From: a virus | DNA: 64,000 bases | IMG/VR virus record: IMGVR_UViG_3300030419_007131 | Location: 1 to 64,000 of that record | Reading direction: 5' to 3' (one strand) | Notes under the pieces: generated by a model | The model's input: only the letters and a program-made list of their open reading frames with translations | Told to the model about the DNA's origin: nothing | The model's database searches: none | Made by a program: the position numbers and the translations under genes | Shown: piece by piece, positions 1 to 64,000 of the stretch | Layout of the letters: each line of letters begins with the position of its first letter | How positions within the stretch are numbered: the stretch's first letter is position 1

Positions 1-386
1 TGCCCGTGGGCTACGTCCACACATAGGATTCGCACGCCCGCATCATAAAGGGCTGTCGCTCTATCTAAATAGTCTCCCGATGTGCCTATCGCGGCGCCCG
101 CATTCGCTTGACATAAACTAATAACATGATCTACTATCTCTACTTGGCGCTCGATTGTGTTGTACCGATGCACTACGGCGAGGCCTCCCTCTTGCCACAT
201 CGCCACTCCCATTTCCTCTTCTGAAATGGTGTCCATTGGACTGGCTATGATAGGCAGCCGCAAAGGGACGTAAGCATAGGGGCCGTCGAAGTGGCTCCCA
301 ATGCTTACTTCTGAACGGCTCCGGATGTCTGAGTATTGAGGCGCCAACAGAACATCATCATATGCTAAGGCTTCTTTAATTTTCAT
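1..386 (-). CDS. IMP dehydrogenase / GMP reductase family enzyme, partial (N-terminal part)
   Basis: The first 128 residues are present; the gene runs off the left end of the window. The start matches the IMPDH/GMPR TIM barrel: AYDDVLLAPQYSDI near residue 8, LPIIASPMDTISEEEMG near 44, QEGGLAVVHRYNTIERQ near 65, and a GAAIGTSGDY...LCVDVAHG stretch near 98-127. The family makes XMP from IMP or reduces GMP to IMP. In cellular IMPDH a CBS pair is inserted after the early barrel strands; here the barrel runs straight on, so the CBS pair is absent. The catalytic Cys loop that would separate the two enzymes lies outside the window. The ATG overlaps the stop of the zinc-protein gene (ATGA). With dUTPase next door and an RNR in the same region, a role in guanine nucleotide supply is inferred. 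Confidence 0.85.
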   Translation of the reverse strand, partial: MKIKEALAYDDVLLAPQYSDIRSRSEVSIGSHFDGPYAYVPLRLPIIASPMDTISEEEMGVAMWQEGGLAVVHRYNTIERQVEIVDHVISLCQANAGAAIGTSGDYLDRATALYDAGVRILCVDVAHG

Positions 387-652
387 TTTCCCATCCTCTC
401 GGCCGCAAGGGTTTCAACCTGCTCCCAACAGGAAGGGCAAGTGAGGAGGGCTCGGTCTTCTTTAACAGTAACATGCCAGGACTGCACTGTGGTTTTGTTT
501 CTTTCAAAAGGTGTCGCACACAAGCAACACTCTTCCGGATGATTTAGCATTGCAGCCGCCTGCTCGGCGAGGACTTTGTTTAATTCCTTACGGATCTGCT
601 TGCGCCTCTTGGTGTTTACCTTGCGTATCTTAGGGCGCTTGGAAGCCTTCAT
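383..652 (-). CDS. Small zinc-binding phage protein
   Basis: This 89-residue protein is not of known function. It has a very basic N-terminus (residues 1-25, Lys/Arg rich) followed by two Cys pairs, CCLC near residues 42-45 and CPSC near 72-75, spaced as a single zinc ribbon. Basic tail plus zinc ribbon suggests nucleic-acid binding, which is inference. It overlaps both neighbours by 4 bp (ATGA junctions with dut upstream and the IMPDH-like gene downstream), so the three genes are almost certainly translated from one message. Confidence 0.7.
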   Translation of the reverse strand: MKASKRPKIRKVNTKRRKQIRKELNKVLAEQAAAMLNHPEECCLCATPFERNKTTVQSWHVTVKEDRALLTCPSCWEQVETLAAERMGK

Positions 653-1131
653 TCGCCAGTGCTTCCGAGGGCGCCCGAACCACGATTAGAAATTGTAATG
701 GGACACCAATCATAAATGTCAGGGCTTTGAGAGCAGACAAACCGTACCGGGACGACAGGGACCACCACCCCTTGTGCCACCTTGTCGCCGGGTGACAAGA
801 ACTGGGTCTCCGTGCCTACGTTGTGGAGATTAACAAACACCTCTCCCTCATATCCACTGTCCACCACACAAGCTCCCACCAAAAGTTGCCTCTTATGGGC
901 GATGCCGGATTTATTCTTAATCTCCAGCATATAACCATGGGGAATCGCGAACACACACCCAGTAGGGATGAGCACACTTTCTCCTGGCTCAATTTTAAAT
1001 ACTGTTTCTGATGCCTCAGTGGGGCTCCAACGCAAGTCAAGGCCGGCGTCGCTCGGGTTCTCCCTGACAGGAGGGAACTGCTGTCGCGGAACGAGGCCTC
1101 CTCCTCGTACCATATAATATTGTAAAATCAT
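649..1131 (-). CDS. dut: Deoxyuridine 5'-triphosphate nucleotidohydrolase (dUTPase)
   Basis: Trimeric-type dUTPase, 160 residues, normal length. It hydrolyses dUTP to dUMP and PPi, keeping uracil out of phage DNA and feeding dTMP synthesis. All five family motifs are visible in order: SDAGLDL (about 27-33), KSGIA (about 73), GACVVDSGYEGEVFVNLHN (about 86-104), GDKVAQGVVVPV (about 114-125) and the C-terminal arm RGSGALGSTG. The catalytic Asp of motif 3 (VVDSGY) is present. A GAAAGGA ribosome site lies in front of the ATG at 1131. The gene overlaps the zinc protein by 4 bp. Confidence 0.95.
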   Translation of the reverse strand: MILQYYMVRGGGLVPRQQFPPVRENPSDAGLDLRWSPTEASETVFKIEPGESVLIPTGCVFAIPHGYMLEIKNKSGIAHKRQLLVGACVVDSGYEGEVFVNLHNVGTETQFLSPGDKVAQGVVVPVVPVRFVCSQSPDIYDWCPITISNRGSGALGSTGE

Positions 1132-1157
1132 TTTAAAAATCCTTTCTGATTTGATTC

Positions 1158-1307
1158 CTACCGTCGACCTTGGCCACGATACTTCTTCTTATAATGCTTG
1201 TTGCCCCCGTGGGGACCTGGTTGTCCGCGCTTGGTAAACTTGCTGTTTCCAATAGAAGTCTTTTTCTTTCTTACTTCGCGCTTCCGCTCTCGATTTTTTT
1301 TCGCCAT
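1158..1307 (-). CDS. Very small, highly basic protein (49 aa)
   Basis: A 49-codon reading frame fills the gap between dnaE and dut. It begins MAKKNRERKREVRKKK and ends KHYKKKYRGQGRR, with a central GNSKFTKRGQPGPHGG; about 45 percent of residues are Lys or Arg. An AGGATAAAGA sequence sits ahead of the ATG and only 8 bp separate it from the dnaE stop, so it looks like a genuine operon member. Composition suggests an unstructured RNA- or DNA-binding peptide, similar in style to ribosomal protein tails. No family is recognised. Confidence 0.6.
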   Translation of the reverse strand: MAKKNRERKREVRKKKTSIGNSKFTKRGQPGPHGGNKHYKKKYRGQGRR

Positions 1308-1315
1308 GATATTCT

Positions 1316-4300
1316 TTATCCTAACAATCTTAAGTTTCTTCTAATCGATCTAGTTGAAAAACCCCATGCAGGATCGAAATCTAATTTACCCATATAGGGA
1401 CGATTCAAATGAATGCGATCTTTCCCTTCTACTATACCCCAACATCTAAACTTTGTCAACACTGAATTAGAATCAATTACTGCAACGATCCAATATGGTT
1501 TTCCATTCTTTGTCTTCTTTCTTATAATCTCTCGTGGAATAAACCACACCAATCCCAACTCCGGGTCATAGTCCGATATGGGAGGCACATAATAACTCTC
1601 CAGTTTGCTTCTCACGTCGTCGGTCATCACCAGATGCATCGGGAAGATGCCGGTGAGCGTCGTCTTGTTATCAATCTCTTCCTCGGTCGTAAAGTCGCCT
1701 TCGTCTTTATACTCCTCGATGTTTTCCAGAAACTTCTTCTTGCTATACACGCGATCGACTGCGACCGCAGACCAGAAGTGCTTGCGTCCCGTAAACCGTT
1801 CGTCCATTAGATTGTTTAGCGCCCCTGACCGAACGAGTACATCCAGCGCTTTCTTGTTCAGCTTGCTGTAGACGATATCGTCGTGGAACAGAAACTCCTC
1901 AATATTATTGAACGGCCTGTTCGCGACAATTTGTTCGATAGCTGCGTCTCCCAATCCCTTAAGTCCTGCGAGGGGCTGAACCAAGCGCTTCGGGTTGTCG
2001 GGATCAATCTCCCACACGAACGAGGAGGTGTTGATGTCTGCCTCCACAATCTCAAAGCCGTTCGACTTCGCGATGTTGATTGCCTTCTCCTTGCGCTTCT
2101 CGGGCTCCTTGTCGAGGAACGATGCCATCCACTCTACTGGGTAGTAGTTGTATAGCCACGCGCATTGGAACGAGATCGCCGAGTATGAGATAGCATGTGA
2201 CTTGTTGAAACCATAGCCCGAGAAGTATTCAAACCTCTCCCACATATCGTCGGCGGTGCCATGACCAATTCCCTTGGATACGCATCCATCAATGAACTTC
2301 TGCTTGAGGCGATTCTTAACGCGAGCTTCTTTGCCCGTGCCCTTCTTGGTCAACACCTTCCGAAGCATGTTGCCCTCGTCTAGCGTAAGGTCTTTGCCGA
2401 GCCTGTGTGCAAGCAGCGCGATCTGCTCTTGGAAGATAAGGAACCCATAGGTCTCTTGGGTTACATCCTTTACGTGCTCATTGATGTAATCAATTTCTCC
2501 GGGATGTGTCTTGGCTTGGATGTATTGCTCGTGCACGTTGGCGGATAGTGGACCTGGGCGATAGATCGAAGTGATGGCCGAGATATCAACTAGTGACTTC
2601 GGCTTTGCGTTCGCGCAGAATTCCTGTGCCCGCTGTTCCGTAAACTGAAAAATACCGGCGAAGTTGGCGCGGTGAAAAATGTTTCTATACACGGCTTGAT
2701 CATCAAAGTCGAGAACATCTGGATGAAGATTCTTATCATAGAACTCTTTCACATCCTCAAATGTCGGATCCGCATTATTATGATGTCTTTTTAAGATATG
2801 CCTAATCGCGCCTTCAATCATCCGGAGGGTTGACAGTCCCAACAAGTCAAACTTGATGAACCCGAGTGGCTCCAAGTGTCGAACGTTCTGCCCCTCCGAC
2901 CAAGGCGACTGTCGAACACCACCCGAACTAATGATCGGCATGTGCTCGTTCAAGTCATCCGCAATCAACACGCCCCCCGCATGACGGGAGCAGGACCGAA
3001 CCTGTCCGACCAGCGCCTCAACGTGCGTCTTGATGTGCGGATACTTTACTAGGAAGCCGCGCAGGGAAGGTGACAATTCCATCACCTCTTCCCAAGTCGG
3101 AGTATAAACTCCAGCCTTGATCCCGTGCTTTGCTTTGGCTGCCGGAGTAGCCTCGAAAATCATACTGGAGGTTACCTTGTTGACTTCAGTAAACTCGATT
3201 CCGTAAAACTTTGAAATGTCCTTGATGAGAGACTTCAACTGCAGAGTGTTCCAGTTTGAAATCGGAACAACTGAGTTCTTGCCCCAGTCTTCCATGAGCA
3301 TCTCCTTGAGTTCCATTGGCTCTGCAACATCATAATCAATATCTGGATAGTCTGTTGCATCCTTGCGCAAGAATCTCTCAAAGAGGAGTCCATACTTGAT
3401 GGGATCAATCTGAGTGATGCCCAGAACATAGGCCACCAGAGAGCCAGCCGCGGAACCACGACCAGGACCAGTCAACTGCACTTGGTTTGCCTTATCAGAG
3501 ATCGCCTTCATGGTCAAGAAGTATTTGCTAAATCCTCGGTCCTCGATAACATCAAGCTCCATCTGCAATCGGTCAGTGTATTCCTTATTATCGTGGAGGC
3601 CGCGTTGGCGCAACCCCTCCAAGGCATAGTTTACCAAAGCCTCGGCGTCGGTGAATCCTGCCGGGACCACGAAGTCTGGAAGTTTGACTGTGGTGTCAGG
3701 CACAAAGTCTTCAATTCTATTGAAAGCAATGTTGTGTGTCTCGGTGATCGAATCCATAACCAGCTGGTCATCATACTCAAAGCCACCGGTCTTGGAATAA
3801 TACTTATAGGCGTCCCACATCTGGTTGCCATTCTTGGGATACAGCTCGTACCCTATCTCTTCAACACCGTCAGGCAGTTCTGTATTGTCCTCCGCCCATG
3901 CTGGCGTTCCTTTGCCAAGCCAGCCGAGGCGCTTGTACAGTTCTCGGTCCTTCCAGGCTTCGTTGTTTGGATAATGACTGTCCGCTGTCGAGATAAGAGT
4001 AATGTCAAACTCTTTAGAGGTTTCGATAATGTACTGATTCAATTCATGCTGCTCTGGAATATTGTTCCACTGGAGTTCTCCGTACCAGCGATCCCCAAAG
4101 ATCTTTACAAACTGACGACTGGTTTCCCTCATCGCCTCGCGCACTGCTTCGGGGCCTTCCTCGCGGTTAGCCCAATAGTTCCCGGCGTACGGACCCCCTA
4201 GACAAGCAGAGGATGCGATAACCCCCTCTGAGTATTTGTCGAGCAGTTTGTAGTCCACGCGAGGATAGCGATAGAAGTTCTCTTCCTTATATGATTCGGA

Positions 4301-4756
4301 GATGAGCTTGAACAGGTTGTTCAGACCCGTTTGATTCTGCGCCAGGAGCACAAGGTGGCGGCGGCGGTTGAGAATGTTCTTTACGGCCTTCTTCGAGGCC
4401 TCTTCGTCCTCAACCGTTGCGCCGGAAGTATCTCCCTCTTTTGCCAATGACTTCGCTAGCTTAGCGTCTTCCTTAATGCGGTTGTAGTCATCGCGCCACT
4501 CATCAATGGAGGGCAAGAAGTATGCCTCTACTCCAAAGATAGGTTTAAATTCCTTTCCTTCGGACTTCATCTTCTGCCAGTGTAAAAACTGGTGCGAGAA
4601 CCCATTCATGTTCCCATGGTCTGTGAGAGCAAGTGCTTCGCCCCCGTTCTCATAGCAAAAATCCATGTGCTCATCTGGATATCCGATGGCATCAAAAATA
4701 GAGCCTGCGACGCTATGTGCATGCAGGCCCACGAAAGGAATCTTTTTCTCTGTCAT
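1316..4756 (-). CDS. dnaE: DNA polymerase III alpha subunit (C-family DnaE type)
   Basis: Full-length 1146-residue replicative polymerase, close to bacterial DnaE (about 1160). The N-terminal PHP domain has HAHS (about 12-15) and LTDHGNMNG (about 44-52), which keeps metal-ligand residues lost in E. coli DnaE. The catalytic palm shows GPGRGSAAGSLVAYVLG (about 430), the paired acidic residues in PDIDYDV (about 470) and the third Asp in FDLLGLSTL (about 634). Further marks are YRPGPLS, QEQIALLAHRLG, GYGFNKSHAISYS and a helix-hairpin-helix near AGLKGLGDAAIEQI. No intein is visible. The family extends primers at replication forks. No separate proofreading exonuclease gene is seen in this window. 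A sigma70-like promoter lies at 4826-4854 inside the preceding gene. Confidence 0.96.
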   Translation of the reverse strand: MTEKKIPFVGLHAHSVAGSIFDAIGYPDEHMDFCYENGGEALALTDHGNMNGFSHQFLHWQKMKSEGKEFKPIFGVEAYFLPSIDEWRDDYNRIKEDAKLAKSLAKEGDTSGATVEDEEASKKAVKNILNRRRHLVLLAQNQTGLNNLFKLISESYKEENFYRYPRVDYKLLDKYSEGVIASSACLGGPYAGNYWANREEGPEAVREAMRETSRQFVKIFGDRWYGELQWNNIPEQHELNQYIIETSKEFDITLISTADSHYPNNEAWKDRELYKRLGWLGKGTPAWAEDNTELPDGVEEIGYELYPKNGNQMWDAYKYYSKTGGFEYDDQLVMDSITETHNIAFNRIEDFVPDTTVKLPDFVVPAGFTDAEALVNYALEGLRQRGLHDNKEYTDRLQMELDVIEDRGFSKYFLTMKAISDKANQVQLTGPGRGSAAGSLVAYVLGITQIDPIKYGLLFERFLRKDATDYPDIDYDVAEPMELKEMLMEDWGKNSVVPISNWNTLQLKSLIKDISKFYGIEFTEVNKVTSSMIFEATPAAKAKHGIKAGVYTPTWEEVMELSPSLRGFLVKYPHIKTHVEALVGQVRSCSRHAGGVLIADDLNEHMPIISSGGVRQSPWSEGQNVRHLEPLGFIKFDLLGLSTLRMIEGAIRHILKRHHNNADPTFEDVKEFYDKNLHPDVLDFDDQAVYRNIFHRANFAGIFQFTEQRAQEFCANAKPKSLVDISAITSIYRPGPLSANVHEQYIQAKTHPGEIDYINEHVKDVTQETYGFLIFQEQIALLAHRLGKDLTLDEGNMLRKVLTKKGTGKEARVKNRLKQKFIDGCVSKGIGHGTADDMWERFEYFSGYGFNKSHAISYSAISFQCAWLYNYYPVEWMASFLDKEPEKRKEKAINIAKSNGFEIVEADINTSSFVWEIDPDNPKRLVQPLAGLKGLGDAAIEQIVANRPFNNIEEFLFHDDIVYSKLNKKALDVLVRSGALNNLMDERFTGRKHFWSAVAVDRVYSKKKFLENIEEYKDEGDFTTEEEIDNKTTLTGIFPMHLVMTDDVRSKLESYYVPPISDYDPELGLVWFIPREIIRKKTKNGKPYWIVAVIDSNSVLTKFRCWGIVEGKDRIHLNRPYMGKLDFDPAWGFSTRSIRRNLRLLG
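1431..1459 (-). promoter_or_regulatory. Sigma70-like promoter for the basic protein/dut/IMPDH run
   Basis: In sense: TTGACA, 17 bp, TATAGT, inside the end of dnaE and about 125 bp before the ATG at 1307. Confidence 0.5.
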
Positions 4757-5601
4757 TTACTTCTCCCTCTATACATAGTATTTGTGTTCGGACGTTTGGT
4801 TTTCTTCCCCAATTCCGATGATATAAATTTACCATACCCCTCCCAGTTTGTCAAGTCATAAAAGCTATTCATTTCTTGTTCTGTTCCGGCCGGACCGCCC
4901 CCAAACACATCGCCCAGTTCATACCCCAAAGAGACTAGCCGTTCCTCAGGGGGAAGTTTTTCGGTGGGCATGCCTTCGTCAGGTGCCTTCCATACTGAGG
5001 CATTCGTGGTGATCACGCGCTTGGCCCTGCGCCACTCCTCCGGGTCAATCACAAAACTAAGGGGGATTCCATCTTTTACCGTTTTCCCCTGATGGGAGAA
5101 GTAAAAAGGAGCATTCTTCCGCAGCAGCGATCGATGCTCTAGGACCTCTTTAGGATCCATCATGCCCATGGGGAACGATACATAATATTGATCCGGCTGT
5201 GTCCACTTGGAAAACTTGGTGTGTATCCAGTACGCTACGTTCGCCCCATAAAGTGCCGACCACGCATAATTGTCCACCTTGTCTCGGTGCTTAGGGTGAA
5301 TAGGTACATAATAAATGGGAACTTCTATGTGTTTGGTTTGTCCAAACTTAGCAAAAGTGCCGCGTTGGATGCTGTCGATATCCGTGGCCACTTCGCCGAG
5401 CCTGTGCCGCAAGAGGGGGGCGACGTCATCGTTGGCCACAATCCATATTGAGGTACAGCCTGCGTGCAAACATTCATAAACAGTGGCTTCGATTGCAGTA
5501 TAGTTGGGGCCCACCGGAACTAGAGAGGCGTCCCACTCCATACCAAATTCAGTGTGCATCCCAGCCACGGGCACCACCCCAGGCATCGTCAACTTAGCCA
5601 T
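4753..5601 (-). CDS. Conserved phage protein, possible nucleotidyltransferase-like fold
   Basis: This 282-residue protein resembles a family I recall from uncultured aquatic phages; its function is not established. The N-terminus, VVPVAGMHTEFGMEWDASL then a stretch ending GCTSIWIVANDD (about 9-60), has the strand-loop-strand feel of GT-A sugar-nucleotide transferases, but the usual glycine-rich signature is not clear, so this is only a suggestion. Later marks are PIYYVPIHPKHRDK, YYVSFPMGMMDPKEV and GKTVKDGIPLSFVIDPEEW. There is no signal peptide or membrane segment. It overlaps dnaE by 4 bp downstream and the 243-residue gene by 8 bp upstream, suggesting a functional pair with that gene. Confidence 0.6.
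   Translation of the reverse strand: MAKLTMPGVVPVAGMHTEFGMEWDASLVPVGPNYTAIEATVYECLHAGCTSIWIVANDDVAPLLRHRLGEVATDIDSIQRGTFAKFGQTKHIEVPIYYVPIHPKHRDKVDNYAWSALYGANVAYWIHTKFSKWTQPDQYYVSFPMGMMDPKEVLEHRSLLRKNAPFYFSHQGKTVKDGIPLSFVIDPEEWRRAKRVITTNASVWKAPDEGMPTEKLPPEERLVSLGYELGDVFGGGPAGTEQEMNSFYDLTNWEGYGKFISSELGKKTKRPNTNTMYRGRSK
4826..4854 (-). promoter_or_regulatory. Sigma70-like promoter for dnaE
   Basis: In sense: TTGACA, 17 bp, TAAATT, inside the end of the 282-residue gene, about 70 bp before the dnaE ATG. Confidence 0.45.
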
Positions 5602-6325
5602 GTAAAACTATTCTTTCGTCCATCTCTGGGGTTTCTTGGAGTGTAAAAGTATTTTTTACAGCATGTCGGAACGAATGATTAAGCGTCAAGCTTCTCCCGT
5701 TCGGCTGCTTGAAACCGTATTCCTTTAACTTGCGAGCCAAAAAAATACGGACTACAGTTTCTGAGCAATCAAAACTTCTTATCTCTTCAGTGTCAATGAT
5801 ACTGCGTGTGAGCACGTCTTTAAAATCACCTTGGGAATTTCGATCTATCCGGCTAGATGTAACAAAGCGAATCTCTTTCACAAAACTGTCACGAACGTGA
5901 ATATTGAAAGTACGGTCTCCGAGCCTAGAGCCGGCTGTAATATCAAACATATCATGCACCACATAGTCTTCGATGATCTCGATAGCGCCGAAGTCTCCAC
6001 AGTTATCTAAATCAAAAATATGCAACTTATCAAATGTAAGAAGCACTTTTGTATTGCCGTCAGTGACCACCTTGAGTCTTCCCTCATCTAGGGAGACGCG
6101 CTGGACCTCAAATGGAATTGGTAGCAACGACCTCATACCCAAGTCAAAGATGCCTTCATACCATTTATTCTTTATGTCTTGGTATCCAACAAAGTGGTGG
6201 AATGGGCGTTGGTCGCTATTCACAATCAGGTGATAGCCGTGCTCTCGCGCAAACGAAACCGCCTCCTCTCGCCACCCAAGGACTATGTTGTCGAAGGTGT
6301 ATTCAAGAGGAGGCAGTTTCATCAT
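5594..6325 (-). CDS. Conserved phage protein of unknown function (243 aa)
   Basis: Not recognised by function. It is a soluble, mixed alpha/beta protein starting MMKLPPLEYTFDNIVLGWRE, with no signal peptide, Cys cluster or P-loop. The middle is rich in beta-strand-like segments (TKVLLTFDKLHIFDLDN, RTFNIHVRDSFVKEIRFV). Its start lies directly against a sigma70-like promoter: the -10 TATACT ends about 7 bp before the ATG, so the message would be almost leaderless. It overlaps the following 282-residue gene by 8 bp and likely acts with it. Confidence 0.6.
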   Translation of the reverse strand: MMKLPPLEYTFDNIVLGWREEAVSFAREHGYHLIVNSDQRPFHHFVGYQDIKNKWYEGIFDLGMRSLLPIPFEVQRVSLDEGRLKVVTDGNTKVLLTFDKLHIFDLDNCGDFGAIEIIEDYVVHDMFDITAGSRLGDRTFNIHVRDSFVKEIRFVTSSRIDRNSQGDFKDVLTRSIIDTEEIRSFDCSETVVRIFLARKLKEYGFKQPNGRSLTLNHSFRHAVKNTFTLQETPEMDERIVLHG

Positions 6326-6331
6326 AGTGCT

Positions 6332-6360
6332 AGTATAGCACCGATGATTGGAGGGGTCAA
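6332..6360 (-). promoter_or_regulatory. Sigma70-like promoter next to a start codon
   Basis: In sense: TTGACC, 17 bp, TATACT. The -10 ends 7 bp before the ATG at 6325, so transcription would begin at or beside the start codon. Confidence 0.65.
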
Positions 6361-6373
6361 GTATTTTGTTTTA

Positions 6374-6709
6374 TTATTCGCGACGCGGACGACCCGCCTG
6401 GGCCGCCTGCTCATCGGGCGTAATTGGCGTGAACTCATCCTCGGCGGACTGGTACCAATATACCCCCCCTATCTCAAGTCCGCCAAGTTCATCAAGCAGT
6501 CCTTCCTCGCCACCCTCCAAGCGCGCTGCTGCAGCTAGCTCGGCGGCGCTCAAGGGCTCGAGGCGTCCTTCATCATTGAGTTTACTCCACAAAGCATTAA
6601 CTTTGTCTATCGCCGACTCGTAACCAACGTCATAGAGCCCCTCATTAAGGAACTTTCTCCAGTTCTCTGTGATTAGCTGGTGGTTTTTAAAACTTGAAAA
6701 CTTGCTCAT
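6374..6709 (-). CDS. Small protein with shared N-terminal tag (candidate packaged head protein)
   Basis: A 111-residue protein beginning MSKFSSFKNHQLITENWRKF then LNEG. The segment QLITENWRKF is a diverged copy of a tag also found at the starts of the proteins at 6761, 13880 and 54342. LNE followed by Gly fits the (I/L)-x-E cleavage rule of T4-type prohead proteases. Behind the tag the protein is Ala/Glu/Leu rich and acidic (SAAELAAAARLEGG, about 65-78). By analogy with the T4 capsid-targeting sequence, it may enter the prohead and be trimmed; this is inference. A TATAAATAG motif lies about 18 bp upstream (6727-6735). The body matches nothing I know. Confidence 0.6.
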   Translation of the reverse strand: MSKFSSFKNHQLITENWRKFLNEGLYDVGYESAIDKVNALWSKLNDEGRLEPLSAAELAAAARLEGGEEGLLDELGGLEIGGVYWYQSAEDEFTPITPDEQAAQAGRPRRE

Positions 6710-6726
6710 GGTATATCTCCGCGTAT

Positions 6727-6735
6727 TATAAATAG
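6727..6735 (-). promoter_or_regulatory. TATAAATAG motif (sense CTATTTATA), candidate late promoter
   Basis: 18 bp before the tagged gene starting at 6709. Sense context is GACTATTTATAATACG. Confidence 0.5.
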
Positions 6736-6760
6736 TCTAACCATAGTCTACCTATCCCAT

Positions 6761-7213
6761 TTATTCTTCTGCGTAACGCTGAAGCTCTTCGTCGTCTAGC
6801 CCTTGTAGTGATGCTACAAAGTCTGGTGTAACAAAGTTCATCGTGCACTCTGCAATTTCGTCAGCATTCGCACGGATAGCCGTCGCAATTGTTTTCTTCA
6901 TCAGCGACTCAATAATATTAGCATCGAAAGGAATATCAGGCACTACTCGATCAGCAAAATCTGCTGCATTGTCCTTTAAATACTGGGCCAATGTTTGCTC
7001 AGCTTCTTGCAAGAAACCCCGAGCCTTCCTTTTAACCATTGCTTGCAGGTCGTCGTCGCTCGCAAGGGCCGCGGTCCCCCCGGTAGCGATGGCGGCCGCA
7101 CCAGCGGCCGCACCTCCCAGTCGTCTCATGGCCGATCGGCGAGACATCTCTTCTTCAGTGAGCAGCTCTTGCTCTTTACTAAAGCGACGCCAGTCTTCCA
7201 TTATAAGTTTCAT
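6761..7213 (-). CDS. Tagged protein with Tat/Sec-like hydrophobic segment (candidate packaged head protein)
   Basis: 150 residues from the ATG at 7213; a GTG at 7216 is the alternative start. It opens with MKLIMEDWRRF, a clear copy of the shared tag, followed by QELLTEEE, a plausible L-x-E protease site. Next comes SRRSAMRRLGG, an Ala/Gly-rich hydrophobic run and ALASDD, which together resemble a Tat- or Sec-type export signal placed about 20-25 residues inside the protein. The rest is helical (LQEAEQTLAQYLKDNAADF). The order tag, cleavage site, export signal suggests a protein packaged in the head, trimmed, delivered with DNA and then sent to the membrane or periplasm; all of that is inference. 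A TATAAATAG motif lies 5 bp before the start. Confidence 0.6.
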   Translation of the reverse strand: MKLIMEDWRRFSKEQELLTEEEMSRRSAMRRLGGAAAGAAAIATGGTAALASDDDLQAMVKRKARGFLQEAEQTLAQYLKDNAADFADRVVPDIPFDANIIESLMKKTIATAIRANADEIAECTMNFVTPDFVASLQGLDDEELQRYAEE

Positions 7214-7217
7214 CACT

Positions 7218-7226
7218 TATAAATAG
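7218..7226 (-). promoter_or_regulatory. TATAAATAG motif, candidate late promoter
   Basis: 5 bp before the tagged gene starting at 7213; sense GACTATTTATAAGTG runs into the ATG. Confidence 0.5.
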
Positions 7227-7227
7227 T

Positions 7228-7506
7228 CTAACTATCCGACAAAATACCGATTACGTGGTTTTCCTTGATGACCGTGAAGGTCTCGCCGTTGTGCTCAATA
7301 TCGCGGAGCATGTGTGCTTCCACAACAAGTTGCAATCCGGTGCCCCAAAGGGTCCCCGATTCTCCCGAGCAATTGATTACCTCAACCACTGCGAATGGAC
7401 TCTCGACAGAGCGGTAGTCCTGGGGTAGCAAGATGCCACTCTCTTCAGTGTCTGTGTCCTCGACCGTCTTAACGACGAGGTAATTATTAACTGGTGATAA
7501 ATTCAT
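7228..7506 (-). CDS. GroES-like co-chaperonin (T4 gp31 analogue)
   Basis: At 92 residues this is the normal size of GroES. The start PVNNYLVVKTVEDTDTEESG matches the Cpn10 first strand and the base of the mobile loop; GILLPQDY is the loop exit; the end FTVIKENHVIGIL matches the C-terminal Cpn10 strands (compare VLIMSESDILAIV). Such proteins cap host GroEL; T4 gp31 does so to fold the major capsid protein gp23. A gp23-type capsid is encoded at 36697-38478, so the same job is likely. Divergence from bacterial GroES is strong, which is usual for phage versions. Confidence 0.75.
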   Translation of the reverse strand: MNLSPVNNYLVVKTVEDTDTEESGILLPQDYRSVESPFAVVEVINCSGESGTLWGTGLQLVVEAHMLRDIEHNGETFTVIKENHVIGILSDS

Positions 7507-7507
7507 T

Positions 7508-8539
7508 TCATAACTCCTGTATTAGTCCTGTGTTTGTCCACTCCTCTAGCCCCTCCGGTGTCCACAGAAGAGCACCATCGGGCGATACGTCAGCCAGCGA
7601 TATAATGGCCGCTGTTCCCAATGTCAGAATGGTTGATCGGATTTCGGGGTCGGTAAACGTCACGTTGGGATTCAAGCAATTAGCTTCACACAGTACATCC
7701 GTGGGACTTTCAAAATCACAATGGTCGGCACTCGTAACTTTAACAATCTGAGAGTCTCCCATCATCTGAAAGAGAGCGAGGCCATTGTTCTCCGCATTGC
7801 ATCCCGAAGGCTCTCCCATAAGGAAGAAGCCCGTAGTAACGTCAGAAGCATACTGCTGGCCGATGAAATCAGCAACTCCGGGGGCGTCCTCAGTATCCGT
7901 AGTATCCAGACCAAGTACGCCAGGAGAGTCGGCATCTTGCGAAGCAGCAATGATAGCTGCCAGGCCTCCTGCCGAGTGGCCTGCATACACCACTTCAGTG
8001 GCACCACGTGATTCTCCGAGTTCAACCATGTTCTGGCCATTCATTTCGTGGTCTACGCCCCATAAAATATTGTAATGACATAGGGTCGGAAGAAGCACTT
8101 CCACACCCCACGAAGCTAGATGGTCAGCCCATCCTGCCATGACTCCAGCACCACGGGCAAAGCCATGACCCAAGACCACAACGGGAGGGTCGGTAACCCC
8201 CTCTGGCACATAGGCGGTATACTCCATATTAGCGCAGTCACTTACGCTAGCTGTAGCTTCCTCTTCACTCACAACATGAGGGCCTCGTTGGCCGAAGTCT
8301 GTGAGCCCTACTGGCTCTTCCGGTTCCTCTGGCTCTTCGGGCTCCTCCTCAGGCTGTTCGGGGGGTTCTTCCTCCTCTACGGGTGCACTGGAGTCGTCGT
8401 CGTCTGACGGCGTTTCTTCGGTGACCTCAACCTCTTCCTCTTCTTCGGCGGGAGCTGGCCCCCCATACGTTGTAACCCGGTAACCACACCCGGTTACTGC
8501 AATTAAAGCCCCCAAAGGGACCACTAAACTAGTTTTCAT
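7508..8539 (-). CDS. Secreted lipoprotein alpha/beta-hydrolase (chlorophyllase/cutinase-like)
   Basis: 343 residues from the ATG at 8539, which has an AAGGAAA ribosome site and lies 11 bp after nrdJ. Residues 1-18 form a lipoprotein signal with lipobox ending VTGC (Cys18 lipidated). Residues 20-80 are a Glu/Pro/Asp linker including DDDDSS. The rest is an alpha/beta-hydrolase: VVVLGHGFARG (oxyanion region), GHSAGG with Ser near 186, LGLDTTD near 208 as probable acid, and ADHCDFES with His near 272. Several Cys suggest disulphides outside the cytoplasm. The fold hydrolyses esters or lipids. A phage gene for a membrane-anchored extracytoplasmic hydrolase is unusual; envelope remodelling, superinfection block or capture from the host are possible. 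The substrate cannot be told from sequence. Confidence 0.8.
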   Translation of the reverse strand: MKTSLVVPLGALIAVTGCGYRVTTYGGPAPAEEEEEVEVTEETPSDDDDSSAPVEEEEPPEQPEEEPEEPEEPEEPVGLTDFGQRGPHVVSEEEATASVSDCANMEYTAYVPEGVTDPPVVVLGHGFARGAGVMAGWADHLASWGVEVLLPTLCHYNILWGVDHEMNGQNMVELGESRGATEVVYAGHSAGGLAAIIAASQDADSPGVLGLDTTDTEDAPGVADFIGQQYASDVTTGFFLMGEPSGCNAENNGLALFQMMGDSQIVKVTSADHCDFESPTDVLCEANCLNPNVTFTDPEIRSTILTLGTAAIISLADVSPDGALLWTPEGLEEWTNTGLIQEL

Positions 8540-8550
8540 TTTTTTCCTTT

Positions 8551-10977
8551 CTATCCGCACTTGGCGAAGCCGCACACAGTGCAAGTTACACACCCTTCAA
8601 CATAAACGAGGCCTTCGACCCCACACTCAGTACAGGTTTTCTCCGTAGCCTGTTGGCCATCTGGAATATAATTTTTCAACACTCTTGCCACGCACTTGGC
8701 GAAACTAAACATGTCCGAGTCACGATCTTTTTGAAGTTGTTCCACAACATATTGTATATTTGCTCCATGACGCAACCCCAACGAGATCATCCGAGTAAAG
8801 GCGCTGTGATTGGGGTTATCAAAAGCTTTAACCAAGTCCTTTATAATGATTGTATCACCGTTGGTTCCCACTTGCAAGTCATAAATTGAATTCATAGATT
8901 TGCGTGGATGCTTCACTAAAATACCCTCAGCCTTGGCGCGGGGAATCTCAATCAAATTTGATAGACCCCCCATAACTTCATATGGCTTGCCGTCCATAAG
9001 GCCAACCATAATGACCCACCTCTCGCCTTGAATGGTGGTGTGATGAATGTTGCAAGCGAGTTCGATGGGCCGCTTGGGAGCCTTGTGTTGTGGGAAGTCT
9101 CCAGATGTGTCCCACTTATCCACCAGCACCCCTGTACGCGAACCATCCACGTAAACGGTAATGCCCTTAAGGCCCATCTTCCAGCCTTGCATGTAAAGCT
9201 CGCCCACCAGCGCGGGATCAGTACCCTTCGGCAGGTTGATGGTAGAGCTAATGCTGTGGTCAATGGACTGTTGGATTACCGACTGGAGAGCGACGCGCTT
9301 TGTCCAATCGATGCTATCAGCCTCTACAAAGAAAGCCGGTAGGGCTCCTGGATCCTTAAAGGGATGCCACTCATGCCACTGCTGGACGTTATGGTGAAAG
9401 ACTTCGTACTCTACCCAACGATCTCCGAGATCGTCCACAAAATCAGCCTCTAGCTGCTGCTCGTCGTGAGATAGCTTGCGGCGACGAGTGTAGGAGTTAC
9501 GAAATACCGGCTCAAGGCCCGAGGAAGTCTGTGACATAATAGAAACAGATCCGGTCGGCGCGTTTGTCAGAATTGAAATGTTGCGGCGTCCATGCTGGGC
9601 GATCAATTCCTTCAGTTTCTCAGGCAACCGTTGGATAAACTCGTTGTTTTCTTCGATGCTCCAGGCAAAGGCCGGAAATGGGCCACGTTCTTGAGCAAGA
9701 TAGACGCTCTCCTCGTAGGCAGCGTCCCGTAAAGTCCGATAGATTTTCTCTGTGATTACAAGGGCTTCGTCGCTATCATACGCCAGATTGAGGCACGCTA
9801 GCGCGTCGGCCAATCCGTGAGTTCCCAAACCAGTGCGGCGACCATTTGCGGCCGCATTATATAGCTTTGTCCATAGCGCCTTTTCATCATCGGAATCGGC
9901 CACACTCCGAATGTTTTCAAGCTTCTCTAGCTCCAGTTCCACCAAGTCGTCGGACAGACGCATTCCCACCGCTGCTACCTCACGCAACTTATTAAAGTCA
10001 AAGTCTGCATTTTTTTCAAAAGAATTTTTAACGAGGCTTTTTAAATTGAGCGATATTAGTCTGCATGAGTCATAGGCAGAGAGTGGGATTTCTCCGCAAG
10101 GATTCGTTGTCTTGGTTTCAAACTCTGGATACGCATGGGCTGGCAAATTCTTAGTAATATTGTCCCACATTAAAAGCCCAGGCTCTGCGGTCTTGGTGGC
10201 TGACTCAATGATAGAGTTCCATAGCTCCGTCGCATTTATCTCAGATGTATATGCAGGGGTTTCTGCCTCTACTGGGAACTGCAGCGTGAAAGCTTCTCCC
10301 TTTTCAACGGCCTCCATAAACTCATCCGTAATCTTCACGGAAACATTGGCTCCCGTAACCTTGGTGAGGTCGTGCTTCATCTTGACGAACTCAGCAATGT
10401 CAGGGTGACGGATATCCATGGAGATCATCAGCGCACCGCGTCTGCCATTCTGTCCAATCATCCTGCATACATAGGAATAGAAATCAGCAAAACTCCAAGC
10501 CCCAGTAGTAGTCCGAGCAGAGTTGTTAACGGGAGCACCCTCGGGACGCAGATCAGAAATATCAAGGCCCACGCCACAACGACGTTTAAACAAGTTAGCA
10601 AGGTCTTTGCCAGCGTCCATAATGGACGAAACACTATCTTGTGGATTGTCGACAACCACACAGTTAGATAAAGATACATTAAGATAATCATTTCCTATTC
10701 CCATCATTGGTGAGCCCTGGGGCACAACGTATTTGAAATTCTTAAGGAAGGAATAAATATCCTCCTCTGTCAAGTGATTGGACTTGCGCGTAAGAAACTT
10801 GTCTTCCATTCTCGCGAACTCTTTCGCCAAGCGCTTATGCATATCGTCGGGCGTCTTTTCGACAAAGTTACCCTTCCTGTCGCGCAAACAGTACTTGGTC
10901 ATAAAAACGTTTGTTGCTAATTCGTCACCACCAAAATATTCCAGAGTTGCCTCACGGACTTCACTTTCTTCAAACAT
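8551..10977 (-). CDS. nrdJ: Class II (adenosylcobalamin-dependent) ribonucleotide reductase
   Basis: 808 residues from the ATG at 10977, with GGAGG 7 bp ahead. It reduces ribonucleotides to deoxyribonucleotides for phage DNA. Visible motifs are SLSNCVVVD with the first redox Cys near 104, the active-site NPCGEIPL near 292, PTGSVS near 473 and the C-terminal zinc ribbon CTECG...GCVTCTVCGFAKC, typical of NrdJ, whose Cys re-reduce the active site. No NrdB-type radical subunit gene is nearby, consistent with B12 dependence. It therefore needs cobalamin from the host. It sits between the helicase and the lipoprotein hydrolase in one co-directional run; the helicase stop overlaps its start region. 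Confidence 0.95.
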   Translation of the reverse strand: MFEESEVREATLEYFGGDELATNVFMTKYCLRDRKGNFVEKTPDDMHKRLAKEFARMEDKFLTRKSNHLTEEDIYSFLKNFKYVVPQGSPMMGIGNDYLNVSLSNCVVVDNPQDSVSSIMDAGKDLANLFKRRCGVGLDISDLRPEGAPVNNSARTTTGAWSFADFYSYVCRMIGQNGRRGALMISMDIRHPDIAEFVKMKHDLTKVTGANVSVKITDEFMEAVEKGEAFTLQFPVEAETPAYTSEINATELWNSIIESATKTAEPGLLMWDNITKNLPAHAYPEFETKTTNPCGEIPLSAYDSCRLISLNLKSLVKNSFEKNADFDFNKLREVAAVGMRLSDDLVELELEKLENIRSVADSDDEKALWTKLYNAAANGRRTGLGTHGLADALACLNLAYDSDEALVITEKIYRTLRDAAYEESVYLAQERGPFPAFAWSIEENNEFIQRLPEKLKELIAQHGRRNISILTNAPTGSVSIMSQTSSGLEPVFRNSYTRRRKLSHDEQQLEADFVDDLGDRWVEYEVFHHNVQQWHEWHPFKDPGALPAFFVEADSIDWTKRVALQSVIQQSIDHSISSTINLPKGTDPALVGELYMQGWKMGLKGITVYVDGSRTGVLVDKWDTSGDFPQHKAPKRPIELACNIHHTTIQGERWVIMVGLMDGKPYEVMGGLSNLIEIPRAKAEGILVKHPRKSMNSIYDLQVGTNGDTIIIKDLVKAFDNPNHSAFTRMISLGLRHGANIQYVVEQLQKDRDSDMFSFAKCVARVLKNYIPDGQQATEKTCTECGVEGLVYVEGCVTCTVCGFAKCG

Positions 10978-10979
10978 CA

Positions 10980-12347
10980 CTAGCCTCCATTGTTTTTCTT
11001 AAACTTTTTATATTTCTCAACCAAATTTTCTTTTTGCTTCTTGGCGCTGACCTCGACAATTTCATCTTCCTCAGAAGGCTCTAATACCTTAATGCAAACA
11101 TTCGAGGTGTCCATGAACAAGGGGAAGACGAGTCCGTCGGGGCCGTTGCGGTTCTTGGCCACAAAAAGTCGCCCACCATTAGCAGTCTTGTCCTCGATTG
11201 TTCTGGAAATACTGAAAATAAAGTCGGCCACAAAGCACTTGTTAAACGCTTCCGAAATAGATTCCATCGTAATGACTTCTGCGTTTAGTCCAGACCGGTT
11301 CGTCTGAGATGCTGTCCACACGGGCGCCTCGTATTCTGCTGCGATGCCGCGCAGCTCTTCATAAATAGACTCCAGTTCGTTTCTCTTCTCTTTAAGATAA
11401 CGAACAGGGCGCAATAAATCTCCATAATCAATGATGATCATGTCCACATTAATATCGCGCATGCGAAGCTTTTCCAAGTGATTCCGTATAGTTTGGGTAC
11501 TGGCGGTCTTGGTGGGATACTCCTTGACGATCAGCTTGCCTTCAACTTCTAAAACTTCCTCATAAATCTTTTCTTTAAAAGATATGAGACTTTGCAACGG
11601 AATCTTCGTGAGACAGGAATCATACCGAGAGGCTACCACGGTGTCTTGCAATTCCAAAGTATAGTGAACCACAGTCTTTCCGGCGCGCAAGGCCTGAGTT
11701 CCCAAATGGACGAGAGCCATAGACTTCCCGGCACCAGTGGGGGCTATGACTACTCCCAACTCTTTTTGGCCTAGGCCTCCCTTGCATATGTCATCAATAA
11801 GGTCCCAGCCCGTAGTCATAGGGTTGCGAAAGCGAGGCTTAAAGCGCTCTTCAAAATCCCGCTTCCAATCGTACCCCTCTTCGTTGTCCATTCCCAGCTT
11901 AAGGGAATCATTGATCACTTGAGATATTTCATCGAACGATGACGACTGCAATAGGCCAATGGATTTCACCATGGCCGATTTTAGATTCTGCTTTTTGCAA
12001 AAATCAAGAGACGTATCTTTGATATATTCAACATCTGTCAGAGCACTGATTTGACTCCGAACATAAAACTCACGTACCTGCTTAACTGTCAATTCATTTT
12101 CGTTATCCAGCTCAGATCTCAATATCGTTTTCATGATATCGCGAGAGGGATGAACTCCATACTTTTTACGATAATCAAAAATCTTATTTAAAAAAAGCTT
12201 TAAGTAATTAAGCTCTAGAAAGTTTACATCAAGGACTTCCTCAATCTGATCTGCGAACGGGCGATCATCCAAGATCACCATGCACAACTTTTCCTGAAAT
12301 GATTTTCCATACTTGGAAAAGTTGACAGGCTCTCCGTTTAATTTCAT
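10980..12347 (-). CDS. DnaB/gp41-type replicative DNA helicase
   Basis: 455 residues from the ATG at 12347, chosen because AAGGGAA lies just upstream; an in-frame ATG at 12365 is possible. The N-terminal part is helical as in DnaB primase-interacting domains. The RecA-like motor has Walker A APTGAGKS (near 201), MIIIDYGDLL as Walker B/H2 and WTASQTNRSG as H3, then the DnaB-like FSISRTIEDK and RLFVAKNRNGPDG. The C-terminus is Lys-rich. The family unwinds DNA 5' to 3' at the fork and would work with the DnaE polymerase here. A strong sigma70-like promoter (12367-12395) lies between it and the nuclease gene. Confidence 0.92.
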   Translation of the reverse strand: MKLNGEPVNFSKYGKSFQEKLCMVILDDRPFADQIEEVLDVNFLELNYLKLFLNKIFDYRKKYGVHPSRDIMKTILRSELDNENELTVKQVREFYVRSQISALTDVEYIKDTSLDFCKKQNLKSAMVKSIGLLQSSSFDEISQVINDSLKLGMDNEEGYDWKRDFEERFKPRFRNPMTTGWDLIDDICKGGLGQKELGVVIAPTGAGKSMALVHLGTQALRAGKTVVHYTLELQDTVVASRYDSCLTKIPLQSLISFKEKIYEEVLEVEGKLIVKEYPTKTASTQTIRNHLEKLRMRDINVDMIIIDYGDLLRPVRYLKEKRNELESIYEELRGIAAEYEAPVWTASQTNRSGLNAEVITMESISEAFNKCFVADFIFSISRTIEDKTANGGRLFVAKNRNGPDGLVFPLFMDTSNVCIKVLEPSEEDEIVEVSAKKQKENLVEKYKKFKKNNGG

Positions 12348-12366
12348 AGTTTCCCTTATTGTCATT

Positions 12367-12395
12367 ATAATACTATTGTTGCAACGCTTTGTCAA
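12367..12395 (-). promoter_or_regulatory. Sigma70-like promoter for the helicase gene
   Basis: In sense: TTGACA, 17 bp, TATTAT; about 20 bp before the helicase ATG at 12347, which has its own AAGGGAA. Confidence 0.65.
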
Positions 12396-13353
12396 GCACA
12401 ATCCGATTCATTGTGGCATGCAGATCGTCCCAGTTAAACACTCCAAAACCATCCTGATTCATCATCCGAATAACCTCGGTTTTATTATAGTCATATTCAA
12501 AATTTTCCAAGGCATAGTGCACTTTATCGCGACACTGCAAAGATAGCGCAGGAGCATAAAGCTGCATCAGTTTGTAGTTCTCTATAATTACATCTCTGTG
12601 GTCCAAAACGTTCGTGAAAAACTTAGCTTTGGACTCCGTTTGCAAACAGAAATCAAAAATCTCCTGCAAAGTCACATCCTTATCTTCTCTAAGAAATTTT
12701 AAGTTTTTTGAAATACTTTTTAAGCCAGCTCGTGGGACGCCCTTAAGGTTGTCTGAGGGGTCTCCTGCGATGGCGCGTGCCATGGCGAAGTTTCGGGGAT
12801 GGATATCAAAATCCTCCACTATATTCAACTTGGTGTGCACTTTCTTTTGAATGGGTCGAAACAAAACCGTTTCATTATCGCATAGTTGGATGAAATCCTT
12901 GTCGCTAGAGACGATGACCTTCTCCCAGCCCCTGAAATGATCCAGTTGGGTGGCGTAAGCGATGACGTCGTCGGCTTCCACCTCGTCAAAACGGAGTTGA
13001 ATCACTGGCAACTCATTCAAGTATTCCATCAGACGCAATTGCTGCCACGCCATGTTGGCTTGTTGTTGTTCCTGGGTCAAGTCGGTCTGTCGATTGACGC
13101 GAATAGGCTTGCGACCTTCTTTATAGTTCTTGTTCTGCTCTCGCCTCTTGCGACTCCCACCAGGACCGTCCCAGACAATCATCACAGTGTCTGGCTTAAT
13201 GTCACGACAAAGCTTTTGCAAGATGCCCAGGAAGCCTTTTAAACCACCGATGGGCTGTCCGTGAGTAGACAGGCTTGGGTTGACGATAAACGCCCTGAAA
13301 TAGGCGTTGAGGGCGTCAACGATCATTACTCTTTTCATGCTGCTGTCCACCAT
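12373..13353 (-). CDS. 5'-3' exonuclease (Pol I N-domain / FEN family, T4 RNase H-like)
   Basis: 326 residues from the ATG at 13353, which has GGAGG 8 bp ahead; an upstream in-frame extension overlaps the repair gene and lacks support. Motifs are MIVDALNAYFRAF (metal-binding Asp), IVWDGPGGSRKRREQNKNYK, EVEADDVIAYAT, VIVSSDKDFIQL, and the helix-hairpin-helix region IAGDPSDNLKGVPRAGLKS. These proteins remove RNA primers and flaps. With the separate short family-A polymerase at 18902 this makes a split Pol I. The gene overlaps the glycosylase-like gene by 19 bp. Confidence 0.92.
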   Translation of the reverse strand: MVDSSMKRVMIVDALNAYFRAFIVNPSLSTHGQPIGGLKGFLGILQKLCRDIKPDTVMIVWDGPGGSRKRREQNKNYKEGRKPIRVNRQTDLTQEQQQANMAWQQLRLMEYLNELPVIQLRFDEVEADDVIAYATQLDHFRGWEKVIVSSDKDFIQLCDNETVLFRPIQKKVHTKLNIVEDFDIHPRNFAMARAIAGDPSDNLKGVPRAGLKSISKNLKFLREDKDVTLQEIFDFCLQTESKAKFFTNVLDHRDVIIENYKLMQLYAPALSLQCRDKVHYALENFEYDYNKTEVIRMMNQDGFGVFNWDDLHATMNRIVLDKALQQ

Positions 13354-13799
13354 TGTGGCACCTCCGACTTCCATGTAGCAAATTTTGCCTTCTCGCCATG
13401 GTAATAGGCACGATAGGCAGTCACAGCACAATCGTTTTTGTATTGTGGTGGCATCGCCTGCGCAAACGGTAGCAAGCCTGACTCTGGAAACTCTAATGAA
13501 AGACGCGAGCACCACTCAATGATGGTTTGGCTCTTGTGCGTCTTGCCATAGCGCCTAGTATACTCGGCACTCATGGCCAGGGCATGACTGATCAACCAGT
13601 CCCAGTTCTCTTGAGACTTACCTGCCCAGAGAGTGCAAGGATGCTTAGGATGGGTGCGTCGATACGGTGCATCGTACCCGTGGTTGTGCGCTACGGTGCA
13701 CAGCATCTGAGCGCTTTCTAAAATCATTTTAACAACGTGCTTGTCGCAGAGCATCTGCGCAGCAACGTCGGGTTGTTCGTGTAAAACGAATATGTTCAT
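13335..13799 (-). CDS. Pyrimidine-dimer DNA glycosylase-like phage protein
   Basis: 154 residues. The start MNIFVLHEQPDVAAQMLCDK and following HVVKMILESAQMLC, THPKHPCTLWAGKSQENW and YTRRYGKTHKS match a widespread phage family generally annotated as DenV-like pyrimidine-dimer excision proteins. T4 DenV incises UV-damaged DNA with an N-terminal catalytic Thr; here residue 2 is Asn, so activity is not certain. A textbook sigma70 promoter (13830-13858) lies upstream and should drive this gene and the nuclease behind it. Confidence 0.6.
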   Translation of the reverse strand: MNIFVLHEQPDVAAQMLCDKHVVKMILESAQMLCTVAHNHGYDAPYRRTHPKHPCTLWAGKSQENWDWLISHALAMSAEYTRRYGKTHKSQTIIEWCSRLSLEFPESGLLPFAQAMPPQYKNDCAVTAYRAYYHGEKAKFATWKSEVPQWWTAA

Positions 13800-13818
13800 G
13801 TGTATCCCCTAACGTATG

Positions 13819-13851
13819 AAGCTCCTATGAGTATACCTCACAGGAGCTTCG
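13819..13851 (-). repeat. Perfect 9-bp inverted repeat inside a promoter
   Basis: GAAGCTCCT / AGGAGCTTC around 15 bp, overlapping the spacer and -10 of the 13830-13858 promoter. It could be an operator or an RNA hairpin. Confidence 0.6.
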
Positions 13852-13858
13852 GTGTCAA
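13830..13858 (-). promoter_or_regulatory. Consensus sigma70 promoter overlapping a hairpin
   Basis: In sense: TTGACA, 17 bp, TATACT, 31 bp before the ATG at 13799. A 9-bp perfect inverted repeat (13819-13851) covers the spacer and -10. Confidence 0.75.
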
Positions 13859-13879
13859 GGGTTGTTTTCTATTCTTTAT

Positions 13880-14155
13880 CTAATACTTAGCTAACTGGGC
13901 CGCGGCATTCATTAGGCCTTTAAGTGTTGAGTAAACTTTGCCGACTTCGTCCTTCAGGGCCCCATTCTCGCCATGGTCTGTGAGTGCGTCCGAATCAAGC
14001 ATCGACCCGCGGAGTTGCTTCAGGCCGACAGCAAGTTCCTTGTAAAAAGCGCGGGTCGCTTCGTTCTCCCATTTGTGGGGCACAAATTCCTCATTAACAG
14101 CATCTTCTTGAGAAAACTTTTCCCAGTTTTCCATTATAAGCTTCATATCAGACAT
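13880..14155 (-). CDS. Small protein with shared N-terminal tag (candidate packaged head protein)
   Basis: A 91-residue protein starting MSDMKLIMENWEKFSQED, the cleanest example of the shared tag (MKLIMENWEKF). The downstream VNEEF resembles the acidic context of prohead protease sites, though it lacks a clear (I/L)-x-E. The body is helical (ATRAFYKELAVGLKQL, near 33-48; VYSTLKGLMNAAAQLAKY at the end) and has no recognised domain. AGGAGACC precedes the ATG, and a TAATAAATAG motif (14178-14187) lies about 25 bp upstream in the gap after recA, giving it its own late-type signal inside the replication region. Confidence 0.6.
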   Translation of the reverse strand: MSDMKLIMENWEKFSQEDAVNEEFVPHKWENEATRAFYKELAVGLKQLRGSMLDSDALTDHGENGALKDEVGKVYSTLKGLMNAAAQLAKY

Positions 14156-14177
14156 CGCGCAGGTCTCCTAAGACGTA

Positions 14178-14187
14178 TAATAAATAG
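14178..14187 (-). promoter_or_regulatory. TAATAAATAG motif, candidate late promoter
   Basis: In the short gap after recA, about 25 bp before the tagged gene starting at 14155. Confidence 0.5.
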
Positions 14188-14189
14188 TC

Positions 14190-15311
14190 TTATTCTTTGT
14201 CTACGTCGTAGAAATCTTCGGCGCTTCCCTCGCGGGTATCAAATTTACGAATGATCTCTTCATCCATGATCTCGAACACTCGGTTCTTGAACTTCTCGTC
14301 TTCCAGTTTGGAAACCCAATGAGCGGTCTGGAACTTCTCTTCGGTTCCGTCCTTGTGGACCAGCGCAAACCAGGCGCCTGCCTGCTTCAGGTTATCGGAT
14401 CCCTTGATGGCTTCCAGCCAACTCTCTTGGTCCTGAATACCGACCTCGTCGGTGCCCCATAGAATCTTGAACGCGCAATTACGGCCCTGTGTTCCGAAGC
14501 GAGACTTCTCAAGTTTAACCTTCACCTCCGAACCGATGCGGAAACCACTCTCATCCTCGATGAAAGCAGACTTCGCCTTCCGGCCTGTCAGCCAGATGCG
14601 CAGAGAGTATACATAGTGCATAGCCTTTCCGCCTGGAGTGATGTAGGGGGTCGTCATTGCGACGATGCGTGCGTTCGGTCCCTGGGGAATGTTGGTCTTC
14701 AACTGATTGAGAACCAGGAACGCAGACTTTGTATTCGCAATGGGGATTGTCAGCTTGGACATTCCCTTGGATAGAATGCGTGCCTTCATTGCCATGGTGG
14801 ACTGGGGGTTGAAGTCCCCCTCCACATCGGAGACGGTAGGAGTCAGAGCCAGCGAATCCCAGATGAACAGGGTTCTCTCAGCGCCACTATTTAAGACACT
14901 CTCCACTGTTTCTAGAACGTGCTCCACAGACTGTGCCTGGACGTAGATAAGATCATCTAAATTACATCCGGTGCGTTCTAGGAATCCTGGGTCAATCGCT
15001 GACTCTGAATCCATATATACCACCGTCATGCCCATTTTCTGAGCATTGGCTGCGCACTGCGCGGCCATAAAAGATTTGCCGGTTGATTCAAGACCTGCAA
15101 TCTCCGTGAACTTGCCGACTGGGATGCCAGCAAGTTGGCCGCGGCACACTATAGAATCCAACCACCGAGAACCAGTGGGGATCCATTCTTTTACTTCTGT
15201 AGGATTGGCTTCCTTCAGGTTGTGGGCGACATTAACGCCCGAAGTTTTGTTGATTAAAGTCCTCAACCCATCGATTGAAATCTTGCCTGCTTTTGATTTA
15301 CTCTTTGCCAT
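14190..15311 (-). CDS. recA: RecA/UvsX recombinase
   Basis: 373 residues. The strand-exchange ATPase has Walker A GLESTGKS (near 74), VVYMDSESAIDPGFLERTG with the catalytic Glu/Asp region, TLFIWDSLALTPT as Walker B, and the L2-like VLNQLKTNIPQGPN. The GGKAMHYVYSLRIWL segment matches RecA/UvsX. It forms filaments on ssDNA for recombination-dependent replication and repair, working with the gp32-like protein at 16718 and the SbcC-like protein at 62434. It overlaps the small membrane gene by 14 bp. A sigma70-like promoter at 15540-15568 in the Smr gene probably serves both. Confidence 0.95.
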   Translation of the reverse strand: MAKSKSKAGKISIDGLRTLINKTSGVNVAHNLKEANPTEVKEWIPTGSRWLDSIVCRGQLAGIPVGKFTEIAGLESTGKSFMAAQCAANAQKMGMTVVYMDSESAIDPGFLERTGCNLDDLIYVQAQSVEHVLETVESVLNSGAERTLFIWDSLALTPTVSDVEGDFNPQSTMAMKARILSKGMSKLTIPIANTKSAFLVLNQLKTNIPQGPNARIVAMTTPYITPGGKAMHYVYSLRIWLTGRKAKSAFIEDESGFRIGSEVKVKLEKSRFGTQGRNCAFKILWGTDEVGIQDQESWLEAIKGSDNLKQAGAWFALVHKDGTEEKFQTAHWVSKLEDEKFKNRVFEIMDEEIIRKFDTREGSAEDFYDVDKE

Positions 15312-15459
15312 TTTGTGCTCCCTCTGTTAGCTCCACCCTAAGTTCATCCATTTCTCTGCATACTCTGTCTATACACATTTGTAGGTGCGCGACGTCAGTG
15401 TACAATCGCCACATAATCCATACAGCGCTAAACCCCATTATGAAAAATAAAAACCCCAT
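15298..15459 (-). CDS. Small single-pass membrane protein
   Basis: 53 residues from the ATG at 15459, supported by AAAGGAT upstream. A transmembrane helix spans about residues 1-20 (MGFLFFIMGFSAVWIMW), followed by an amphipathic, charged tail with two Cys (LQMCIDRVCREMDELRVEL). Topology suggests an anchored cytoplasmic or periplasmic helix. No family is recognised. It overlaps the recA start by 14 bp. Confidence 0.5.
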   Translation of the reverse strand: MGFLFFIMGFSAVWIMWRLYTDVAHLQMCIDRVCREMDELRVELTEGAQNGKE

Positions 15460-15473
15460 TTGTCCAATCCTTT

Positions 15474-15698
15474 CTAGATTACCAATTCTTGCTCTGTAAC
15501 AATTAAACAACCTTCGTTGATTAATCGCTCATAATGGGTATGATACCCTAGTTCCCCTACAGTGTCAACCACGATTTTCTTCATGGTCTCCGACTTGCCA
15601 GTAATGATACGAAGGGGTAGCTCGTTGTTGTACACAAAGCTGTGTATTTTTTGAGCTACCCCCTCGTGGCGCATACCATGCAAATCCAATGTTTTCAT
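15474..15698 (-). CDS. Smr-domain protein
   Basis: 74 residues, the size of an isolated Smr domain. LDLHGMRHEGVAQKIHSFV near 4-22 is the conserved LDLHG...A...H helix, and LRIITGKSETMKKIV near 29-43 is the TGKG...L strand-helix. Smr domains of MutS2 and yeast Cue2 cut DNA or RNA; MutS2 Smr acts on branched DNA or stalled-ribosome mRNA. Next to recA, a nuclease role on recombination intermediates or mRNA is reasonable but inferred. It overlaps the 175-residue gene by 4 bp, and its coding sequence hides a sigma70-like promoter. Confidence 0.8.
   Translation of the reverse strand: MKTLDLHGMRHEGVAQKIHSFVYNNELPLRIITGKSETMKKIVVDTVGELGYHTHYERLINEGCLIVTEQELVI
15540..15568 (-). promoter_or_regulatory. 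Sigma70-like promoter for the small membrane gene and recA
   Basis: In sense: TTGACA, 17 bp, TATCAT, inside the Smr gene, about 80 bp before the ATG at 15459. Confidence 0.5.
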
Positions 15699-16222
15699 GT
15701 ATTGAGCGCTAGTGTTCCCTTGGGGGTTTCCACTGAAACCTCAAACCCATTTACCAACGAGTCCGGGGTAACAAAAGAAAGCGGCCTGGGGTTCGTTTCC
15801 AGATCGTATAGATCGCCCACACGCACCCGAACAGTGGTAGAAATCTCGCAGCGGCCTCGCTTATAGTCATACTGCTGCGTAGAATATTCCACTGAATATT
15901 CATTATCGTAAATGGTAGTCGCAAGCACCTCACTAAGGTACTCTTCAAACCAGCCCTCACGATCATAATCATCCAGAGCGCCGTTGCCGCGCATTTCATT
16001 CAAGAGGTCGGTGCCCTCTGAGGGGGTACCCCACTCTGAATAAACGGGAACCCCAGATGCCAAGAGCCCCGCGAGAAACTCGACAGTGGAGGTCTCTGCG
16101 ACAGTCTCTTGTACATGACTCTCGTTAATGTGCCACACGTCAGCACCCTCGCTATAACTAAGGGTCACATAATCATCCGAATCTACGCTTAATTCACGTA
16201 GAGTATCTACAATCTTGCTCAT
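15695..16222 (-). CDS. Conserved phage protein of unknown function (175 aa)
   Basis: The start at 16222 (MSKIVDTLRELSVDSDDYV) is chosen because GGGAGAG precedes it. The protein is acidic and soluble with a beta-rich C-terminal half (CEISTTVRVRVGDLYDLETN). No catalytic signature, Cys cluster or membrane segment is seen. It sits 2 bp after a small acidic gene and overlaps the Smr gene by 4 bp. Confidence 0.5.
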   Translation of the reverse strand: MSKIVDTLRELSVDSDDYVTLSYSEGADVWHINESHVQETVAETSTVEFLAGLLASGVPVYSEWGTPSEGTDLLNEMRGNGALDDYDREGWFEEYLSEVLATTIYDNEYSVEYSTQQYDYKRGRCEISTTVRVRVGDLYDLETNPRPLSFVTPDSLVNGFEVSVETPKGTLALNT

Positions 16223-16224
16223 TT

Positions 16225-16398
16225 TTAGTTCTCTCCCGTAGATGAACGTCGCACCATACACGAGGCTGCGAAATCACTCAGTTCCTCGTGGAATCCCTCA
16301 TTGGTTGCGCGCGCCCAGATGGGATGCCCGTAATCAATATTGCTATCGTCGAACGTACGCGCGATTTCTTTCAAAATCTTCTCTTCTTCTTCACTCAT
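16225..16398 (-). CDS. Small acidic protein (57 aa)
   Basis: A 57-codon frame beginning MSEEEEKILKEIARTF and containing GHPIWARATNEGFHEEL, preceded by AAAGGGAG. Its stop at 16225 is immediately in front of the next start (16222), the tight spacing seen across this operon, so it is probably real. A hairpin (16427-16450) separates it from the histone-like gene. No function is recognised. Confidence 0.55.
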   Translation of the reverse strand: MSEEEEKILKEIARTFDDSNIDYGHPIWARATNEGFHEELSDFAASCMVRRSSTGEN

Positions 16399-16426
16399 TT
16401 TAAACTCCCTTTCGTTGTGAAAAATT

Positions 16427-16457
16427 GAGGCATCTGTATCCCCATGCCTCCCTGCGG
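16427..16457 (-). repeat. Intergenic hairpin, copy 1
   Basis: GAGGCAT, 10-nt loop, ATGCCTC, then CCTGCGG. In sense it follows the histone-like gene and is trailed by AATTTTTC, so it may terminate. It is related to copy 2 at 16678. Confidence 0.55.
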
Positions 16458-16467
16458 CTGGCAGAGC

Positions 16468-16659
16468 TTAACCTGCGTTCTTAGTCTCTTGAACCTCAAC
16501 GCGTAGCTCTTGAGCCAGCGTCTTAACTTCCTGCATCGCCTTGCGCACACGCGTTCCGGCTGCATTATTACCCCGATCAAAGAACTTATCGTGATCATCA
16601 CGAGTCTCTTCAAGCAGCGCAATCATCTCTTCAAGCAGATTAGTTTCATCAGTAGTCAT
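16468..16659 (-). CDS. Histone H1-like (Hc1-type) small protein
   Basis: 63 residues. The pattern LLEEMIALLEETRDDHDKFF, then RGNNAAGTRVRKAMQEVK, then LAQELRVEVQETKNAG matches the Hc1 family (chlamydial histone H1-like protein), in particular the GNKAAGTRxRKxxQxLK core. These small helical proteins bind and compact DNA in Chlamydia; relatives of unknown role occur in marine phages. The basic patch is modest here, so DNA binding is likely but not certain. Related hairpins flank the gene on both sides (16427-16450 and 16678-16702). Confidence 0.65.
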   Translation of the reverse strand: MTTDETNLLEEMIALLEETRDDHDKFFDRGNNAAGTRVRKAMQEVKTLAQELRVEVQETKNAG

Positions 16660-16677
16660 AACTCTTCCTTTCTATGT

Positions 16678-16709
16678 GAGGCACCTGATAACCCTGTGCC
16701 TCCCTGTGG
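16678..16709 (-). repeat. Intergenic hairpin, copy 2
   Basis: GAGGCAC, 11-nt loop, GTGCCTC, then CCTGTGG; between the gp32-like and histone-like genes. There is no T-run, so RNA processing or attenuation is possible. Confidence 0.55.
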
Positions 16710-16717
16710 GGGGGATA

Positions 16718-17491
16718 TTAGAGAGCGCCAAGCTCTGCGAAAGCGGCATCGACAGCGTTAGCTTCGCCGTCCGTCTTGTTGCCATACTTCGTAGTCTCGC
16801 TGCTAACAGTCTCAGGGTCATCGACCTGAGCATTAACAAACGTATCCAGAATCGTCTGCACATCAGCAGTCGTCTTTCGCTCGAATAGACCGGAGAATTC
16901 CGGAATGCTATCGAGAAGCTCAGCACACTTGTCGGGGGTCAAGTCCTCGCAGAGCGGGGAGGACCGGCGACGAGGCACCAGCTTCGTCTGGGGGAAGGAA
17001 GCCCCTGGCGGCTTCCCGTAGGTCATAGTGAGATCCGTGCCAGTCTCGGTGTCGGTGATGTCACCATACTCTGGATTGAGCACGAGAGTGAGCAGGTTCT
17101 CATAGGCAGTCTTGCCGTAACCCCATACACGCACGCCCTTCTCTTCTTCTCCCCGAACCATCACGGGGCTGAAGAAACGTTGGCGCACAAAAAGAGACTT
17201 TGCGGTCTTCTTACTGTGTTCGTCGTTATTGTCGACGCCCTCACGCCAAAGCTGTGAGGCGAACTCACACACGGGACACTCGTCACCGTAGTTGCGCTTA
17301 GGACACAAGAAGCCACCCTTCTCGACATTGTAGTGAAACCACATCTCCTTGAAGGGGTCCCCGTCAGCGGTGGGAACGATCCGAATATCCTGGTCGCCAT
17401 CTTCCGGACGCCAGAAAGTGTCATTTGAGGAGTTTCCGTCTCCACGTAGTGACGAGAGCTTTTCTCTCATCTTCTCTAAATTGATACCCAT
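16718..17491 (-). CDS. Single-stranded DNA-binding protein, T4 gp32-like
   Basis: 257 residues. The N-terminus MGINLEKMREKLSSLRG matches the gp32 self-interaction region, followed by DTFWRPEDGDQDIRIVPTAD and the zinc segment HYNVEKGGFLCP...ECPVC (about 73-97), where His and Cys ligands fit gp32. SLFVRQRFFSPV and VRVWGYGKTAYENL belong to the OB-fold. The C-terminus is acidic and ends VDAAFAELGAL. gp32 coats ssDNA at the fork and recruits helicase, polymerase and recombinase. It follows the tubulin-like gene and precedes the histone-like gene. Confidence 0.88.
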   Translation of the reverse strand: MGINLEKMREKLSSLRGDGNSSNDTFWRPEDGDQDIRIVPTADGDPFKEMWFHYNVEKGGFLCPKRNYGDECPVCEFASQLWREGVDNNDEHSKKTAKSLFVRQRFFSPVMVRGEEEKGVRVWGYGKTAYENLLTLVLNPEYGDITDTETGTDLTMTYGKPPGASFPQTKLVPRRRSSPLCEDLTPDKCAELLDSIPEFSGLFERKTTADVQTILDTFVNAQVDDPETVSSETTKYGNKTDGEANAVDAAFAELGAL

Positions 17492-17521
17492 TTTTATTTC
17501 CTTTCTTGGGCTAAAGTACGA

Positions 17522-18379
17522 TCAGCTAATATCCTGATCGTCTAGTAAATCTGTATACGATTGTACCACAGATGAATATTTCATGCAATAACAATATTTT
17601 TGTTCATATGTGGTCTTGAACACTCCGTATGAAACATTAATGTTTTCTTCTATTTTTGATTTCACGAAATCATTAATCTTTCTGAAGAGTGTCCCGTCGT
17701 TCTTTAGGTCTTCTTCGTTGATACCATAATAGTATACCACTTCCCGAGGCATTGTCAAGCTATAAAACCATTTTTCTCGGGCGTCGTTGTCATCAAGGTC
17801 TACGATGCCTACCGTAGCAATTCGACTTAAAGGCGACGGCTCTACAAAGCTGCCAATCACAGGCTCTGTATTCCTGAACACATTTAACATATGAATGGTA
17901 TTCACGATCGCCTGGTTGAGGGTCTCATAGTATCCGATAATAGAAATTTCCCCGATGCTGCGCTCCAGCGATGCATTATCAATCAACCATATAGCCTCCA
18001 ACAAACCAGACCGTGCATACTCTTGCAACACATTTCGAACAATCTTCTCTTGAGTCTGTTGAACCTCGCTGGCCAACTCTAAATCAGGCTGTATATAAAC
18101 TACAGTAATTCTATTGTTTTGAATTTGCTGGAGGAGCCGGAGAATCCCCCCAGATATTTGGCCGCTTCCTGCTAAGACCACGTACACCTCTTCGTTAGAA
18201 AACTTAAGCTTGCGTTTAAGGTTAGGAAAGTGCGCGTCATAGTCTTCGTGGTTTTTCCTTTTCTTGATGGTGATGTCGGCCTCTTTAACCGTATCAATCG
18301 CATACGTCTCATATTGAGGGAACTTAGAAAACCCCTTCGCAACTGCGGCGCCTGCTTTGCCGAGACCCACCACTATCAT
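17522..18379 (-). CDS. Tubulin/FtsZ-superfamily-like protein
   Basis: 285 residues. The start MIVVGLGKAGAAVAKGF followed by TYAIDT looks like the first strand, glycine loop and second strand of FtsZ. VYVVLAGSGQISGG near 61-75 has the position and shape of the tubulin signature (GGGTGTG loop T4), and ITVVYIQPDLEL...LEAIWLIDNASL matches the strand-helix-strand that follows in FtsZ (VAVVTKPF...LITIPNDKL). The T7 catalytic NxD cannot be found (GSFVEPSPLSRI instead), so GTP hydrolysis may be weak or lost. At 285 residues it is shorter than PhuZ and FtsZ. A DNA- or virion-positioning filament is inferred. Alternative: a Rossmann-like nucleotide-binding protein. It overlaps the MazG-like gene by 4 bp. 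Confidence 0.6.
   Translation of the reverse strand: MIVVGLGKAGAAVAKGFSKFPQYETYAIDTVKEADITIKKRKNHEDYDAHFPNLKRKLKFSNEEVYVVLAGSGQISGGILRLLQQIQNNRITVVYIQPDLELASEVQQTQEKIVRNVLQEYARSGLLEAIWLIDNASLERSIGEISIIGYYETLNQAIVNTIHMLNVFRNTEPVIGSFVEPSPLSRIATVGIVDLDDNDAREKWFYSLTMPREVVYYYGINEEDLKNDGTLFRKINDFVKSKIEENINVSYGVFKTTYEQKYCYCMKYSSVVQSYTDLLDDQDIS
17731..17758 (-). promoter_or_regulatory. Sigma70-like promoter inside the tubulin-like gene
   Basis: In sense: TTGACA, 16 bp, TATACT, about 240 bp before the gp32-like gene. It could serve that gene or be a coding coincidence. Confidence 0.4.
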
Positions 18380-18696
18380 TCTTCAACCCACTCCAATAGA
18401 TACCCCATGTTAAAGCTTCCGCGGGTCACTCGCTTAGATATCTGAGCCGCCCTAATGGCAGACTCCCCCAAAGCAAGTCGTGTACACAAAAAGTCCAGGA
18501 CTTCACGGATATCTGCCGCCTCTTCGACACAGGGATTTTCAACAAATTCCTGTACCTCTTCGCGTAGCTTCTTCAGTGCAAAACGCGTGAGGTCCTCACC
18601 TCGAAGCTGTTTTACGCCGAAGTCTTTGCCGGCGTCCGTGATGATCTCTGGAACTCGATCGCGCACAAGCTTGTGATATAGCTTCTTCTTTTTCAT
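18376..18696 (-). CDS. MazG-like / phosphoribosyl-ATP pyrophosphohydrolase-like enzyme
   Basis: 106 residues. KLVRDRVPEIITDAGKDF, LKKLREEVQEFVENP and EEAADIREVLDFL reproduce the all-alpha NTP pyrophosphohydrolase pattern: the KLVRDKIPEII start, EEVxEF and ExxDxxEV metal ligands. GSFNMGYLLE matches the family C-terminus. Such enzymes hydrolyse NTPs or dNTPs, or lower (p)ppGpp as proposed for phage MazG. Tight 4-bp overlaps occur on both sides. Confidence 0.8.
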   Translation of the reverse strand: MKKKKLYHKLVRDRVPEIITDAGKDFGVKQLRGEDLTRFALKKLREEVQEFVENPCVEEAADIREVLDFLCTRLALGESAIRAAQISKRVTRGSFNMGYLLEWVEE

Positions 18697-18905
18697 CCTT
18701 GAAACTCTTCTTCCTGGTCAACCAAACATTCAAAAATATCCGCCACCGTGAGTTCGGTATAATCGCACCCACATTTCTCAGCACACTCTTCAAATATCTC
18801 AATAAGTTGTAGCCTCATAAATCCTGCGACACCGTCGACTTTTCGTACGCCATTAACAAAATGACTGTGTCTTGGAGGGCTGATCTCGATTACATTATCT
18901 CTCAT
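18693..18905 (-). CDS. Small protein of unknown function (70 aa)
   Basis: Begins MRDNVIEISPPRHSHFVNG; the second half is acidic and helical with two close Cys (ECAEKCGCDYTELTVADIFE). It is not recognised. It overlaps polA by 4 bp upstream and the MazG-like gene by 4 bp downstream, so it is a true operon member. A strong sigma70-like promoter (18965-18993) lies about 60 bp upstream inside polA. Confidence 0.5.
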   Translation of the reverse strand: MRDNVIEISPPRHSHFVNGVRKVDGVAGFMRLQLIEIFEECAEKCGCDYTELTVADIFECLVDQEEEFQG

Positions 18906-20089
18906 AATTTTAATTCCTTCATTTCTCCGAGGTTCCTTCCAGCGGAGACATTAACCTTAAACATATCATAACGCGTTTTCCTGAAGGTGTCAAGCAAATT
19001 TAATATTTCGTAGCGATCCTCTTCCGCGAGGTCGATATACACAGCGTCGTGAATAAGAAATGCGATGTGGCTTTTTCTCCCCTTCAAAAGCTCGTAGACT
19101 TTATAAGCCTGCTCGTGCACCATATCAATTGTGGTGCTCTGAACGATATAATTAAGAGCACGATGCTCGTCTACGTTCTCTATTATTCTACCATAATCTG
19201 TCCGGATTTTAAAGCCATCCCAGTACTTATTTCGCACCAAGTCCTTGTTATATAGGCGCTCTAAGTCCTTGTTTTCCTTACTAGAATAGAGCCATGCAAA
19301 AGTTTTGACTTTGGCTTCTTCTCGGCTAAGAGTGCCATCGAAAACGTTCTTCACATTCCAATCATGAATGTCGTTCAGGGGCTGGTCCACTCCGGCTAAC
19401 GCCAGAAGCGTTCGGAGTTCGGCTGCATTAAAATCAAGCTCAAGCAACCAGTCATTGCGGGGCTGTACACAAGGACGAAACTCCTTGCTCATTGTCAAAA
19501 TTGGAAAACTACTAGGGTAAGCGGCTAGCCGCCCAGTAATGGTGCCCCATGGGTTATAATCACAACGATGTTTTACTGTACGGAGTGTACGATGAAAATT
19601 TTGCCCCTTCACCGAACTCAATAAGTGACTAATGGCGCCCACGTCTATGCTCAAGTGCTGCGACCGGATGTCTGATAGCATTTCGACTACGTTGTACATG
19701 AGATCATAGTTGGCTGGGCGCTCATGGGTGTCAAAAACATGCTGTGTTATCCGATTTTTGGCGTCCAGGTATTGAAATAAGAAATATTCGGGGACTGCGT
19801 CATACAAGCAGTTTTCTTCCAAGGACAGGTTCGACGTTTTGAAGGCTTTCAGGCACGCTCTCAGCCTGTTTTTAATCTCATCCCACTCCTGCTTCATCTC
19901 TTCCGGACAAACGTCTGTCAAGGACGCTCCGTGCGTGTAAATCCGAGCAATCTCATATGATGCTCCTTGTAGGTGAGGCGTATAGTCCCACGTCTCGCCG
20001 GTGAGGGGCGGGAGACTTCCGGCCTTAATAAAATTATTAGCGTAATAACCCGCACAATCTGTGTTGGCGTCTAAAACCTGAAAAAGCAA
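18902..20089 (-). CDS. polA: Short family-A DNA polymerase (polymerase domain only)
   Basis: 395 residues, about the size of a Pol I polymerase domain without 5'- or 3'-exonuclease. GTITGRLAAYP near 185 is the family-A TGRL segment. Motif A is LLELDFNAAELRTLLALAG near 215-233, with catalytic Asp and conserved Glu. Motif B is seen as EEAKVKTFAWLYSS (Lys and Phe kept). Motif C is IAFLIHDAVYIDL near 340-352, with the catalytic Asp but Ala in place of the usual Glu (HDE). The 5'-nuclease partner is a separate gene at 12373. The enzyme coexists with a full DnaE, so gap filling or Okazaki maturation is likelier than fork synthesis. Confidence 0.88.
   Translation of the reverse strand: MLFQVLDANTDCAGYYANNFIKAGSLPPLTGETWDYTPHLQGASYEIARIYTHGASLTDVCPEEMKQEWDEIKNRLRACLKAFKTSNLSLEENCLYDAVPEYFLFQYLDAKNRITQHVFDTHERPANYDLMYNVVEMLSDIRSQHLSIDVGAISHLLSSVKGQNFHRTLRTVKHRCDYNPWGTITGRLAAYPSSFPILTMSKEFRPCVQPRNDWLLELDFNAAELRTLLALAGVDQPLNDIHDWNVKNVFDGTLSREEAKVKTFAWLYSSKENKDLERLYNKDLVRNKYWDGFKIRTDYGRIIENVDEHRALNYIVQSTTIDMVHEQAYKVYELLKGRKSHIAFLIHDAVYIDLAEEDRYEILNLLDTFRKTRYDMFKVNVSAGRNLGEMKELKL
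18965..18993 (-). promoter_or_regulatory. Sigma70-like promoter at the end of polA
   Basis: In sense: TTGACA, 17 bp, TATGAT, about 60 bp before the 70-residue gene (start 18905). Confidence 0.55.
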
Positions 20090-20098
20090 CTAAATCCC

Positions 20099-21400
20099 CT
20101 AGTAAAGCTGTTGCGTAATCGACCCAGCTGTACTTATTTTACCCTGTCTGATCTGATTGTCAAGGTTTTTAAATACATTTTCATTAATCAGCGGATAATC
20201 AATCCCATAAATGTAGTCACGATAGATGAGATTAATATATTCTACTATATTTTCCAGACCTGTCAAGTTCTGATTTGGCCGTAGCTCATGAATGGCGCCC
20301 AAATCACTTCGAAGCTTCGTTGTAAACGCAAGGGGCTCTGCTGCTTCGACGCTGCGCAAGTTAAGATACAAGTTTGCCAGATACTTGTCCGTTAAAATGT
20401 CTTCAACATAAGAGGTAGGCGGTCGTTCGCGGTTAGACAGCTGGAACTTGTCGCATCCTGGTCTATAGATGCGCTCCTCATAAAACGGATTAAGAGTAAT
20501 ATATTGATTATAAGAATTAACTAAAAATGTTTTCAACAAAGGCAAGTCCATCATATGAGCATATTCATAATAGTGACCAAAAAAATTATCCTCATCAACA
20601 GTGGCGCCGACTTCTGTTTCATACTCCACTACATATTTCATGATTGCATCTGTAAAAAGATCCGCTGTTAAAAGCCACGGAATATTTTTATTAACCGTAA
20701 AGCCATATTTTTTCGCACATCGTACATAAAATACAAAGTTAGGATCCGTAAGGTATTTTTCATACTTCCACTCATCAACATCGAATTGACCCTGGTCTAT
20801 AGACACACAGAGCCCAGAACTAAAAATATCTATGGCACTCGAAAGCGTATAGTTGGTGAGAGTGACAGGGATCGCCGGGGCAACCTCTAGCAAATATTCC
20901 ACAAATAACTCTGTGAAGCTTCGGAAGTCTCTTATTTTGCTGCTGAAGCGCGGATAGACTTCAATAAAAGATTTATACACGAGATTCAAGTACTTCTTAT
21001 AGTGGTCTAATGAACTATTATAGCCACGCTTTGCGGCGACCTTTATCATTTTTTTGTTGCCCGCTGGGTTAGCAATCCCTATTACGTTAGCATCCGCCAT
21101 ATGAGCACTGAACGCATCGAATGCGTCCGCAACAAAGTCCAATAAATAAATATCTGGCTTGGCGGCATAGCGAGGAACCTTCAAACGATTCTGCTTAAGA
21201 CTAATGGTGTTTTGAAGTCTATCAATTTTTCCATAATATTGCTTATCGTACCAAGTATCAAGGGGAGCAACAACACCAGTAGGGTATATTTTTTCTTTGT
21301 AAAGAAGTCTTTGATAATATAAGGCCAAAGACGACAAACCATTCTTGCCCTGAGGATTGGTTAAATCCGAGGGTGTAAATTTAATAGGAGGGGCGGTCAT
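20099..21400 (-). CDS. Conserved phage structural-type protein of unknown function (433 aa)
   Basis: The last gene of the tail block. Rich in Tyr, Phe and Asn, without signal peptide or membrane helix: starts MTAPPIKFTPSDLTNPQGKN, then LALYYQRLLYKEKIYPTG and, near the end, YRDYIYGIDYPLINENVF. Proteins with this look lie at the end of baseplate operons in aquatic T4-like phages, and a baseplate role is inferred from position only. The TTAAATAG motif ends 4 bp before the ATG and no ribosome site is visible, so a leaderless message is possible. Two sigma70-like promoters for polA are buried near its end. Confidence 0.5.
   Translation of the reverse strand: MTAPPIKFTPSDLTNPQGKNGLSSLALYYQRLLYKEKIYPTGVVAPLDTWYDKQYYGKIDRLQNTISLKQNRLKVPRYAAKPDIYLLDFVADAFDAFSAHMADANVIGIANPAGNKKMIKVAAKRGYNSSLDHYKKYLNLVYKSFIEVYPRFSSKIRDFRSFTELFVEYLLEVAPAIPVTLTNYTLSSAIDIFSSGLCVSIDQGQFDVDEWKYEKYLTDPNFVFYVRCAKKYGFTVNKNIPWLLTADLFTDAIMKYVVEYETEVGATVDEDNFFGHYYEYAHMMDLPLLKTFLVNSYNQYITLNPFYEERIYRPGCDKFQLSNRERPPTSYVEDILTDKYLANLYLNLRSVEAAEPLAFTTKLRSDLGAIHELRPNQNLTGLENIVEYINLIYRDYIYGIDYPLINENVFKNLDNQIRQGKISTAGSITQQLY
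20136..20163 (-). promoter_or_regulatory. Sigma70-like promoter for polA (proximal)
   Basis: In sense: TTGACA, 16 bp, TAAAAT, about 47 bp before the polA ATG, inside the end of the tail-block gene. It marks the border of late and early regions. Confidence 0.5.
20239..20266 (-). promoter_or_regulatory. Sigma70-like promoter for polA (distal)
   Basis: In sense: TTGACA, 16 bp, TAGAAT, about 100 bp upstream of the proximal site. Confidence 0.4.
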
Positions 21401-21403
21401 GTT

Positions 21404-21411
21404 TTAAATAG
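21404..21411 (-). promoter_or_regulatory. TTAAATAG motif, candidate late promoter
   Basis: Ends 4 bp before the ATG at 21400; there is no room for a ribosome site. Confidence 0.45.
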
Positions 21412-21424
21412 TCTCTGTACTTTT

Positions 21425-24400
21425 TTATGAACTCGGGTTACTACTAGGGGAAGGCCCCAACTCAGACGGGCTACATGCGGCCTCGGAAGCCTGTGGATCA
21501 TCAGAGGCAGCAGTCGGTGTGGGGGGTGCTGCACCGTGGTGAAATTCAATACCTTCCTGGAGGGCTGTTATAGATGTGCCAAAGCTTTTTTCGGTCACCT
21601 CTGATTTAACGCCTGTCACCAAATAATACCCATGAAGCCCCAAATAGTTTAATTGCTCTTGAGAAGTATTCATCAGAAGAGGACTAACATAAATATAGGT
21701 ACCATTCTTATATAAGTTGTTGCCTACCATCTGAATCGAAACTGAGTAAAGCTCCCGCAACTGTTCGGGGCCCAGCGCGCCGGTCTTCTGGATTTTTGAC
21801 TCTCGTAAATACGGCATGTCTTCGCGCTTAAAGTTAATCGCCTTTACCAGACTGCACGCAGAACCAAGGTAGTGGTGATATATCCCCCGCTCAAGATCAT
21901 CATCAAAATCGCCTCGTAAGTTGCTGGGGTTGGTGTCAGTTGAAACTAAAATTAGTCCCATTCCTACATCAGCCAGGGCGGTTTCATCTGTCAGGGCTGC
22001 GTTGGCCAGGGCAAGACTATTAACTCCAATACATCCCTTAGATGCAGCAAGAGCTGGGGCTTGTCCTTTTTTATTAAACGACATTGGCTGAACATCAAAG
22101 CGCTGGAAGAGCCGAAGATTCTTTCCGAAACAATTCCCGCGGAGAGCGTTTGTAATAAGCTGAGATGTTAGGTCTTTAATAAAATGGAGCAAATAATAAC
22201 TATCGCGATCTTTGTCAATTACGTTCTTGACGTACCAGTTCTGAAAGGATCGAAGGGAGATCGGTATATCCCCTATATTAATGTTTTTATATAGCTGGGA
22301 GGCATCGGGTAGGTCCCCCGCGGCGGCTATCTTTTGTTGATAAAAGGCATCGCGCAAGTCACCACACTGGGCCCACTTATCAAGCTTTTGCATCGTGGCC
22401 GCAAACTGAGCATCAACAAACTGCGTTTCAGATAAAAAGAAAGCGAAATCAAGAGGCTCTCCACCGTTGTTTTCATCTATCTGAAGCAAGATGTTATCAA
22501 TCATGTCGCCCAGATACATAAAGTTGATTGGGATCAAATCATCTTTTCCTTTTTTCGCCTTCTTTTCGTCTCTTTTGGTTTGTTTGTCGTCAGCTTTGCC
22601 GGCTTTTTCTTTTTTAATTTCGTCCAGCATCTTCGATTCATACTCAGATGTCTTATTGACAACGACTTCTGTCCCAAGCTTTTCTCTCGCAAGTTCTAGG
22701 CGCTCTTCTTCTGATAACTTAGATTGTTTTTTAGCCGCTAAAAGCTCTGAAACTGGAACTTCTATATGATAAACTTTATCTGCCTCGTATAGCTTGGCTA
22801 AAAGTTTGCGATATTTAACGAGCTTGTCTGTTTCTTCGAGTTCTTTTATTTCTTCTAAAAGCTCATCGATTTCGTCCTCATATTTTTCTGGCTGGTCCGC
22901 CTTTTTACGGTCTGCGTCTTCGGCCTTAAAGGTGTCTAACTTCTTCCGCTTGGCTTCAATAGTATTCTCGTTCTCCCCGGGCGCGAAGATATTGGAGTTG
23001 GGCGCTGTTAGGATTCCGGTCAGGCTGGCCTGATAATTAACTGTCAACTGAAGACTCCCGTTTTGTTTGAAGTCAATATCGTGGCGCGTTTGTTGTAAAA
23101 ATAAGGTAACACGGGTTGCTTTAATGGCTTCTTGGAGGGCCTGGGCACGAGTCATGGTGTCGTCGTGCGGAGAGTCCGCCGCAAGATCAGGATAAATTTT
23201 CTCTAAGTTCGGCGGAGTGGCCCAGCCTGCGACAACTTTAATCCGAAAGTTGGCGCCATCATACTGACGACTTTTAACATTCTTACAATCTTTCTTGGGC
23301 TTGGATGAAGGGCTTGAGGCCTTTTTCTTTTTTCTAATGCTGGGGGAATTAATAATAAGGTCCAAGAAATTTGGCTTCGCCTTTCCAGCATCAGGGTGAG
23401 GAGTCCTGTATACATCGCCTGCTTGGGAAGCCCCCTGAAAGAAGTCCCCCACTGATTGAAACCACACTACCAGGGTAGCTGTTATGTTGTTATCAACTTC
23501 TGCAGGCTGCACACCTTCGAGGGTCCAAGAAAAGCTCTTAATGCCAGCCCCAGGAATGCGCCCTTTATCGCCAGACATGATGCTTTCAACATCTTGTTGG
23601 CTTACAAAGTTAGGGATCGACAGAGGCTGCTCTTCCCCAGTAGGCTTTCCATTTTCGTCATAGTCCACACGAGAAAGTTTTATATAAGGCACAAGAAGCG
23701 CATGAATATCCGGGCACAAACTTAATATCTCTTTAACGGCTGCCGTTTGGCCGCCATGGTTTATGACACTTAAAGTATCTCCAGGGTCACCATTGGTATC
23801 AACCGTAATGAGCTTTTGGTAAGGACCTGACAGGGCCTCGTGCTGATCTTTTAATTTCATGATGCGCTCTAATAACACACATTGATAGTCAGCGGGGTCA
23901 AGGGTGATCTTTTCCTCTTCCTCTTCTTCTTTCGCCGCATCACTCTTGGCCTCTTCAGGCGATTCTTCAGGATCCGGTTCGCCCCCCTCATCGTGACTAC
24001 GAACATCATCGGCAGCTTCCGCCTCCTCCCTAAGTTCCTCGGCCTGGGCTGCCCGTTCTTCCGCGGATTTTGCCGCGTCTGAGCATGGGACTTCCGTCAC
24101 CCTGGATTCATAAATCTCGATTAAATAGTCGTCAGGAGGGTCTCCGGTGCTCCAGTTGGTAAACAGTGTTGTAAACCCCTGCAGGGTTGCACACTTGGTT
24201 TCTCCGTCATAAGGCTCGCTTTTATTAACATGCTCGGTTAGACGAGCTTTAGCCCAGAGCCGGGCTCGTTGTTGATCAATCCCGCGGGCGACGGAGCTGT
24301 TGGACATCGGCCACCCAACCTCGATTTGGTAGGTGCCGTCGCCCAGGTCTGTGATCTTATAATCCCTTGAGCCCTTTGAAAACCAGCCCGGGCCGTCTAG

Positions 24401-24772
24401 GTCCCCCGATGGCGCGACTCCTTCCCGCACGGCCATGCCGCCGTCTGTCTGAATGTAATCAGCCTGTCCGTCTCCGTCGCTGTCGATACCCGATTCGGCG
24501 GCCGTTATCTCGCTCACTGCAACTGACCATACGGCCTCAACGCGGCCCGAAGCTCTGGCGTCATCGTGGGAGGTTACGCTATCGAGGGTGGCGCCGCTTA
24601 AATTGTATGTGTTATCGGTGGTGTTATTTTTATTATTTATAAAGCCAGTGATCTCGCGCTTCGCAGCAAGTTCGAGTTGCTCCTTGAGCTCAAGATACTC
24701 ATCATACTCAACGAAATCAAGCTCGCCCGCAACGGTTGCAACATACCTGCCGCCTTGTTCAACAACAGCCAT
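21425..24772 (-). CDS. Large virion protein, probable baseplate hub component
   Basis: 1115 residues. The N-terminal half is variable, with a long charged Glu/Ala coiled-coil segment (about 230-290) and a second Lys/Glu-rich region (about 590-735). The C-terminal 350 residues look more conserved: LIPINFMYLGDMIDNIL, SIQMVGNNLYKNGTYIYVSP and LGLHGYYLVTGV resemble hub proteins of the gp27/late-control type. It follows a LysM gene, the same order as XkdP-XkdQ in PBSX-like tails, which supports a hub assignment. It ends with a Ser/Pro tail. Confidence 0.55.
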   Translation of the reverse strand: MAVVEQGGRYVATVAGELDFVEYDEYLELKEQLELAAKREITGFINNKNNTTDNTYNLSGATLDSVTSHDDARASGRVEAVWSVAVSEITAAESGIDSDGDGQADYIQTDGGMAVREGVAPSGDLDGPGWFSKGSRDYKITDLGDGTYQIEVGWPMSNSSVARGIDQQRARLWAKARLTEHVNKSEPYDGETKCATLQGFTTLFTNWSTGDPPDDYLIEIYESRVTEVPCSDAAKSAEERAAQAEELREEAEAADDVRSHDEGGEPDPEESPEEAKSDAAKEEEEEEKITLDPADYQCVLLERIMKLKDQHEALSGPYQKLITVDTNGDPGDTLSVINHGGQTAAVKEILSLCPDIHALLVPYIKLSRVDYDENGKPTGEEQPLSIPNFVSQQDVESIMSGDKGRIPGAGIKSFSWTLEGVQPAEVDNNITATLVVWFQSVGDFFQGASQAGDVYRTPHPDAGKAKPNFLDLIINSPSIRKKKKASSPSSKPKKDCKNVKSRQYDGANFRIKVVAGWATPPNLEKIYPDLAADSPHDDTMTRAQALQEAIKATRVTLFLQQTRHDIDFKQNGSLQLTVNYQASLTGILTAPNSNIFAPGENENTIEAKRKKLDTFKAEDADRKKADQPEKYEDEIDELLEEIKELEETDKLVKYRKLLAKLYEADKVYHIEVPVSELLAAKKQSKLSEEERLELAREKLGTEVVVNKTSEYESKMLDEIKKEKAGKADDKQTKRDEKKAKKGKDDLIPINFMYLGDMIDNILLQIDENNGGEPLDFAFFLSETQFVDAQFAATMQKLDKWAQCGDLRDAFYQQKIAAAGDLPDASQLYKNINIGDIPISLRSFQNWYVKNVIDKDRDSYYLLHFIKDLTSQLITNALRGNCFGKNLRLFQRFDVQPMSFNKKGQAPALAASKGCIGVNSLALANAALTDETALADVGMGLILVSTDTNPSNLRGDFDDDLERGIYHHYLGSACSLVKAINFKREDMPYLRESKIQKTGALGPEQLRELYSVSIQMVGNNLYKNGTYIYVSPLLMNTSQEQLNYLGLHGYYLVTGVKSEVTEKSFGTSITALQEGIEFHHGAAPPTPTAASDDPQASEAACSPSELGPSPSSNPSS

Positions 24773-24774
24773 TT

Positions 24775-25116
24775 CTAATCCTTATTATACAATCTCAAAA
24801 TATTCTCCAGAGGGAGGGGGATATAGATCAGTTCGCCCACTTCAAGATCTGCTTCGGTAGGAGTTTTGTTGTATAGTGCAATCACCCACCAATACTGTGC
24901 GCTGCCATAATAGTGAATGGCGAGTTTAAAAAAACGATCGCCAGTTTTCCATACATGACGCTTCCGAGTCACATCCGCAAGTTCGGCAGCAGTAGGGTAG
25001 CGCAGCGTGGGAGTACTATAGTGACGAATGCCTTGCGTATTTCTTTCATCCAAAAGCTTTTCATATAGGGGCTCTTGATTAAAAAAGATCCTTCGTGTGT
25101 CATATCTGGTCGGCAT
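24775..25116 (-). CDS. LysM-like baseplate protein (T4 gp53 type)
   Basis: 113 residues. HVWKTGDRFFKLAIHYYGSA then QYWWVIALYNKTPTEADLEVG and IYIPLPLENIL form a single LysM-like fold as in T4 baseplate wedge gp53 and in tail LysM proteins that follow the tape measure gene. It is shorter than T4 gp53 (196 aa). It likely sits at the junction of hub and wedge. The stop lies 2 bp before the hub-like gene. Confidence 0.7.
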   Translation of the reverse strand: MPTRYDTRRIFFNQEPLYEKLLDERNTQGIRHYSTPTLRYPTAAELADVTRKRHVWKTGDRFFKLAIHYYGSAQYWWVIALYNKTPTEADLEVGELIYIPLPLENILRLYNKD

Positions 25117-25127
25117 TGTTTATTTCC

Positions 25128-25928
25128 CTACTTTAGTATCTCTGTTTGTGTGGCCGTCTCTTGCTCCACCAAACGGTCATTGTCGAATTCTCGAACTTCC
25201 TCGGTGGTCTTATGAACATAGAAAGCATTTGGAAACTTACCATCAATATCCGTGTTACCAAAAAGATATCCTGGATCAGTCAAAACTCCTTGGCCTTGTT
25301 CTGGAGCCCAGCCAGTTAAGTGAGTATGAAGAACAGTATACTGCAGCTGCAAAGTTAATACTTTAGGAACATAGGCGCGCTTGCTTTCAAAATACTGATC
25401 ATATTGTTTGGACGTTGCCTCGTCAACATCAGAAGTTACCATGGGAGGAGTGCCTCCGACTGGTAAAAACCCACCATAAGACATGTCGGGATTGTAAGTC
25501 AAACCCCCAAGATACCCAATAAGATTTTTTCCGCTTAACGGACTAGCAGCCAAATTAGCCCATTTCATTCCAATCAAGGGAGCGGCCTTGAGTGTGTTCT
25601 GCACGCTGCGATCATCTTGTTCATATACGGGATATAAAAATTCAATCAACCTGTTAACATTTGCCAAGTTGGCTAGCGCTTCGTCGCGAGCACCAGACAC
25701 CACATCAAAGCTTAAACTAATAATCCGCTGAGTGTTTTCAAAGGTCGCCAAAGGGTCCATGCGTCCATAAACCGTTTCAGTATTCCATTTGGATTGATAC
25801 TGATCGGAAAACTCTTTCACCCATCCCTTAAATTCCACCTTTTTTTGAGTTGGCAAATGAGTAATGATAATCTTAAAAAACTCATTGCCCGCGAGGCCGG
25901 GGTCAAAATATTTATTGGGTGCATTCAT
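25128..25928 (-). CDS. Tail/baseplate protein between tape measure and LysM protein
   Basis: 266 residues starting MNAPNKYFDPGLAGNEFFKI. A central part (FKGWVKEFSDQYQSKW, VYGRMDPLATFENTQRIISL, FDVVSGARDEALANLANVN) is the kind seen in phage tail-tube initiator or cap proteins next to LysM proteins. No exact T4 equivalent can be named; gp48 or gp54-like roles are possible from position. A TTAAATAG motif lies 34 bp upstream (25962-25969). Confidence 0.5.
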   Translation of the reverse strand: MNAPNKYFDPGLAGNEFFKIIITHLPTQKKVEFKGWVKEFSDQYQSKWNTETVYGRMDPLATFENTQRIISLSFDVVSGARDEALANLANVNRLIEFLYPVYEQDDRSVQNTLKAAPLIGMKWANLAASPLSGKNLIGYLGGLTYNPDMSYGGFLPVGGTPPMVTSDVDEATSKQYDQYFESKRAYVPKVLTLQLQYTVLHTHLTGWAPEQGQGVLTDPGYLFGNTDIDGKFPNAFYVHKTTEEVREFDNDRLVEQETATQTEILK

Positions 25929-25961
25929 CTGTTCTTTTCTTCCTTGCGCATAGGCTGTAAG

Positions 25962-25969
25962 TTAAATAG
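25962..25969 (-). promoter_or_regulatory. TTAAATAG motif, candidate late promoter
   Basis: 34 bp before the tail gene starting at 25928, in the gap after the tape measure gene. Confidence 0.45.
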
Positions 25970-25981
25970 CCGCTGCATCAA

Positions 25982-28900
25982 TTAATGTGGTCGGTAGGGA
26001 CTAATTGGTAGTTCCTCGATAACTTTCTCAACAATATTTTCGATGGGTGCGTCGCCCAGATATATCTTAATAACGGGAGCGGCTGCTTGTTGTTGCATCG
26101 CGGTCGTTGCGGCTGCCTGTGGCGTGGTCCCTGCGGCACCACCCGCGGCTCCAGGGGCTCCTGGCTGTCCTGCGGTGCCTGCGGCGCCGGGGGCGCCGGG
26201 GGGAGCAAATGTGCCGGCCGGTACCGGTTCGGGTGTGTACACTGACTTATTAAACTCAGTGAGCGCTTCAAGCTTCTTCACGTTCAATAGTAACAAGGCA
26301 GCAGAGAACTTAGCTAGGCCTCCAGCCATTTCACCAAAGGCGGCCCCAACCAACAACAGTTCCGGGGCGATCTCCGACAACACACGCATCGAAGATGACA
26401 TCTGTTCCATGCTGTTTCCGACTATTGCCAAAGCACCGCCCAAAGCATAAAGCGGCACAATCATGGCCACAATCGATGGGCCTGACATCAAGCTCGCGAG
26501 AGCAAATGCAGCGAAGCCGGCCGAAAGCACAACCAACCCCGCGCCGGCCTTCACTGCCTGGAGCGCAACAACAGTCAGCGCCGCGGCCAATTCGGCGACG
26601 ACGGCGGGAGATACCTGTCGCATGCTTGCTGCAAACAAGTCAACCGCTTTCGCACCCAAAAACAGTGCCACACTAACCAAAGTCAATGCTGCGCCCCAGC
26701 CAAAGAGAACAAAAGTAGAAGCTGCTATAATCGGCATCGCGAAAACAAGCGTCGTTGCTATTGCCGTAAAGCCCACTGCGGCTATAACCAAAGAGGCGCC
26801 CAACAATAAAAGACTAGCACTGAGAGCGGCCACGCCCATGGCAAGCTGGACCATCTTTTCGGGGGGCACCATCATGATGGCTTCCATAAAGACTGCCATC
26901 CCGGCCGCGGCAATATTAATTCCGGTGGCCATCATAATAGCTGCCACACCCATGGCAAGCAAGATAGCTGCCAAGCTAAGCAAAACAGGAGCTGTTGCTG
27001 TAGCACCTGCAGCTGCGGCGATCAAGGCCCACACTGACACAGAAAAGGCTATAACCCCAATACTGGCCGCGATTAGTTCTTCTCCACTAAGTCCCTTGAA
27101 AGATTCCACCAAGATGGACAAGCCCACAGCCGCCAGGCCGATTCCGACGCCGAGCATCAAGAAGGCGGCACCTACGGCCAAAATGCCGGGCGCTACACTA
27201 TAGCTTGCAGCGCCGATCGCAGTGATTGCAGGAACCATTGCGTACATTATGGCCACGAAGCCTCCCATTACAACTGCCAACCCTAAGACAGCGCCCACAA
27301 TTTGCCCCCCCGTTAGGTCTTGAAATGCTTCAACAAGGTGTGAAAGGCCAACCGCAGCGAGTCCGATTCCACCTCCAATCATTAAAATCGCTGCTCCAAA
27401 TGCAAGCATTTCTTTCCAGGTACCCTTGACCGCTTCACCAAGTTTTTTAATTCCCTCAGTAAACGAGTCCCATTTGCTTGTAGCATCAGGGGCGGGTGGC
27501 TCAGGTACGGGGGGTCCTCCTCCCGGGGCGCCGGGGGCACCGGGGAGAGAAGGCAACGCACTGCCCAAGCCTCCGAGCACACCCATCACCTTGCTACCTA
27601 TCGTGTAGGCAGACAACAAGCCAAGAGTTAATGCAGCGAGAGCACCGCCGAAGGTCCAGAAGCGTTTAACCCACTTGCCAACTTCCCACTCATTGCCCCC
27701 GATCTCAATAGTAAACTGTCCCACCATATTAATAAAATCAGAGAGGCCGCCGACGATCGTCGAGAAGAAGCCTATAACTGGATCCATGGCAACCACAAGA
27801 CTCATGAATGCATTTCTCAGCTTGTCCATGGTCTTCTGGGCCTCTCGCGCTGTTTCTGCTATTTTCTCTTGGTTGCGGATCTCCAGTTCTTCGGCAGCAG
27901 ATAGCTCGCCAAACATTCTACGAGCTGTATCAACATCAACGCCCAAAGCATCAGCAATTGCAAGTTGTTCGAACTTATTAAGCTCTGAATATGTTTGCCC
28001 TGCCATATCCATGGACTGCTTAAGCATGTCAATACGCTCTGCCTCTGAGGCGTTTAGCATATCAATAGAATTAAGGTAGGGGCCGCCTAATATTGCGTTT
28101 AGTTTGCCGACCTTTTTGGCTGCGCCATCAAAAGTATCAAATGCCTTGCCACTAATGTTCACTAGCTCAGTAACCGACAAACCGGTGGCCTTTGATTGTT
28201 TTTGAAGATCCTGAAAAACGGTTACCACGTCTTTGCCGTAAAATGCTAGCTGTTTAGAGACTGCATTAAAATCCTCAAATACCGCTTTAGTCGATTTTCC
28301 TAGACTTTGCGCTGTGGCGTGAAGGGTTTCGGTTAGGCCTTCCAATTGGTTCTCGTTGAACCCTAGCGATTTGGTCGCACGATCAAAAATTTGACCAGAA
28401 GTTTGAGAACTAACTCCCAACGCATCCAAAGCAACCGTTTGGGCAAGGATCGCTTCCTTTTGATCGTCGTTTAGGGTAGTAAAGTCACTATATCCATCAT
28501 ACAGCGCCCCCATTGCGGCGGCAGCTTCTTTGTGTCCGGCTCCAAATATTGCCACTTGGTCTCGGGTATTGGAAAGAATCTTTCCGTAGGAACCCAAGCC
28601 TTCTTCGTCGGCGGCGCCGGTCATACGCCGGAAAGCAGCTGCCGATTCATCGGTGGCATATGCAAGATTAAAGCTTTCGCCAATAAGTTTTCTAGCTATA
28701 TTAAAGAAGAACTGGCCGCTTGCTATCGACTCAACCGTTGCGGTCGCGAAGCCTCTCATTTCTTTGGCCGATAAGGGGACTGTGCGAGCCACCTCTTCCG
28801 CTGCGCCACCAATACTTAGAAAACTGTTAGCTAAATATTCAGCTTTGCCGGCGCCGGCTTCCATTTCCTTTGCCTGTTTTCGTAAAAGTTCGTTACCGTC

Positions 28901-29281
28901 CTTAATAGCTTGATTATTATCTTCGCGTAATTTCAGAGCCGCTTTAAGCTCGTGCCTGTTCCGGGCCCGGGCGATTTTATCTTCACCTGCCATACGGGTC
29001 TTCAATTCCTGAAGCTCTCGCTGTTGTTCAATGCTTATGCCGACAAGATTCTGCTCTTCTTCGATGTCAGCGATAGCTTGCTTCATCTCCTCGCGAGCTA
29101 TCTTGGCATTTTTGCGTACGCGATTCCAATATGACAGGTCGTCGTCGCCGTCGCCGCGAGCAGCACTAGAGGCGCGGGATTCCGTGCTGCTACGTCGAGA
29201 GCCCGAGCTGCCTTCCATGCCGGCTGCTAATTTTTCTAACTGTTGTATAAGGGCTTCAACCTGTGCGTCAGAAACCGCCAT
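25982..29281 (-). CDS. Tail tape measure protein
   Basis: 1099 residues. Residues 1-160 are charged and coiled-coil-prone, the middle resembles tape measure repeats (LGVSSQTSGQIFDRATKSLG, AKKVGKLNAILGGPYL), and about 540-1000 is a long series of Ala/Gly/Val hydrophobic helices (AFGAAILMIGGGIGLAAVGL, repeated in variant form). A short collagen-like Gly-Ala-Pro tract lies near 1030-1055. Length sets tail length; at about 1.5 A per residue the tail would be near 165 nm (rule-of-thumb estimate). The hydrophobic part may form the membrane channel for DNA. Position after the chaperone pair is canonical. Confidence 0.85.
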   Translation of the reverse strand: MAVSDAQVEALIQQLEKLAAGMEGSSGSRRSSTESRASSAARGDGDDDLSYWNRVRKNAKIAREEMKQAIADIEEEQNLVGISIEQQRELQELKTRMAGEDKIARARNRHELKAALKLREDNNQAIKDGNELLRKQAKEMEAGAGKAEYLANSFLSIGGAAEEVARTVPLSAKEMRGFATATVESIASGQFFFNIARKLIGESFNLAYATDESAAAFRRMTGAADEEGLGSYGKILSNTRDQVAIFGAGHKEAAAAMGALYDGYSDFTTLNDDQKEAILAQTVALDALGVSSQTSGQIFDRATKSLGFNENQLEGLTETLHATAQSLGKSTKAVFEDFNAVSKQLAFYGKDVVTVFQDLQKQSKATGLSVTELVNISGKAFDTFDGAAKKVGKLNAILGGPYLNSIDMLNASEAERIDMLKQSMDMAGQTYSELNKFEQLAIADALGVDVDTARRMFGELSAAEELEIRNQEKIAETAREAQKTMDKLRNAFMSLVVAMDPVIGFFSTIVGGLSDFINMVGQFTIEIGGNEWEVGKWVKRFWTFGGALAALTLGLLSAYTIGSKVMGVLGGLGSALPSLPGAPGAPGGGPPVPEPPAPDATSKWDSFTEGIKKLGEAVKGTWKEMLAFGAAILMIGGGIGLAAVGLSHLVEAFQDLTGGQIVGAVLGLAVVMGGFVAIMYAMVPAITAIGAASYSVAPGILAVGAAFLMLGVGIGLAAVGLSILVESFKGLSGEELIAASIGVIAFSVSVWALIAAAAGATATAPVLLSLAAILLAMGVAAIMMATGINIAAAGMAVFMEAIMMVPPEKMVQLAMGVAALSASLLLLGASLVIAAVGFTAIATTLVFAMPIIAASTFVLFGWGAALTLVSVALFLGAKAVDLFAASMRQVSPAVVAELAAALTVVALQAVKAGAGLVVLSAGFAAFALASLMSGPSIVAMIVPLYALGGALAIVGNSMEQMSSSMRVLSEIAPELLLVGAAFGEMAGGLAKFSAALLLLNVKKLEALTEFNKSVYTPEPVPAGTFAPPGAPGAAGTAGQPGAPGAAGGAAGTTPQAAATTAMQQQAAAPVIKIYLGDAPIENIVEKVIEELPISPYRPH

Positions 29282-29292
29282 CGCTCAACCCC

Positions 29293-29610
29293 CTAGTTTT
29301 TGAATGGCCACCTTAAGCCCGTCTCGCGCTCAAAGCCATTGACCGCCCTGGACAACTCATATTTGCTCATCATGGTGCGGCTATCGCCTAGGCCATATTT
29401 CATATATGCATCCATATAGCGCTTTTCGGTACTCAGCGCCTTCATAAAAGATTCTACTTGTGCCTGCGTGCCCTTTATTGTAGTGGGAAAGTCAAATCCC
29501 GCATGGTATAAATCAATAAGCATTCTCCTTACACTTAAGGAGAAATCTGTGTAAAGACGCTCATTAAGAAGAAGTTCTTTGTTGTTTAAATTGATTACTG
29601 TTTTCTGCAT
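29293..29610 (-). CDS. Small tail protein of unknown function (105 aa)
   Basis: The start at 29610 (MQKTVINLNNKELLLNERLY) has GAGGT ahead; an ATG at 29625 is the alternative. The protein is helical with a basic centre (DFSLSVRRMLIDLYHAGFDF) and ends near GFERETGLRWPFKN. It is not recognised. It begins a new unit: a terminator hairpin (29650-29671) and an AATAAATAG motif (29627-29635) sit directly upstream. Its place before the tape measure gene suggests a tail assembly role. Confidence 0.5.
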   Translation of the reverse strand: MQKTVINLNNKELLLNERLYTDFSLSVRRMLIDLYHAGFDFPTTIKGTQAQVESFMKALSTEKRYMDAYMKYGLGDSRTMMSKYELSRAVNGFERETGLRWPFKN

Positions 29611-29626
29611 GCGGACATACCTCATC

Positions 29627-29635
29627 AATAAATAG
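29627..29635 (-). promoter_or_regulatory. AATAAATAG motif, candidate late promoter
   Basis: 17 bp before the ATG at 29610 and directly after a terminator hairpin. Confidence 0.55.
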
Positions 29636-29649
29636 TTATATAAAGCAAA

Positions 29650-29671
29650 AGCCGCTCAAAAGCGAGCGGCT
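29650..29671 (-). terminator. Terminator after the chaperone frameshift ORF
   Basis: 8-bp stem (AGCCGCTC / GAGCGGCT), 6-nt loop, followed in sense by TTTGCTTT. Confidence 0.75.
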
Positions 29672-29672
29672 C

Positions 29673-29876
29673 TTATTTCCTATGTTTTGATTTAGCCGAT
29701 CTTTGGGCCGACTCCATCTCTTCCTTTTGGGTTTTGAACTCCTTGATTAGCCTCTGAACGAACCATCTTCGCAATTGAGTAGGAATATTGTAGGCCTCGA
29801 ATATAGACCAGCCGCCATGATGTTTTAAAACAAACAGCTCTTCGTAAACAGCCTCTTGATACTCAGGACTTAGGCC
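29673..29876 (-). CDS. Frameshift extension of the tail assembly chaperone (+1 frame)
   Basis: A 67-codon segment, GLSPEYQEAVYEELFVLKHH then GGWSIFEAYNIPTQLRRWF and a Lys/Glu tail, lies in the +1 frame relative to the gp26-like gene and overlaps its last four codons. No start codon with a ribosome site is found near its beginning; the nearest in-frame ATG is at 29978, inside the gp26-like zinc region. A run of seven T in sense (plus 29877-29883) precedes it, so slippage would give a 350-residue fusion. Position just before the tape measure gene fits the gpG/gpGT chaperone scheme. Alternatives: an independent overlapping gene of T4 gp51 type, or a homopolymer error. Confidence 0.6.
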   Translation of the reverse strand, partial: GLSPEYQEAVYEELFVLKHHGGWSIFEAYNIPTQLRRWFVQRLIKEFKTQKEEMESAQRSAKSKHRK

Positions 29877-30726
29877 AAAAAAACTCTGCCGTAATCGGCA
29901 TACCCACCTTCCCCATATGATTACAGCTTTCGCATTCGAAATCAAAGTTAAGATCCAAGTCCGGAACGAGCGTGTCATACGCTGCACGGAGTTCGCGTGA
30001 AAGGCGTGTGGGACACCTCTCAACAAATCGTTTTATTTGTGATCGATCGGTAATGTCATTAACTCGAACTATGATGGCTTCCAACTGATCAGTGATATTG
30101 GTATCTGGGAGCTTCAGCTTGCGCTTTTTCTCGCGCCTAAGAGTAAGTGTCTTCTCGTCGGCTCCCGTTAAAAGCTTTACTTCAATAGCCAGACCTTCGT
30201 ATTTATCAAAAGTAAGAAGATAATTGCCATTTTCCAATACTTCAACCGCCTGAGGGGCTTCGTCTCGTGCTTTGGTCTCAAGGGCGCCCAGGTCGAGAAT
30301 GGTCTCGTTTTGTGTAGCGCACGACGGGCATGTAATCGATGTATTGTATTCGGGACCGAAGCCAGTTACACGGGCGGCGATCAAAAGAGCATTTTTATCG
30401 CCTATTAAGAGCTGTCCTGCTTTAACTTTCTTGTCGACCACAAGCGAATCGATCAATCGATCAAGAGCAACTCCTTTTTTAATTAAGGCCTCTGAGGTAA
30501 GAATGTCTTCTTCTTTGGCTGTCATGTGTCGGATCTCGACACTTTCAACTCCATGCAAAGGATGGCCTTCTCTATACAAGGCTCCCTTACTAGGAATGTC
30601 CACAAACTCTGTGGGAGTAATAAAGGAAAATATGTCGTCTGTTTGCTGTTCTGCCACAGCAGGAGGCGGAGTGGGGGCGTCTTGATGGGGAGCGCCTGTC
30701 CTCTCCGAGTTATTTCTTCGTGCCAA
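29863..30726 (-). CDS. Baseplate hub / tail assembly protein, T4 gp26-like
   Basis: 287 residues. The N-terminus is Pro/Gln-rich, then FITPTEFVDIPSKGALYREG, HMTAKEEDILTS and SLVVDKKVKAGQLLIGDKNA typical of the T4 baseplate gp26 family. A split zinc ribbon is formed by CPSC (near 134) and CESC (near 267). The end, PITAEFFWPKS, includes the TTT TTT T slip site four codons before the stop. In T4 gp26 is a hub assembly protein; here the gene order tube, this protein, frameshift ORF, tape measure also fits a tail assembly chaperone. Confidence 0.7.
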   Translation of the reverse strand: MARRNNSERTGAPHQDAPTPPPAVAEQQTDDIFSFITPTEFVDIPSKGALYREGHPLHGVESVEIRHMTAKEEDILTSEALIKKGVALDRLIDSLVVDKKVKAGQLLIGDKNALLIAARVTGFGPEYNTSITCPSCATQNETILDLGALETKARDEAPQAVEVLENGNYLLTFDKYEGLAIEVKLLTGADEKTLTLRREKKRKLKLPDTNITDQLEAIIVRVNDITDRSQIKRFVERCPTRLSRELRAAYDTLVPDLDLNFDFECESCNHMGKVGMPITAEFFWPKS

Positions 30727-30752
30727 AAGTCACCTTCTTTCTAAGTTATACC

Positions 30753-31376
30753 CTATTCGCGACTTCGCTGTTCTGCCAGGTGTCGGCGAACACCGTCGGA
30801 CATGGGAGCGCCGCCCTCTTTAGGAGTATACGTAGCCCAATCATACCTGATTGTCAGCTCAATATTAAGTAATTCTTCGCCGCTATAATCTAAATCGCCG
30901 AACTTAGCATTAGTGATGAAGGGGCTGTTGAGTACCCATTCACCAATTTCTTGTCCTTGACCGTTAATCTCTGTAATCAATACAGCGCCCAATGTAGCCA
31001 GTGCAGCTTCTTTATTGGGAGTGCCAGGGCCAGGGCCCGGGCCGTTTTCTTCACCACCGCCACCGAAGAAGGCGGCCTGGTCGCCGGGATCAAAGTAGCC
31101 GGCCTCATAAAGAGCCTTATAAAGAATATCATTGCCATCAGGCTCCACGGAATTAACTAAGGTTACAGTAATAGGATCCCAAGTAACGGCGCCTGGATAA
31201 TAGTACGTATTACCAAGAAACTTGTGCTCGGTCTCGCTCAAAGTATAAGAAGGCTTTGTAACCGTCTTTGCCAGGTACCGAAGATCGCCTCCCGCTAGCG
31301 TACTCAAGTTGGGAAAATTCAATAGAAATCTATGTTGCCTGCGGGGCTCTGATGATGCTAAGTTCCAAAATGCCAT
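30753..31376 (-). CDS. Tail tube protein (T4 gp19-like)
   Basis: 207 residues from the ATG at 31376, chosen for ACAGGAGAC upstream; an in-frame extension upstream lacks support. MAFWNLASSEPRRQHRFLLN, YLAKTVTKPSYTLSETEH and NTYYYPGAVTWDPITVTLV match the gp19 tube fold. A Gly/Pro/Glu-rich loop (GGGGEENGPGPGPG near 120) is inserted. gp19 hexamers stack into the inner tube. It follows the sheath gene, as in T4. An ATTAAATAG motif lies 28 bp upstream. Confidence 0.88.
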   Translation of the reverse strand: MAFWNLASSEPRRQHRFLLNFPNLSTLAGGDLRYLAKTVTKPSYTLSETEHKFLGNTYYYPGAVTWDPITVTLVNSVEPDGNDILYKALYEAGYFDPGDQAAFFGGGGEENGPGPGPGTPNKEAALATLGAVLITEINGQGQEIGEWVLNSPFITNAKFGDLDYSGEELLNIELTIRYDWATYTPKEGGAPMSDGVRRHLAEQRSRE

Positions 31377-31403
31377 TTTTACATGTCTCCTGTTAAGGTC
31401 TAG

Positions 31404-31412
31404 ATTAAATAG
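31404..31412 (-). promoter_or_regulatory. ATTAAATAG motif, candidate late promoter for the tail tube gene
   Basis: 28 bp before the ATG at 31376, after a GGAGGT/ACCTCC hairpin (31417-31431). Confidence 0.55.
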
Positions 31413-31416
31413 TGTA

Positions 31417-31431
31417 AGGAGGTAAAACCTC
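31417..31431 (-). terminator. Short hairpin after the sheath gene
   Basis: GGAGG / CCTCC stem with a 5-nt A/T-rich loop, TTACACT after it in sense; a weak terminator. Confidence 0.4.
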
Positions 31432-31445
31432 CCCACATTTATTTA

Positions 31446-34325
31446 TTAATCGTCGAAAGATGCTCCCGTTCTTGTAATATTGAAATCGATTGCAATATAT
31501 TCGATTGCACGCGTCGGCTTCAAGAAGATCTGAGCATACATAATGTTCCGATCGATGAGATCCGGCGTCGTGGTGGTTTCATCCAGGACCACCTTAAAGT
31601 CAGAGAGACCAAAGTTAGTCTTGACAGACTGCAGCAAGGGCTCTACTTGAGCCTTGAAGCGGTCCCATGTCACCTTGACATTCGGATCGAAAAGGATTTG
31701 CGAAGCAATCTGCGAAATGCGCTTCTTCACGAAGATCATCAAGCGACGTACATTGATACGATCAAGCGCCGAAGCCGTCGTCTGAAGGGTCTTCTGACCG
31801 AAGATCACAATTCCTTCTGCAGGGAACTTCGCAATGGGGTTAATATTCGCTCCATAAAGGTCGTCGCGGTCCTTGCGGCGCAAGTGATGGGCCACATCTA
31901 CCACCGGGATGCCAGCGGCACCCTCGGTGAGGCCGCCGCGGTTGAAGCCTGCGGGGGCGAACCAGACCTGAGTCTTCTGCTGGGAGCTTGAGAATGTTCC
32001 CAAAGCCGCAACAGAGGGGGGCAGCCACACGAAGGATCCGTTCAGGGTATCTCGTGCACGCACCCATGGGTAGAAGGCGCAACCATACGAGGAGTTAAGG
32101 CCTCGGGAGCGCATTCCATTAACAGCTGCGCGAATGGTGGAAGCCCTGTTATTGCGTGCCTCGGCGAGGCCTTCGGCGCGAGGGGTGAAACCGCCCTCAA
32201 GGTCGATAATAGCCAAAGCATCGGCCCTCTCTTCGCACATGCGAATAAGATTGGTCGTAAGACCGGCTTGCTTGAGGCCAGGAATCGTAGCCAAGTTCAT
32301 TTCAGCCACCTCAGGGTCGGCGACCGAATCGATGGATCGACGAATGCTATTGAAAACATAGCTATTCTGGTCTGTTGCAGCTGAGCCCAAGTAACGAGCA
32401 CTGCTGTTGAAGGGATCCATCTCGTCAATTTCAGTTCCATCAAAGCCGCCGTACAGAGGCACAGTGAACCGATCGTAACCGGCATCGAGAACACCACTCA
32501 CCGCTCCACTAACTGCTGTAAGCGACGTTCCGGCGCGAGTTCCGCCGGAGCCGGCGTGTGATCCACTCACCCAGGCGCCAACCATGGAGCCTGAAATATC
32601 GTCAAGAGTAAACTCAACAGATGTTTCAGTCTTAAGCGTATTGCTGGCTCCGCCGAACATACTTCCAACGATGCCGCCGCGAGGACGGAGCATATCAATG
32701 GTAGAACTATCGAACACCGTGCTGCCAGCACCCTTGCTGGTCTGCAGTCCGAAGAATGCGTCAGTCTTATTGCTAAGATTGCCAGCGGAAGCGCTTGCGC
32801 GTAGCTCCGGAGCCGGGTAAAGAACCAAGAACTCGTTAGCAGCCTGATTATTGGTAGAAGCCGAGATGACAAAAATCGACCCACTAGTAGCAAGGGGACT
32901 GCCGGGGACTGCCATGCGCGTAGCATTACTGAGGGAACCGGAAATCCAGTTGCCCTGCCCGGTAGTGCCAAGCGTCTCTTCATCATCCCACTTGGTCATT
33001 CCACGGAAGCCAAAGGGCAGAAGAGCAGGGTTGGTAAGGCCCGCATTAACGTCCGAGTTCATCTCGACGCGAATGTAGGCAGAATTATTTGGCCAATCGC
33101 CTTCTTGAATATAGCGGCGCTCGGTCTCTTCCCACACGCGGCGCTGGTCGCCGACCTTGCGTGCAACATAGTTGGCCGAGTTGGGGTTAAGATCGCAGTT
33201 AGAAAACATTTCAACCACGCGAACCACATTATCGGAGTCGCTAAGGTGACGAACCACAAGAGTAAAAGTACCATAATCGCTGGAATCGGCAGAAGACCGC
33301 TGAATATCTTGGATAGATACCTTAAGGTTTCGGTTAGTCCAGTCGCCGGGCTCTTCGAGGGCTACAACCTTGAACAGATTTTGTGGAGCGTCTGCAGGGC
33401 CCAAGCGGCAGCTGATAATTTGAGGACTCTCCGCACCCTGAAGAGGGTCGGTGAAGTCACTCGCAGCAAGTGCGCTGGTACCGCCGGCCAACTTAACCAG
33501 GGCTCCATAAGTTGTACTAGACGTAATGTTCGACTTTAGATGACGATCAAAGGTCTCGCCGAGCCAGTAGTTAAGGGGGGTGGACGTCAAGCCAGAGTTA
33601 GTCAACTGAGGATTGGTGTTGAGAGACTTACGAATGTATCGTGAATCATTTTCATTAAAGTTAACAACCACAGTTGAATCCGAAGTGCCCTGATAATTGC
33701 TAAGATTAATCTTGAACTGATACTGGATGCCCGCATTGGAGCCCACCACGTAGTCAACACCCTGGACGGAGCTCGACGCGACGGTGCCTCCGCCCGTGCT
33801 GCCCGTGGTATCCACGTAAATGGCTCCGGACAACTGAGGCTCAAAGGAGCTATCGCCATATATAATAGCCGCGAGGGCGCCGGTAAGCTGTGTTCCGGTA
33901 ACGCCGGCAGGGCCACCGCCCTCAAACACGACCAGGCCCCATGCACTGGTGGAAGACCAGCCAGCAGGACCCTCTGTTCCGGTTGGACCACCGTCAGCAG
34001 TAGTCTCCGCGCCCAGGAGGCGAATATAAGTCAAAGGAGAACTGTTCTTAAGATAAGCTTGTGCGGCATACATGCCATAAGTGGGTGCCGACAAATCATT
34101 GCCAGTACGCCAGACATCATCGCCATCGCCACCAGCGGCAGGGGCGCCAAAGACGTTAACAAATTCTTCAAAAGAGTTAACAGTTATGGGCCGTAATGCT
34201 GGCCCTTTAGCGGCGCGGCCGATGACGACGGGGCCGATGCCCGCAGGGGAAGCGGGAAGTTGGGAGTTATCAATCTCATTGACAAAAACTCCGGGTGAGA
34301 CGAATCGATACTTTTTAGCTGACAT
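31446..34325 (-). CDS. Contractile tail sheath protein (T4 gp18-like)
   Basis: 959 residues, longer than T4 gp18 (659). The N-terminus YRFVSPGVFVNEIDNSQLP and GPVVIGRAAKGPALRP is the sheath handshake domain; the C-terminal domain shows RINVRRLMIFVKKRISQIAS and IEYIAIDFNITRTG. The excess of about 300 residues is a Ser/Gly/Thr-rich insert (about 100-620) that probably forms outer protrusions. AGGAGAAC precedes the ATG. The family forms the contracting sleeve that drives the tube through the envelope. Confidence 0.93.
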   Translation of the reverse strand: MSAKKYRFVSPGVFVNEIDNSQLPASPAGIGPVVIGRAAKGPALRPITVNSFEEFVNVFGAPAAGGDGDDVWRTGNDLSAPTYGMYAAQAYLKNSSPLTYIRLLGAETTADGGPTGTEGPAGWSSTSAWGLVVFEGGGPAGVTGTQLTGALAAIIYGDSSFEPQLSGAIYVDTTGSTGGGTVASSSVQGVDYVVGSNAGIQYQFKINLSNYQGTSDSTVVVNFNENDSRYIRKSLNTNPQLTNSGLTSTPLNYWLGETFDRHLKSNITSSTTYGALVKLAGGTSALAASDFTDPLQGAESPQIISCRLGPADAPQNLFKVVALEEPGDWTNRNLKVSIQDIQRSSADSSDYGTFTLVVRHLSDSDNVVRVVEMFSNCDLNPNSANYVARKVGDQRRVWEETERRYIQEGDWPNNSAYIRVEMNSDVNAGLTNPALLPFGFRGMTKWDDEETLGTTGQGNWISGSLSNATRMAVPGSPLATSGSIFVISASTNNQAANEFLVLYPAPELRASASAGNLSNKTDAFFGLQTSKGAGSTVFDSSTIDMLRPRGGIVGSMFGGASNTLKTETSVEFTLDDISGSMVGAWVSGSHAGSGGTRAGTSLTAVSGAVSGVLDAGYDRFTVPLYGGFDGTEIDEMDPFNSSARYLGSAATDQNSYVFNSIRRSIDSVADPEVAEMNLATIPGLKQAGLTTNLIRMCEERADALAIIDLEGGFTPRAEGLAEARNNRASTIRAAVNGMRSRGLNSSYGCAFYPWVRARDTLNGSFVWLPPSVAALGTFSSSQQKTQVWFAPAGFNRGGLTEGAAGIPVVDVAHHLRRKDRDDLYGANINPIAKFPAEGIVIFGQKTLQTTASALDRINVRRLMIFVKKRISQIASQILFDPNVKVTWDRFKAQVEPLLQSVKTNFGLSDFKVVLDETTTTPDLIDRNIMYAQIFLKPTRAIEYIAIDFNITRTGASFDD

Positions 34326-34360
34326 TTGTTATGTTCTCCTACACATTTGAAATGTTCAAA

Positions 34361-34368
34361 GTAAATAG
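34361..34368 (-). promoter_or_regulatory. GTAAATAG motif, candidate late promoter for the sheath gene
   Basis: 36 bp before the sheath ATG at 34325. Confidence 0.5.
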
Positions 34369-34389
34369 TGTTAAGTAGTCGCAATGGTA

Positions 34390-35331
34390 TTATTCTCTAT
34401 AAAAACCATCCTTAATGGTACGGGGGATATCTCCAAGTACCGCCCTTTCTCTTCCAAACTTAAACTCGACGGCATTTTCGCGTCGGACAATTTTAGGTTT
34501 TTCTTGATTTTCCCCTTCTCCGATTAAATAACCCATCACTTCGATATTGATAGTGGTTTCGTAATTGCGCTGTTCCATTCCCAGCGCGGCTTTGTTGGAC
34601 CCATTGCTAAAAGATCCGTCTATAAAAACCTCAAAGGCATGACCTTCGTTAGTAATTCTACGTGGCATGCGGGAATTACCAGGCACTGTTATAAACGGCC
34701 CAATAAGTTGATTAATCTGCTGTTGATACTCGGTTCTCAATGTTATCTCATATACTACTTTTATCCAGACTGGTAGCGGCATCGTGATTGTTTCATAAAC
34801 TGTCTTGGTTGTCATCTGCCGTTTATTAACATTAAGTTCTTTAGAAGAAACCGTGGCGGGGCTCCCAAATTTTCTATTTACTTTTGCATTTTGAAACTCA
34901 GCAGTCTTTTTCTGGTTAATCTGGCGGGCTACCGTGATGGTGCCCCCTTTGGCATCGTTAACCGGGTAAATATTGGCGTAGACTGTGCCCCGAAAGTTGG
35001 GTTCTTTCGTTACACTAGCACGGTTGACCGTAATCAACGGCAAGATCAACATTTCTTCTGAATCTCTAAGATCTTTGTTGTGCTTAAGCTGGTATGCTCT
35101 TTCTGCAGAGACCCATAAAACTGGAACCTTTTTAAATCCCTTGTTTGTTCCCAAAGAAAGGTTGAGATCTTCATCGATAAACTTCAGCATGGCGCCATCG
35201 ATCGTTTCTAGCGTCGAAGGCATAAATTCTATTTCGCCTAGCTTACTTTCAACTTCCTTATCGCCAACAGCATCATACTTCTGCGCTGCGGTATCTTGAA
35301 TCTGGTCTTGGGTCCGGCGGCTTCTAGACAT
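34390..35331 (-). CDS. Tail sheath stabiliser / tail completion protein (T4 gp15-like)
   Basis: 313 residues. KKVPVLWVSAERAYQLKHNK, MLILPLITVNRAS and PVWIKVVYEITLRTEYQQQI then LIGPFITV parallel gp15 (IRVPITYASKEHFMMKLNK, ILPRINLHLVDF, IKMIYELSIFTRYEDDMFQI), in the same order. gp15 caps the finished tail and joins it to the neck. It stops 5 bp upstream of nothing else in the block: the neck gene ends 4 bp before its start, and the sheath gene follows after a 64-bp gap with its own TAAATAG site. Confidence 0.72.
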   Translation of the reverse strand: MSRSRRTQDQIQDTAAQKYDAVGDKEVESKLGEIEFMPSTLETIDGAMLKFIDEDLNLSLGTNKGFKKVPVLWVSAERAYQLKHNKDLRDSEEMLILPLITVNRASVTKEPNFRGTVYANIYPVNDAKGGTITVARQINQKKTAEFQNAKVNRKFGSPATVSSKELNVNKRQMTTKTVYETITMPLPVWIKVVYEITLRTEYQQQINQLIGPFITVPGNSRMPRRITNEGHAFEVFIDGSFSNGSNKAALGMEQRNYETTINIEVMGYLIGEGENQEKPKIVRRENAVEFKFGRERAVLGDIPRTIKDGFYRE

Positions 35332-35335
35332 TTAT

Positions 35336-36604
35336 CTACCCCACAAAAATGCCAGCAGGTATATTCGACAAAACCTTCTCTGCTGAATCTTGCATAGAGG
35401 AGTCGATGACCGCCAACTTGTCGTAAGTAGTCTCTTCGAGAATAGTTTTCAGTTCCTCTCTCAAGGCTGTCATTTCGGAAGCAGCTTGGCCCAAAAGCTC
35501 AGCAGCATTTAGATTAACACTTTCGCCCGGAATAGGAACTGTCGCAAACTTACCACGGATCTGGCCCAGCATCTCTTTGCTCAAAGCCAAAGCGAAGCGG
35601 CGGATCCATTGTTTGCCAATAGAGTTGATGTTGGGATAGGGTATATTCTGGAATGGCAGCGTATTAAGGTTGTTAATTCCCTCCACGCCTGCTTTGCCAC
35701 GACCAGTTTCGTCCCATGGCTGATTTTCTCGATCAATAGTAAACTGCACCCAGATCTTAGCTGGGCTCGTGCTATCGGGCTGCGGGAAAAGACGTAACCA
35801 ATTGTCTTTAATCTCGTAGGAATAATGAGAAATGCGAGTCCACAACGCATCTTCATACGCCATGGCTTGAAGTTTGTTTTGCCACGTAGGAACGATTTCA
35901 AAAGTGGAATCATCTGCATACTGACCATAAGTACGCATGTTGCCTACTACTGAAAACCCTCCATAATAACCATAGAACCGCCACATAGCGCGGGGTGTCT
36001 TAAAAAACACCTTTCTGATTATCACACGCTTGTCCTGTATCTTGCCATAATACGGAACTGTCGTATCATTGGCAGATGATTGAGAAAGGAGCGTTTGCAA
36101 ATCGTAATCCTGTACAGAAGCTGTGCGTTGTATAGAAGCTGAATAAATGGGGGTCAATCCGCCTAGGCCCGTGTCGGTGGCGATGGCCTCCGAAACACGA
36201 CGAACATATCCATAATCAAAACGCGGATAACGTAATTCGATGGTAGAGCCCGACAGCGCGTCGCCTGAAACAATTTGGCCGTCTTGGTCAAAAGAGGCGG
36301 TTGCAGCGCCGAGATAACTTGATAATGAGTTCTTGCTTTGATGCAGATTCACGATATAGGAATATTCTAAGACCGCTTCTTCATATGCCGAATAAACATT
36401 ACCCTCGGTTAGCTCGATATCTAATACATCTCCACCCAGCTTTTTATATGTATAAGCCACCTGATCGGCGGCACCAGACAAGAAAGCTGCTGAGCCTGCA
36501 TAGATGCCAAAGGGTAGCGTCACGGCCACATTGGTGGTGCTTCCCGTAATAGGAAGAATGTTCGTGGTGGTGGTGGACGCAGGATTTAATTTTGGAATGG
36601 CCAT
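35336..36604 (-). CDS. Neck / head-completion protein
   Basis: 422 residues. VLDIELTEGNVYSAYEEAVL, YIVNLHQSKNSLSSYLG and VRKVFFKTPRAMWRFYG-like segments (IIRKVFFKTPRAMWRFYG) belong to a neck-type protein found between capsid and sheath genes in T4-like aquatic phages, in the place of T4 gp13/gp14. The exact T4 counterpart is uncertain. The gene has a clean promoter context: a terminator hairpin (36641-36667) after the capsid gene, then CTAAATAG (36631-36638), then the ATG. Confidence 0.65.
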   Translation of the reverse strand: MAIPKLNPASTTTTNILPITGSTTNVAVTLPFGIYAGSAAFLSGAADQVAYTYKKLGGDVLDIELTEGNVYSAYEEAVLEYSYIVNLHQSKNSLSSYLGAATASFDQDGQIVSGDALSGSTIELRYPRFDYGYVRRVSEAIATDTGLGGLTPIYSASIQRTASVQDYDLQTLLSQSSANDTTVPYYGKIQDKRVIIRKVFFKTPRAMWRFYGYYGGFSVVGNMRTYGQYADDSTFEIVPTWQNKLQAMAYEDALWTRISHYSYEIKDNWLRLFPQPDSTSPAKIWVQFTIDRENQPWDETGRGKAGVEGINNLNTLPFQNIPYPNINSIGKQWIRRFALALSKEMLGQIRGKFATVPIPGESVNLNAAELLGQAASEMTALREELKTILEETTYDKLAVIDSSMQDSAEKVLSNIPAGIFVG

Positions 36605-36630
36605 TTAATATTCCTCGGAGTGGTTCTTTA

Positions 36631-36638
36631 CTAAATAG
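36631..36638 (-). promoter_or_regulatory. CTAAATAG motif, candidate late promoter for the neck gene
   Basis: 27 bp before the ATG at 36604 and 2 bp from the terminator hairpin of the capsid unit. Confidence 0.6.
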
Positions 36639-36639
36639 A

Positions 36640-36668
36640 AAGCCCCGCCTCAAAAGAGACGGGGCTTT
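36640..36668 (-). terminator. Terminator after the major capsid gene
   Basis: AAAGCCCCG / CGGGGCTTT stem with 11-12 nt loop, ending in TTTCTATTTAG in sense. Confidence 0.8.
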
Positions 36669-36696
36669 AACTATTTTGACCTTACGTCAGGTATGA

Positions 36697-38478
36697 CTAA
36701 ACTAGGCTCTTAATAACAACCAGTCCATACATATCAGGACGCACCATCTTCTTGGCATATCGGGTCATGACGCCCTTACGAGGTACGAAGTCCTCGACGC
36801 CGAAGATAGTAGGCGTGGTCTGCAGCGGCACATAAGGTGCGTACACATAGCCACTCTCAAGGAAGCTACTTCCACGTCGGCCAACAAGGACCAAGTTACG
36901 CGGGAAGTAAGGATCGACGATAACGTCGAACTTCTTCGAAAGCGAACCAACCTTAACAGCACCCGCGTCGCCGCGGTCGCTATCAGCAGTCACATTGGCA
37001 CGGAAGCCAGCGGTGAACTCAAGGATGTTGGCAACTTCAGGTCCGCAGACGACGAAGTTAGCAGCACCACGGAGAGTCTTCCGATGGATCTGTGCGGAGA
37101 CGTCATTGATAGTCTCAATGAGGGTCTCATACCACTCACTCACGTTACCGGTGAAGTCCGGAGGCGCAGTTCCAGTACCAATCACAACACCCGTCTCACG
37201 ATTCAAGAAATCGCCAGGGGAGCGCGACCAGTAGCGGACGCCTGCGGTAGCACCCACAACGAGATCCTCAAGGATCTCTTGATCAATTTCAAGAGCAACC
37301 TGCTCAGACAGAATCTGAGTAAGCTCGACTTCAGCGTCAAGGTTGTGGTAGGCGTTAAGATCTTGTCCTAACTCCGGGGTCCACTTGGCCTTGAGCTTCT
37401 TGGTGATCGCCGTGACGGCCACCGAGTCGACCTTGATGTCGATCTCAGGAATGTAGGCATTGCCTTCCAGTCCCCACTGCTGTGCGGGAAGAACAGCACC
37501 GATAGACGGTGACGTTCCACCAAAGTTATCAACGATCGGGAACGAAGCCGTGAGGCCTGAAGCCCACTCGGCATCAAGCTGAGCAACTGTAACAGTTCCA
37601 GTATCACCACCAACCAACACGAGCAGAACACGAGCAGAATCGGTCGGATCTTCGCGCTGGAGACGACGTGCCTGAATACCATTGGTAGGCTCGACACCGG
37701 CTGCGGTGCGCACCTTAATGGCAACAGCATCCTCTTGGTTCCATGCGCCGCCCGCGCTGTCGGCGAGGTCGGTCTTAAGAACGGAAACCACACTAAAGCT
37801 AGAACCAGATGCAAGATCCGGGTCAAACTCAAGCAGTCCGCGAAGCTGATAAGCAGCAGCGGTCTGGTTGCCGGGAGGCACGGAGAAGTCGCAAAGACCA
37901 CCCACGCCGATAGAACCCGAAGCAATTTGCTCTAAGGCAGCCGGGGAAGGACCAACACCGGCAGAACCCGTCGGAGACGAGTAACCGTTGTTGAGTGCAT
38001 ACGGACCACGCTCAGCGTTCTGCCCCGTGAGGAGAACACCGCCGGTGATCTGGCTACCAACTCGTCCACCACCATAGAGGGAGGAGCCACGAGGATAACC
38101 CAAGCGGAACGTATCCGCGGTCTGGCCATCAGCGATCTCGTTAGAGACAGTGAAGTCCAGGAAGAAGATGAGGCCCGAGGGCAAACTCATCGGCTGAACG
38201 CTAACGAGATCGTTGGCGATCAAAGAGCCGAATACACGGCGAACGAGGGGGAATGCGACAGCCGCAAAGCCCTCCACATCACCAGCAGCCATGCTACTGG
38301 ACTCACGGAGAAGCTCACGTGCCTGGTTCTCAAGCAGTCGGGCCATTCCATTCCGAAGATCATCGCTTCCAAGTCCTTCGAGAAGTCCGGTCTGTTCCCA
38401 CTTTCCAATGAGAGCAGTACCTTCCTTGCCGAGGTCACGGTTAACAATACCTTCAGTTAATTTCTGAACGATAGACAT
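36697..38478 (-). CDS. Major capsid protein (T4 gp23-like)
   Basis: 593 residues (T4 gp23 521). LTEGIVNRDLGKEGTALIGK and MARLLENQARELLRESS parallel the gp23 N-terminal propeptide; FPLVRRVFGSLIANDLVSVQ then PMSLPSG matches MVRRAIPNLIAFDICGVQPM in gp23. C-terminal marks are FVVCGPEVANILEF and YAKKMVRPDMYGLVVIKSLV. The propeptide is probably removed by the gp21-like protease; LLRE before Ser-Ser is one possible site. AGGAGG precedes the ATG, and the scaffold gene is directly upstream, as in T4. Its folding probably uses the GroES-like protein at 7228. Confidence 0.92.
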   Translation of the reverse strand: MSIVQKLTEGIVNRDLGKEGTALIGKWEQTGLLEGLGSDDLRNGMARLLENQARELLRESSSMAAGDVEGFAAVAFPLVRRVFGSLIANDLVSVQPMSLPSGLIFFLDFTVSNEIADGQTADTFRLGYPRGSSLYGGGRVGSQITGGVLLTGQNAERGPYALNNGYSSPTGSAGVGPSPAALEQIASGSIGVGGLCDFSVPPGNQTAAAYQLRGLLEFDPDLASGSSFSVVSVLKTDLADSAGGAWNQEDAVAIKVRTAAGVEPTNGIQARRLQREDPTDSARVLLVLVGGDTGTVTVAQLDAEWASGLTASFPIVDNFGGTSPSIGAVLPAQQWGLEGNAYIPEIDIKVDSVAVTAITKKLKAKWTPELGQDLNAYHNLDAEVELTQILSEQVALEIDQEILEDLVVGATAGVRYWSRSPGDFLNRETGVVIGTGTAPPDFTGNVSEWYETLIETINDVSAQIHRKTLRGAANFVVCGPEVANILEFTAGFRANVTADSDRGDAGAVKVGSLSKKFDVIVDPYFPRNLVLVGRRGSSFLESGYVYAPYVPLQTTPTIFGVEDFVPRKGVMTRYAKKMVRPDMYGLVVIKSLV

Positions 38479-38511
38479 TTTAAAACCTCCTATAATTGTT
38501 GAATGTCATTT

Positions 38512-39606
38512 TTATTTATTCAAACCTGCTAAGCGCAGCATTCGATCCATATTTGGATCTTTCGTTGCCTTTTTGTTTTTCTTAGAATTGATCAAAAGCG
38601 ACGTAGGCCTCTGAACCGCTTCACGAAGTGTTTGTGGTCGTGTTCTCTGATCAGGAGTGGACCCCACTGCGTTTTGAATTGTTTCAAAGATCATGTTTGC
38701 TTCTTCAACAGAATTGGCAGATTGAACAGCTTCGACAATTTTATCTTTTTGTCGCTCATTCAAGGAGGCGCTGTTTAGTGCCTTGTTTTGATAAACAAGC
38801 TTGGCGTTGGCCAAGTTCAACTTCGTGAGTTGATTCTTGGCTTCCGTTAAAAGAGCACGGAGCTCTTTGTTGGATTCTGTAAGATTCGAGATTTTGCTCT
38901 CGAACAGTTCCGCATCCGATACAACATCAGGTGCGGTTGATACTTTTTCGATTTCCTCTTCTTCTTCAAGGTGGGCGGCTTGGGCCGCGGCCATGGCATC
39001 ATTGTTGGCCTGCTCTATGCTGCTGTCAGCAGAGTTAACAGATGACCACCCTTGGGGTCGAGGAACCATGTCGACTACTAATTCTTCAATAAGATCAGAA
39101 AGCATCTCTTCACTAAGAGTTATCTCTTCGTCATCAGACTCAGTCTGCACGTGCTCGTCGGGCTCCGCTTCGGCTTCGGCTTCGCCGGCACTGTCCTTCA
39201 TCATCTCGTCTTCTGTGTCGACAAGTTCATTCCCTTCTTCTAAAGCAATCTCGTCGGCTAGGGCGGTAGCATCAGTAAGATCATCGCCCTCAACAACTTC
39301 CTCTTCTTCATCAAGGCGCGTCTTCAAAGAATCAAAGTCAATCTCAATAATTTCGTCGACGGCTGGAGCATCGATCTCCTCGTTCTGAAATGCATAAGGA
39401 ACTTCGTCCACAAACTCCATAAGCTCGTCGTGGTCTGTCTCTTCGGTTTCCGAGAGATCCTCCCCTAAGTCCTGCTCCAGTAACGTATCTATAGCACTCT
39501 TCACTTCAGTCGAATACTTCTCTAACACTGCATTTTCGGCGTTTTTAAGGGCAGCTTCCTTCAGCGCTTTAGCATCTACAATAGCTTCTTCTAATAGGGA
39601 CGACAT
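38512..39606 (-). CDS. Prohead core scaffold protein (T4 gp22-like)
   Basis: 364 residues, strongly acidic (about 50-165 is largely Glu/Asp), with a coiled coil near 225-270 (ISNLTESNKELRALLTEAK). The C-terminus LNERQKDKIVEAVQSANSVE and MDRMLRLAGLNK is the recurrent end of gp22-type scaffolds in aquatic T4-like phages. It starts MSSLLEEAIVDAKALKEAAL; LLEE before Ala is a candidate gp21-type cleavage site. It lies immediately upstream of the capsid gene. AATAAATAG lies about 32 bp ahead. Confidence 0.8.
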   Translation of the reverse strand: MSSLLEEAIVDAKALKEAALKNAENAVLEKYSTEVKSAIDTLLEQDLGEDLSETEETDHDELMEFVDEVPYAFQNEEIDAPAVDEIIEIDFDSLKTRLDEEEEVVEGDDLTDATALADEIALEEGNELVDTEDEMMKDSAGEAEAEAEPDEHVQTESDDEEITLSEEMLSDLIEELVVDMVPRPQGWSSVNSADSSIEQANNDAMAAAQAAHLEEEEEIEKVSTAPDVVSDAELFESKISNLTESNKELRALLTEAKNQLTKLNLANAKLVYQNKALNSASLNERQKDKIVEAVQSANSVEEANMIFETIQNAVGSTPDQRTRPQTLREAVQRPTSLLINSKKNKKATKDPNMDRMLRLAGLNK

Positions 39607-39637
39607 AAAAATTACTCCAGTTCTGACATGTAATCAA

Positions 39638-39646
39638 AATAAATAG
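39638..39646 (-). promoter_or_regulatory. AATAAATAG motif, candidate late promoter for scaffold and capsid
   Basis: 32 bp before the scaffold ATG at 39606. Confidence 0.55.
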
Positions 39647-39704
39647 TGTCTAAGATGGGGAAATGACTCTCAGAACTCATTTTGGTTAACCCGAACTTAC
39701 CTCA

Positions 39705-42548
39705 CTAATATGTTCCGATGTTCTCCGGTAATGCAATTGCCTTCATTATTAGAGGCGGGTAGGCTCCCGACCATCGGAAGGTGGCTGAATCTCCCACATT
39801 GTAAATAGCAAGACCAAGATAAAAACTATAAGAGGTCCCGGGAGTTAAACCAGTGAGGGTCCACTCTACAACATGCTGCTGGATGTCTGATTCATCAGCG
39901 AGGCATATAATCTGCTTCGATTCATAAACACTAGTGCCATCGAGTGGATCTGAATAGGTGGACCAACTACTTCCATTTGTAGAAAGTGCCATAACTGCAT
40001 AATCGCCCGAGTTAACATCCACAACTATCTGTGCCGTGAGGAGCACGTTTCCACCCGGAGGTGCTGTAAAAGTAACAAACGATTTGCTGCTGCCACTGAC
40101 GGCATAAGTCGGTGTCTGGCTGGTTGTTGTTTGTTGGATCTGATCATTATTCCCGGAGGCTCCGACAAAATACCCCAGGACAGCGCCCGGAATGTCAGCT
40201 GTCGGTGCCGTAATTTTTACACTGGCCGAGACATTGTGGTCTTTGTCGATGGTGAGAGACGTTACGCCGGCATTATAGAATTCGAAAGAACCCGTAGTGG
40301 TTTCATTACGGAATGAATAAGCTTCATTGCCTGTAGATCCAAACCCAATCCATGCGGCACGAGTAAGAGCGCCGCCGGCATTAGTGTAATAGTAGTCTTG
40401 GTAGCTTACTACTCCCTGCCCATCACGAGTATCTGAATCATACCACCTGAGATTGGGTGCAGTACCAGTGACCATGAGGGTGCCGTCTACAACGCAGTTC
40501 CCGTCTATCTGAGTATTCCCCTTCACATGCAAGGATGCGGAAGGTTCGACGCCGTCGCTGAGACCAATGGAAAGTTTGCCCGTTGTGGGGATTATCAAGT
40601 TGCCGTTAGAGCATGTGACGTTTTGGTTGCCATCGAGGAGGAGCGCGGGCGTTCCGTTACCGCTTCTTAAGTAAAGAGAATGCCCTGCGACGCTGGTGCC
40701 AAATAGGGTATATCCAAGGTCGTATCCACTAATCCATTCTGCATGTTGCCCCACGGCAGGAGAAGATAGGTAAATTCGACTCGACCCGGCATTCGTACCC
40801 ATAAGGGTCATGCCGGGGTAGCCATCCGACCCCTGTTCGAGGACCAATGTTCTAGCCGTCCAGTCAGGCGACCTGTTAACCGACCCGGATTTAATGTGGA
40901 GAGAACCAGAGGGCTCCACTCCAGCTGCCAGACCGATACCGACGCGTGTTCCAGCAAACACGTGACCCTCCGTAACAAACGCCGAGCCACTTATGCCGCC
41001 GGATGCCGAAACGGCGCCGGCAACATCCAAGAGGTGAGTGGGCGACGAAGTTCCGATACCAAGTTTACCATCGCCCCTAAGCATCATGCGCTCAGTTAAA
41101 GTAGTAGAACCCGACGTCACAGTGTGAAACGATATTCTTCCCCCCTGTGAGGCTCCATCGGCCCACGATGCATCGTCTGCCTCGCCAAGGATCATAGCAG
41201 CATATCCAAAACTCGTATTATCCTCGGAACCTGCGAAACGAATCTCTCCTAAATTCTCCCCGTTAGGCAACGAAGCATCGCCATATTTGCGAAAGTCTAA
41301 CTGCGCGCCATCGTTGATGCTTGTGTCTTCAGACCAAATAATGAGTTGAGGTATATCGGTTCCAGAAGTTGATCTGATTACTGCGTCACCCCTTACATCC
41401 AGTTCGACGGTGGGGACCGTCGTTCCAATACCGACGCGTGTTCCAGCAAACACATGGCCATCCGTAACAAACGATGAACCACTCACCCCGGCAGAGGCTG
41501 ACATAATACCGTCGACAGTAACATTGCCTCCTGCGGGGTCTAAAGTAATGTTTCCATCAACAGTAAATGTAAGATTAGCCGCAGTACCGTCATCATCAAC
41601 TGTTGTGATGGTGGTTGCGCCGGCGGTGGTGGTTTGAATCTGGAAGTAATCGCCACTATCGGCTGAGCTTTGAATCCTAAGATCGACATTGTTAGCGCCG
41701 TCCTCAACGTCAAGTTGGAGTCCATAGTTGAAGTCGCCGCCTTGTGCTGAGATCCTTGTGCCGGTGATGAGACTGCTGCCGTTTGTGCTACCTTGTGCAT
41801 CAATACGCGCGCCGTATACATAGGCGGCGCCGGCGTCAGCAGCATGCGTAAGCGTCGGCGTGACAGTCAAACCATACATGGTGTTGGTGCCATTGGTGGC
41901 TGTGGTGTTATCCATGTCAACTTTGAGACCGTACATGGTGTTGTTTGATGTGGAAGCACCAGTTTTGTCAAAATCGATATCTACTCCGACTAGTGTGGTT
42001 GCAGTAGTATCTGAGTGGCTCTTGACCATTTTGAGAGAACCAGAACCATCGTATGTCATGCCACTGTTCCCAGCGAAAGAGCCATTCTGATTGAACTGTA
42101 TATTAGTATCAGAGCCCGCGGCGTCGCCGGTCGCGATTCCAGTAAGATTGCTGCCATCGCCATGGAAAGTGGATCCCGAAACTTGACCGTCTGTTACGAA
42201 GGATGAGCCACTCAGTCCAGACGAAGCCGAAAGTGGGCCTTGAATGGCAACAGAGCCAGTAAATTGATGCAGATCAGTAGCGTCGTCGCCAAACTTGGAG
42301 GCACCACTAGCAGAAAGATAAGAAACCGTATGGTTTATGACATCATAGTTGTCGGATATAACCGTACCCGAAACATAGATAGACCCAGTAAAGAAGAGAG
42401 AGTCGCTGCCCGTTACATATGTAAAATTAGAAGAGCCGGTTTGTGCGGTCCCGCTACCATATTTATATTGTACTGCGCCAATAGGACCATCGGCGCCCTC
42501 GTCGGCGCTGCCGCTAACATACGCCCATCCTAAATACTTTCTAGCCAT
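39705..42548 (-). CDS. Tail fibre-type protein, repeat-rich (947 aa)
   Basis: Low-complexity Ser/Gly/Thr protein starting MARKYLGWAYVSGSADEGAD. It contains repeats of the form SGSSFVTDGHVFAGTRVGIG followed by T-x-P-x-x-x-L-D-V-x-G, three or more times, and GDGSNLTG. This VGIGT...LDV pattern is typical of trimeric beta-helical phage fibres. The C-terminal 180 residues lack repeats (QQTTTSQTPTYAVSGSSKSF onward; end YPPLIMKAIALPENIGTY) and are a candidate receptor-binding tip. ATTAAATAG lies 21 bp upstream. Confidence 0.75.
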   Translation of the reverse strand: MARKYLGWAYVSGSADEGADGPIGAVQYKYGSGTAQTGSSNFTYVTGSDSLFFTGSIYVSGTVISDNYDVINHTVSYLSASGASKFGDDATDLHQFTGSVAIQGPLSASSGLSGSSFVTDGQVSGSTFHGDGSNLTGIATGDAAGSDTNIQFNQNGSFAGNSGMTYDGSGSLKMVKSHSDTTATTLVGVDIDFDKTGASTSNNTMYGLKVDMDNTTATNGTNTMYGLTVTPTLTHAADAGAAYVYGARIDAQGSTNGSSLITGTRISAQGGDFNYGLQLDVEDGANNVDLRIQSSADSGDYFQIQTTTAGATTITTVDDDGTAANLTFTVDGNITLDPAGGNVTVDGIMSASAGVSGSSFVTDGHVFAGTRVGIGTTVPTVELDVRGDAVIRSTSGTDIPQLIIWSEDTSINDGAQLDFRKYGDASLPNGENLGEIRFAGSEDNTSFGYAAMILGEADDASWADGASQGGRISFHTVTSGSTTLTERMMLRGDGKLGIGTSSPTHLLDVAGAVSASGGISGSAFVTEGHVFAGTRVGIGLAAGVEPSGSLHIKSGSVNRSPDWTARTLVLEQGSDGYPGMTLMGTNAGSSRIYLSSPAVGQHAEWISGYDLGYTLFGTSVAGHSLYLRSGNGTPALLLDGNQNVTCSNGNLIIPTTGKLSIGLSDGVEPSASLHVKGNTQIDGNCVVDGTLMVTGTAPNLRWYDSDTRDGQGVVSYQDYYYTNAGGALTRAAWIGFGSTGNEAYSFRNETTTGSFEFYNAGVTSLTIDKDHNVSASVKITAPTADIPGAVLGYFVGASGNNDQIQQTTTSQTPTYAVSGSSKSFVTFTAPPGGNVLLTAQIVVDVNSGDYAVMALSTNGSSWSTYSDPLDGTSVYESKQIICLADESDIQQHVVEWTLTGLTPGTSYSFYLGLAIYNVGDSATFRWSGAYPPLIMKAIALPENIGTY

Positions 42549-42568
42549 TTTATAGTGTCTCCAACTCT

Positions 42569-42577
42569 ATTAAATAG
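42569..42577 (-). promoter_or_regulatory. ATTAAATAG motif, candidate late promoter for a fibre gene
   Basis: 21 bp before the fibre ATG at 42548. Confidence 0.5.
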
Positions 42578-42607
42578 TCCATCGTTGCTAGTACGGCTCA
42601 GGGATTA

Positions 42608-43837
42608 TCATTCCCCGTGCTCCGATCTGCCATCATGAAGAATGAACCAATGGGTTCCTGTACTAATTACGCTTAAACTTTGAGGAGTAGTGCCCTCAAT
42701 ATCCACCTTAGCTTGATCTGATTCCAAATTCGGGCCTTGGAACGTGGTCGAAGTCCCGGAACTAGTAACACTCAAAACATCGTTGGCCCCCTGAGCATGA
42801 CTCACAACATGATACATACGCCCTGTGACCCCGGATGGATTAGGGAGAGTAAACGCAGCATCGCCGTTGCCCGTATAATCAACCACATAATGAGTTTCGT
42901 CAACAGTAATACTTCCTGCTATTTGGGTATAGTTGCCGGCTTGAGATCCGCTTACTTCAAAAGTTGAGGCCGGAGTTGCACTGCCGATTCCCACCCTATC
43001 ATTGGCGGCGTCAGTACGAAAAAGGTTAGCCTGATTTTCTCCTTTTACCTGAAGGTCAATATCTAGCGCTCCGTAATTAATCATCAACTTATCAGTAGAA
43101 TCTTCTTGACATTTTAAGAATCCCCTCCCGCCAACATAAAGAACTATTTCATCCTCTGAGAATTGGATGTATGTATCGGCATCTCCGTTATGATAAATGT
43201 ATTCGTCGACGCCGATGTTGCCTGCAACGTCAAGAGTGTAGTCGGGGGAATCTGTGCCGATGCCCACCCTGCCGGATCCGGTGACCGCCAAAACCGGACT
43301 CTGTGCCGAATCATGACAAATGAATATCATACTATCATCAGAAGAGGAAAGATGCATGAGAGACGTTGGGGTCCAGGCGAGGCCCGCATCGGGCCCAATA
43401 CTAAAGAAACCATTGCTATCAATAGCAGCCTTTATTACGGCACCAATTCTGAAGTACATATCTTGACCAGCAACAGAGTTTAAACTGAGATCTCCCGCGG
43501 ATCCAATTAAAAGGTTGTATTTCGCATGTCTGCCGGTGCCGTGATGATCTTGATTACTGTGCCCCAGAAACCCATATGTGGTGGACTGAGGCCATGCGCC
43601 CAGCTCTAAACGCCCCATTCTTACAATAGATGCAGATACAGGAACATCGAGAGCAAACGTAGAATCGGGTTGGGCGCCGATTCCAACCGTTGACGAGGAT
43701 ACCACTAGGGTAGCAGAGCCCCCAGTTACAACGCCGAAGGCATCTTCGCTCCAATCTAAAAATGTATTTCCCTGAGCATCATCTTCGTTGTAGATGTCGC
43801 CCCGATTGACTTTGCCTTTTGTATATTTATAAGCCAT
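42608..43837 (-). CDS. Tail fibre-type protein (409 aa)
   Basis: Begins MAYKYTKGKVNRGDIYNEDD, with three VGIG...P...LDV-type repeats (VGIGAQPDSTFALDV, VGIGTDSPDYTLDVAGNIG, VGIGSATPASTFEVSG). The C-terminal domain (FTLPNPSGVTGRMYHVVSHA to SVISTGTHWFILHDG) is shared in outline with the fibres at 43930 and 45480. CTAAATAG ends 7 bp after the start region (43844-43851). A strong terminator (43866-43897) separates it from the preceding fibre, so it is its own transcription unit. Confidence 0.7.
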   Translation of the reverse strand: MAYKYTKGKVNRGDIYNEDDAQGNTFLDWSEDAFGVVTGGSATLVVSSSTVGIGAQPDSTFALDVPVSASIVRMGRLELGAWPQSTTYGFLGHSNQDHHGTGRHAKYNLLIGSAGDLSLNSVAGQDMYFRIGAVIKAAIDSNGFFSIGPDAGLAWTPTSLMHLSSSDDSMIFICHDSAQSPVLAVTGSGRVGIGTDSPDYTLDVAGNIGVDEYIYHNGDADTYIQFSEDEIVLYVGGRGFLKCQEDSTDKLMINYGALDIDLQVKGENQANLFRTDAANDRVGIGSATPASTFEVSGSQAGNYTQIAGSITVDETHYVVDYTGNGDAAFTLPNPSGVTGRMYHVVSHAQGANDVLSVTSSGTSTTFQGPNLESDQAKVDIEGTTPQSLSVISTGTHWFILHDGRSEHGE

Positions 43838-43843
43838 CTCACA

Positions 43844-43851
43844 CTAAATAG
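43844..43851 (-). promoter_or_regulatory. CTAAATAG motif, candidate late promoter for a fibre gene
   Basis: 7 bp before the ATG at 43837 and downstream of a strong terminator. Confidence 0.55.
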
Positions 43852-43865
43852 AAACTACCAAACAA

Positions 43866-43897
43866 AAAGGGTGGGTACCCCGAAAGATACCCACCCT
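43866..43897 (-). terminator. Terminator after the fibre gene at 43930
   Basis: 11-bp stem AAGGGTGGGTA / TACCCACCCTT around a 10-nt loop, then TTTTTGTTTGG in sense. Confidence 0.85.
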
Positions 43898-43929
43898 TAA
43901 AATTGTCTATTTCTAGAGCGACTCTAATA

Positions 43930-45324
43930 TTAGAGGACTCTGAAAGTATTATCTGCAACCTTATACAACATCACAGCTGCATACGGCGATTCGAGACGAA
44001 TCTCGGTTTCACCGTCAATATTATCAGCCGCGCCTACCGAGCAGGTAATCTTAGCGTAATTCGTATCAGACACACCACCGGCCATCTTCACGCGGACGAC
44101 GTCACCATCGTCCAACGACGAGGCTGCCGGCAACGTGTATGTGCGGGCCGCACTAAGCGACGCGCTAGCATAGTTCGTACCTTCAACAAGATCACGATCT
44201 TGGTTACCAATAGCAGTAATGGTTCCAGCAGCAGCGAGGCTGATCTTACCATTAGCAGCGCTGAGGCCCGAGCCTACAACACCGGTAACAAAAGTAGCCC
44301 AAGAAAGATAATCAAAGGCATTGTTAGAACTATTCCAGACCAAGAACGGCCTGTCGCCATTCGGATCGACAACGAGTTCACTCACGGAACTAACCACGAT
44401 CTTACCATTAATGCCAAGTTCGCCAGAACTGAGTTCAAGCAAGTCAGTGTCGCTAGCAATACCAATGTGTTGACCGTCGTCAATGATCAGCTCCTTACCA
44501 GCGAGCTGGCCAGAACCAGAGATGGTGCTCTCTGCAACAACAGCACCGGCAGTTGAAACGGTAAACTTCGAAGCATTAACATCGATGCCACCATCGAGGT
44601 CAGAAACACCAACGACAGTAAGCTTGCCACCGAGGTCAGCAGCACCATCAAGATCAAAAGTGGTTGCGCTTAACAGACCAGAACCAGAGATGTTTGTTGC
44701 ACCAGCAATTGCACCGGCAGCGCTAATACCACCAGACTGAAGCGCCAACGAAGTGCCAGCCAGAGTGTCAAAAGTAGCAGCAGCACCGGAGACGGTGCTC
44801 TCTGCAACAACAGCACCGGCAGTTGAAACGGTGAACTTGGAACCATTAACATCAATGCCGCCGTCAAGGTCAGAAACACCAACGACAGTAAGCTTGCCAC
44901 CGAGGTCAGCAGCACCATCAAGATCAAAAGTGGTTGCGCTTAACAGACCAGAACCAGAAATGCTAGTTGCACCAGCAATCGCATTAGCAGTTGTGATGCC
45001 GCCAGAGAAAACAGCACCAGCCTGAAAAGTAGGCACACCTTCAACATTTAAAGTACCATCGATGTCAGTGTCGCCGTCTGCAGCAACACTGAACTCAGCC
45101 ATCGTGATTGTGCCAACCGTTAAGTCACCAGACGCATCGATTGTGGTTGCGCCGGCGATTGAGCCTGCGTTGGTGATGCCACCAGCTTGAACGTTAAGGG
45201 CCGTAGCCGTAATAGCGTCGAAGCTTCCTGCGGCACCTGAAACCGCACCTTCTGCGGTTACTGTGTCTTCGTACGTTGTAGCTCCTTCGAGATACGCAGT
45301 ACCTAATTGGAATTTATAAGCCAT
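43930..45324 (-). CDS. Tail fibre-type protein with internal duplication (464 aa)
   Basis: Begins MAYKFQLGTAYLEGATTYED. It is almost wholly built of short Ala/Gly/Thr/Asp repeats (GAAGSFDAITATALNVQAGG style). A 190-bp block is present twice, 270 bp apart and in frame, giving two near-identical copies of the stretch SGLLSATTFDLDGAADLGGK through DLDGGIDVN. The C-terminus (NIDGETEIRLESPYAAVMLY) resembles the end of the fibre at 45480. TAGGAGGA precedes the ATG. It is followed by a terminator. Confidence 0.7.
   Translation of the reverse strand: MAYKFQLGTAYLEGATTYEDTVTAEGAVSGAAGSFDAITATALNVQAGGITNAGSIAGATTIDASGDLTVGTITMAEFSVAADGDTDIDGTLNVEGVPTFQAGAVFSGGITTANAIAGATSISGSGLLSATTFDLDGAADLGGKLTVVGVSDLDGGIDVNGSKFTVSTAGAVVAESTVSGAAATFDTLAGTSLALQSGGISAAGAIAGATNISGSGLLSATTFDLDGAADLGGKLTVVGVSDLDGGIDVNASKFTVSTAGAVVAESTISGSGQLAGKELIIDDGQHIGIASDTDLLELSSGELGINGKIVVSSVSELVVDPNGDRPFLVWNSSNNAFDYLSWATFVTGVVGSGLSAANGKISLAAAGTITAIGNQDRDLVEGTNYASASLSAARTYTLPAASSLDDGDVVRVKMAGGVSDTNYAKITCSVGAADNIDGETEIRLESPYAAVMLYKVADNTFRVL
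44524..44713 (-). repeat. 190-bp direct repeat in a fibre gene, copy 1
   Basis: Nearly identical to 44794-44983, 270 bp apart, so the reading frame is kept. Differences are a few substitutions. Confidence 0.85.
44794..44983 (-). repeat. 190-bp direct repeat in a fibre gene, copy 2
   Basis: Partner of 44524-44713; the pair could recombine to lose or gain 90 codons. Confidence 0.85.
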
Positions 45325-45479
45325 ATTTAAATCCTCCTATGTTATGGCAAAACGGGTGAAAAAATTATAAATCGGTTCGCGAACACTCATCGGAGGAGTA
45401 GTAAATTTTAATTATAGAAATCCACATCCGTTTCTACTACATATAGTATTCCTTTGACGAAATATCCCATATATTTTTA
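45325..45479. other. Intergenic gap between two fibre genes
   Basis: 155 bp, AT-rich. Contains TATAAAT (45366-45372) that may be a diverged late motif, and AGGAGGA before the gene at 45324. No reading frame of note and no clear terminator. Confidence 0.4.
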
Positions 45480-46751
45480 TTAATAAATAAACCAATTAGT
45501 GCCGTTCGAATAAAGCAAAATAGAACCATAAGGAGATTCGATAGTTACGTCACTCGCTCCGTCAATAGTCTGAGAAGCAGAAGCCGCAACCGATATAGTA
45601 TTGGAGACACTTGCAGCGCCCGACTCATCCTTAATAACCAACACTTGACCTTCGGAAAACGAGGTTGCATCCACTTCAATTTCTGTCGGAACAGCACTTA
45701 CTCCCAAAATATAATCAGTTACCGAAGCCGTATAGACGGTTGACACAGTCGTACGATGATGAACGACGCCTCCCGATAGATGAGAGCCCCCCTTTACCGT
45801 AACAGTAGAACCATCATAGGTTAGGTTAGCTGATGCCCCGAAAGATCCATTATTATTAAACTGTATCTGAGTGTTGGCGCCATCGGGTGACGTCGTTCCG
45901 CCACCCCCAGTTGTTAAAACAACATTATTATCTGTGTCTAAGGATAAAAAACTGCCCGGACCGGCGATTGTTCCTGAAACTGGTTCTATATTAACTAATG
46001 ACGCGGAAAGAGTTGTCATTTCCGCAACTGACCCAGTATAAGATCCGGTGAGAGTCGCCCCATTAAAAGTTAAATTAGCTGAGCCCCCAAACGAACCGGC
46101 ATTATTGAACTGAATCTGCGTGGTGGCGCCACCAGGGGTTCCACCCCCTCCCGAGCCAGTTAGGCGTGTAAGCGCATAGTCCCCAACATAAATGAATGCA
46201 TCCACATAAGCCGGATTTTCATCCGAATCAGTGGGAGGATCCTGTTGAAAAAAGATTCCGTTATAATAATCTAATACCCAGTCACGAGCATCAAGAGCGG
46301 GGATTTGAGTAATTCCGGAGGACGTATGATATACGAGAGCAGTATAGGCAGCACCAAAGGAAGGAGGGATAATCTGAAGGGTTCCGGTTGTTTCATTTAA
46401 AACCTGACCGTTAACATAGAAGCCGCTGCCAGCATTGGGATTGGATGATTTAGACTCATAGTCTGCTGGCAGGCTTAATGCAAATGCCTGATAGCGACCG
46501 TTCGAGTCTTTGGTGCCCGCCATTGGAGTAGCCACTAATGATACCATCTCAGCAACGCCCCCCAAAATAGTATAATATGAACTCGAAACAGGTGTAGGGG
46601 GCTCATACCCAAAGATAGTGCTCGCCCCCATACTGATGTTGGAACCAATACCCTCGTTCGAAACTCCCTTTGTATTAGAGGTTTGTGCCTTTCCTAAGAC
46701 CTTTTTGAACGAAAGATTAAGTTTTGAAGTATCTGTCAATGCAGTGGACAT
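45480..46751 (-). CDS. Tail fibre-type protein (423 aa)
   Basis: The N-terminal 200 residues (MSTALTDTSKLNLSFKKVLG; ALDARDWVLDYYNGIFFQQD) are a distinct attachment-type domain. The middle has two GATTQIQFNNAGSFGGSANL repeats that are also found, at DNA level, in the large fibre at 46752. The end TIDGASDVTIESPYGSILLY then SNGTNWFIY matches the fibre at 43930. Gene-to-gene spacing with the large fibre is 0 bp. A 155-bp gap after the gene holds AT-rich sequence and a TATAAAT-like site but no clear gene. Confidence 0.7.
   Translation of the reverse strand: MSTALTDTSKLNLSFKKVLGKAQTSNTKGVSNEGIGSNISMGASTIFGYEPPTPVSSSYYTILGGVAEMVSLVATPMAGTKDSNGRYQAFALSLPADYESKSSNPNAGSGFYVNGQVLNETTGTLQIIPPSFGAAYTALVYHTSSGITQIPALDARDWVLDYYNGIFFQQDPPTDSDENPAYVDAFIYVGDYALTRLTGSGGGGTPGGATTQIQFNNAGSFGGSANLTFNGATLTGSYTGSVAEMTTLSASLVNIEPVSGTIAGPGSFLSLDTDNNVVLTTGGGGTTSPDGANTQIQFNNNGSFGASANLTYDGSTVTVKGGSHLSGGVVHHRTTVSTVYTASVTDYILGVSAVPTEIEVDATSFSEGQVLVIKDESGAASVSNTISVAASASQTIDGASDVTIESPYGSILLYSNGTNWFIY
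46027..46132 (-). repeat. Fibre repeat module shared between genes
   Basis: About 105 bp (encoding the GSYTGS to QIQFNNAGSF type module) with close relatives at about 49320-49425 and 49746-49851 in the neighbouring large fibre gene. Confidence 0.65.
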
Positions 46752-49700
46752 TTAGCTACTCCCCCATGATATACTTAGGGCCGAGATATATCCAGTCCAC
46801 GCTGCGTCAGCGACTATTTTTATAACTATGTTCTCATTTTGCTCAACAGTTTGTGTAACAAAAGTGCCTTCATGAGTGTCACTATTGATCTCTAGACCGC
46901 CTGCCGGTGGCGTACCCACATATGCCCCATCAAAATCGCCCAGCTGTGCTGGGTCACTGGCAGTGGCAGAACCTAAATCAAGCCATCCAGTGGCCTTTCC
47001 AGTGGATGTGGTAGGCAATTTAACAAATACATGTATGTTAGTGCTAGACAATGCGGTTGTCGCCGGGACAATACGCGTTGAGGAGTCACCCGTAAACGTA
47101 AGTTCAAAGTTAGTCTGAGAAGCTGCACCAGTATTAGTAAAGTAACGGAAAAGTGTACGAACACCTGAGATTCCCGAATAATCAACATTTGAACTTGGAC
47201 CATTGGAGACGGCACTGAAGTCTCCGCTATTAGGTATATCACTATCAATTGGAGAATAGAGTCGCTGGTTGTAGTATAAAAGGCCATCATTAGTAAGCAA
47301 AGAGCTTGTCGAGTTCCATGCATTTGAAGAAGACGTTACGTCAGTTTGTGCAGCATAAGAAGACAGGCTTCCCGAGATCACACGATAATCTTCGCGCCTG
47401 AAGGTTTCACTAGTAGTGGTAGATGTGTTGGCTCTATTATATGCGAGAATACCACTGATCGACTGAGATCCTCCATTCGACAGATTAGACTTGAGAGGAT
47501 GAGCAACATTGACGCCAGCCGCAATAGAACTATCTAAGATCGAAGTGGTATCAATCGTAAGGCTGCCCGTCAATTGCAAAATCTTCGTTTCGTCTTCGCT
47601 CCCCACGCTAATGCTAGGCATCGCCTGTGACGGAATGGAACCATTTGTAACAGTATAGGAAATGTTCGTCGAAGTATAGACATTTCTATACGCGTTCGAC
47701 ACATCAGTTCTGTACTGAGCAGTGCCGGCAGTGTGATACTTGACTCCGGATATACGTGTATCACCGCTCATGGACAAGGTATCCAGCGCGCTGTTTGAGG
47801 CGGCCAGAGCATTACTATTAGAATCGTTAACCCAGGCAACAAAGTTAGTAGTGCGATCAAAGGTTGAAGAAGTATGAACCACACGCAAGTAGTTCCACCC
47901 TTCCCGCTGATCAGCTGCTACAACCTTGTATTTACCCGTACGATGTTGAAACAGATCCAATTCCGTTCCATCTGTAAACTCTGCTGACCCGGTTTGACTG
48001 AGATCATAAAAACCGGACCCATTGCCGTTTAGCTGAGTTCCAGTTCCAGAGCCGGGGACGCCGGTGCCGACTGCAGGGTCGGTCATGGAGGCAGTATGAA
48101 GCGTAGAACCGTTAACCTCTAATACTAAATTTCCAAGGTCAGCATCGCCAAATGAATTAGCTGGGTAGTTTACACCATCTGCAGAGACATCCTCGTTGAG
48201 GTCTCCGTTTATTACAGTACTACCATTGAAGGTGCCGCGTCGCAGGTTGTTGCTACTTGTAGAGGTGGAATACGTTCCGTTAATGTCAACGGCCGAGAAG
48301 CCGGCATCCGTGCCTACGTTGGTATAACCACTAATGGACTGTGAAGACCCAAAGGAAAGTTCCGCCGACGCGCCACTATCATTGCAATCAATGTCATCTA
48401 GATTAGGAGCGGGGCCTGGGGATAGAGCCTTTAAGATTTCATTGAATCGATCGACGGCTGTGCCGACTGGAGTGGTTACCGCAAAATCAGTAAAGAGACC
48501 ATCCGCATAAGAACTATCCTCGGCAGCTCCGATAGTTAAACCGGTCAATGCGTCGCCGCCGCCATGATAAGAGCTGGCTGACACTGTACTAGAAGCCGTG
48601 ATCCGGCCTGTTACGTTAAAGACAGATCCATCAAAAGCTAGGCCGGCGTTCGATATAACATCGTTGCTGTTCATGTATAAAATTTGATTATTGGAAAAAT
48701 CAGAACCCAGTAGTTCCATGCTATTAAAAGCCGCCGTATCGCCGTCAACCGCCGCGGAGCTTGATATAGCCCCACTGACTGTAAGCGTGCTCCCAAGAAT
48801 GGCTGCGCCGACGACCTCCAAAGTGCTAGAACCAGACATCGTTCCTACTACGCCGAAGTTGCTGCCATCAAAGGTGAGGCCCGCATTTGACGTAACGTCG
48901 TTGCTGGACATATATAAAATACGATTCGTTGCAAAGTCTCCCCCCATTAATTCCATGCTATCGAATGCCGCAGAACTCGCATCGACACTACTAGCACCGG
49001 ATATGGCCCCACTCACCGTTAAGGTGCTTCCTAACGTAGCGGCACCCACGACTTGCAACGTGCTAGAGCCCGACACTGTTCCCACCACAGCGAAGTTGCT
49101 GCCATCGAAAGTAAGGTTACTAGAGCCACCAAATGCGCCGGCGTTATTAAACTGTATCTGAGTGTTGGCGCCTCCGGGGCTTGTGGTTGCCCCGTCGCCT
49201 GGAGACAAGACAACGTTGTTGTTTACATCTAGTGACAAGTAGCTGCCCGGGCCCGCAAGAGTGCCACTAGCCACGCTTAGGTTTACTGCTGAAGCTGACA
49301 GGGTTGACACCTCTGCGAGAGAGCCAGTATAAGATCCCGTCAGCGTTGTGCCGTTAAAAGTTAAATTAGCAGAGCCGGCAAATGCACCCGCACTATTGTA
49401 CTGCAACTGAGTTGTAGCGCCGGCGGCTGATGTGGTGATGCCACTCAGATTAGAGCCGTCGCCATAAAATGCAGAAGCCGAGATATTAACCGAGGCCGAC
49501 ATAGAACCGCTTACTGAAACTTCGTGATCAGGTGCGGACGTACCTCCGATGGCCAGACTACTCGTTACATAAGCCTGACTTCCATTAATAGTGGTGAAGA
49601 TGCCTCCGACGCCACCCCCAGTCGAGGAGGTTACAATAAAGTTATTATTTGCATCCAAAGCTAGATAACTGCCGGGGCCTCCCATCGAGCCCGAAGTCGG

Positions 49701-51011
49701 TACCAGATTCATTAAAGATGCCGAAAGTGTTGTCAGTTCTCCAACCGACCCAGTATAGGACCCTGTGAGAGTGGTACCATTAAAAGTAAGATTAGAAGAT
49801 CCGGCAAAAGAGCCTGCGCTGTTAAACTGTATCTGCGTGGTGGCGCCGGCAGGCGAAGTTGTGATGCCGCTTAAATTTGATCCATCGCCGTAAAATGCAG
49901 AAGCCGATATATTCACCGATGCCGACACAGATCCGCTTACTGAAACCTGATGATCTGGGGCTGACGTACCTCCGATGGCTAAGCTGCTCGTTACATATGC
50001 TTGACTCCCATTAATGGTGGTGAAGATGCCATCGCCACCAACACTGGCTGCCGAGGAGGTGACAATAAAATTGTTGTTGGCATCAAGGGCTAGGTAGCTT
50101 GCGGGGCCACCCATGGAGCCCGAAGTTGGAACTAGGTTAAAAGCAGACGCCGACAAGATACCGGTTTGAACGCCCACAGAGGATGAAACAGTGCCCGAAA
50201 CATTCAGGGCGCTGCTTCCTGTTAAAAACACCACATTAGCACTGCCACTAAAACTACCGGCACCAACTTGAAACTGCAGCGAGCCAGTTGGGCCCACAGC
50301 ATTTTGCCCCGAAGCAGCGATTGTCAGGCTGCCACCAGCACCCCCATCGGTTAGGGTGATTCCCGTCCCGGCAGCGAGCTTTCGTTCATTAGGAAGCTGT
50401 GTATCGTTGGTAACAGTTATATAGGTCGCTGCCAGAGGCGGGTAAGGAGCAGCACGGGGAGCGGGGGCCGTGCCCTCTCCCGCCACAGTGGCGCGCTCCG
50501 TTGGTCGAGTAAGCGCAGGGGTCACCCTAAAGGCACCCTCTCTGGCACGAACGCACTCGGCACTTATCTGAAACTTATGTTCTACCTGGCCAAAATAGAA
50601 ACGCGTATCATTATAGGTTCGAACAATCTCATAAAACAAATCGCCGTACTGCACAAAATCGCCGACACGGACATACAAGTCCTGATCTTCTACTAGGCGC
50701 CGACGATTAAAATTAACTGTGAGTTTTGTTTGGTACTCATAACCATAACGATCGTTATTTTGTTCGTTTTCAACTTCAACAAATGCATATACGCGAATAG
50801 GGGGCAGAGAAACCTTTTCAACTGCCTCACCATATGTATCGTTAAAATTAGAATCTTTTATGCTTATGGGATAATAAGCAATAGGTTGCCCAATTACTCG
50901 TTCTGCAAGCTCATCATTGATTTGCTTAACAAGGTTGCGCTCTTTCTCTCCAAAGAACATTGGAGCCGGTGGCGCTGCGGGTCTTTCCCACTTATTTTTT
51001 GGGTTTGCCAT
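46752..51011 (-). CDS. Giant fibre with fused neck-type anchor domain (1419 aa)
   Basis: Residues 1-170 (MANPKNKWERPAAPPAPMFF onward) are a paralogue of the whole 171-residue protein encoded directly upstream (51026). A Pro/Ala linker follows near 172-195. Residues about 200-860 are fibre repeats: GATTQIQFNSAGSFAGSSNL modules, GDGSNLSGITTS and VSGSSTLQVVGAATLGSTLT modules. The C-terminal 500 residues are non-repetitive, beta-rich, and the likely receptor-binding or sugar-binding part (ending IVIKIVADAAWTGYISALSI). The fused anchor indicates attachment where the paralogue sits, which could be the neck or head rather than the baseplate. Confidence 0.75.
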   Translation of the reverse strand: MANPKNKWERPAAPPAPMFFGEKERNLVKQINDELAERVIGQPIAYYPISIKDSNFNDTYGEAVEKVSLPPIRVYAFVEVENEQNNDRYGYEYQTKLTVNFNRRRLVEDQDLYVRVGDFVQYGDLFYEIVRTYNDTRFYFGQVEHKFQISAECVRAREGAFRVTPALTRPTERATVAGEGTAPAPRAAPYPPLAATYITVTNDTQLPNERKLAAGTGITLTDGGAGGSLTIAASGQNAVGPTGSLQFQVGAGSFSGSANVVFLTGSSALNVSGTVSSSVGVQTGILSASAFNLVPTSGSMGGPASYLALDANNNFIVTSSAASVGGDGIFTTINGSQAYVTSSLAIGGTSAPDHQVSVSGSVSASVNISASAFYGDGSNLSGITTSPAGATTQIQFNSAGSFAGSSNLTFNGTTLTGSYTGSVGELTTLSASLMNLVPTSGSMGGPGSYLALDANNNFIVTSSTGGGVGGIFTTINGSQAYVTSSLAIGGTSAPDHEVSVSGSMSASVNISASAFYGDGSNLSGITTSAAGATTQLQYNSAGAFAGSANLTFNGTTLTGSYTGSLAEVSTLSASAVNLSVASGTLAGPGSYLSLDVNNNVVLSPGDGATTSPGGANTQIQFNNAGAFGGSSNLTFDGSNFAVVGTVSGSSTLQVVGAATLGSTLTVSGAISGASSVDASSAAFDSMELMGGDFATNRILYMSSNDVTSNAGLTFDGSNFGVVGTMSGSSTLEVVGAAILGSTLTVSGAISSSAAVDGDTAAFNSMELLGSDFSNNQILYMNSNDVISNAGLAFDGSVFNVTGRITASSTVSASSYHGGGDALTGLTIGAAEDSSYADGLFTDFAVTTPVGTAVDRFNEILKALSPGPAPNLDDIDCNDSGASAELSFGSSQSISGYTNVGTDAGFSAVDINGTYSTSTSSNNLRRGTFNGSTVINGDLNEDVSADGVNYPANSFGDADLGNLVLEVNGSTLHTASMTDPAVGTGVPGSGTGTQLNGNGSGFYDLSQTGSAEFTDGTELDLFQHRTGKYKVVAADQREGWNYLRVVHTSSTFDRTTNFVAWVNDSNSNALAASNSALDTLSMSGDTRISGVKYHTAGTAQYRTDVSNAYRNVYTSTNISYTVTNGSIPSQAMPSISVGSEDETKILQLTGSLTIDTTSILDSSIAAGVNVAHPLKSNLSNGGSQSISGILAYNRANTSTTTSETFRREDYRVISGSLSSYAAQTDVTSSSNAWNSTSSLLTNDGLLYYNQRLYSPIDSDIPNSGDFSAVSNGPSSNVDYSGISGVRTLFRYFTNTGAASQTNFELTFTGDSSTRIVPATTALSSTNIHVFVKLPTTSTGKATGWLDLGSATASDPAQLGDFDGAYVGTPPAGGLEINSDTHEGTFVTQTVEQNENIVIKIVADAAWTGYISALSISWGSS

Positions 51012-51541
51012 TCATTCGATCTCCGTCATTCATCCCGAGTAAGCTGACGCTTAACTCGAAATGATCCTTGGCGTGCACGAATGCATTCAGCACTCACCTG
51101 AAACTTGTGTTCCACTTGACCAAAATAGAACCTAGTATCATTATAGGTTTTAACTATTTCGTAAAAAAGATCACCATATTGAATAAAGTCCCCCACGCGT
51201 ACATAAAGGTCTTGATCATCAACAAGCCTTTTGCGATTAAAATTTACTGTGAGCTTTGATTGATACTCATAGCCATATCGCTCATTAGTTTGTTCACTGT
51301 CGACAATGACATATGCAAAAACGCGAATCGGTGGTAATGTAACCTTATCAATGGCCTCACCATATGTGGTGTTGAATTGTGTGTCTTTGACACTGATCGA
51401 ATAATATGCAACAGGCTGTCCCACCACCCTCTCGGATAGTTCATCATTAACTTGTTTTACCAAGTCGCGCTCTTTTTTACCAAAGAAAAGAGGAGGCGGA
51501 GGTGCATCTGGCTGGTCCCATTTATTTTTTGGATTTGCCAC
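50500..51541 (-). repeat. Tandem duplication of the neck-type coding sequence
   Basis: The 171-codon gene at 51026-51541 and codons 1-170 of the fibre at 46752-51011 are paralogues about 530 bp apart, with many shared codons. Confidence 0.85.
51026..51541 (-). CDS. Neck/connector-type virion protein (171 aa)
   Basis: Begins MANPKNKWDQPDAPPPPLFF; FGKKERDLVKQVNDELSERV, YYSISVKDTQFNTTYGEAID, LYVRVGDFIQYGDLFYEIVK and FYFGQVEHKFQVSAECIRAR are conserved marks. Proteins like this lie between the prohead protease and the fibres in aquatic T4-like phages and are virion proteins of uncertain place. A tandem copy forms the N-terminus of the next fibre; protein identity between the copies is about 75 percent by eye. 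It would be the unfused original. Confidence 0.65.
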   Translation of the reverse strand: MANPKNKWDQPDAPPPPLFFGKKERDLVKQVNDELSERVVGQPVAYYSISVKDTQFNTTYGEAIDKVTLPPIRVFAYVIVDSEQTNERYGYEYQSKLTVNFNRKRLVDDQDLYVRVGDFIQYGDLFYEIVKTYNDTRFYFGQVEHKFQVSAECIRARQGSFRVKRQLTRDE

Positions 51542-51579
51542 TCACGTACCCTCCGATAAAAGGATTTAGTATATCCTCC

Positions 51580-51978
51580 TTAGCCTACCACTGCGTGTAT
51601 AGACCCTGACCAATTAGATCCGGATGGTGATAAAGACGGATTATTAATGTAAGTCATGTCAATACCGGTCAGCCCCGCCATCACATCGACCAAGGTGCCG
51701 CCAGAAAGATATAGCTCGGTTACTTTAACCTTATAAATCTGACTTTCATCGGCGTCAAGAAGGATATAGTTATTCCCAACTACACCATTGGACGAAAAGC
51801 CAACCCTACAGTCAGCGGTACTGCCTATGTTGCTCACTATAACCCACTGAGTCACAGAGGGAAAACTTATTTTTATCGGTCCATGAACCGCGTTGATACC
51901 GCCGCTGACAAAAGGAATGCCAGACGATTGATACGCCGCCACACTTCCTAGTCCTGGTTTATAATTATAAGTCGCCAT
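51580..51978 (-). CDS. Small beta-rich virion protein (capsid decoration-like)
   Basis: 132 residues starting MATYNYKPGLGSVAAYQSSG. PIKISFPSVTQWVIVSNIGS, CRVGFSSNGVVG and KVTELYLSGGTLVDVMAGLT suggest one beta-sandwich. Similar short proteins sit near the capsid genes of T4-like marine phages and are usually called structural. A decoration or fibre-collar role is inferred. TAATAAATAG lies 16 bp upstream (51994-52003). Confidence 0.6.
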   Translation of the reverse strand: MATYNYKPGLGSVAAYQSSGIPFVSGGINAVHGPIKISFPSVTQWVIVSNIGSTADCRVGFSSNGVVGNNYILLDADESQIYKVKVTELYLSGGTLVDVMAGLTGIDMTYINNPSLSPSGSNWSGSIHAVVG

Positions 51979-51993
51979 AGTTTTATCTCCGTC

Positions 51994-52003
51994 TAATAAA
52001 TAG
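51994..52003 (-). promoter_or_regulatory. TAATAAATAG motif, candidate late promoter for the decoration-like gene
   Basis: 16 bp before the ATG at 51978, in the gap after bS21. Confidence 0.5.
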
Positions 52004-52019
52004 CACAGTATAAACTGTT

Positions 52020-52241
52020 TTATCTAAACAATTTGTTATCCTTTTTTCTTTGAAGCTTTTGCGCTTCGCGTTTTGCTTTCTCTCTTTTCATTTTCCTGCG
52101 CACCGAGGGCTTAATAAAATGATCCGTGCGCGCTCTATAAGTTTCAATAACTTTAGCTTTTTTGCACTTTTTAATGAATCGCCTTATCAGTCTTTCTGAC
52201 GTTTCGCCTCGTCGCAAATCTACTCTGATGTTTGTGGCCAC
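52020..52241 (-). CDS. rpsU: Ribosomal protein bS21 homologue
   Basis: 73 residues with a GTG start (52239-52241) and AAGGAAAGTAGG ahead. IRVDLRRGETSERLIRRFIK then KCKKAKVIETYR, HFIKPSVRRKMKREKAKREA is bS21 along its whole length; the cellular protein is about 71 residues. bS21 binds the 30S subunit near the anti-Shine-Dalgarno sequence of 16S rRNA. Phage copies of bS21 are known from aquatic viruses and can replace the host protein. Its place inside the late virion operon suggests it biases late translation; this is inference. Confidence 0.93.
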   Translation of the reverse strand: MATNIRVDLRRGETSERLIRRFIKKCKKAKVIETYRARTDHFIKPSVRRKMKREKAKREAQKLQRKKDNKLFR

Positions 52242-52248
52242 ACTGCAC

Positions 52249-52692
52249 CTACTTTCCTTCTTTTACGTCGCTCATGTGAGCATTCCAGTTTCTACCAACT
52301 GACCCAAATAGCTTGCCTATATCAACGCCCGGATCAGTGGGTGCTTGACCCGCAAGGGGAGCTGCCATTTGTTGTGGTGATGTTTCGGATGCCGCGGGCA
52401 TCGTTCCCTCAAAAAGGTCGACACCATTATAGGCGCTGGTTCCGATTGCTGACATAAGCTTGTTTTTGTGCTCTTGTAATTTCGTTTTTTGTTGGTTGTT
52501 AAACGCATTCTCAGTCATACGCGTGGCCACTGGGTCCGTCGCGACCGGGGCGGCGGTTTCGGTAACCGGATCAGCTATTCCACGCGCCACCTCTCTAACT
52601 ATCCCCGACAAAACCCCATCTTCAAGAATGGCCTCTTTGACACACTCTTTTATAAGGGGCTTCAGGATATTCTTTAGTTCTGCTTTTTTCAT
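52249..52692 (-). CDS. Conserved phage protein, probable prohead core or internal protein
   Basis: 147 residues. It begins MKKAELKNILKPLIKECVKE as a long amphipathic helix, then a Pro/Ala/Thr stretch, KTKLQEHKNKLMSAIGTSAY and GVDLFEGTMPA, ending GVDIGKLFGSVGRNWNAHMS. Function unknown. It lies immediately after the prohead protease gene and 7 bp before bS21. The helix-rich, low-complexity make-up suits a core component. Confidence 0.5.
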   Translation of the reverse strand: MKKAELKNILKPLIKECVKEAILEDGVLSGIVREVARGIADPVTETAAPVATDPVATRMTENAFNNQQKTKLQEHKNKLMSAIGTSAYNGVDLFEGTMPAASETSPQQMAAPLAGQAPTDPGVDIGKLFGSVGRNWNAHMSDVKEGK

Positions 52693-52704
52693 TTAAACCT
52701 CGTA

Positions 52705-53301
52705 TTATTCTAAAATACTATCGATCAAAGATATGATTCGATTATTTTTAAGTACTTCCTTATCTCTCAGCTTGCCTTCCTGCAGGGCCATAAATGCATT
52801 TGGCGTCGAAGGTTCTGACACAATGTCAAAACAAATTAACTGAAAATCATCTTCAACGATTGTCTTACCCATTTGCTCACGAACCGACCCCATTCCTCGC
52901 GACGAGATGCCAGTCTTAACTCCACACTCCACCAAAGATCGTAGAATCTGTCCCGAAGGGGTATTAAGAACCTTAATCTTTCCCATCACTGCGGGGCCTT
53001 CCATCCATACCTCGGTAACCATATGTGACACATTGGCAAGATTGATAATCGAAGAGTCCGGGTGGTCTAGTTCTCCCAAAGCACGGTTGTCTTCAACCAT
53101 TGCTGCGTACTTCGTAACTTCGCGTTCCATAATAGCATGCGGATAGATACGACCATTGCCGTTCTGAACGTCCGACTCTTGTAACTTGCCCGTAAGCATC
53201 ATGCCGCCCTCTTTTACAAATTTCTTTTCGGCTTCCGTCAGCAGGTCCTGACAGACACCACCTTCGCATAGTTCATAAAATTCTCGTAGTAGCTGTGCCA
53301 T
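52705..53301 (-). CDS. Prohead protease (T4 gp21-like)
   Basis: 198 residues (T4 gp21 212). GRIYPHAIMEREVTKYA, ALGELDHPDSSIINLANVSH (catalytic His), VIEVWMEG-like strand (VTEVWMEGPAVMGKIKVLN), and TGISSRGMGSVRE (catalytic Ser) align in order with gp21 (RLYPKRILEKAV, ALGELNHP, GVSSRGLGSL). It matures the prohead by cutting scaffold and capsid proteins after (I/L)-x-E. Its own N-terminus has LLTEAE, a likely self-cleavage site, and the same LLTE appears in the tagged proteins at 6761 and 54342. Confidence 0.92.
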   Translation of the reverse strand: MAQLLREFYELCEGGVCQDLLTEAEKKFVKEGGMMLTGKLQESDVQNGNGRIYPHAIMEREVTKYAAMVEDNRALGELDHPDSSIINLANVSHMVTEVWMEGPAVMGKIKVLNTPSGQILRSLVECGVKTGISSRGMGSVREQMGKTIVEDDFQLICFDIVSEPSTPNAFMALQEGKLRDKEVLKNNRIISLIDSILE

Positions 53302-53304
53302 TGT

Positions 53305-53910
53305 TTATTCCTCGAAGCGGCTTACAGGAACCATCTCTGCCAGATCATTTAGCGTGGTCTGTATATTCTCGACCGAATTATTTATCTTGCGAAGTTCGGT
53401 CCAGATATCCACCCCCGCATCGATGTTGCTCGGTATAGCTCGGACAGGCTTTGAGGCACGGGCGAGGCTCTCGTTTATTGCGTCCACGGATGACTGGATC
53501 AATTCTATAGAGTCCGTCATGCCGCGTACCAAGTGTGGAGATGCTGCATCAAGTTTATGATCCAAATACGGAGTATCTAAATAGGGTGTGTGCCTCATCG
53601 GATGGTCGGGGTGCCCTTTCAGCGGTTTGCCGCGGCGGGCCTCTTCCAACGGGACTTCGTCTTCCGGGTCGGGGCCCATGGCCTGGTCAATAGCATCGCG
53701 TGCGGCAGCCATACCTGCGCCAAAAGCTTCTTCAGGTGAAAGTTGGCTGATGTCGTCAACGTGCACTTCCATACCGGGAGCACTAATATCAATTGCTTCG
53801 TCCCCTTCTTCGGCGTGAGGGCAGCCCTCCTCCAGCTCTTCGTCGTGATCTACTGTCTCGTGCAAGAAGTACCTGGGGTCTATTCTTTTTACATTTTTTC
53901 TGCGTGCCAT
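53305..53910 (-). CDS. Acidic head-region protein of unknown function (201 aa)
   Basis: The start at 53910 (MARRKNVKRIDPRYFLHETV) is supported by AAGGGAA. A basic first 12 residues precede an acidic body with several Glu/Asp runs (EDEVPLEEARRGKPLKG) and a helical C-terminus (ELRKINNSVENIQTTLNDLA). The RIDPRYFLxET start is one I associate with aquatic phage head-region proteins, without known function. It sits 3 bp before the protease gene. A hairpin (53936-53955) lies just upstream. Confidence 0.5.
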   Translation of the reverse strand: MARRKNVKRIDPRYFLHETVDHDEELEEGCPHAEEGDEAIDISAPGMEVHVDDISQLSPEEAFGAGMAAARDAIDQAMGPDPEDEVPLEEARRGKPLKGHPDHPMRHTPYLDTPYLDHKLDAASPHLVRGMTDSIELIQSSVDAINESLARASKPVRAIPSNIDAGVDIWTELRKINNSVENIQTTLNDLAEMVPVSRFEE

Positions 53911-53935
53911 TGTTTTAATTCCCTTAAAGTTTAAC

Positions 53936-53955
53936 GTGGGGCCTTTCGGCCCCAC
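53936..53955 (-). terminator. Hairpin after the membrane protein gene
   Basis: GTGGGGC / GCCCCAC, 6-nt loop. The T-run after it is poor, so partial termination or RNA processing is possible. Confidence 0.45.
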
Positions 53956-53980
53956 CTAAAGTATGCTACCTGAGCAGCAC

Positions 53981-54328
53981 CTACGAACTGGTTGGATCAT
54001 CCATTTTGTCATGATTCTCACCTCCTTTATGGACCACTCGGATCCCGTAATCCTCTACCAACATACTCAAAAAGTATGAGGTTCCAGCACTAATGCAACC
54101 GCACATAAACGCCGTCATGGGCTGATTGCTAAAACTAAATAGTTCTGTATAGGGACTTATGCCCCACAGAAACACGCCAACCCAAAATCCCATGCACAAA
54201 TGGCAGTGGAATAAACGGCCAAAGCCGCCCATTGATTTACAGGGTGGCCGGATCTTATTAAAAATGTGTCCGTGTATAATAATAAATGTCATGCCGTATG
54301 CGGCAAGTATAAAATGTAGTAATTCCAT
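53981..54328 (-). CDS. Membrane protein with HCHLCMGFWVG motif (DUF1360-like)
   Basis: 115 residues with two or three transmembrane segments (ELLHFILAAYGMTFIIIHG; FWVGVFLWGIS; AFMCGCISAGTSYFLSML). The Cys/His motif FHCHLCMGFWVG is characteristic of a small membrane family present in many phages (DUF1360-like). Function unknown; it could change the host inner membrane. The gene lies between head genes and is followed by a hairpin. Confidence 0.6.
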   Translation of the reverse strand: MELLHFILAAYGMTFIIIHGHIFNKIRPPCKSMGGFGRLFHCHLCMGFWVGVFLWGISPYTELFSFSNQPMTAFMCGCISAGTSYFLSMLVEDYGIRVVHKGGENHDKMDDPTSS

Positions 54329-54341
54329 TAATCCTTCTTTC

Positions 54342-54896
54342 TTATTTAAAGTAACCGGTGCTTCCGAGGATCATGTGGTAATTTAGATCGACTGCGGTTG
54401 GGCTCGCAGGCTCCAAGTTTTTTGGCACCTCGGCATCTGCGGGATAAGCTGTTACGTACCCGGTATCGGGAAAAACAAAAAATACATAATCTGTTTTCCA
54501 AGATTTGGAAGAATCCGTGCCTTCTTTTTTATCCTTTTTTTGAATCCTAGACCCAAGGATGCCCCAGTTAGAAACCCCATTGGCATCCGTGAGACTTTCA
54601 CTTTCTTTGGCTTGATCAACTTGCACCGGAGTATTGTCTACCGGCGCATCTGATGCGTGAGCCGGCGGTGCCATGGCGCCCGTCGCAACACTTAAAGCAA
54701 CAGCAAGGGGAAGTGCTTTTTGTGTGACTTGCTTGCGAACCCAGGCCGCCTTTTTTGGCCCAACGAAGTTAACAATTCGATCCCACAGCTCGCCTTCGGT
54801 AATCTGTCCGGACTCATAAAGCAGACAAATATCCTGTGCTTCGGTTAAAAGTTGGTACTTTCTCCAGCCTTCCATCATCAGCTTCATCTCGGACAC
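54342..54896 (-). CDS. Tagged protein with internal Sec-like signal (candidate packaged and exported protein)
   Basis: 184 residues; GTG start at 54896 overlapping the previous stop, or ATG at 54887. It opens MSEMKLMMEGWRKYQLLTEA, the shared tag with an LLTE/A site and a second QITE/G about 20 residues on. Residues about 60-95 then read like a signal peptide: basic (KKAAWVRKQVTQK), hydrophobic (ALPLAVALSVATGAM) and AHAS before DAPVD. The C-terminal part has KTDYVFFVFPDTGYVTAYPA and no known domain. It lies among head genes, unlike the other three tagged genes. Packaging, cleavage, delivery and export are inferred. Confidence 0.6.
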   Translation of the reverse strand: MSEMKLMMEGWRKYQLLTEAQDICLLYESGQITEGELWDRIVNFVGPKKAAWVRKQVTQKALPLAVALSVATGAMAPPAHASDAPVDNTPVQVDQAKESESLTDANGVSNWGILGSRIQKKDKKEGTDSSKSWKTDYVFFVFPDTGYVTAYPADAEVPKNLEPASPTAVDLNYHMILGSTGYFK

Positions 54897-55402
54897 TAGT
54901 ATCGGTTCCTCAGTGGGTAGTAGTAGTAACCCGGTCGCATCGAGCCCTTCTCAGCAGACTGTGGAACTTCGCCGTACTCGGTGGAGTTGCGGTCGGATGG
55001 GTGGGTGTACATGTCTTCGAGTTCTTTCTCGTACTGATCGGCAATACGCTCATGCTGTGCTTCAGTAGTAATAAATTCTGATATAACATATACAGCAGCC
55101 TGGAGCGGATTAACTTGAGAGTTCTCATAAACCTCGCCCTCTAGAGAACGAAAAATATGACCTCCTTGGATACTCTGGCGATCCACAACTCCCCGATCGG
55201 ATAAAAGCTCCAGTAATCTATTTTGATATTCATAGACATCTTCGGTGGTAGTACTCTTGGGAAACGTACTAATTTTCATCTTTTCAGGACGCACCACAAT
55301 GTCAATTTTTTGGTGGTCCATGATCAACAAAGAGCCATCCAGCGCTTTGCGCGCATGCAGCTCAACAGTTGCCTGTGGACCGCCGATCTTAATCTTAATC
55401 AT
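54896..55402 (-). CDS. Conserved phage head-region protein (168 aa)
   Basis: The ATG at 55402 is preferred to an upstream TTG. IKIKIGGPQATVELHARKAL, LLIMDHQKIDIVVRPEKMK and GHIFRSLEGEVYE recall a family next to portal genes in aquatic T4-like phages. No domain is known. The C-terminus is Tyr-rich (PGYYYYPLRNRY). It overlaps the 270-residue gene by 8 bp and the tagged gene by 1 bp. Confidence 0.5.
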   Translation of the reverse strand: MIKIKIGGPQATVELHARKALDGSLLIMDHQKIDIVVRPEKMKISTFPKSTTTEDVYEYQNRLLELLSDRGVVDRQSIQGGHIFRSLEGEVYENSQVNPLQAAVYVISEFITTEAQHERIADQYEKELEDMYTHPSDRNSTEYGEVPQSAEKGSMRPGYYYYPLRNRY

Positions 55403-56207
55403 TGATCGCAACCTCTTGGGCCAACTCTTGAGTCTTCAGTACCTTGTTGAGATCTTCGTCAGAAAAATCCCTTTTCCGAAATTCTTCCAAGTATTCCAGG
55501 ACACTATTCAGCTTTTCTTCTAAAAGCGGGGCGTCGGATGTCTCTGCGGCGGCGCCAATCTTTCCCTTTAGGCGCGCCAATTCCTCATTAAGATAAGCGC
55601 GCAGTTCAAGACCCTCGTCAGCAAAGCTTGTAATATAACGATTGAGAAGGTCCTTTTGTTCCTGCAAAAGCGCTTCATACTTATTATTAAACTTCTTGAT
55701 AAACGAGTTATAAGTGATATTGTCTATGGGCGCCATGTGGAGTGTTTCGTTTATTGATTGTTTTGAACTCATGCCATCGACAATAGATTGTTCGAATAAA
55801 ACCTTTTTCTTTACTGGGGTGTTCTTGCTGAAGATAGCATTCACCGAGGCAAGACTCTTAAAGTTGGGAACAAAATTAGCCCAGACCGTCTTGCCTAAGT
55901 TCTTATTAATAACTGCGATGGCCTCAGATTGTGCCGCAAAAATATTGTCATGGTCTAGCCGTTGATGGCTAGCTTTCGTCTCTTGTAGTAGTCTTTCTGC
56001 CACCGGCGCATGCAAACGCTTTGTTTCTAGCAACACGCGATAAAGTTGTAGCTCTTCAGCCAACACACTTCCTTTATTAAAAAACTGTTTGATAATGGCT
56101 ACAACTTTTTGTTTCCGAGATGAATCCTTTTTGATGATAGCTTGTGTCAGCTCGTGGGTAAGGGTTTCATAAATAAAAGCTGTGTTTCTTTTTTTGTTAT
56201 GCTTCAT
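55395..56207 (-). CDS. Conserved helical head-region protein (270 aa)
   Basis: The start at 56207 (MKHNKKRNTAFIYETLTHEL) fits the 11-bp overlap with the portal stop; an upstream extension inside portal is unlikely. It is mostly helical: VVAIIKQFFNKGSVLAEELQ, RLLQETKASHQRLDHDNIFA and LLQEQKDLLNRYITSFAD. A protein with this start follows the portal gene in many aquatic T4-like phages; its role is not known, and a core or portal-initiation role is inferred from place. Confidence 0.55.
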   Translation of the reverse strand: MKHNKKRNTAFIYETLTHELTQAIIKKDSSRKQKVVAIIKQFFNKGSVLAEELQLYRVLLETKRLHAPVAERLLQETKASHQRLDHDNIFAAQSEAIAVINKNLGKTVWANFVPNFKSLASVNAIFSKNTPVKKKVLFEQSIVDGMSSKQSINETLHMAPIDNITYNSFIKKFNNKYEALLQEQKDLLNRYITSFADEGLELRAYLNEELARLKGKIGAAAETSDAPLLEEKLNSVLEYLEEFRKRDFSDEDLNKVLKTQELAQEVAIND

Positions 56208-58140
56208 CTTTGTCTGCCTCTTTTTTCTCCATTTGTTCAACTAAGCGTCGCACTTTTGTAGTGTTTTCAAACAAATTGGCCTCGTCTTTATTATAAATAG
56301 ATTCCTTATATTGTTTCGTGCCAAACGTTACATCCAAAATCTTGCCGGGCGGAGTGGTAGCGCGGCCGCGACCACGAGGTATCTCTGGGAGAGCCGTGCT
56401 GGTAATATGACGACGCGTTCCGCCTAGGTCTCGATTGTCGACGGCCACCGGCGTATAAGTGCCATGATCATAAACATGCTCTCCTTCTTCACTTAAGTGA
56501 CCATCCTCCCGTCGTCCCGGAGTGGTGAGTAAAGGAGACTCTTCGCCGCCGAGGTCTTCGCCTCCAAGATCTTCACCGCCGAGGTCTCCCCCAAGGCCGC
56601 CAAGTTCTTCGGCACCAAGGTCGCCCCCAAGGTCGCCCCCAAGGTCGTCGCCCAAGCCGCCACCAAGTTCTTCAGCAGCTGCGTCTTCAGCAAGGGCTTC
56701 AAGTTCTTGTTGGTATTTACGATCATAAAACGTTTCGCGTTGGTTGCGCAAGAACTCAGAATCAGAAAGGCCCAAGATATTGGAGGCCACCCAACGCTTG
56801 CTGAATGTCCCCTCCGGAACAGCTGTTGCCGTATCAAACTTGGTACGCATGTATTCTAGCTGCTGCAACTCCGCCAAACGAGAGGGATTGTTGAGTGTAA
56901 TCTTAAACGACAAAAGATCCTCACCGCGATACCCCAAGGTATACAAATGAACAATCGCCATCTTCTCTAGCTCTGAAACTACCGACCTTTGCAGGCGGTG
57001 GATGGTGCGCGCAAAGCGAATATCTTTCTGGGCTAACGTTGTCTTATCTTCGTCGCCACCCTCCAAATTGGTAAGATAAGCTTGCGGAATCTTAATTGCA
57101 GCGAAGAGTTTGTCGCGCAGATATTTAACATCGTCAATATCATTAAGACTGCTAGCGCCCTGGAGGGAGCTAATGTCAGAACCAACGCCGCCACGAATAG
57201 GAATAAAGTAGTCCTCTTCCAGCGAAAGAGGGTTATATCGCAGGTCGACTCGACCAGTTGTGGCATCAACCAACTGATTACGCTTCATCTCGGTTTTGAC
57301 CTTTTCCATATACTGAGGAATTTCTTGAGGCGGGATATTCCCCACATCGATCTTAAAGATCCTGCGCTCGGGTGCACGAACGACACGGTAGGCAATCATC
57401 GCATCCTCTAAAAGAACCAGCTGGCGCCAAATGCGACGCGCTGGATCAAGAACCGAAGTGCCGTATGGGCTATACCTGTCATTACCAAGAATGCGGAAGT
57501 GGGCAACCTGCCAGTTTTCAAAGGTCATGCCGGCACCGTTCCACTGATACTGAACGTAGTTGGGATTGGTAGCGTCTTGACCCTCCAGCCTTTCAACTTC
57601 GTTATTAGGCATTCCGATCACTGACGTAATACCAAGATGCTCGTCGATGTCGAGATATAAAAAGAAGTCTCCATACTTGCACATGGAACGAGCCCAGCCA
57701 AAAGCGTTAAACTCAATATTCAAAGCATCGTAAAAGAGCGCTTCGAGAATTGACTTGATCTCGTGATTCATGCAGTCAATATTTAGAAGACGATCATACT
57801 CATTCGAGGTCGTCATTTCGTCGGCATAAATATCCAATGCTGAGGCAATCTCTGGCATGTATTCCATTTGCTCAAAATCGGTATACCGCTCGGCGCGGTT
57901 CTGGTTTCGAAACGCAGCAGAAGTATACAAGTTATAGTTCTGCGACATATTGTTGTCGGCGCGCTTAAACTCCTGGCCGCTTAGGGACCTGAATCTGTAT
58001 CGATATTTATCTAAATTGCCGCGGCGCTCTTGACGTGCGACTTGCGTCCGATAGTTTACAATCGGACCTGACAGCATTCGAGTTAATCGTTTGAATAACG
58101 GTGAAGCTGGGTTTCTTGTGTTTCTCTCGTTCTTGGCCAT
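56197..58140 (-). CDS. Portal protein (T4 gp20-like)
   Basis: 647 residues (T4 gp20 524). EYMPEIASALDIYADEMTTS, FNAFGWARSMCKYGDFFLYL, VAHFRILGNDRYSPYGTSVL, RAPERRIFKIDVGNIP and KIPQAYLTNLEGGDEDKTTL are gp20 family segments in order. An inserted low-complexity tract of GGDLGGEDLGG type (about 490-540) and a Pro/Arg-rich region make up the extra length. It forms the dodecameric vertex for DNA entry and tail attachment. It follows the terminase gene by 3 bp. Confidence 0.93.
   Translation of the reverse strand: MAKNERNTRNPASPLFKRLTRMLSGPIVNYRTQVARQERRGNLDKYRYRFRSLSGQEFKRADNNMSQNYNLYTSAAFRNQNRAERYTDFEQMEYMPEIASALDIYADEMTTSNEYDRLLNIDCMNHEIKSILEALFYDALNIEFNAFGWARSMCKYGDFFLYLDIDEHLGITSVIGMPNNEVERLEGQDATNPNYVQYQWNGAGMTFENWQVAHFRILGNDRYSPYGTSVLDPARRIWRQLVLLEDAMIAYRVVRAPERRIFKIDVGNIPPQEIPQYMEKVKTEMKRNQLVDATTGRVDLRYNPLSLEEDYFIPIRGGVGSDISSLQGASSLNDIDDVKYLRDKLFAAIKIPQAYLTNLEGGDEDKTTLAQKDIRFARTIHRLQRSVVSELEKMAIVHLYTLGYRGEDLLSFKITLNNPSRLAELQQLEYMRTKFDTATAVPEGTFSKRWVASNILGLSDSEFLRNQRETFYDRKYQQELEALAEDAAAEELGGGLGDDLGGDLGGDLGAEELGGLGGDLGGEDLGGEDLGGEESPLLTTPGRREDGHLSEEGEHVYDHGTYTPVAVDNRDLGGTRRHITSTALPEIPRGRGRATTPPGKILDVTFGTKQYKESIYNKDEANLFENTTKVRRLVEQMEKKEADKDEA
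56540..56690 (-). repeat. Low-complexity tract in the portal gene
   Basis: Short direct repeats built on GGTCGCCCCCAA-like units (plus strand) encode a Gly/Asp/Leu/Glu-rich tail in the portal protein; likely length-variable. Confidence 0.7.
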
Positions 58141-58143
58141 TTT

Positions 58144-59730
58144 TTATCCTTTTATCAAAGCAATATACTGCTCGTTAAATACTGCCGCTTCTTGGGAGCG
58201 CTGATTCTCTTTTGTTATTTTGTGTCCTTGCATGCCGGGAATGGTTGTTGAGATGTTTGTTTTTGATGTACTTATAGACGACAAGAACTGCTTGCTATAT
58301 TCAACGCTTTGCTGACTTTCCACGATTACAGTATCCCTCACCCAACACCCGATAGCAAATGACATCACTAAATCATCATTATAACTGCGCATCGCCTGCG
58401 GTCTTCCTGCTTGCCAAATAAATGTTTTCATTTCAGAAAGCAAACGATTCGAGTTAATCTTAATTAGTTTGTTTCTCATAAACTCTTCCATCTTAGCTAC
58501 AATCAAAGGTCTCGTTTTTGAAGATGTAGTAAACCCTGGTATCACATTCGATTGCCACTGAGCCGAAACTGGGTCCACATAACTATGATCTCCCTTTGCA
58601 GAGTGATATATATTAGGATACCCTTTATCTAATAACTTTTTAAGCACTGCATAGCCTATGTTGTTGTTTTCTATAACCAACATTGGGTTGCCATATTCGC
58701 CAGCAACATTAAATAAAACATCTGCGAAGTCGTCCGGGGTGGGCTTTCCAACATATTCGGCAACCACCTCCAGGCTCGCTAGCTCAAAAACATGAAAGGC
58801 GCTGTTGTCCTTTCCGTCTCCTCGGGCAACATCAGCAACAATCAAATAGGGCTTTCCTTCTTCATGTCTTTTCCATATCCAATAATTTCTATCGAAACCG
58901 GTCCTATACTCCGGTGCTACGATCCTATCCAAATACCACTGAATGTCGTCGGGATGCACGACCGTTTCACCCGACACATTGAAGTTGCACTCAAGCTCCT
59001 GTGCAATTTGTCGCTTTGACATGTTCTTGGTTTCTTTTTCAAACCAAGCCTTGTCGCGGTCAGGATGAGCATCCCACATCAACGTGGTCATATGAAACGC
59101 ATTTGTGCCAGCCTCAGCCTCTACACAATTTTGATGGAACCAGTTGCCTACGCCGTTGGGAGTAGAGAGAGCGATGCAGCGACCACCAGTAGAAAGTGTG
59201 GGATAAAGCGCAGTCCACAGATCAGCAAGCTTTTCAACGTGTGCGGCCTCGTCGACCACTAAAAGTGAAAGTGCCTCAGAACGACCAGCATCGCCAGAAG
59301 TCGATGAGCCCTTAATTTGAGATCCGTTTGAGAGTTCAAATGAGGTCCTATTGTCAACAACAATCTCAGATATCCGCATCCATTCAGGCAGATGCTTAAT
59401 AATAGCTTTAACTTTTTTTACAAGATTGGTTGCGGTTTGAAGTTTCGTCGCAACAACTAAAATGTTTTTGTCGCGGTGGAACAGCATGAGCCACGCAATA
59501 TAAGCTGCCGTAATCGTAGAGATACCCAACTGACGAGCCTTCAAAATAATATTGAAACGATAGTCGCTGAAATCTTTTAATAGTTCTTTTTGATAGTCGT
59601 ATGCACTAAACGGTATTAGTCCACGTTGTGGGTGCGAAATTCGACAATAACTTGTCGTGAAATAAACTGGGTCCTTGCCCGCTTTGACGATCTCTTTTAA
59701 TATCTCTTCTTTAGTGAGGGCATTCCCCAT
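58144..59730 (-). CDS. Terminase large subunit (T4 gp17-like)
   Basis: 528 residues. The ATPase domain has a Walker A variant LKARQLGIST near 62 (T4: SRQLGKTT) and Walker B LLVVDEAAHV near 157. The nuclease domain has LIVADVARGDGKD near 295 with the first acidic ligand, MLVIENNNIGYAVL and YNDDLVMSFAIGCW near the end. It pumps and cuts DNA during headful packaging. An 8-bp gap separates it from the 182-residue gene, the only candidate for a small subunit here. Confidence 0.95.
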   Translation of the reverse strand: MGNALTKEEILKEIVKAGKDPVYFTTSYCRISHPQRGLIPFSAYDYQKELLKDFSDYRFNIILKARQLGISTITAAYIAWLMLFHRDKNILVVATKLQTATNLVKKVKAIIKHLPEWMRISEIVVDNRTSFELSNGSQIKGSSTSGDAGRSEALSLLVVDEAAHVEKLADLWTALYPTLSTGGRCIALSTPNGVGNWFHQNCVEAEAGTNAFHMTTLMWDAHPDRDKAWFEKETKNMSKRQIAQELECNFNVSGETVVHPDDIQWYLDRIVAPEYRTGFDRNYWIWKRHEEGKPYLIVADVARGDGKDNSAFHVFELASLEVVAEYVGKPTPDDFADVLFNVAGEYGNPMLVIENNNIGYAVLKKLLDKGYPNIYHSAKGDHSYVDPVSAQWQSNVIPGFTTSSKTRPLIVAKMEEFMRNKLIKINSNRLLSEMKTFIWQAGRPQAMRSYNDDLVMSFAIGCWVRDTVIVESQQSVEYSKQFLSSISTSKTNISTTIPGMQGHKITKENQRSQEAAVFNEQYIALIKG

Positions 59731-59738
59731 GACATTTT

Positions 59739-60287
59739 TTACTTGCCTTTACGGGTATCGTTCGAAGGCCTCTTGTTCTTGGGTCCAAGCTCTAGCCATG
59801 CACGAACAGCCTTATTAAGCTTAACCTCGGCAGAACCGGCCTCGACCTCTCCCACGTCTTTAAGGCCACCAATGCGATAATCGCAATGAGCCTGGCAATC
59901 CGTCCGGTAGTTAGAGATTCTTTGAACCAAAATATGATGGTCGCCTTCTTTCGTCAACGTGAGGGTATCACCCGTGATGTTCTTATATTCGGCTTTCAAA
60001 AATTTAACGATATCAGCCAAGCGTTTTCCGATGTCATCCTCAAAGCCTGGGTCCTTGACATCTTTAATTCTAACCTCGGCCTGATACTTCACACGCAGAA
60101 TGGGCCCGTGAAAATGAACCTTAAACCCATCCATAACCCGTCGGTCATTAATATAATGGCCGTCTTCACGTGCCAGTCCTACTTTCCGAGCTAATCCGTC
60201 GGCCTGCAGGGTCTCTTCGTGAGCGCCATCATACGCGTTTGCCGCCGCCTGGCTTATTCCTTTGATGATTTCATATACAGTTGCCAT
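59739..60287 (-). CDS. Conserved protein upstream of terminase (possible small terminase or virion protein)
   Basis: 182 residues from the ATG at 60287 (MATVYEIIKGISQAAANAYD); the longer upstream frame overlaps the zinc gene. DGLARKVGLAREDGHYINDR, RVKYQAEVRIKDVKDPGFED and ADIVKFLKAEYKNITGDTLT suggest a helical start and an alpha/beta core. The place before terL is where a T4 gp16-type small subunit would be, but no helix-turn-helix is obvious, so the role is open. The C-terminus is basic (KNKRPSNDTRKGK). Confidence 0.5.
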   Translation of the reverse strand: MATVYEIIKGISQAAANAYDGAHEETLQADGLARKVGLAREDGHYINDRRVMDGFKVHFHGPILRVKYQAEVRIKDVKDPGFEDDIGKRLADIVKFLKAEYKNITGDTLTLTKEGDHHILVQRISNYRTDCQAHCDYRIGGLKDVGEVEAGSAEVKLNKAVRAWLELGPKNKRPSNDTRKGK

Positions 60288-60288
60288 A

Positions 60289-60675
60289 TTATTGTTCCCT
60301 TGTTGGTCTCCACCCAGTCGCCCATCTTTCTTCGCGGTCCTCGATATATTGTATATAGCATTTGAAGCAGGCTTCAAACTTATTCATATACAAATCGTCT
60401 TCCGATCGAAAAGAATATTTTTCACAAACAGGACACGTCCTCTTGTGATCTCTATTAAGTAGTTTTTTGTTTATTAAAAATCCGTCTTGTTCTACTTTGT
60501 CTTGGGTTTCGGCTAGTTTTGCAAATTTCTTCTGCTCTGCCTGAGATTGCTGGATATACTGTTTTTCTTTTGTCTCGTCCCAAAACCGCTTCGGATTATC
60601 GATCGCCTCTCGTCCATACTTCTGAGTGATGGCGCGTTCTAGTTGAGCTATGTAATCTTGCTTTTCTTTATTCAT
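60289..60675 (-). CDS. Zinc-ribbon protein of unknown function (128 aa)
   Basis: The N-terminal helical part (QLERAITQKYGREAIDNPKR) is followed by one four-Cys ribbon, CPVC near 81-84 and CFKC near 103-106, and a charged end (EDREERWATGWRPTREQ). The family looks widespread upstream of terminase genes in aquatic T4-like phages. DNA or protein binding is plausible. Its stop lies 1 bp before the next gene's start. Confidence 0.55.
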   Translation of the reverse strand: MNKEKQDYIAQLERAITQKYGREAIDNPKRFWDETKEKQYIQQSQAEQKKFAKLAETQDKVEQDGFLINKKLLNRDHKRTCPVCEKYSFRSEDDLYMNKFEACFKCYIQYIEDREERWATGWRPTREQ

Positions 60676-61133
60676 TTAACTATTTCAGTCGACAGCGCAA
60701 ATATCCCCAAAGAGGTGAGGGTTCCAATTCCAAAACCCAAAGCCACCAGGAAGGGGTCTTTACCAGGCTTTTGTTGTACGATGAGATCCATCAGTCGATC
60801 ATTCTCTGCAGCTTTAAGGATCATCATGGATTCATACTTGTCCTTCCACGAACCAATCTCAATATCTTTATAGTCTAGCTGCAATTGGAACCTCTCTCCT
60901 TGGAGGTGAAGTTCATAACTGATTCGAAGGTCACACTCGGCGTCTTCAAACTTCTTTTCAGTTGCAATCTTGGCGGCCGCATCAAGAGATAAAAGAACAC
61001 CATCAAACGGCACTACGTCGCCCGCTTTAACGGGTAGGACCACATAGTCTGAGGTTGTTTCTTCCTCGGCCAAAACTATTGCAGGACAGGCTAAGAAGGC
61101 TACTAAGTAAAGGGATAATATCTTTTTAAGCAT
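60672..61133 (-). CDS. Signal-peptide protein with C-terminal membrane segment (possible lysis protein)
   Basis: 153 residues. A Sec signal covers residues 1-22 (MLKKILSLYLVAFLACPAIV, cut near LAEE). The mature part has VPFDGVLLSLDAAAKIATEK and a helix, and the C-terminus is a transmembrane helix (FLVALGFGIGTLTSLGIFAL). The PFDGVLLS...A motif is found in small phage and bacterial proteins near holin genes. An outer-leaflet or spanin-type role is inferred. It overlaps the coiled-coil gene by 8 bp and the zinc gene by 4 bp. Confidence 0.5.
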   Translation of the reverse strand: MLKKILSLYLVAFLACPAIVLAEEETTSDYVVLPVKAGDVVPFDGVLLSLDAAAKIATEKKFEDAECDLRISYELHLQGERFQLQLDYKDIEIGSWKDKYESMMILKAAENDRLMDLIVQQKPGKDPFLVALGFGIGTLTSLGIFALSTEIVK

Positions 61134-61542
61134 TGTTTAATCCGAAAGCTTCGGCCAATTCTTTCGCTAGCTTCTCTGGATCATTATAGCTTTTGTCGAC
61201 TAATCTTTTAAGTTCTGCTTCTTTTTTTCTATCAAGGGTCTCGCCTCGTTTTTCAAATTCTTTCTCGATTTCTTCCCGTCTCTTTAGATGTTCTGCCAAC
61301 CTGGCGTTTTTCTCTGCGGTCTCGGTATTATGGATGTGCGCCAGGGTTTCCATCTCTTGGTCATGAGCATCTTGTTTGGATTCCATTAGATCCAACACGG
61401 TAGCAAGAAATGCTCCGTTGCGCGTTAAAGCTCCAATCAATGCTGCGCATATAAAAAGTAGCGCTATGACGATAACCCACCAAAACTTTTTGGCCCAAAG
61501 CCAAGATTTTTTAGCTATCAATTTCAGCTTAAGTAAATTCAT
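61126..61542 (-). CDS. Membrane-anchored coiled-coil protein (inner-membrane spanin-like)
   Basis: 138 residues. One transmembrane helix lies near residues 16-40 (FWWVIVIALLFICAALIGAL), followed by about 80 residues of charged coiled coil (KNARLAEHLKRREEIEKEFE). This is the topology of an Rz-type i-spanin, which joins inner and outer membranes in the last step of lysis of Gram-negative hosts. No clear Rz1-type lipoprotein is seen, though the signal-peptide protein next to it could be the partner. It overlaps its neighbours by 1 and 8 bp. Confidence 0.5.
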   Translation of the reverse strand: MNLLKLKLIAKKSWLWAKKFWWVIVIALLFICAALIGALTRNGAFLATVLDLMESKQDAHDQEMETLAHIHNTETAEKNARLAEHLKRREEIEKEFEKRGETLDRKKEAELKRLVDKSYNDPEKLAKELAEAFGLNNA

Positions 61543-61727
61543 TATTTAACACCTTTAAGTCGTGCAACCGTATCTACCACGGTCTGACTTCCAATGTAAA
61601 CGCAAGTAATAATTACCCAATCGCTCGATGCAAGATCTGCGAAGGCCAAGAGGCCTGTAGCTGTAACCCAGGCCATCAGCTTACGCGAGACCATCTTATC
61701 CAATCCTTTATCAATAATGTGTCGCAT
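61542..61727 (-). CDS. Small holin-like membrane protein
   Basis: 61 residues from the ATG at 61727, chosen for GAGGAGAGGAG upstream. After a basic start (MRHIIDKGLDKMVSRKLMAW) come two hydrophobic segments (AWVTATGLLAFADL; WVIITCVYIGSQTVVDTVA) and a basic tail (RLKGVK). Size and layout fit a class II-type holin, and similar short proteins are common in aquatic T4-like phages. It leads the likely lysis cassette. No endolysin gene is visible in the window. Confidence 0.5.
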   Translation of the reverse strand: MRHIIDKGLDKMVSRKLMAWVTATGLLAFADLASSDWVIITCVYIGSQTVVDTVARLKGVK

Positions 61728-61769
61728 GCTATTCAACTCCTCTCCTCTAATTAGGAGCGGGGAAAAAGG

Positions 61770-62444
61770 ATGTCTAAACAACTTAGCTTGAAATTCAAAA
61801 AAATGCTGAAACAAGCTGATTTTACGCATGCTGATTTAGAGTACCACAAAGAGCTGCTCCCCGAAGCCAAAACCACCTTTGGTGAGGCCATCGCACAAAT
61901 CATTAGCGAAATGGCCGAAGAAGACCAAGAAGCCATTAAAAGAGCAGATATTAAGCGCCAAGAAGAATTCGAAAAAAAGATGGATGCCAAGCGGGATGCA
62001 GAAAACATTAACCCCGAAGAATGGGAACCCATGCCAACTAGTAAAAAAGAGATCCCGCCTGAAAAGGAATCGGAGCTTAAAAGCATCTACCGTCGCATAG
62101 CTGCCAAAACTCATCCAGACAAAGCGATAGCCAGCGGGACTTCGCAAGAGAAAAAAGCGCAGCTAGAGAAAACTTTCATACAAGCCAAAAAAGCATATGA
62201 TGAGCATAACTGGTATGCGCTTTATCGTATTGCGGTAGCTCTCGATCTTCCTTTCGGAGAGCCGAGTCAAAATAAAATCGACTGGATCGAGGAAGATATC
62301 GAGGCAGCAATGGCTGAGATATCCAGGATCGCTGGTACCGTCGCGTGGGTATGGTATAACGGCGACGACACAGCCAAGCTGCATGCGTTAAAAAGCTATT
62401 TTCAACAAAATTATGGACTAGAGCTAGTACACACTAATGATTAA
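61770..62444 (+). CDS. J-domain (DnaJ-like) co-chaperone
   Basis: 224 residues, the only plus-strand gene. The N-terminal 100 residues are charged helices (FGEAIAQIISEMAEEDQEAI). The J-domain lies near 100-165: ELKSIYRRIAAKTHPDK, with the HPD motif at 115-117 that triggers DnaK ATPase, then LEKTFIQAKKAYDEHNWYAL. The usual Gly/Phe and zinc domains are absent. The C-terminal part (DDTAKLHALKSYFQQNYGLE) is unknown. It may steer host DnaK to phage clients. It starts 42 bp from the divergent holin-like gene and converges with the SbcC-like gene, overlapping it by 11 bp. GGGGAAAAAGG precedes the ATG. Confidence 0.8.
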   Translation: MSKQLSLKFKKMLKQADFTHADLEYHKELLPEAKTTFGEAIAQIISEMAEEDQEAIKRADIKRQEEFEKKMDAKRDAENINPEEWEPMPTSKKEIPPEKESELKSIYRRIAAKTHPDKAIASGTSQEKKAQLEKTFIQAKKAYDEHNWYALYRIAVALDLPFGEPSQNKIDWIEEDIEAAMAEISRIAGTVAWVWYNGDDTAKLHALKSYFQQNYGLELVHTND

Positions 62445-64000
62445 CTTTGGCATATCCGCCTGTTTTGTCAATCGTGACCTCTACATCCACGATATCTTTA
62501 AGAGAATCTAGATGGGAAATAAGAATAACAGTTTTAAAATACATCTTTATAAGCTGTAGAATCCTAATAAAGCCTTCCATATTCTCCGCATCTAAAGCAG
62601 TGCCTGGCTCGTCGAGAATAAAAATGTTTCCCTTGGGGAGGGATGATACAGACAGGAGCGCCAGGCGGATTGCCATAGCGGCCACAGTCTTCTCAGCGCC
62701 CGATCCCATCTCGATGGGGCGCGGATCGTGTTTGGGGTGCTTAATCAGAATATCAAGCTTGCGACCATCCTCCTGAAAGAAGACTTCAAACTCAGCAATG
62801 TTGGAAAGCACCTTGGCTATCTCACCATTAATCACTGGGAGGCGCTTTTTAATGATGTCATAAGCGATTCCGTTAGAGTGGGTGCATCGCATAAACAAAT
62901 CGTAGGATGCATACTCTTCACGAATATTGCGTAGATCTTCTTTCTTTTCTTGAAGAGTTTCGATCTTTTGCTCTAGCGAGCCGATTTGTCGGTGGTGATC
63001 ATTTATTAATTCTTCTAGCGAAATGATCGATTCTTGAGTAGTCTCGATTGTTTTTTGAACTTGATTTCTCGAAGATAAAAGATTTTCAATATTTTTTATT
63101 AAATCTTTCTTTTCTTCATACAAATCAATCTTAGTATTTACTTCGTTAAGGGTCGTTCTGTGGGCCTTTATCTTGGCATACAACCTCTCGATCGAAACCT
63201 TGTTGTCCCTCTTTTCGATCTCAATGTTGTTCTTGTTAATAATAATGTTATTATAGTTGTCAATCATTTCAATCATTTCGGCAGAATTAACCAAAGCTAT
63301 TTTAGTCTTATAAGATTTAGCATTTTCAATCTGATCAATGATGTCTACTTCTAAAGAGGGCAGTTCCACGGACGCCAAGTGCGCATCCTTAATGAATTGG
63401 CACATAGGAAAACTACTTCCACACGGCACTTCATCCAACAACTCTACTTTCTTACTCATCGCCTTATATTCATTATCAAGCAATCGAGCGTGACTCACGG
63501 TTTTATCATACTTCTTTTTAAAGTCATCGTATTCTTTCTTTTTTTCTAAAATATCTTCAATATCAATCGTCGTAAGAAAATCATCATACTCACTTAGTTT
63601 ACTATCATATTGTGCATTTTCGTCCTTAAGCTCAACAATATTAATATTAGTATCTTCAATTTTCTCTTGAAGAGATGTCTTAGTTTCTAAAAGCGCCTTA
63701 ATATCCAGTCTCTCAGCTGGGATTGATTCGATTTGTTCCGTTAAATCAGCAAACCGTTGCCGGGCGGTGGCAAGGTCTTCTCTCGCCTGCGTGTGGTTGG
63801 CGGTTTCCTCATCTAGTTCCTGTTGGGCTTCTTGCCATTGAACCTCTGCTAGCGCAATATCATTATCGTAACTAACGTCTCCCACTCGTCGCATGACCGC
63901 CTTAAGCTCTGAGCTATCTTCGTGGGCCATTTTAAACTTTCTCTCGAAAATATCCAAATCCAAGAACTTTGCTAAAATCTCCTTTCGTCGCGTTGACCCC
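62434..64000 (-). CDS. SbcC/Rad50-like recombination ATPase (T4 gp46-type), partial
   Basis: The frame is open to the right edge (STRRKEILAKFLDLDIFERK at the boundary), so the N-terminal ATPase lobe is outside. Present are two long coiled-coil arms (about 40-150 and 200-350 of the visible part) around a hook loop with Cys pair PCGSSFPMC, and the C-terminal ATPase lobe: signature MGSGAEKTVAAMAIRLALLS, Walker B NIFILDEPGTALD and HLDSLKDIVD. With gp47/SbcD it resects DNA ends for recombination. The hook spacing (C-x6-C) differs from the Rad50 CxxC. Confidence 0.88.
   Translation of the reverse strand, partial: GSTRRKEILAKFLDLDIFERKFKMAHEDSSELKAVMRRVGDVSYDNDIALAEVQWQEAQQELDEETANHTQAREDLATARQRFADLTEQIESIPAERLDIKALLETKTSLQEKIEDTNINIVELKDENAQYDSKLSEYDDFLTTIDIEDILEKKKEYDDFKKKYDKTVSHARLLDNEYKAMSKKVELLDEVPCGSSFPMCQFIKDAHLASVELPSLEVDIIDQIENAKSYKTKIALVNSAEMIEMIDNYNNIIINKNNIEIEKRDNKVSIERLYAKIKAHRTTLNEVNTKIDLYEEKKDLIKNIENLLSSRNQVQKTIETTQESIISLEELINDHHRQIGSLEQKIETLQEKKEDLRNIREEYASYDLFMRCTHSNGIAYDIIKKRLPVINGEIAKVLSNIAEFEVFFQEDGRKLDILIKHPKHDPRPIEMGSGAEKTVAAMAIRLALLSVSSLPKGNIFILDEPGTALDAENMEGFIRILQLIKMYFKTVILISHLDSLKDIVDVEVTIDKTGGYAKVNH

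What the first reader, a model, noticed from the sequence alone, without database searches (positions are those of the whole stretch)
6374..14155. A shared N-terminal tag on unrelated small proteins: candidate capsid-targeting sequence
Seen directly: proteins at 6374-6709 (QLITENWRKF), 6761-7213 (MKLIMEDWRRF), 13880-14155 (MKLIMENWEKF) and 54342-54896 (MKLMMEGWRKY) start with the same 10-11 residue pattern and then diverge completely. In three of them an (I/L)-x-E sequence follows within about 15 residues. Known: T4 internal proteins and Alt carry an N-terminal capsid-targeting sequence (MKTYQEFIAE) removed by gp21, which cuts after (I/L)-x-E; this phage has a gp21-like protease. Inference: these are packaged, cleaved proteins that enter the host with DNA, an effector set with one common address label.
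Basis: partly seen in the sequence, partly recalled or inferred. Interest (0 to 1): 0.88.

Follow-up and report, generated by a model that had tools for sequence, protein, structure and literature searches.

The report
Phage labels that load injected proteins
A marine virus of bacteria puts the same short removable address label on the front of many unrelated proteins, most likely so that they are loaded into its head and delivered with its DNA into the next cell, as the lab phage T4 does with a handful of proteins.

Summary
Four window proteins, all on the minus strand, share a start (MKLIMENWRKF-like) and then diverge; the record (165 kb, T4 superfamily) has two more strict cases. With related contigs I collected 403 labelled proteins in 171 body clusters. 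Conservation is at protein level. The gp21 cleavage motif [ILV]xE follows within 20 residues of the W in 158 of 171 clusters. The spacing W8-xx-[FY]11-[LIV]12-x-E14 is that of the four T4 IPIII residues mapped by mutation (Y4, F7 targeting; I8, E10 cleavage). The window encodes a gp21-type protease, and capsid proteins keep L[RK]E at the expected site (21 of 21 distinct). Cargo families include S-adenosylmethionine lyase, zeta toxin, NUDIX, DNA methylase and M23 peptidase, though at most 40 of 172 representatives match any Pfam family. I read the label as a capsid-targeting sequence on injected effectors. Two more labels (B, C) with the same ending occur in these genomes, and some bodies are found with A or B. 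A few carriers have a Sec- or TAT-like export signal behind the cleavage site. Packaging, cleavage and injection are inferred; there are no virion data.

The parts
6374..6709 (-). label-A protein, 111 aa, body unknown
   Evidence: no PHROG or Pfam match at E up to 1
6641..6679 (-). label A with cleavage motif, QLITENWRKFLNE
6761..7216 (-). label-A protein, 151 aa, TAT-like segment after the label
7154..7213 (-). label A to a delayed site, MKLIMEDWRRFSKEQELLTE
7061..7144 (-). TAT-like export signal SRRSAMRRLGG...TAALA, three residues behind the site
   Evidence: inference
13880..14155 (-). label-A protein, 91 aa, body unknown
14090..14146 (-). label A to MKLIMENWEKFSQEDAVNE (site with V, weakest of the four)
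54342..54896 (-). label-A protein, 184 aa, in the head gene cluster between portal and protease; paralogue at 139303-139980 of the record
54840..54887 (-). label A to MKLMMEGWRKYQLLTE
54654..54716 (-). Sec-like segment ALPLAVALSVATGAMAPPAHA with AxA end
   Evidence: inference
52705..53301 (-). gp21-type prohead protease (Peptidase_S77)
   Evidence: Pfam E 1.7e-31, PHROG 207 E 7.2e-55
53305..53955 (-). label-C protein directly before the protease
   Evidence: only weak Pfam matches below cut-off
53857..53910 (-). label C, MARRKNVKRIDPRYFLHE
52249..52692 (-). protein with a label-B-like start, MKKAELKNILKPLIKE
   Evidence: by eye; not matched by the label-B pattern
36697..38478 (-). major capsid protein, gp23 type
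   Evidence: Pfam Gp23 E 1.1e-69
38302..38310 (-). LRE near the end of the gp23 propeptide region (position matched to T4 by eye)
   Evidence: L[RK]E in 21 of 21 distinct segments from 27 capsid ORFs, the window's own included
56197..58140 (-). portal, gp20 type
   Evidence: Pfam E 1.1e-78
58144..59730 (-). terminase large subunit, T4 type

Best explanation
The shared N-terminus is a capsid-targeting sequence (CTS) of the T4 kind. During head assembly the label, probably a helix with W8 and F/Y11 as its binding residues, docks the protein into the prohead core. The gp21-type protease then cuts after [I/L]xE (usually E14, sometimes further on) and the label leaves. The freed bodies stay in the head with the DNA and enter the next host with it, where they act at once as anti-restriction and host-takeover effectors. 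Shown here: the label, its protein-level conservation, its different cargoes, the motif and spacing, and the protease gene. Inferred: docking, cleavage, packaging, injection and effector roles.
For: 403 labelled proteins (distinct in their first 50 residues; the record's own included) in 171 body clusters, 108 singletons. 475 of 488 strict hits lie within 20 residues of the ORF's first start codon. Synonymous change: L3 uses all six Leu codons; mean pairwise identity 0.556 at third codon positions against 0.814 at second and 0.688 at first; flanking DNA shows A-richness but no motif. [ILV]xE: E at W+6 in 72.5% of 171 clusters, within W+5..W+20 in 158 of 171, against 1.3% per position at W+40..W+129. 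With the label defined by residues 1-8 only: aromatic at 11 in 159, ILV at 12 in 149, E at 14 in 138 of 177 clusters, all three in 116. T4 IPIII mutants: residues 4 and 7 matter for targeting, 8 and 10 for processing (PMC9026906, sections 9 and 10 read); T4 letters from AF158101. Protease in the window, in 16 of 24 label-bearing records and in all 12 of those that are 116 kb or longer. Capsid protein keeps L[RK]E in 21 of 21 distinct segments. Starting from function: of 5 records over the family cut-off for SAM lyase (48 label-bearing records searched), 4 proteins start, by eye, with a W[KR][KN][FY] label variant (the script's own pattern flagged only one of them) and 1 with a label-B-like start.
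Against: No virion proteomics or cleavage data. The 13880 protein has VNE rather than (I/L)xE, and 13 of 171 clusters have no [ILV]xE within W+5..W+20. At most 40 of 172 representatives match a Pfam family at 1e-3, so 'effector' rests on a minority. Some label carriers next to gp21 could be core structure rather than cargo. 8 of 24 records lack a detected protease, explained by contig ends or missing head genes but not proven. Body clusters at blastp 1e-4 overcount independent families. The SAM-lyase check was made in records chosen because they bear labels.
Confidence: 0.85

Rival explanations
1. The label is an amphipathic address for another place (host membrane, replication or tail complex), and the LxE ending is only part of the helix.
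For: The label is modelled as a helix (residues 3-16, 2-14; both models of low to middling confidence). Some carriers have hydrophobic segments.
Against: In many proteins without E14 an [ILV]xE appears a few residues further on, as in T4 IPI. The spacing equals the T4 CTS residues. Label genes occupy a variable slot inside the head cluster in 29 of 69 protease loci.
Confidence: 0.08
2. The proteins are one gene family, duplicated and diverged, and the N-terminus is a remnant of descent.
For: One body cluster is large (62 of 403), and 54342 has a paralogue in the same genome.
Against: Bodies fall into different enzyme families: NUDIX, SAM lyase, zeta toxin, DNA methylase, GNAT, M23 and others. 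Homologous bodies occur with label A, with label B or with neither.
Confidence: 0.02
3. The shared start is a DNA or RNA element (recombination or translation signal) read by chance as protein.
For: Module exchange at the 5' end of genes is evident.
Against: Codons vary synonymously, and up- and downstream DNA shows no shared motif beyond A-richness.
Confidence: 0.02
4. The labelled proteins are accessory parts of the prohead core or virion structure rather than injected effectors; label and cleavage are as in the best explanation.
For: 54342 and the label-C gene lie between portal and protease, where T4 has core genes 67 and 68. The largest cluster is all-helical in a model of middling confidence.
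Against: Several carriers match enzyme families, and seven of the eight label-A ORFs of this record lie outside the head cluster. The slot holds no labelled gene by the pattern used in 40 of 69 loci, so it is probably dispensable (at least one of the 40, L002, does hold one by eye).
Confidence: 0.15

Closest known systems
T4 capsid-targeting sequence of internal proteins IPI-III
   Same: Short N-terminal label on bodies that differ; aromatic pair three apart followed by [I/L]xE; cut by gp21 in T4; delayed site in IPI like 6761 here.
   Different: Different letters and four residues longer before the site; 6-8 label-A genes in this record and up to 6 distinct ones in one locus; at least three label classes; a wider range of cargo families; export-signal-like segments behind the site in some.
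Giant phage SPN3US ejection proteins with prohead-protease propeptides
   Same: Internal (ejection) proteins with N-terminal propeptides removed by a prohead protease (PMC5694885, passages).
   Different: SPN3US propeptides are mostly much longer, several over 100 residues; here the label ends 14-20 residues in.
Flavobacterium phage immuto and Microcystis phage Mel-JY01, nearest named relatives by terminase (44-45% identity)
   Same: immuto shows, by eye, repeated starts of both styles: MENFDLKKFLVENKLT (A-like) and MKKSQLRQIIKEAL (B-like), and an annotated prohead protease.
   Different: Different label letters; only 50 kb of each phage was read; in the Mel-JY01 stretch I saw no repeated label.

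Membership tests
T4-type capsid-targeting sequence | Common N-terminal peptide on proteins with otherwise different bodies | tested here: met
   171 body clusters among 403 proteins
T4-type capsid-targeting sequence | (I/L)xE cleavage motif at or shortly after the label | tested here: met
   [IL]xE within W+5..W+20 in 142 of 171 clusters, [ILV]xE in 158 of 171; window: 3 of 4 with I/L, 1 with V
T4-type capsid-targeting sequence | Targeting residues at -6 and -3 and cleavage residue at -2 relative to the Glu before the cut | tested here: met
   116 of 177 clusters have aromatic 11, ILV 12 and E14 behind W8; T4 mapping from PMC9026906 section 10
T4-type capsid-targeting sequence | gp21 / Peptidase_S77 protease in the same genome | tested here: met
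   window; 16 of 24 records, 12 of 12 at 116 kb or more; the 8 misses lack the portal too or end at it
T4-type capsid-targeting sequence | Label sufficient to package a foreign protein; label removed in mature heads | not testable with these tools
   needs bench work
T4-type capsid-targeting sequence | Common descent with the T4 label | tested here: inconclusive
   Only the [FY][IL]xE core matches; too short to prove descent
T4-type internal (injected) proteins | Body found in the virion and in the infected cell | not testable with these tools
   no proteomics; one literature search for immuto structural proteins found 0 papers

The most novel reading that the evidence does not exclude
Two-stage addressing: the first label takes the protein into the phage head, and its removal by the prohead protease uncovers a second label, a Sec or TAT export signal, that sends the injected protein on to the envelope of the new host. 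Evidence: L410:7284 has label A, several [LV]xE sites, then SRRSFLKKAATAAGAVAASQMIPSVARA and an HEFEH motif; its residues 63-93 match the periplasmic nitrate reductase precursor peptide 2pq4_B (E 0.0079). A similar order is seen in window 6761 and 54342, L176, L251, L262, L263 and L210. Strict export-signal segments at residues 12-75: 15 of 283 labelled proteins against 25 of 2958 unlabelled ones at the same place (Fisher p 5e-7, rows not independent). Against deeper parts of the same proteins it is only 15 against 6 of 283 (p 0.07), and a looser filter gave no clear excess (23 of 147 against 203 of 1826).
Probability: 0.25. Interest if true: 0.88.

Novelty: new variant of a known kind. Interest (0 to 1): 0.74.

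Why it matters
T4's labelled cargo is a handful of proteins. Here the label reads out, from sequence alone, what look like the injected proteins of a large group of uncultured marine phages: 171 body clusters, most without a known family. That turns the question 'what do phages inject with their DNA' into a list that can be tested. A packaged S-adenosylmethionine lyase would plausibly disarm methyl-dependent restriction before any phage gene is read (inference; the anti-restriction role of such lyases is recalled, and one search found no paper on it in the library). Interchangeable labels A and B, and export-like signals behind the cleavage site, suggest that sorting is richer than in T4.

Tried and rejected
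Rejected: plus-strand reading of the coordinates (stops throughout). DNA repeat or regulatory element. Common-family descent. Structure of the largest cargo family: mean pLDDT 68, all-helical, not searched further. The record's own 476-aa cargo at 139947-141377: a sequence search against solved structures gave no convincing match; the model is weak (pLDDT 61.7), no fold match reached E 0.001, and the 50 listed are nearly all kinase-like phosphotransferases (best E 1.9e-3, TM about 0.2), so 'kinase-like' rests mainly on motifs. Its iterated profile drifted onto the label itself, so those E-values are no evidence of kinship. Pfam matches below cut-off or around 1e-3 (SidM_N, R_equi_Vir, GIT1_C, IQCJ-SCHIP1 and similar) were treated as chance. 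The first export-signal filter gave no clear excess.

Limits. Generic h-x-x-h-[ILV]-x-E scan: 0-2 hits in each of the T4, P-SSM2 and HTVC008M stretches, 10 of 47 ORFs in immuto, 3 of 44 in Mel-JY01; its position limits miss the T4 label. Only 50 kb each of P-SSM2, HTVC008M, immuto and Mel-JY01 and 85 kb of T4 were read. In one search, 104 of the 109 new cluster representatives were scanned (five short fragments left out). In one search, 50 of 80 loci were given, lying in 48 records. The strict label regex requires [FYWL] at residue 11; the less biased version is. The slot count 29 of 69 uses the 69 protease loci with at least 3 kb upstream, of 80, and misses at least one labelled gene (L002, MKLIMESWRRH). 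Five of the ten label-B/label-A homologies printed rest on stretches of 26-82 residues.
Full report
WHAT IS THERE. The four proteins are real, on the minus strand of a T4-superfamily phage. The window holds the T4-type head cluster: terminase 58144-59730, portal 56197-58140, prohead protease 52705-53301 (Peptidase_S77, E 1.7e-31) and major capsid 36697-38478. The record is 165,065 bases. Of 187 predicted ORFs in it, 6 carry the strict label against 0.065 expected by shuffling, and 8 a broader form (0.365 expected); four of the eight are neighbours at 138110-142011.

THE LABEL IN RELATIVES. Scans with the protease, with the terminase and with four degenerate DNA patterns for the label, plus the record's own pieces, gave 507 stretches, 4.77 Mb. 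488 strict label hits were found; 475 lie within 20 residues of the first start codon of their ORF. Of the other 13, ten are 21-38 residues in, consistent with an early in-frame start codon, two are 62 and 96 in, and one is at the C-terminus of a frame of about 1,145 residues (L196). Removing duplicates leaves 403 proteins; with the label cut off, blastp at 1e-4 sorts the bodies into 171 clusters, 108 of them singletons. Alignment of 68 and of 104 representatives shows conservation in the label and hardly any after it. A longer label pattern had one match in the collection of 84,980 bacterial and archaeal genomes, and that looks like phage DNA in a MAG.

PROTEIN-LEVEL SELECTION. Leucine 3 uses six codons, Asn7 both, Glu14 both; third codon positions are more variable (0.556) than first (0.688) and second (0.814); DNA before the label is A-rich but shows no motif, and DNA after it none. 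This speaks against a DNA or RNA element.

THE CLEAVAGE MOTIF. [ILV]xE ends at W+6 in 72.5% of 171 clusters and lies within W+5..W+20 in 158 of 171, against 1.3% per position at W+40..W+129. With the label defined by residues 1-8 only, 146 of 177 clusters have [IL]xE with E at residue 13-28, against 0.139 for equal windows deeper in the proteins (171 of them long enough). Where the immediate site is missing a later one often appears, as in T4 IPI (MKTFKEFTSTTTPVSTITE). Capsid proteins of this and related phages keep L[RK]E in 21 of 21 distinct segments (27 ORFs) at a place that, by eye, corresponds to the gp23 propeptide end, which agrees with an (I/L)xE protease.

MATCH TO THE T4 CTS. In T4 IPIII the label MKTYQEFIAE was dissected: residues 4 and 7 matter for targeting, 8 and 10 for processing; gp21 cuts after L/I-x-E; and the review already suggests that the CTS lets T4-like phages incorporate various proteins (PMC9026906, sections 9 and 10 read; passages; passages of PMC3012670 and PMC5694885). 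Y4-F7-I8-E10 has the spacing of W8-[FY]11-[LIV]12-E14 here. That correspondence was noticed after most of the statistics were made, and is the strongest single argument.

PROTEASE LINKAGE. PF03420 was sought in 24 large label-bearing records: 16 have it, including all 12 of at least 116 kb. Of the 8 misses, two contigs end at or inside the portal gene, so the protease would lie beyond the end, and six have no portal match either.

CARGO. Pfam matches among representatives include NUDIX, zeta toxin, S-AdoMet lyase, DNA C5 methylase, GNAT, protein kinase (below its cut-off), HAD, guanylate kinase, RNase_T exonuclease, pentapeptide repeats, M23 peptidase, Amidase_2, PAP2, GDSL lipase, DUF192 and tRNA-ligase phosphodiesterase, each in one or two of the 68 or 104 scanned; NT5C was seen in a picked protein. 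At most 40 of the 172 match anything at 1e-3. Starting from function instead of the label: 8 of 48 label-bearing records have a SAM-lyase match, 5 over the cut-off. By eye, four of these five start with a W[KR][KN][FY] label (L513-L516; the script's pattern flagged only L514) and one has a label-B-like start (L518); of the three below cut-off, two with the same start begin MKNILENWGSFLTE and one is label-B-like. The 54342 gene sits in a slot of the head cluster that holds a labelled gene in 29 of 69 protease loci.

MORE LABELS. Label B, MKITKxxLKQIIKEEL: 221 non-redundant proteins, 157 body clusters, Glu at residue 14 in 207 of 221 although the search did not ask for it; 41 further pattern hits lay away from an ORF start; five copies in this record. 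Label C, MARRKNVKRIDPRYFLHE: 55 proteins, F[LM]xE in 55 of 55, up to three in one locus, just before the protease in the window and in loci listed. Ten label-B bodies have a label-A homologue, some only over short stretches. The isolate immuto shows A-like and B-like repeated starts of its own (by eye).

NESTED EXPORT SIGNALS. See the section on the most novel reading; suggestive, not established.

LITERATURE. Searches for the label letters and for CTS in marine phages, cyanophages, metagenomes or effectors listed no paper that I recognised as an earlier description; I opened three of the listed papers, in part. The library lacks most subscription journals.

VERDICT. A capsid-targeting label of the T4 kind, in new letters, in several classes and on a much larger cargo set. 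Works like a CTS: likely (0.85). Member of the T4 CTS by descent: undecided.

Noticed in passing
window 52020-52241 (-): A small bS21-like ribosomal protein (by eye) two genes from the prohead protease; Microcystis phage Mel-JY01 has an annotated RpsU at a similar place.
   Followed up: no
L196, frame of about 1,145 residues ending with MKLFFEGWRKFIKE: Label A at the C-terminus of a large protein; T4 Alt is also processed at its C-terminus by gp21 according to PMC9026906.
   Followed up: no
L517 (CP070664.1, MAG labelled candidate division WOR-3): A labelled gene with a GNAT-like body and an 808-aa ORF with an A-like start, near a GroEL-like ORF (by eye): phage DNA inserted in, or co-assembled with, a bacterial bin.
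   Followed up: partly
window 46752-51011 and 51026-51541 (-): Two neighbouring ORFs with very similar starts (MANPKNKW...), a likely partial tandem duplication.
   Followed up: no
L174, L310, L296, L400, L455, L444: Loci of about 6-14 kb with 4-6 distinct labelled genes each: effector islands worth a systematic survey.
   Followed up: partly
several label-A proteins, e.g. window 54342, L271, L082: A second recurring stretch after the label, roughly (I/L)(T/S)(E/K)(E/G)xLxxxW, that may be a longer propeptide with repeated cleavage sites (by eye).
   Followed up: no

Follow-up and report, generated by a model that had tools for sequence, protein, structure and literature searches.

Does an open reading frame in the replication block of an uncultured marine virus encode a relative of tubulin and FtsZ and, if so, what might such a protein do beside a single-stranded DNA-binding protein (SSB) and a DNA polymerase? 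We addressed this question in a window of 64,000 nucleotides, comprising positions 1 to 64,000 of the 165,065-base IMG/VR record IMGVR_UViG_3300030419_007131. An initial annotation, made from the sequence alone, had placed a tubulin/FtsZ-like protein here on the strength of several elements that follow one another in the order of the FtsZ N-domain. The reading frame starts with ATG and overlaps the preceding gene by 4 bases; its product is called TUB below (Table 1).

Table 1. Features of TUB and of the neighbouring genes in the window. Y224 and N228 are given in tubulin numbering; the MazG-like label rests on a motif.
Feature	Position	Strand	Basis
Tubulin-fold protein TUB, 285 aa (fold predicted)	17522..18379	(-)	ORF; AlphaFold2 model, pLDDT 84.2, pTM 0.83; Foldseek/VIA matches to FtsZ, TubZ, CetZ and tubulin
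T1 loop GLGKAG, residues 5-10	18350..18367	(-)	G5 180/181, G7 180/181, G10 168/181; aligned to FtsZ T1 by hhalign
T4 loop AGSGQISGG, residues 70-78, degenerate tubulin signature	18146..18172	(-)	[SAG]GGTG[SAT]G in 0/181; G71 166/181, G73 153/181, S/T76 172/181
Family motif LQEYARSG, residues 118-125, end of H5	18005..18028	(-)	Q119, R123 and S124 in 181/181; model helix 105-123
N135, T6 asparagine aligned with E. coli FtsZ N165	17975..17977	(-)	N135 175/181; hhalign register
Central helix H7, residues 150-169; Y151 and N155 at tubulin Y224/N228 positions	17873..17932	(-)	DSSP; N155 177/181; hhalign register
T7 equivalent EPVIGSFVEP, residues 172-181, without conserved catalytic acid	17837..17866	(-)	NxDxx[DE] in 1/181; commonest acid positions 172 (135/181) and 183 (122/181)
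C-terminal domain, residues 187-269: strands 187-194, 213-221, 248-256, 262-269; helix 229-243	17573..17821	(-)	DSSP; within FtsZ/CetZ aligned range
Acidic C-terminal hexapeptide DDQDIS, residues 280-285	17525..17542	(-)	Related tail in 71/181 members; disordered in model, 281-285 pLDDT < 50
gp32-type SSB, next gene downstream of TUB	16718..17491	(-)	Pfam gp32 8e-15; phrog_1192 8.5e-23
Small gene upstream, 4-base overlap with TUB	18376..18696	(-)	No Pfam match above cut-off; MazG-like by motif only
Small family-A DNA polymerase-like protein, 395 aa	18902..20089	(-)	Pfam DNA_pol_A 2.7e-10

Sequence comparison and predicted fold

Searches with the TUB sequence gave no significant match in PHROGs and no match in NCBIfam, in a defence library or among PDB sequences, where profiles of the family found chance matches only. 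In Pfam nothing exceeded the cut-off, the top sub-threshold match being the Rossmann family TrkA_N (E 4e-4, residues 2-34). The gathering cut-off of PF00091 was reached neither by TUB of the window, which gave no match, nor by the members compared with it in two sets of 15; weak matches to this model were obtained with 2 members of the first set (best E 0.086) and with 2 of the second (best E 0.12, scoring 13.1 bits where 33 are required). Shallow family profiles compared with FtsZ and PhuZ by hhalign aligned at most T1 and nothing beyond; against one PhuZ, the family profile gave a weak match of 29 columns at T1 (probability 0.3%, E 0.18). When 181 distinct members were compared with 15 FtsZ sequences, a single collinear match over residues 2-164 was found in this one comparison (E 6.3e-5, probability 65%), with T1, N135, Y151 and N155 in register with FtsZ. 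After gap-rich columns had been trimmed, the same comparison scored 26.8 and its E rose to 0.009; controls scored at most 22.4 (100 column-shuffled FtsZ alignments), 15.6 (a reversed alignment), and 18.4 and 15.3 (two unrelated phage families). The identity of TUB to FtsZ chains was 10-17%. At the level of sequence, the link between TUB and FtsZ is weak.

To obtain a structural model, we scanned IMG/VR and recovered 17 loci, from which 15 proteins were aligned, and TUB of the window was predicted from that alignment with AlphaFold2. The secondary structure elements of the model follow the tubulin order. All the elements named in the initial annotation are present, each at the model position required by tubulin topology: the S1/T1 strand and loop (residues 2-10), the IDT strand (24-29), S4/T4 LAGSGQISGG (69-78), S5/T5 VVYIQPDLEL (93-102) and S6/T6 AIWLIDNASL (129-138). 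The model also contains the core helix H7, the lack of which would have spoken against the annotation, and the C-terminal domain that the annotation had singled out as a feature to look for. A second prediction, for a relative with 36% identity to TUB of the window (L113), had a pLDDT of 88.0 and a pTM of 0.88.

Both models were compared with known structures. With the window model, Foldseek returned 530 PDB chains at E <= 0.001 (best E 2.4e-12), and the best 50 of these were all FtsZ or TubZ, nearly all of them FtsZ, with query TM-scores of 0.62-0.70. All 50 PDB matches listed for L113 were likewise FtsZ or TubZ, nearly all FtsZ. VIA-align matched the window model to CetZ 3zid (Z 23.1, rmsd 3.4, 258 residues aligned), FtsZ 2r6r (Z 22.0), and TubZ and tubulins (20-21); with L113, CetZ 3zid reached Z 24.2 (rmsd 2.9, 262 residues) and FtsZ 2r6r 22.8. 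The PDB matches span residues 1-280 of TUB and thereby include the nucleotide domain, H7 and the C-terminal domain. In the viral structure library BFVD, the best match was A0A6J5RW92, annotated as 'FtsZ Cell division GTPase' of an uncultured Caudovirales phage (TMq 0.74).

We are therefore highly confident, as far as predicted structures can tell, that TUB has a tubulin/FtsZ fold, and by this modelled fold the family belongs to the tubulin/FtsZ superfamily, with a Rossmann-like N-terminal GTPase domain, H7 and a C-terminal alpha/beta domain. Homology of the family to FtsZ is supported, modestly by sequence and strongly by the modelled structure. That TUB is instead an ordinary Rossmann dinucleotide-binding protein without H7, as its sub-threshold resemblance to TrkA_N might suggest, is extremely improbable, since in both models the tubulin matches run over the whole chain, with H7 and the C-terminal domain included.

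The nucleotide pocket and family-specific residues

We then followed the residues of the nucleotide pocket through the 181 distinct members of the family alignment. The T6 asparagine of FtsZ (N165), at the position of N135, is a guanine contact in FtsZ structures. Y151 aligns with the stacking aromatic residue, and N155 follows it at a distance of four residues, as N228 follows Y224 in tubulin. The predicted guanine-contact trio, N135, an aromatic residue or histidine at 151, and N155, is retained in full in 167 of the 181 members. N12, the T1 asparagine of FtsZ, is kept in only 98 members and is alanine in TUB of the window.

The T4 signature that no member carries was present in 15/15 FtsZ controls. 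Across the family, T4 has diverged to the form G-x-G-x-x-[ST]-G; the divergent members L113-L115 come nearest to the signature with GGG[RQI]TSG[AT], a plausible intermediate. Because the strict signature is lost from all 181 members, TUB could bind phosphate differently or not at all.

The initial annotation had not found the catalytic NxD of loop T7 in this one protein, and its absence proved to be a property of the family: the single member with NxDxx[DE] in the aligned region compares with 15/15 FtsZ controls. No acid at positions 169-186 is common to all 181 members. This count is the better test of T7, because the strict T4 and T7 patterns fail on PhuZ too, though PhuZ T7 retains acids. 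We aligned T7 with that of FtsZ partly by eye; hhalign, along its greedy path, puts N166-V167 opposite the N-V of FtsZ T7, contrary to the model, in which N166 lies inside H7. Lacking a T7 acid, TUB would be unable to hydrolyse nucleotide as FtsZ, tubulin and PhuZ do.

Conservation extends beyond the pocket to the LQEYARSG motif, in which E120 is found in 169/181 members, and to H163 and N166 (172/181 each). In tubulins, the T-loops lie at the ends of the parallel strands and the helices run away from them, so that the bottom end of one subunit meets the nucleotide of the next in protofilaments. By this topology, LQEYARSG and H163/N166 would form the bottom face of the nucleotide domain, and T1, T6 and the start of H7 its top. 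The gene is under purifying selection, with pN of 0.086 and pS of 0.78 against the relative L017 (284 codons compared, the stop included, one of the sequences lacking a start codon).

Gene neighbourhood and distribution of the family

A profile scan of IMG/VR found the TUB family encoded in at least 583 stretches among at least 599 matching ones. The family occurs in a large uncultured clade of marine T4-like phages and is near-universal within it. The TUB gene or its SSB was found on contigs of up to 163-194 kb. By tblastn, TUB of the window had no match at E up to 10 in 50,697 phage records. A search for hosts among genome contigs yielded no TUB relative in a first scan (25 stretches) and, in a second (23 stretches), one 32-residue match on a Mucilaginibacter chromosome, which we took as chance.

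To analyze gene order, we used a set of 163 member loci, which yielded 136 distinct proteins, 135 of them full length (the window itself, L018, and L091-L110 were excluded). The next recognised gene downstream of TUB encoded the SSB in 149 of these loci and the contig ended first in the other 14, a count of loci rather than of independent phages, several being copies of one contig (for example L111/L016 and L116/L113). Immediately upstream lay the MazG-like reading frame in 93 loci, the small polymerase in 59, another recognised gene in 2, no recognised gene in 2 and the contig end in 7. When loci were anchored on the SSB gene instead, TUB was present in 64 of the 66 with at least 1,200 bases upstream; these derive from the nearest 80 of at least 585 loci, 14 with fewer than 1,200 bases upstream having been set aside (8 still show the gene and 6 end too early). 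The SSB and polymerase neighbours named in the initial annotation were borne out, as a gp32-type SSB and a family-A polymerase-like protein.

Two SSB loci without TUB, L240 and L241, carry an 87-aa conserved reading frame before the SSB instead (1269-1532 and 968-1231, respectively), and no TUB member was found elsewhere on these contigs of 9.5 and 35 kb. Microcystis phage Mel-JY01 has an SSB with 32% identity, and a search of the whole phage found no TUB relative. Since L240, L241 and Mel-JY01 all have the SSB without TUB, the SSB does not depend on TUB in every phage.

The terminase, portal, major head protein, sheath, UvsX and gp32 of the phage, as well as its DnaB-like helicase, were assigned by PHROG or Pfam to families characteristic of T4-type phages. 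The description of the phage as T4-like holds for the first six of these proteins and not for its polymerases, which are of the PolC/DnaE and small family-A types. By terminase, the nearest isolates are Mel-JY01 and Flavobacterium immuto phages, at most 45% identical; positions 60000-100000 of a Flavobacterium immuto phage contained no TUB relative. There was no sign of a prophage or of plasmid partition.

Several other features of the phage were recorded. It encodes two unrelated DNA polymerases, the family-A palm-like protein (18902-20089), for which tblastn found no match in 50,697 phage records, and a PolC/DnaE-type enzyme (1316-4756, phrog_405). A pyrimidine dimer DNA glycosylase-like protein lies in the replication block at 13335-13796 (Pfam Pyr_excise 3.4e-7). 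Upstream of the polymerase-tubulin-SSB block are two large, fast-evolving proteins of 433 and 1115 aa (20099-21400 and 21425-24772), mostly 21-50% identical between loci, with no Pfam match above cut-off and no significant PHROG.

Possible functions and relation to known tubulins

We propose that TUB may be a minimal, divergent tubulin/FtsZ-fold protein that forms a core part of the replication module in this marine T4-like clade. It would bind a guanine nucleotide through the retained base pocket and T1 and an altered T4 that is still rich in glycine and serine, and would keep it as a structural cofactor, not as fuel. Joined head-to-tail, TUB subunits would then form stable protofilaments or short oligomers, which might, in concert with SSB and polymerase, serve as a scaffold for the phage replication site or hold it in place. 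A nucleotide-binding, hydrolysis-deficient scaffold is the likeliest of the readings considered here, although it falls slightly short of probable.

T7 mutants of PhuZ offer a precedent. In one study, PhuZ D190A still needs GTP and has an approximately 10-fold lower critical concentration, forming non-dynamic filaments (PMC4244570). In another, filaments of PhuZ-RAY D198A appear at every expression level, and the positioning of the phage nucleus is weaker than with the wild type (PMC10299810). Because a static T7 mutant performs this task worse, static TUB filaments would need another job. By analogy with these mutants, a natural T7-less tubulin encoded beside SSB and polymerase suggests a static scaffold for replication, the main rival of which is a non-polymerising adaptor.

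Such an adaptor would be a monomeric or dimeric partner of the replisome, for example of the SSB or the polymerase, with nucleotide or free of it, having kept the fold and given up polymerisation. The loss of the T4 signature from 181/181 members and of T7 from 180/181 would fit this, as would the strict linkage to SSB and polymerase genes, not to a DNA-binding partition partner, and a length below those of the matched FtsZ, TubZ and tubulin chains. Retention of the guanine-contact trio speaks against it, as do the family-invariant residues, which by tubulin topology would occupy both end faces, as longitudinal assembly would need. We consider an adaptor possible, if on the whole unlikely.

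The conserved bottom-face residues bear on a further alternative, an active GTPase with relocated catalysis, in which E120, R123, S124, H163 and N166 take over from the T7 aspartates and phage DNA is moved by dynamic filaments like those of PhuZ or TubZ. Their near or complete invariance, and the placement of the ends of H5 and H7 on the face that would meet the nucleotide of the next subunit, are what such an enzyme might show; the same invariance could serve folding or binding, and no tubulin is known to work in this way. We regard this as unlikely. We also hold to be improbable a combined version, in which the T7 aspartates were exchanged for another catalytic or switch apparatus on the bottom face (LQEYARSG with R123; H163/N166) in a core scaffold of the replication compartment of abundant non-jumbo ocean phages. 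If this doubtful version were true, TUB would add a third function to those known for phage tubulins, spindle (PhuZ) and partition (TubZ).

Several phages target FtsZ, and an FtsZ fold with a dead T7 resembles a dominant-negative subunit, so an anti-host factor that would stop division by poisoning or capping host FtsZ was also considered. A host-takeover gene does not usually lie in a replication operon or show near-universal conservation, and co-polymerisation with FtsZ would be unlikely at the low identity noted above; this alternative is very unlikely.

Phage tubulins are already known, as PhuZ of jumbo phages and TubZ of phage c-st; the TUB family appears to be neither of these, nor FtsZ. 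PhuZ (e.g. 201phi2-1 gp59) is, like TUB, a phage-encoded tubulin fold of about 300 aa. Its T4 is GGGSGS and its T7 is acidic (LDVHD), whereas both loops are degenerate in TUB. PhuZ has a long C-terminal helix and an acidic tail; TUB of the window shares an acidic tail, but no long helix follows residue 269 (275-279 in the first model and none in the second). The PhuZ phage 201phi2-1 has 316,674 bases and a nuclear shell protein, whereas TUB contigs reach about 195 kb and the TUB gene lies beside the SSB. The 201phi2-1 shell protein had no match in the whole record of the window, in a search with this one distant query that would miss a distant homologue.

TubZ, of plasmids and phage c-st, also shares the tubulin fold with TUB (Z 21-22.5), but the matched chains are about 75-130 aa longer. 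According to PMC7950403, TubZ acts with TubR and a centromere. No TubR-like neighbour of TUB was recognised among the polymerase, the SSB and small reading frames without Pfam HTH match. The kinship with PhuZ or TubZ that the initial annotation had raised was not borne out: sequence comparison showed no close relation, and the TUB models lack the long C-terminal helices that both possess.

FtsZ and CetZ are the best structural matches of TUB, and the T1, T6 and H7 base positions of FtsZ align with those of TUB, which differs from both in lacking a canonical T4 and T7 and a cell-division context. The BFVD phage tubulins A0A6J5RW92, A0A8S5UFG9 and A0A8S5USZ9 have a tubulin fold in tailed phages, as TUB does; A0A6J5RW92, compared by structure match only, is longer (452 aa) and 16% identical to TUB. 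Tubulin/FtsZ protein clusters are reported from a hot-spring virome in PMC8597652. No description of the marine TUB family was found in a search of the open-access literature. A predicted tubulin fold that seems to keep its nucleotide pocket but not the usual catalytic residues hints at a cytoskeletal or scaffold protein of phages that has not been described before. Its gene is near-universal in the marine clade and is tied to an SSB, not to a nucleus or a partition operon. Members of the family lack the canonical hydrolysis residues by nature, as the PhuZ T7 mutants do by engineering, and allow us to ask what a tubulin gains from binding nucleotide alone.

Searches of viral contigs with known tubulins as queries gave no match for E. 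coli FtsZ and, for PhuZ, its own genome only. Many of the INPHARED phage records H63-H88 contain an ordinary ftsZ, probably from bacterial contamination. On the Marinomonas algicola plasmid NZ_CP061942.1, a gene called a hypothetical protein is 34% identical to E. coli FtsZ.

Follow-up and report, generated by a model that had tools for sequence, protein, structure and literature searches.

The window examined in this study, a whole stretch of 64,000 nt that forms part of a 165-kb virus contig, very probably contains a programmed +1 ribosomal frameshift from which the G and GT forms of a T4-type tail-assembly chaperone would be produced. As judged from sequence, a G/GT chaperone frameshift, here in the +1 direction, would be present in the T4-type family, which has been thought to lack it.

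The genes concerned are located on the minus strand in the order sheath, tube, chaperone (gp26-like gene and ORF2), small ORF and long ORF. The features are as follows:

31446..34325, minus strand: tail sheath protein (contractile tail), phrog_23, 1.1e-69
30753..31436, minus strand: tail tube protein, upstream of the gp26-like gene, phrog_4542, 8.8e-25
29863..30726, minus strand: gp26-like putative tail-assembly chaperone, 0 frame, 287 aa (G form), PF12322 and phrog_150
29887..29900, minus strand: 5' hairpin TGCCG-ATTA-CGGCA, candidate +1 stimulator, from synonymous-codon shuffles and pair counts
29875..29883, minus strand: putative shift site TTT TTT TGG, with first TTT at 29883-29881, slip TTT at 29880-29878 and skipped T at 29877
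29863..29865, minus strand: 0-frame stop TGA, from the sequence
29673..29876, minus strand: ORF2, +1 frame, 67 codons from GGC (T domain), from conservation and dN/dS
29293..29628, minus strand: small ORF of 111 codons downstream of ORF2
25982..29281, minus strand: probable tape measure protein, 1099 aa, assigned by length and position

The gp26-like gene was assigned to PF12322 (T4_baseplate, the gp26/gp51 family) with 49 bits, above the curated cut-off of 24.5, and matched the baseplate hub family phrog_150 (3.7e-16). Its start codon is TTG, preceded by the ribosome site AGAAGG approximately six bases upstream. No informative family match was obtained for the 1099-aa ORF (25982-29281). The gp26-like/ORF2 pair (30726-29673) is situated between the tube gene and the probable tape measure gene, as in G/GT chaperones. 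The fold of the gp26-like part alone was predicted with a pLDDT of 82; a Foldseek search against PDB gave no significant match, the HK97 tail assembly chaperone 2ob9 being placed first (E 0.64). Directly after ORF2 and before the 111-codon ORF, an inverted repeat resembling a terminator (GCCGCTC...GAGCGGC, then TTTT) was observed at 29670-29647 (minus strand). No tRNA genes were found in the window, and no Rfam match above threshold was detected near the shift site.

The 3' end of the gp26-like gene reads GCA GAG TTT TTT TGG CCT AAG TCC TGA in the 0 frame, with a run of seven T at 29883-29877 (minus strand), in agreement with the original prediction that GAG TTT TTT TGG ends this frame four codons before the stop. 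The ORF of 67 codons predicted to begin at the site in the +1 frame was likewise confirmed: its first codon is the GGC inside TTGGCC (29876), and it reads GGC CTA AGT CCT GAG TAT CAA..., that is GLSPEYQEAVYEELF..., up to a TAA at 29675-29673. The -1 frame is closed within a few codons of the site. Runs of seven T start at 18 positions on both strands of the window, so that the run by itself is unremarkable and its conservation is what deserves attention. Codon usage is 44 per thousand for GGC versus 11.7 for TGG, the A-site codon. Most Shine-Dalgarno-like motifs lie 26-32 nt from the slip codon, on its upstream side; an internal Shine-Dalgarno sequence of the prfB type was considered and rejected, since these motifs are too distant.

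To determine the conservation of the site, the window gene was searched against IMG/VR proteins, and 80 of 581 relatives were listed. Among these matches and the window itself (48-100% identical), ORF2 was in the +1 frame in all 81 usable junctions, and the site was TTTTTTTGGCCT in 77 and TTCTTTTGGCCT in 4 of them. Additional searches with Microcystis phage Mel-JY01 and Flavobacterium phage immuto as seeds yielded approximately 160 further loci, giving a wider set of 189 distinct junctions, 181 of them readable in full. An in-frame Phe codon TTT followed by C or T was present 4-8 codons before the stop in 181/181 readable distinct junctions, which share ancestry and are to be counted as non-independent events. 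The T-run and both frames after it, whose conservation had been proposed as a check, are thus conserved in relatives. Variants of the site include TTT CTT TGG, TTT CTA TGG, CTT TTT TGG and TTT TTT TAC, and they share a Phe codon UUU whose tRNA, once moved forward by one base, is able to pair again with UUU or UUC. The sole junction without a UUU site was that of LR756511 (L085, ~3769), in which the gp26 C-terminus is longer and the +2 frame contains an ORF2-like stretch (MDEQFFFLYHLHVGRKDFLQYPINERKYIIHKF) that has an ATG.

Codon choice at the junction was also highly uniform. In 57 distinct window-group genes, the slip Phe codon was TTT in 57/57 and the Pro codon was CCT in 57/57; the most uniform of the other conserved Pro columns reached 65% of one codon, and the median single-codon share over 61 conserved degenerate columns was 53%. 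CCT is needed for the +1 reading (Gly-Leu). The slip TTT is read once, and its constancy is therefore unexplained by dual coding.

A UUU-based +1 overlap was found at the same place in isolates of unrelated hosts, namely phages of Microcystis, Flavobacterium, Rhodothermus (RM378), Bacillus (SP-15), Streptococcus, Listeria (LIS04) and Streptomyces (BRock), at approximately 25-36% identity where aligned. Their sites are TTT TTT TGG in RM378, TTT TTT CAC in SP-15, TTC TTT CGT in the Streptococcus phage, CTG TTT CGC in BRock and TTT TTT AGT in LIS04, where the slip would take place on the first TTT; the site of LR756508 is TTT CTA TTC. The +1 arrangement was also present in bacterial and archaeal MAG contigs, presumably viral. 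The pair was absent as a joined gene from the annotations of all isolate records inspected.

The hairpin of the window, TGCCG-ATTA-CGGCA, ends 3 nt before TTT TTT TGG and 6 nt before the slip codon. The 18 nt immediately preceding the site in the window group were more stably folded than after synonymous-codon shuffling (mean z -2.71), whereas windows elsewhere in the gene gave about 0. In 24-nt windows, the 5' folding z was -1.74 for the window group, -1.28 for the Mel group and -0.66 for the Flavobacterium group, and about 0 elsewhere in the gp26-like gene. Pairing was maintained in 82.9% of the alignment cells, versus 25-61% for slid versions of the hairpin. Covariation was modest, with one compensatory change, and 14 of 500 shuffles scored equally high. 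In sequences whose Thr codon differs at its third base, pairing is possible in another register (CCGC...GCGG). The hairpin is under selection at synonymous sites. Downstream of the site, the +1 groups gave weak signals for a stimulator (z 0.1 to -1.1). Engineered hairpins in the 5' position stimulate +1 and oppose -1 frameshifting in yeast, in human cells and with 70S ribosomes (PMC3639245, PMC6321510), and by analogy the 5' hairpin is a candidate +1 stimulator.

From these data we infer the occurrence and efficiency of the shift, the effect of the hairpin and the chaperone action as follows. The majority of ribosomes would terminate at the TGA and release the 287-aa gp26-like protein, the G form. 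In a minority, tRNA-Phe would be in the P site on UUU while UGG, a codon with a single tRNA, awaits in the A site; the tRNA would advance by one base to the overlapping UUU and GGC would be read next, yielding a GT form of approximately 350 aa composed of the gp26-like part and a T domain of 67 aa. This forward movement might be favoured by the hairpin as it re-forms just behind the ribosome. If the pair acts like lambda gpG/gpGT, the tape measure protein would be coated by the G form and tube subunits would be recruited by the GT form, neither form remaining in the virion. A slip of the second TTT onto the next TTT with full pairing, as originally predicted, is the best supported reading, fitting the site variants best. 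In the TTT CTA variants re-pairing is possible only on TTT_C, and for TTT CTA TGG the slip would occur one codon earlier (UUU_C) or without re-pairing, so that the exact slip codon may differ between lineages.

The same fusion protein could be produced if RNA polymerase slipped on the seven-T run, some mRNAs carrying six (or nine) U. Long homopolymers are known polymerase slippage sites in bacteria, and a run of seven T is present in the window and most relatives, the sequence of this majority being compatible with such slippage. However, runs of four T (TTCTTTTGG) and of three T (TTTCTTTGG, TTTCTATGG, TTTCTATTC) keep the frame relation and a conserved ORF2; TTT CTT TGG and TTT CTA TGG contain no homopolymer longer than three T, and slippage of the polymerase fails there. 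The codon positions of the site are moreover tied to the gp26 reading frame, and a 5' hairpin beside it fits ribosomes better, which makes this explanation improbable. Slippage of the ribosome by -2 on the run of U, giving the same fusion with one extra Phe, would also re-pair on seven U, and Mu is one of the other phages for which -2 shifts are known; such a shift would find no re-pairing in the variants TTC TTT TGG and TTT CTA TGG, and we regard it as very improbable.

Both frames are under selection. For ORF2, dN was 0.08 and dS 1.15 between the window and its closest distinct relative (L003, 85%), and the median dN/dS in the window group was 0.19; ORF2 is under purifying selection. Conservation is continuous from the slip site onward, with the skipped base included, which argues against ORF2 being a separate small gene with its own start, translated by re-initiation after the gp26-like stop. 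This arrangement might be expected from several isolates in which ORF2 is annotated as its own CDS, and from Vibrio phage V09, Sinorhizobium phage phiM12 and Pseudomonas phage Cygsa01, where an ATG overlaps the stop (TAATG/TGATG) and re-initiation is a possibility. However, no ATG, GTG or TTG was present from the upstream stop to ORF2 codon 18 in 35 of 54 distinct window-group junctions; the possible starts in the remaining ones are at scattered positions, and the ORF2 frame is open for at most 8 codons upstream of the slip in 47/54. The original prediction that ORF2 has no start codon of its own with a ribosome site is supported by the relatives, in which no conserved start was seen, and L003 has no such start codon; in the window itself the frame is open for 52 codons upstream and contains five chance start codons. 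A separate gene is accordingly a highly unlikely explanation for the window group. The overlapping ATG lies at ~2807-2811 in Cygsa01 (L270), ~2347-2351 in V09 (L357) and ~2155-2159 in phiM12 (L358), and in these three phages a third expression mode, by translational coupling, is possible. Finally, homopolymers are error-prone, yet an assembly or sequencing error in a plain fusion gene can be practically dismissed and is refuted by the relatives, as the frame break recurs in hundreds of independently assembled contigs and isolate genomes with a constant T count, lending no support to six-T reads, and is also found at sites without a long homopolymer.

Regarding the family of ORF2, weak matches to DUF6760 (PF20546) were obtained for 17 of 28 members (best 1e-4), the window ORF2 (29676-29873) scoring 15.4 bits, below the curated cut-off of 27. 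DUF6760 is known from contractile injection systems, in which an equivalent chaperone pair might be present. Four bacterial genomes searched for DUF6760 gave no matches, and the controls likewise gave no match. Three ORF2 members matched phrog_634, a baseplate hub assembly catalyst (best 0.0082).

A counterpart in the -1 frame was found in cyanophages and other phages. With gp26 of cyanophage S-RIM8 as seed, 75 distinct junctions were collected, and in 75/75 of them ORF2 is in the -1 frame at U_UUU_UUC (TTT TTC after a T). A -1 arrangement of this kind, with either TTT TTC or TTT TTT following a T, was present in P-HM1, Aeromonas 65.2, phiWae14, Vibrio V09, Nitratidesulfovibrio SRB7757, PA5oct, Atu_ph07, RAS14 and phiM12. 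Across the -1 loci (L252, L254, L255, L267-L269, L277-L356 and L357-L360), which comprise cyanophages, vibriophages, Aeromonas 65-type phages and several jumbo phages, U_UUU_UUY is conserved; annotators entered ORF2 as a separate gp51 or missed it. Excess structure was detected just 3' of the site in the -1 group overall (z -2.24), with single members varying.

The +1 and cyanophage -1 ORF2 families matched each other in hhalign (91%, E 1e-6), from which they are homologous. Cyanophage gp51 has been described as approximately 20% of the length of T4 gp51, without the first ~200 residues (Sullivan 2010, PMC3037559). This short gp51 is probably the frameshift-encoded half of a gp26-gp51 fusion and not a truncated protein. 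It resembles the window ORF2 in being a homologous ORF directly after gp26, with the putative shift at the same two Phe codons, and differs in the -1 direction at U_UUU_UUC and in the excess 3' structure in place of a 5' hairpin, for which the 24-nt folding z in the cyanophage group gave no indication (-0.03). The chances seem even to us that within one homologous T4-type gene pair the direction of the shift switched in evolution together with the side of the hairpin (5' with UUU_UUU_UGG for +1, 3' with U_UUU_UUC for -1), with a duplication instead in T4. If true, the switch would show in nature what engineered hairpins have shown, namely that an upstream position promotes +1 and counteracts -1 shifting.

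In T4 (L251), PF12322 was matched by both gp26 (9e-64) and gp51 (4e-52), which on these profiles are paralogues; gp51 has approximately 45 residues beyond the gp26-like part, in frame. The cyanophage ORF2 matched the T4-type gp51 tail in hhalign (97.4%, score 56.9, against 22.8 for the best of 200 column shuffles). The direct profile match between the +1 ORF2 and the T4 gp51 tail was not significant (15.3, with shuffles reaching 17.8), and the link to the gp51 tail runs via the cyanophage ORF2. Since gp51 consists of a gp26-like part and a tail homologous to the cyanophage ORF2, gp26 and gp51 would correspond to G and GT; as the two are paralogues and gp51 carries the extra domain in frame, T4 apparently has a gene duplication in place of the frameshift. 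A chaperone role of the gpG/gpGT type, originally suggested from gene order, would gain support from T4 gp26/gp51 and cyanophage gp51 as well as from the gene order.

In a review of the T4 tail, gp26 and gp51 are hub assembly chaperones, gp51 being essential and of unknown function (PMC3004832), and a review of recoding describes T4 as the exception to an otherwise widely conserved G-T frameshift (PMC5009743). The gene pair could explain why T4 has seemed to depart from a rule that is nearly universal among long-tailed phages. T4-type tails would present the same G/GT system in three states, a +1 shift, a -1 shift and two genes, which would also explain the cyanophage gp51 at about a fifth of the T4 length. 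Moreover, gp26 and gp51 have long been classed as hub assembly factors whose action is unclear; as the short and the long tail chaperone they would have a function open to experiment. The +1 sites, which number in the hundreds and occur naturally together with a 5' hairpin, form with the homologous -1 sites a set for studying the direction of frameshifting.

The original prediction considered a +1 shift in a T4-type tail to be new. No report of a frameshift at gp26/gp51 was found in the open-licence literature, and in this respect novelty for T4-type tails stands; for the +1 direction in G-T genes there is a precedent, as such a shift has been regarded as 'very likely' in the haloarchaeal myovirus HSTV-2 (PMC5009743). 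As described in that review, HSTV-2 shares with the window a +1 shift in the same kind of gene and differs in being an archaeal virus. Listeria phage PSA also has +1 shifts (cps, tsh), at proline CCC sites and in structural genes.

T4 gp26/gp51 belong to the same PF12322 family and correspond to G/GT, but each is encoded by its own gene, that of the long form being continuous in frame, with no frameshift. A precedent for such a replacement is Bt phage 0305phi8-36, for which a two-gene chaperonin gp143/gp144 replacing G/GT was proposed (PMC2147016): two paralogous genes take the place of the G/GT frameshift, as proposed here for T4, and the likeness is one of arrangement, with no frameshift in that phage. 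Bacterial release factor 2 (prfB, CUU_UGA_C) is similar in its P-site slip from YUU_U onto UUU before a slow A-site codon and in an upstream element adjoining the E site; in the window the A-site codon is UGG and not a stop, and a hairpin is present instead of an internal Shine-Dalgarno sequence. Finally, the window resembles lambda gpG/gpGT (Xu, Hendrix and Duda 2004; PMC5009743) in that a presumably non-structural pair is flanked by the tube gene and the tape measure gene, with a short form, a form extended by the frameshift, and a slip a few codons before the stop. It differs in that the shift would be +1, the usual G/GT shift being -1, in that the slip would occur on a single Phe codon UUU and not on an X_XXY_YYZ heptamer, and in that the G part belongs to the PF12322 (T4 gp26) family.
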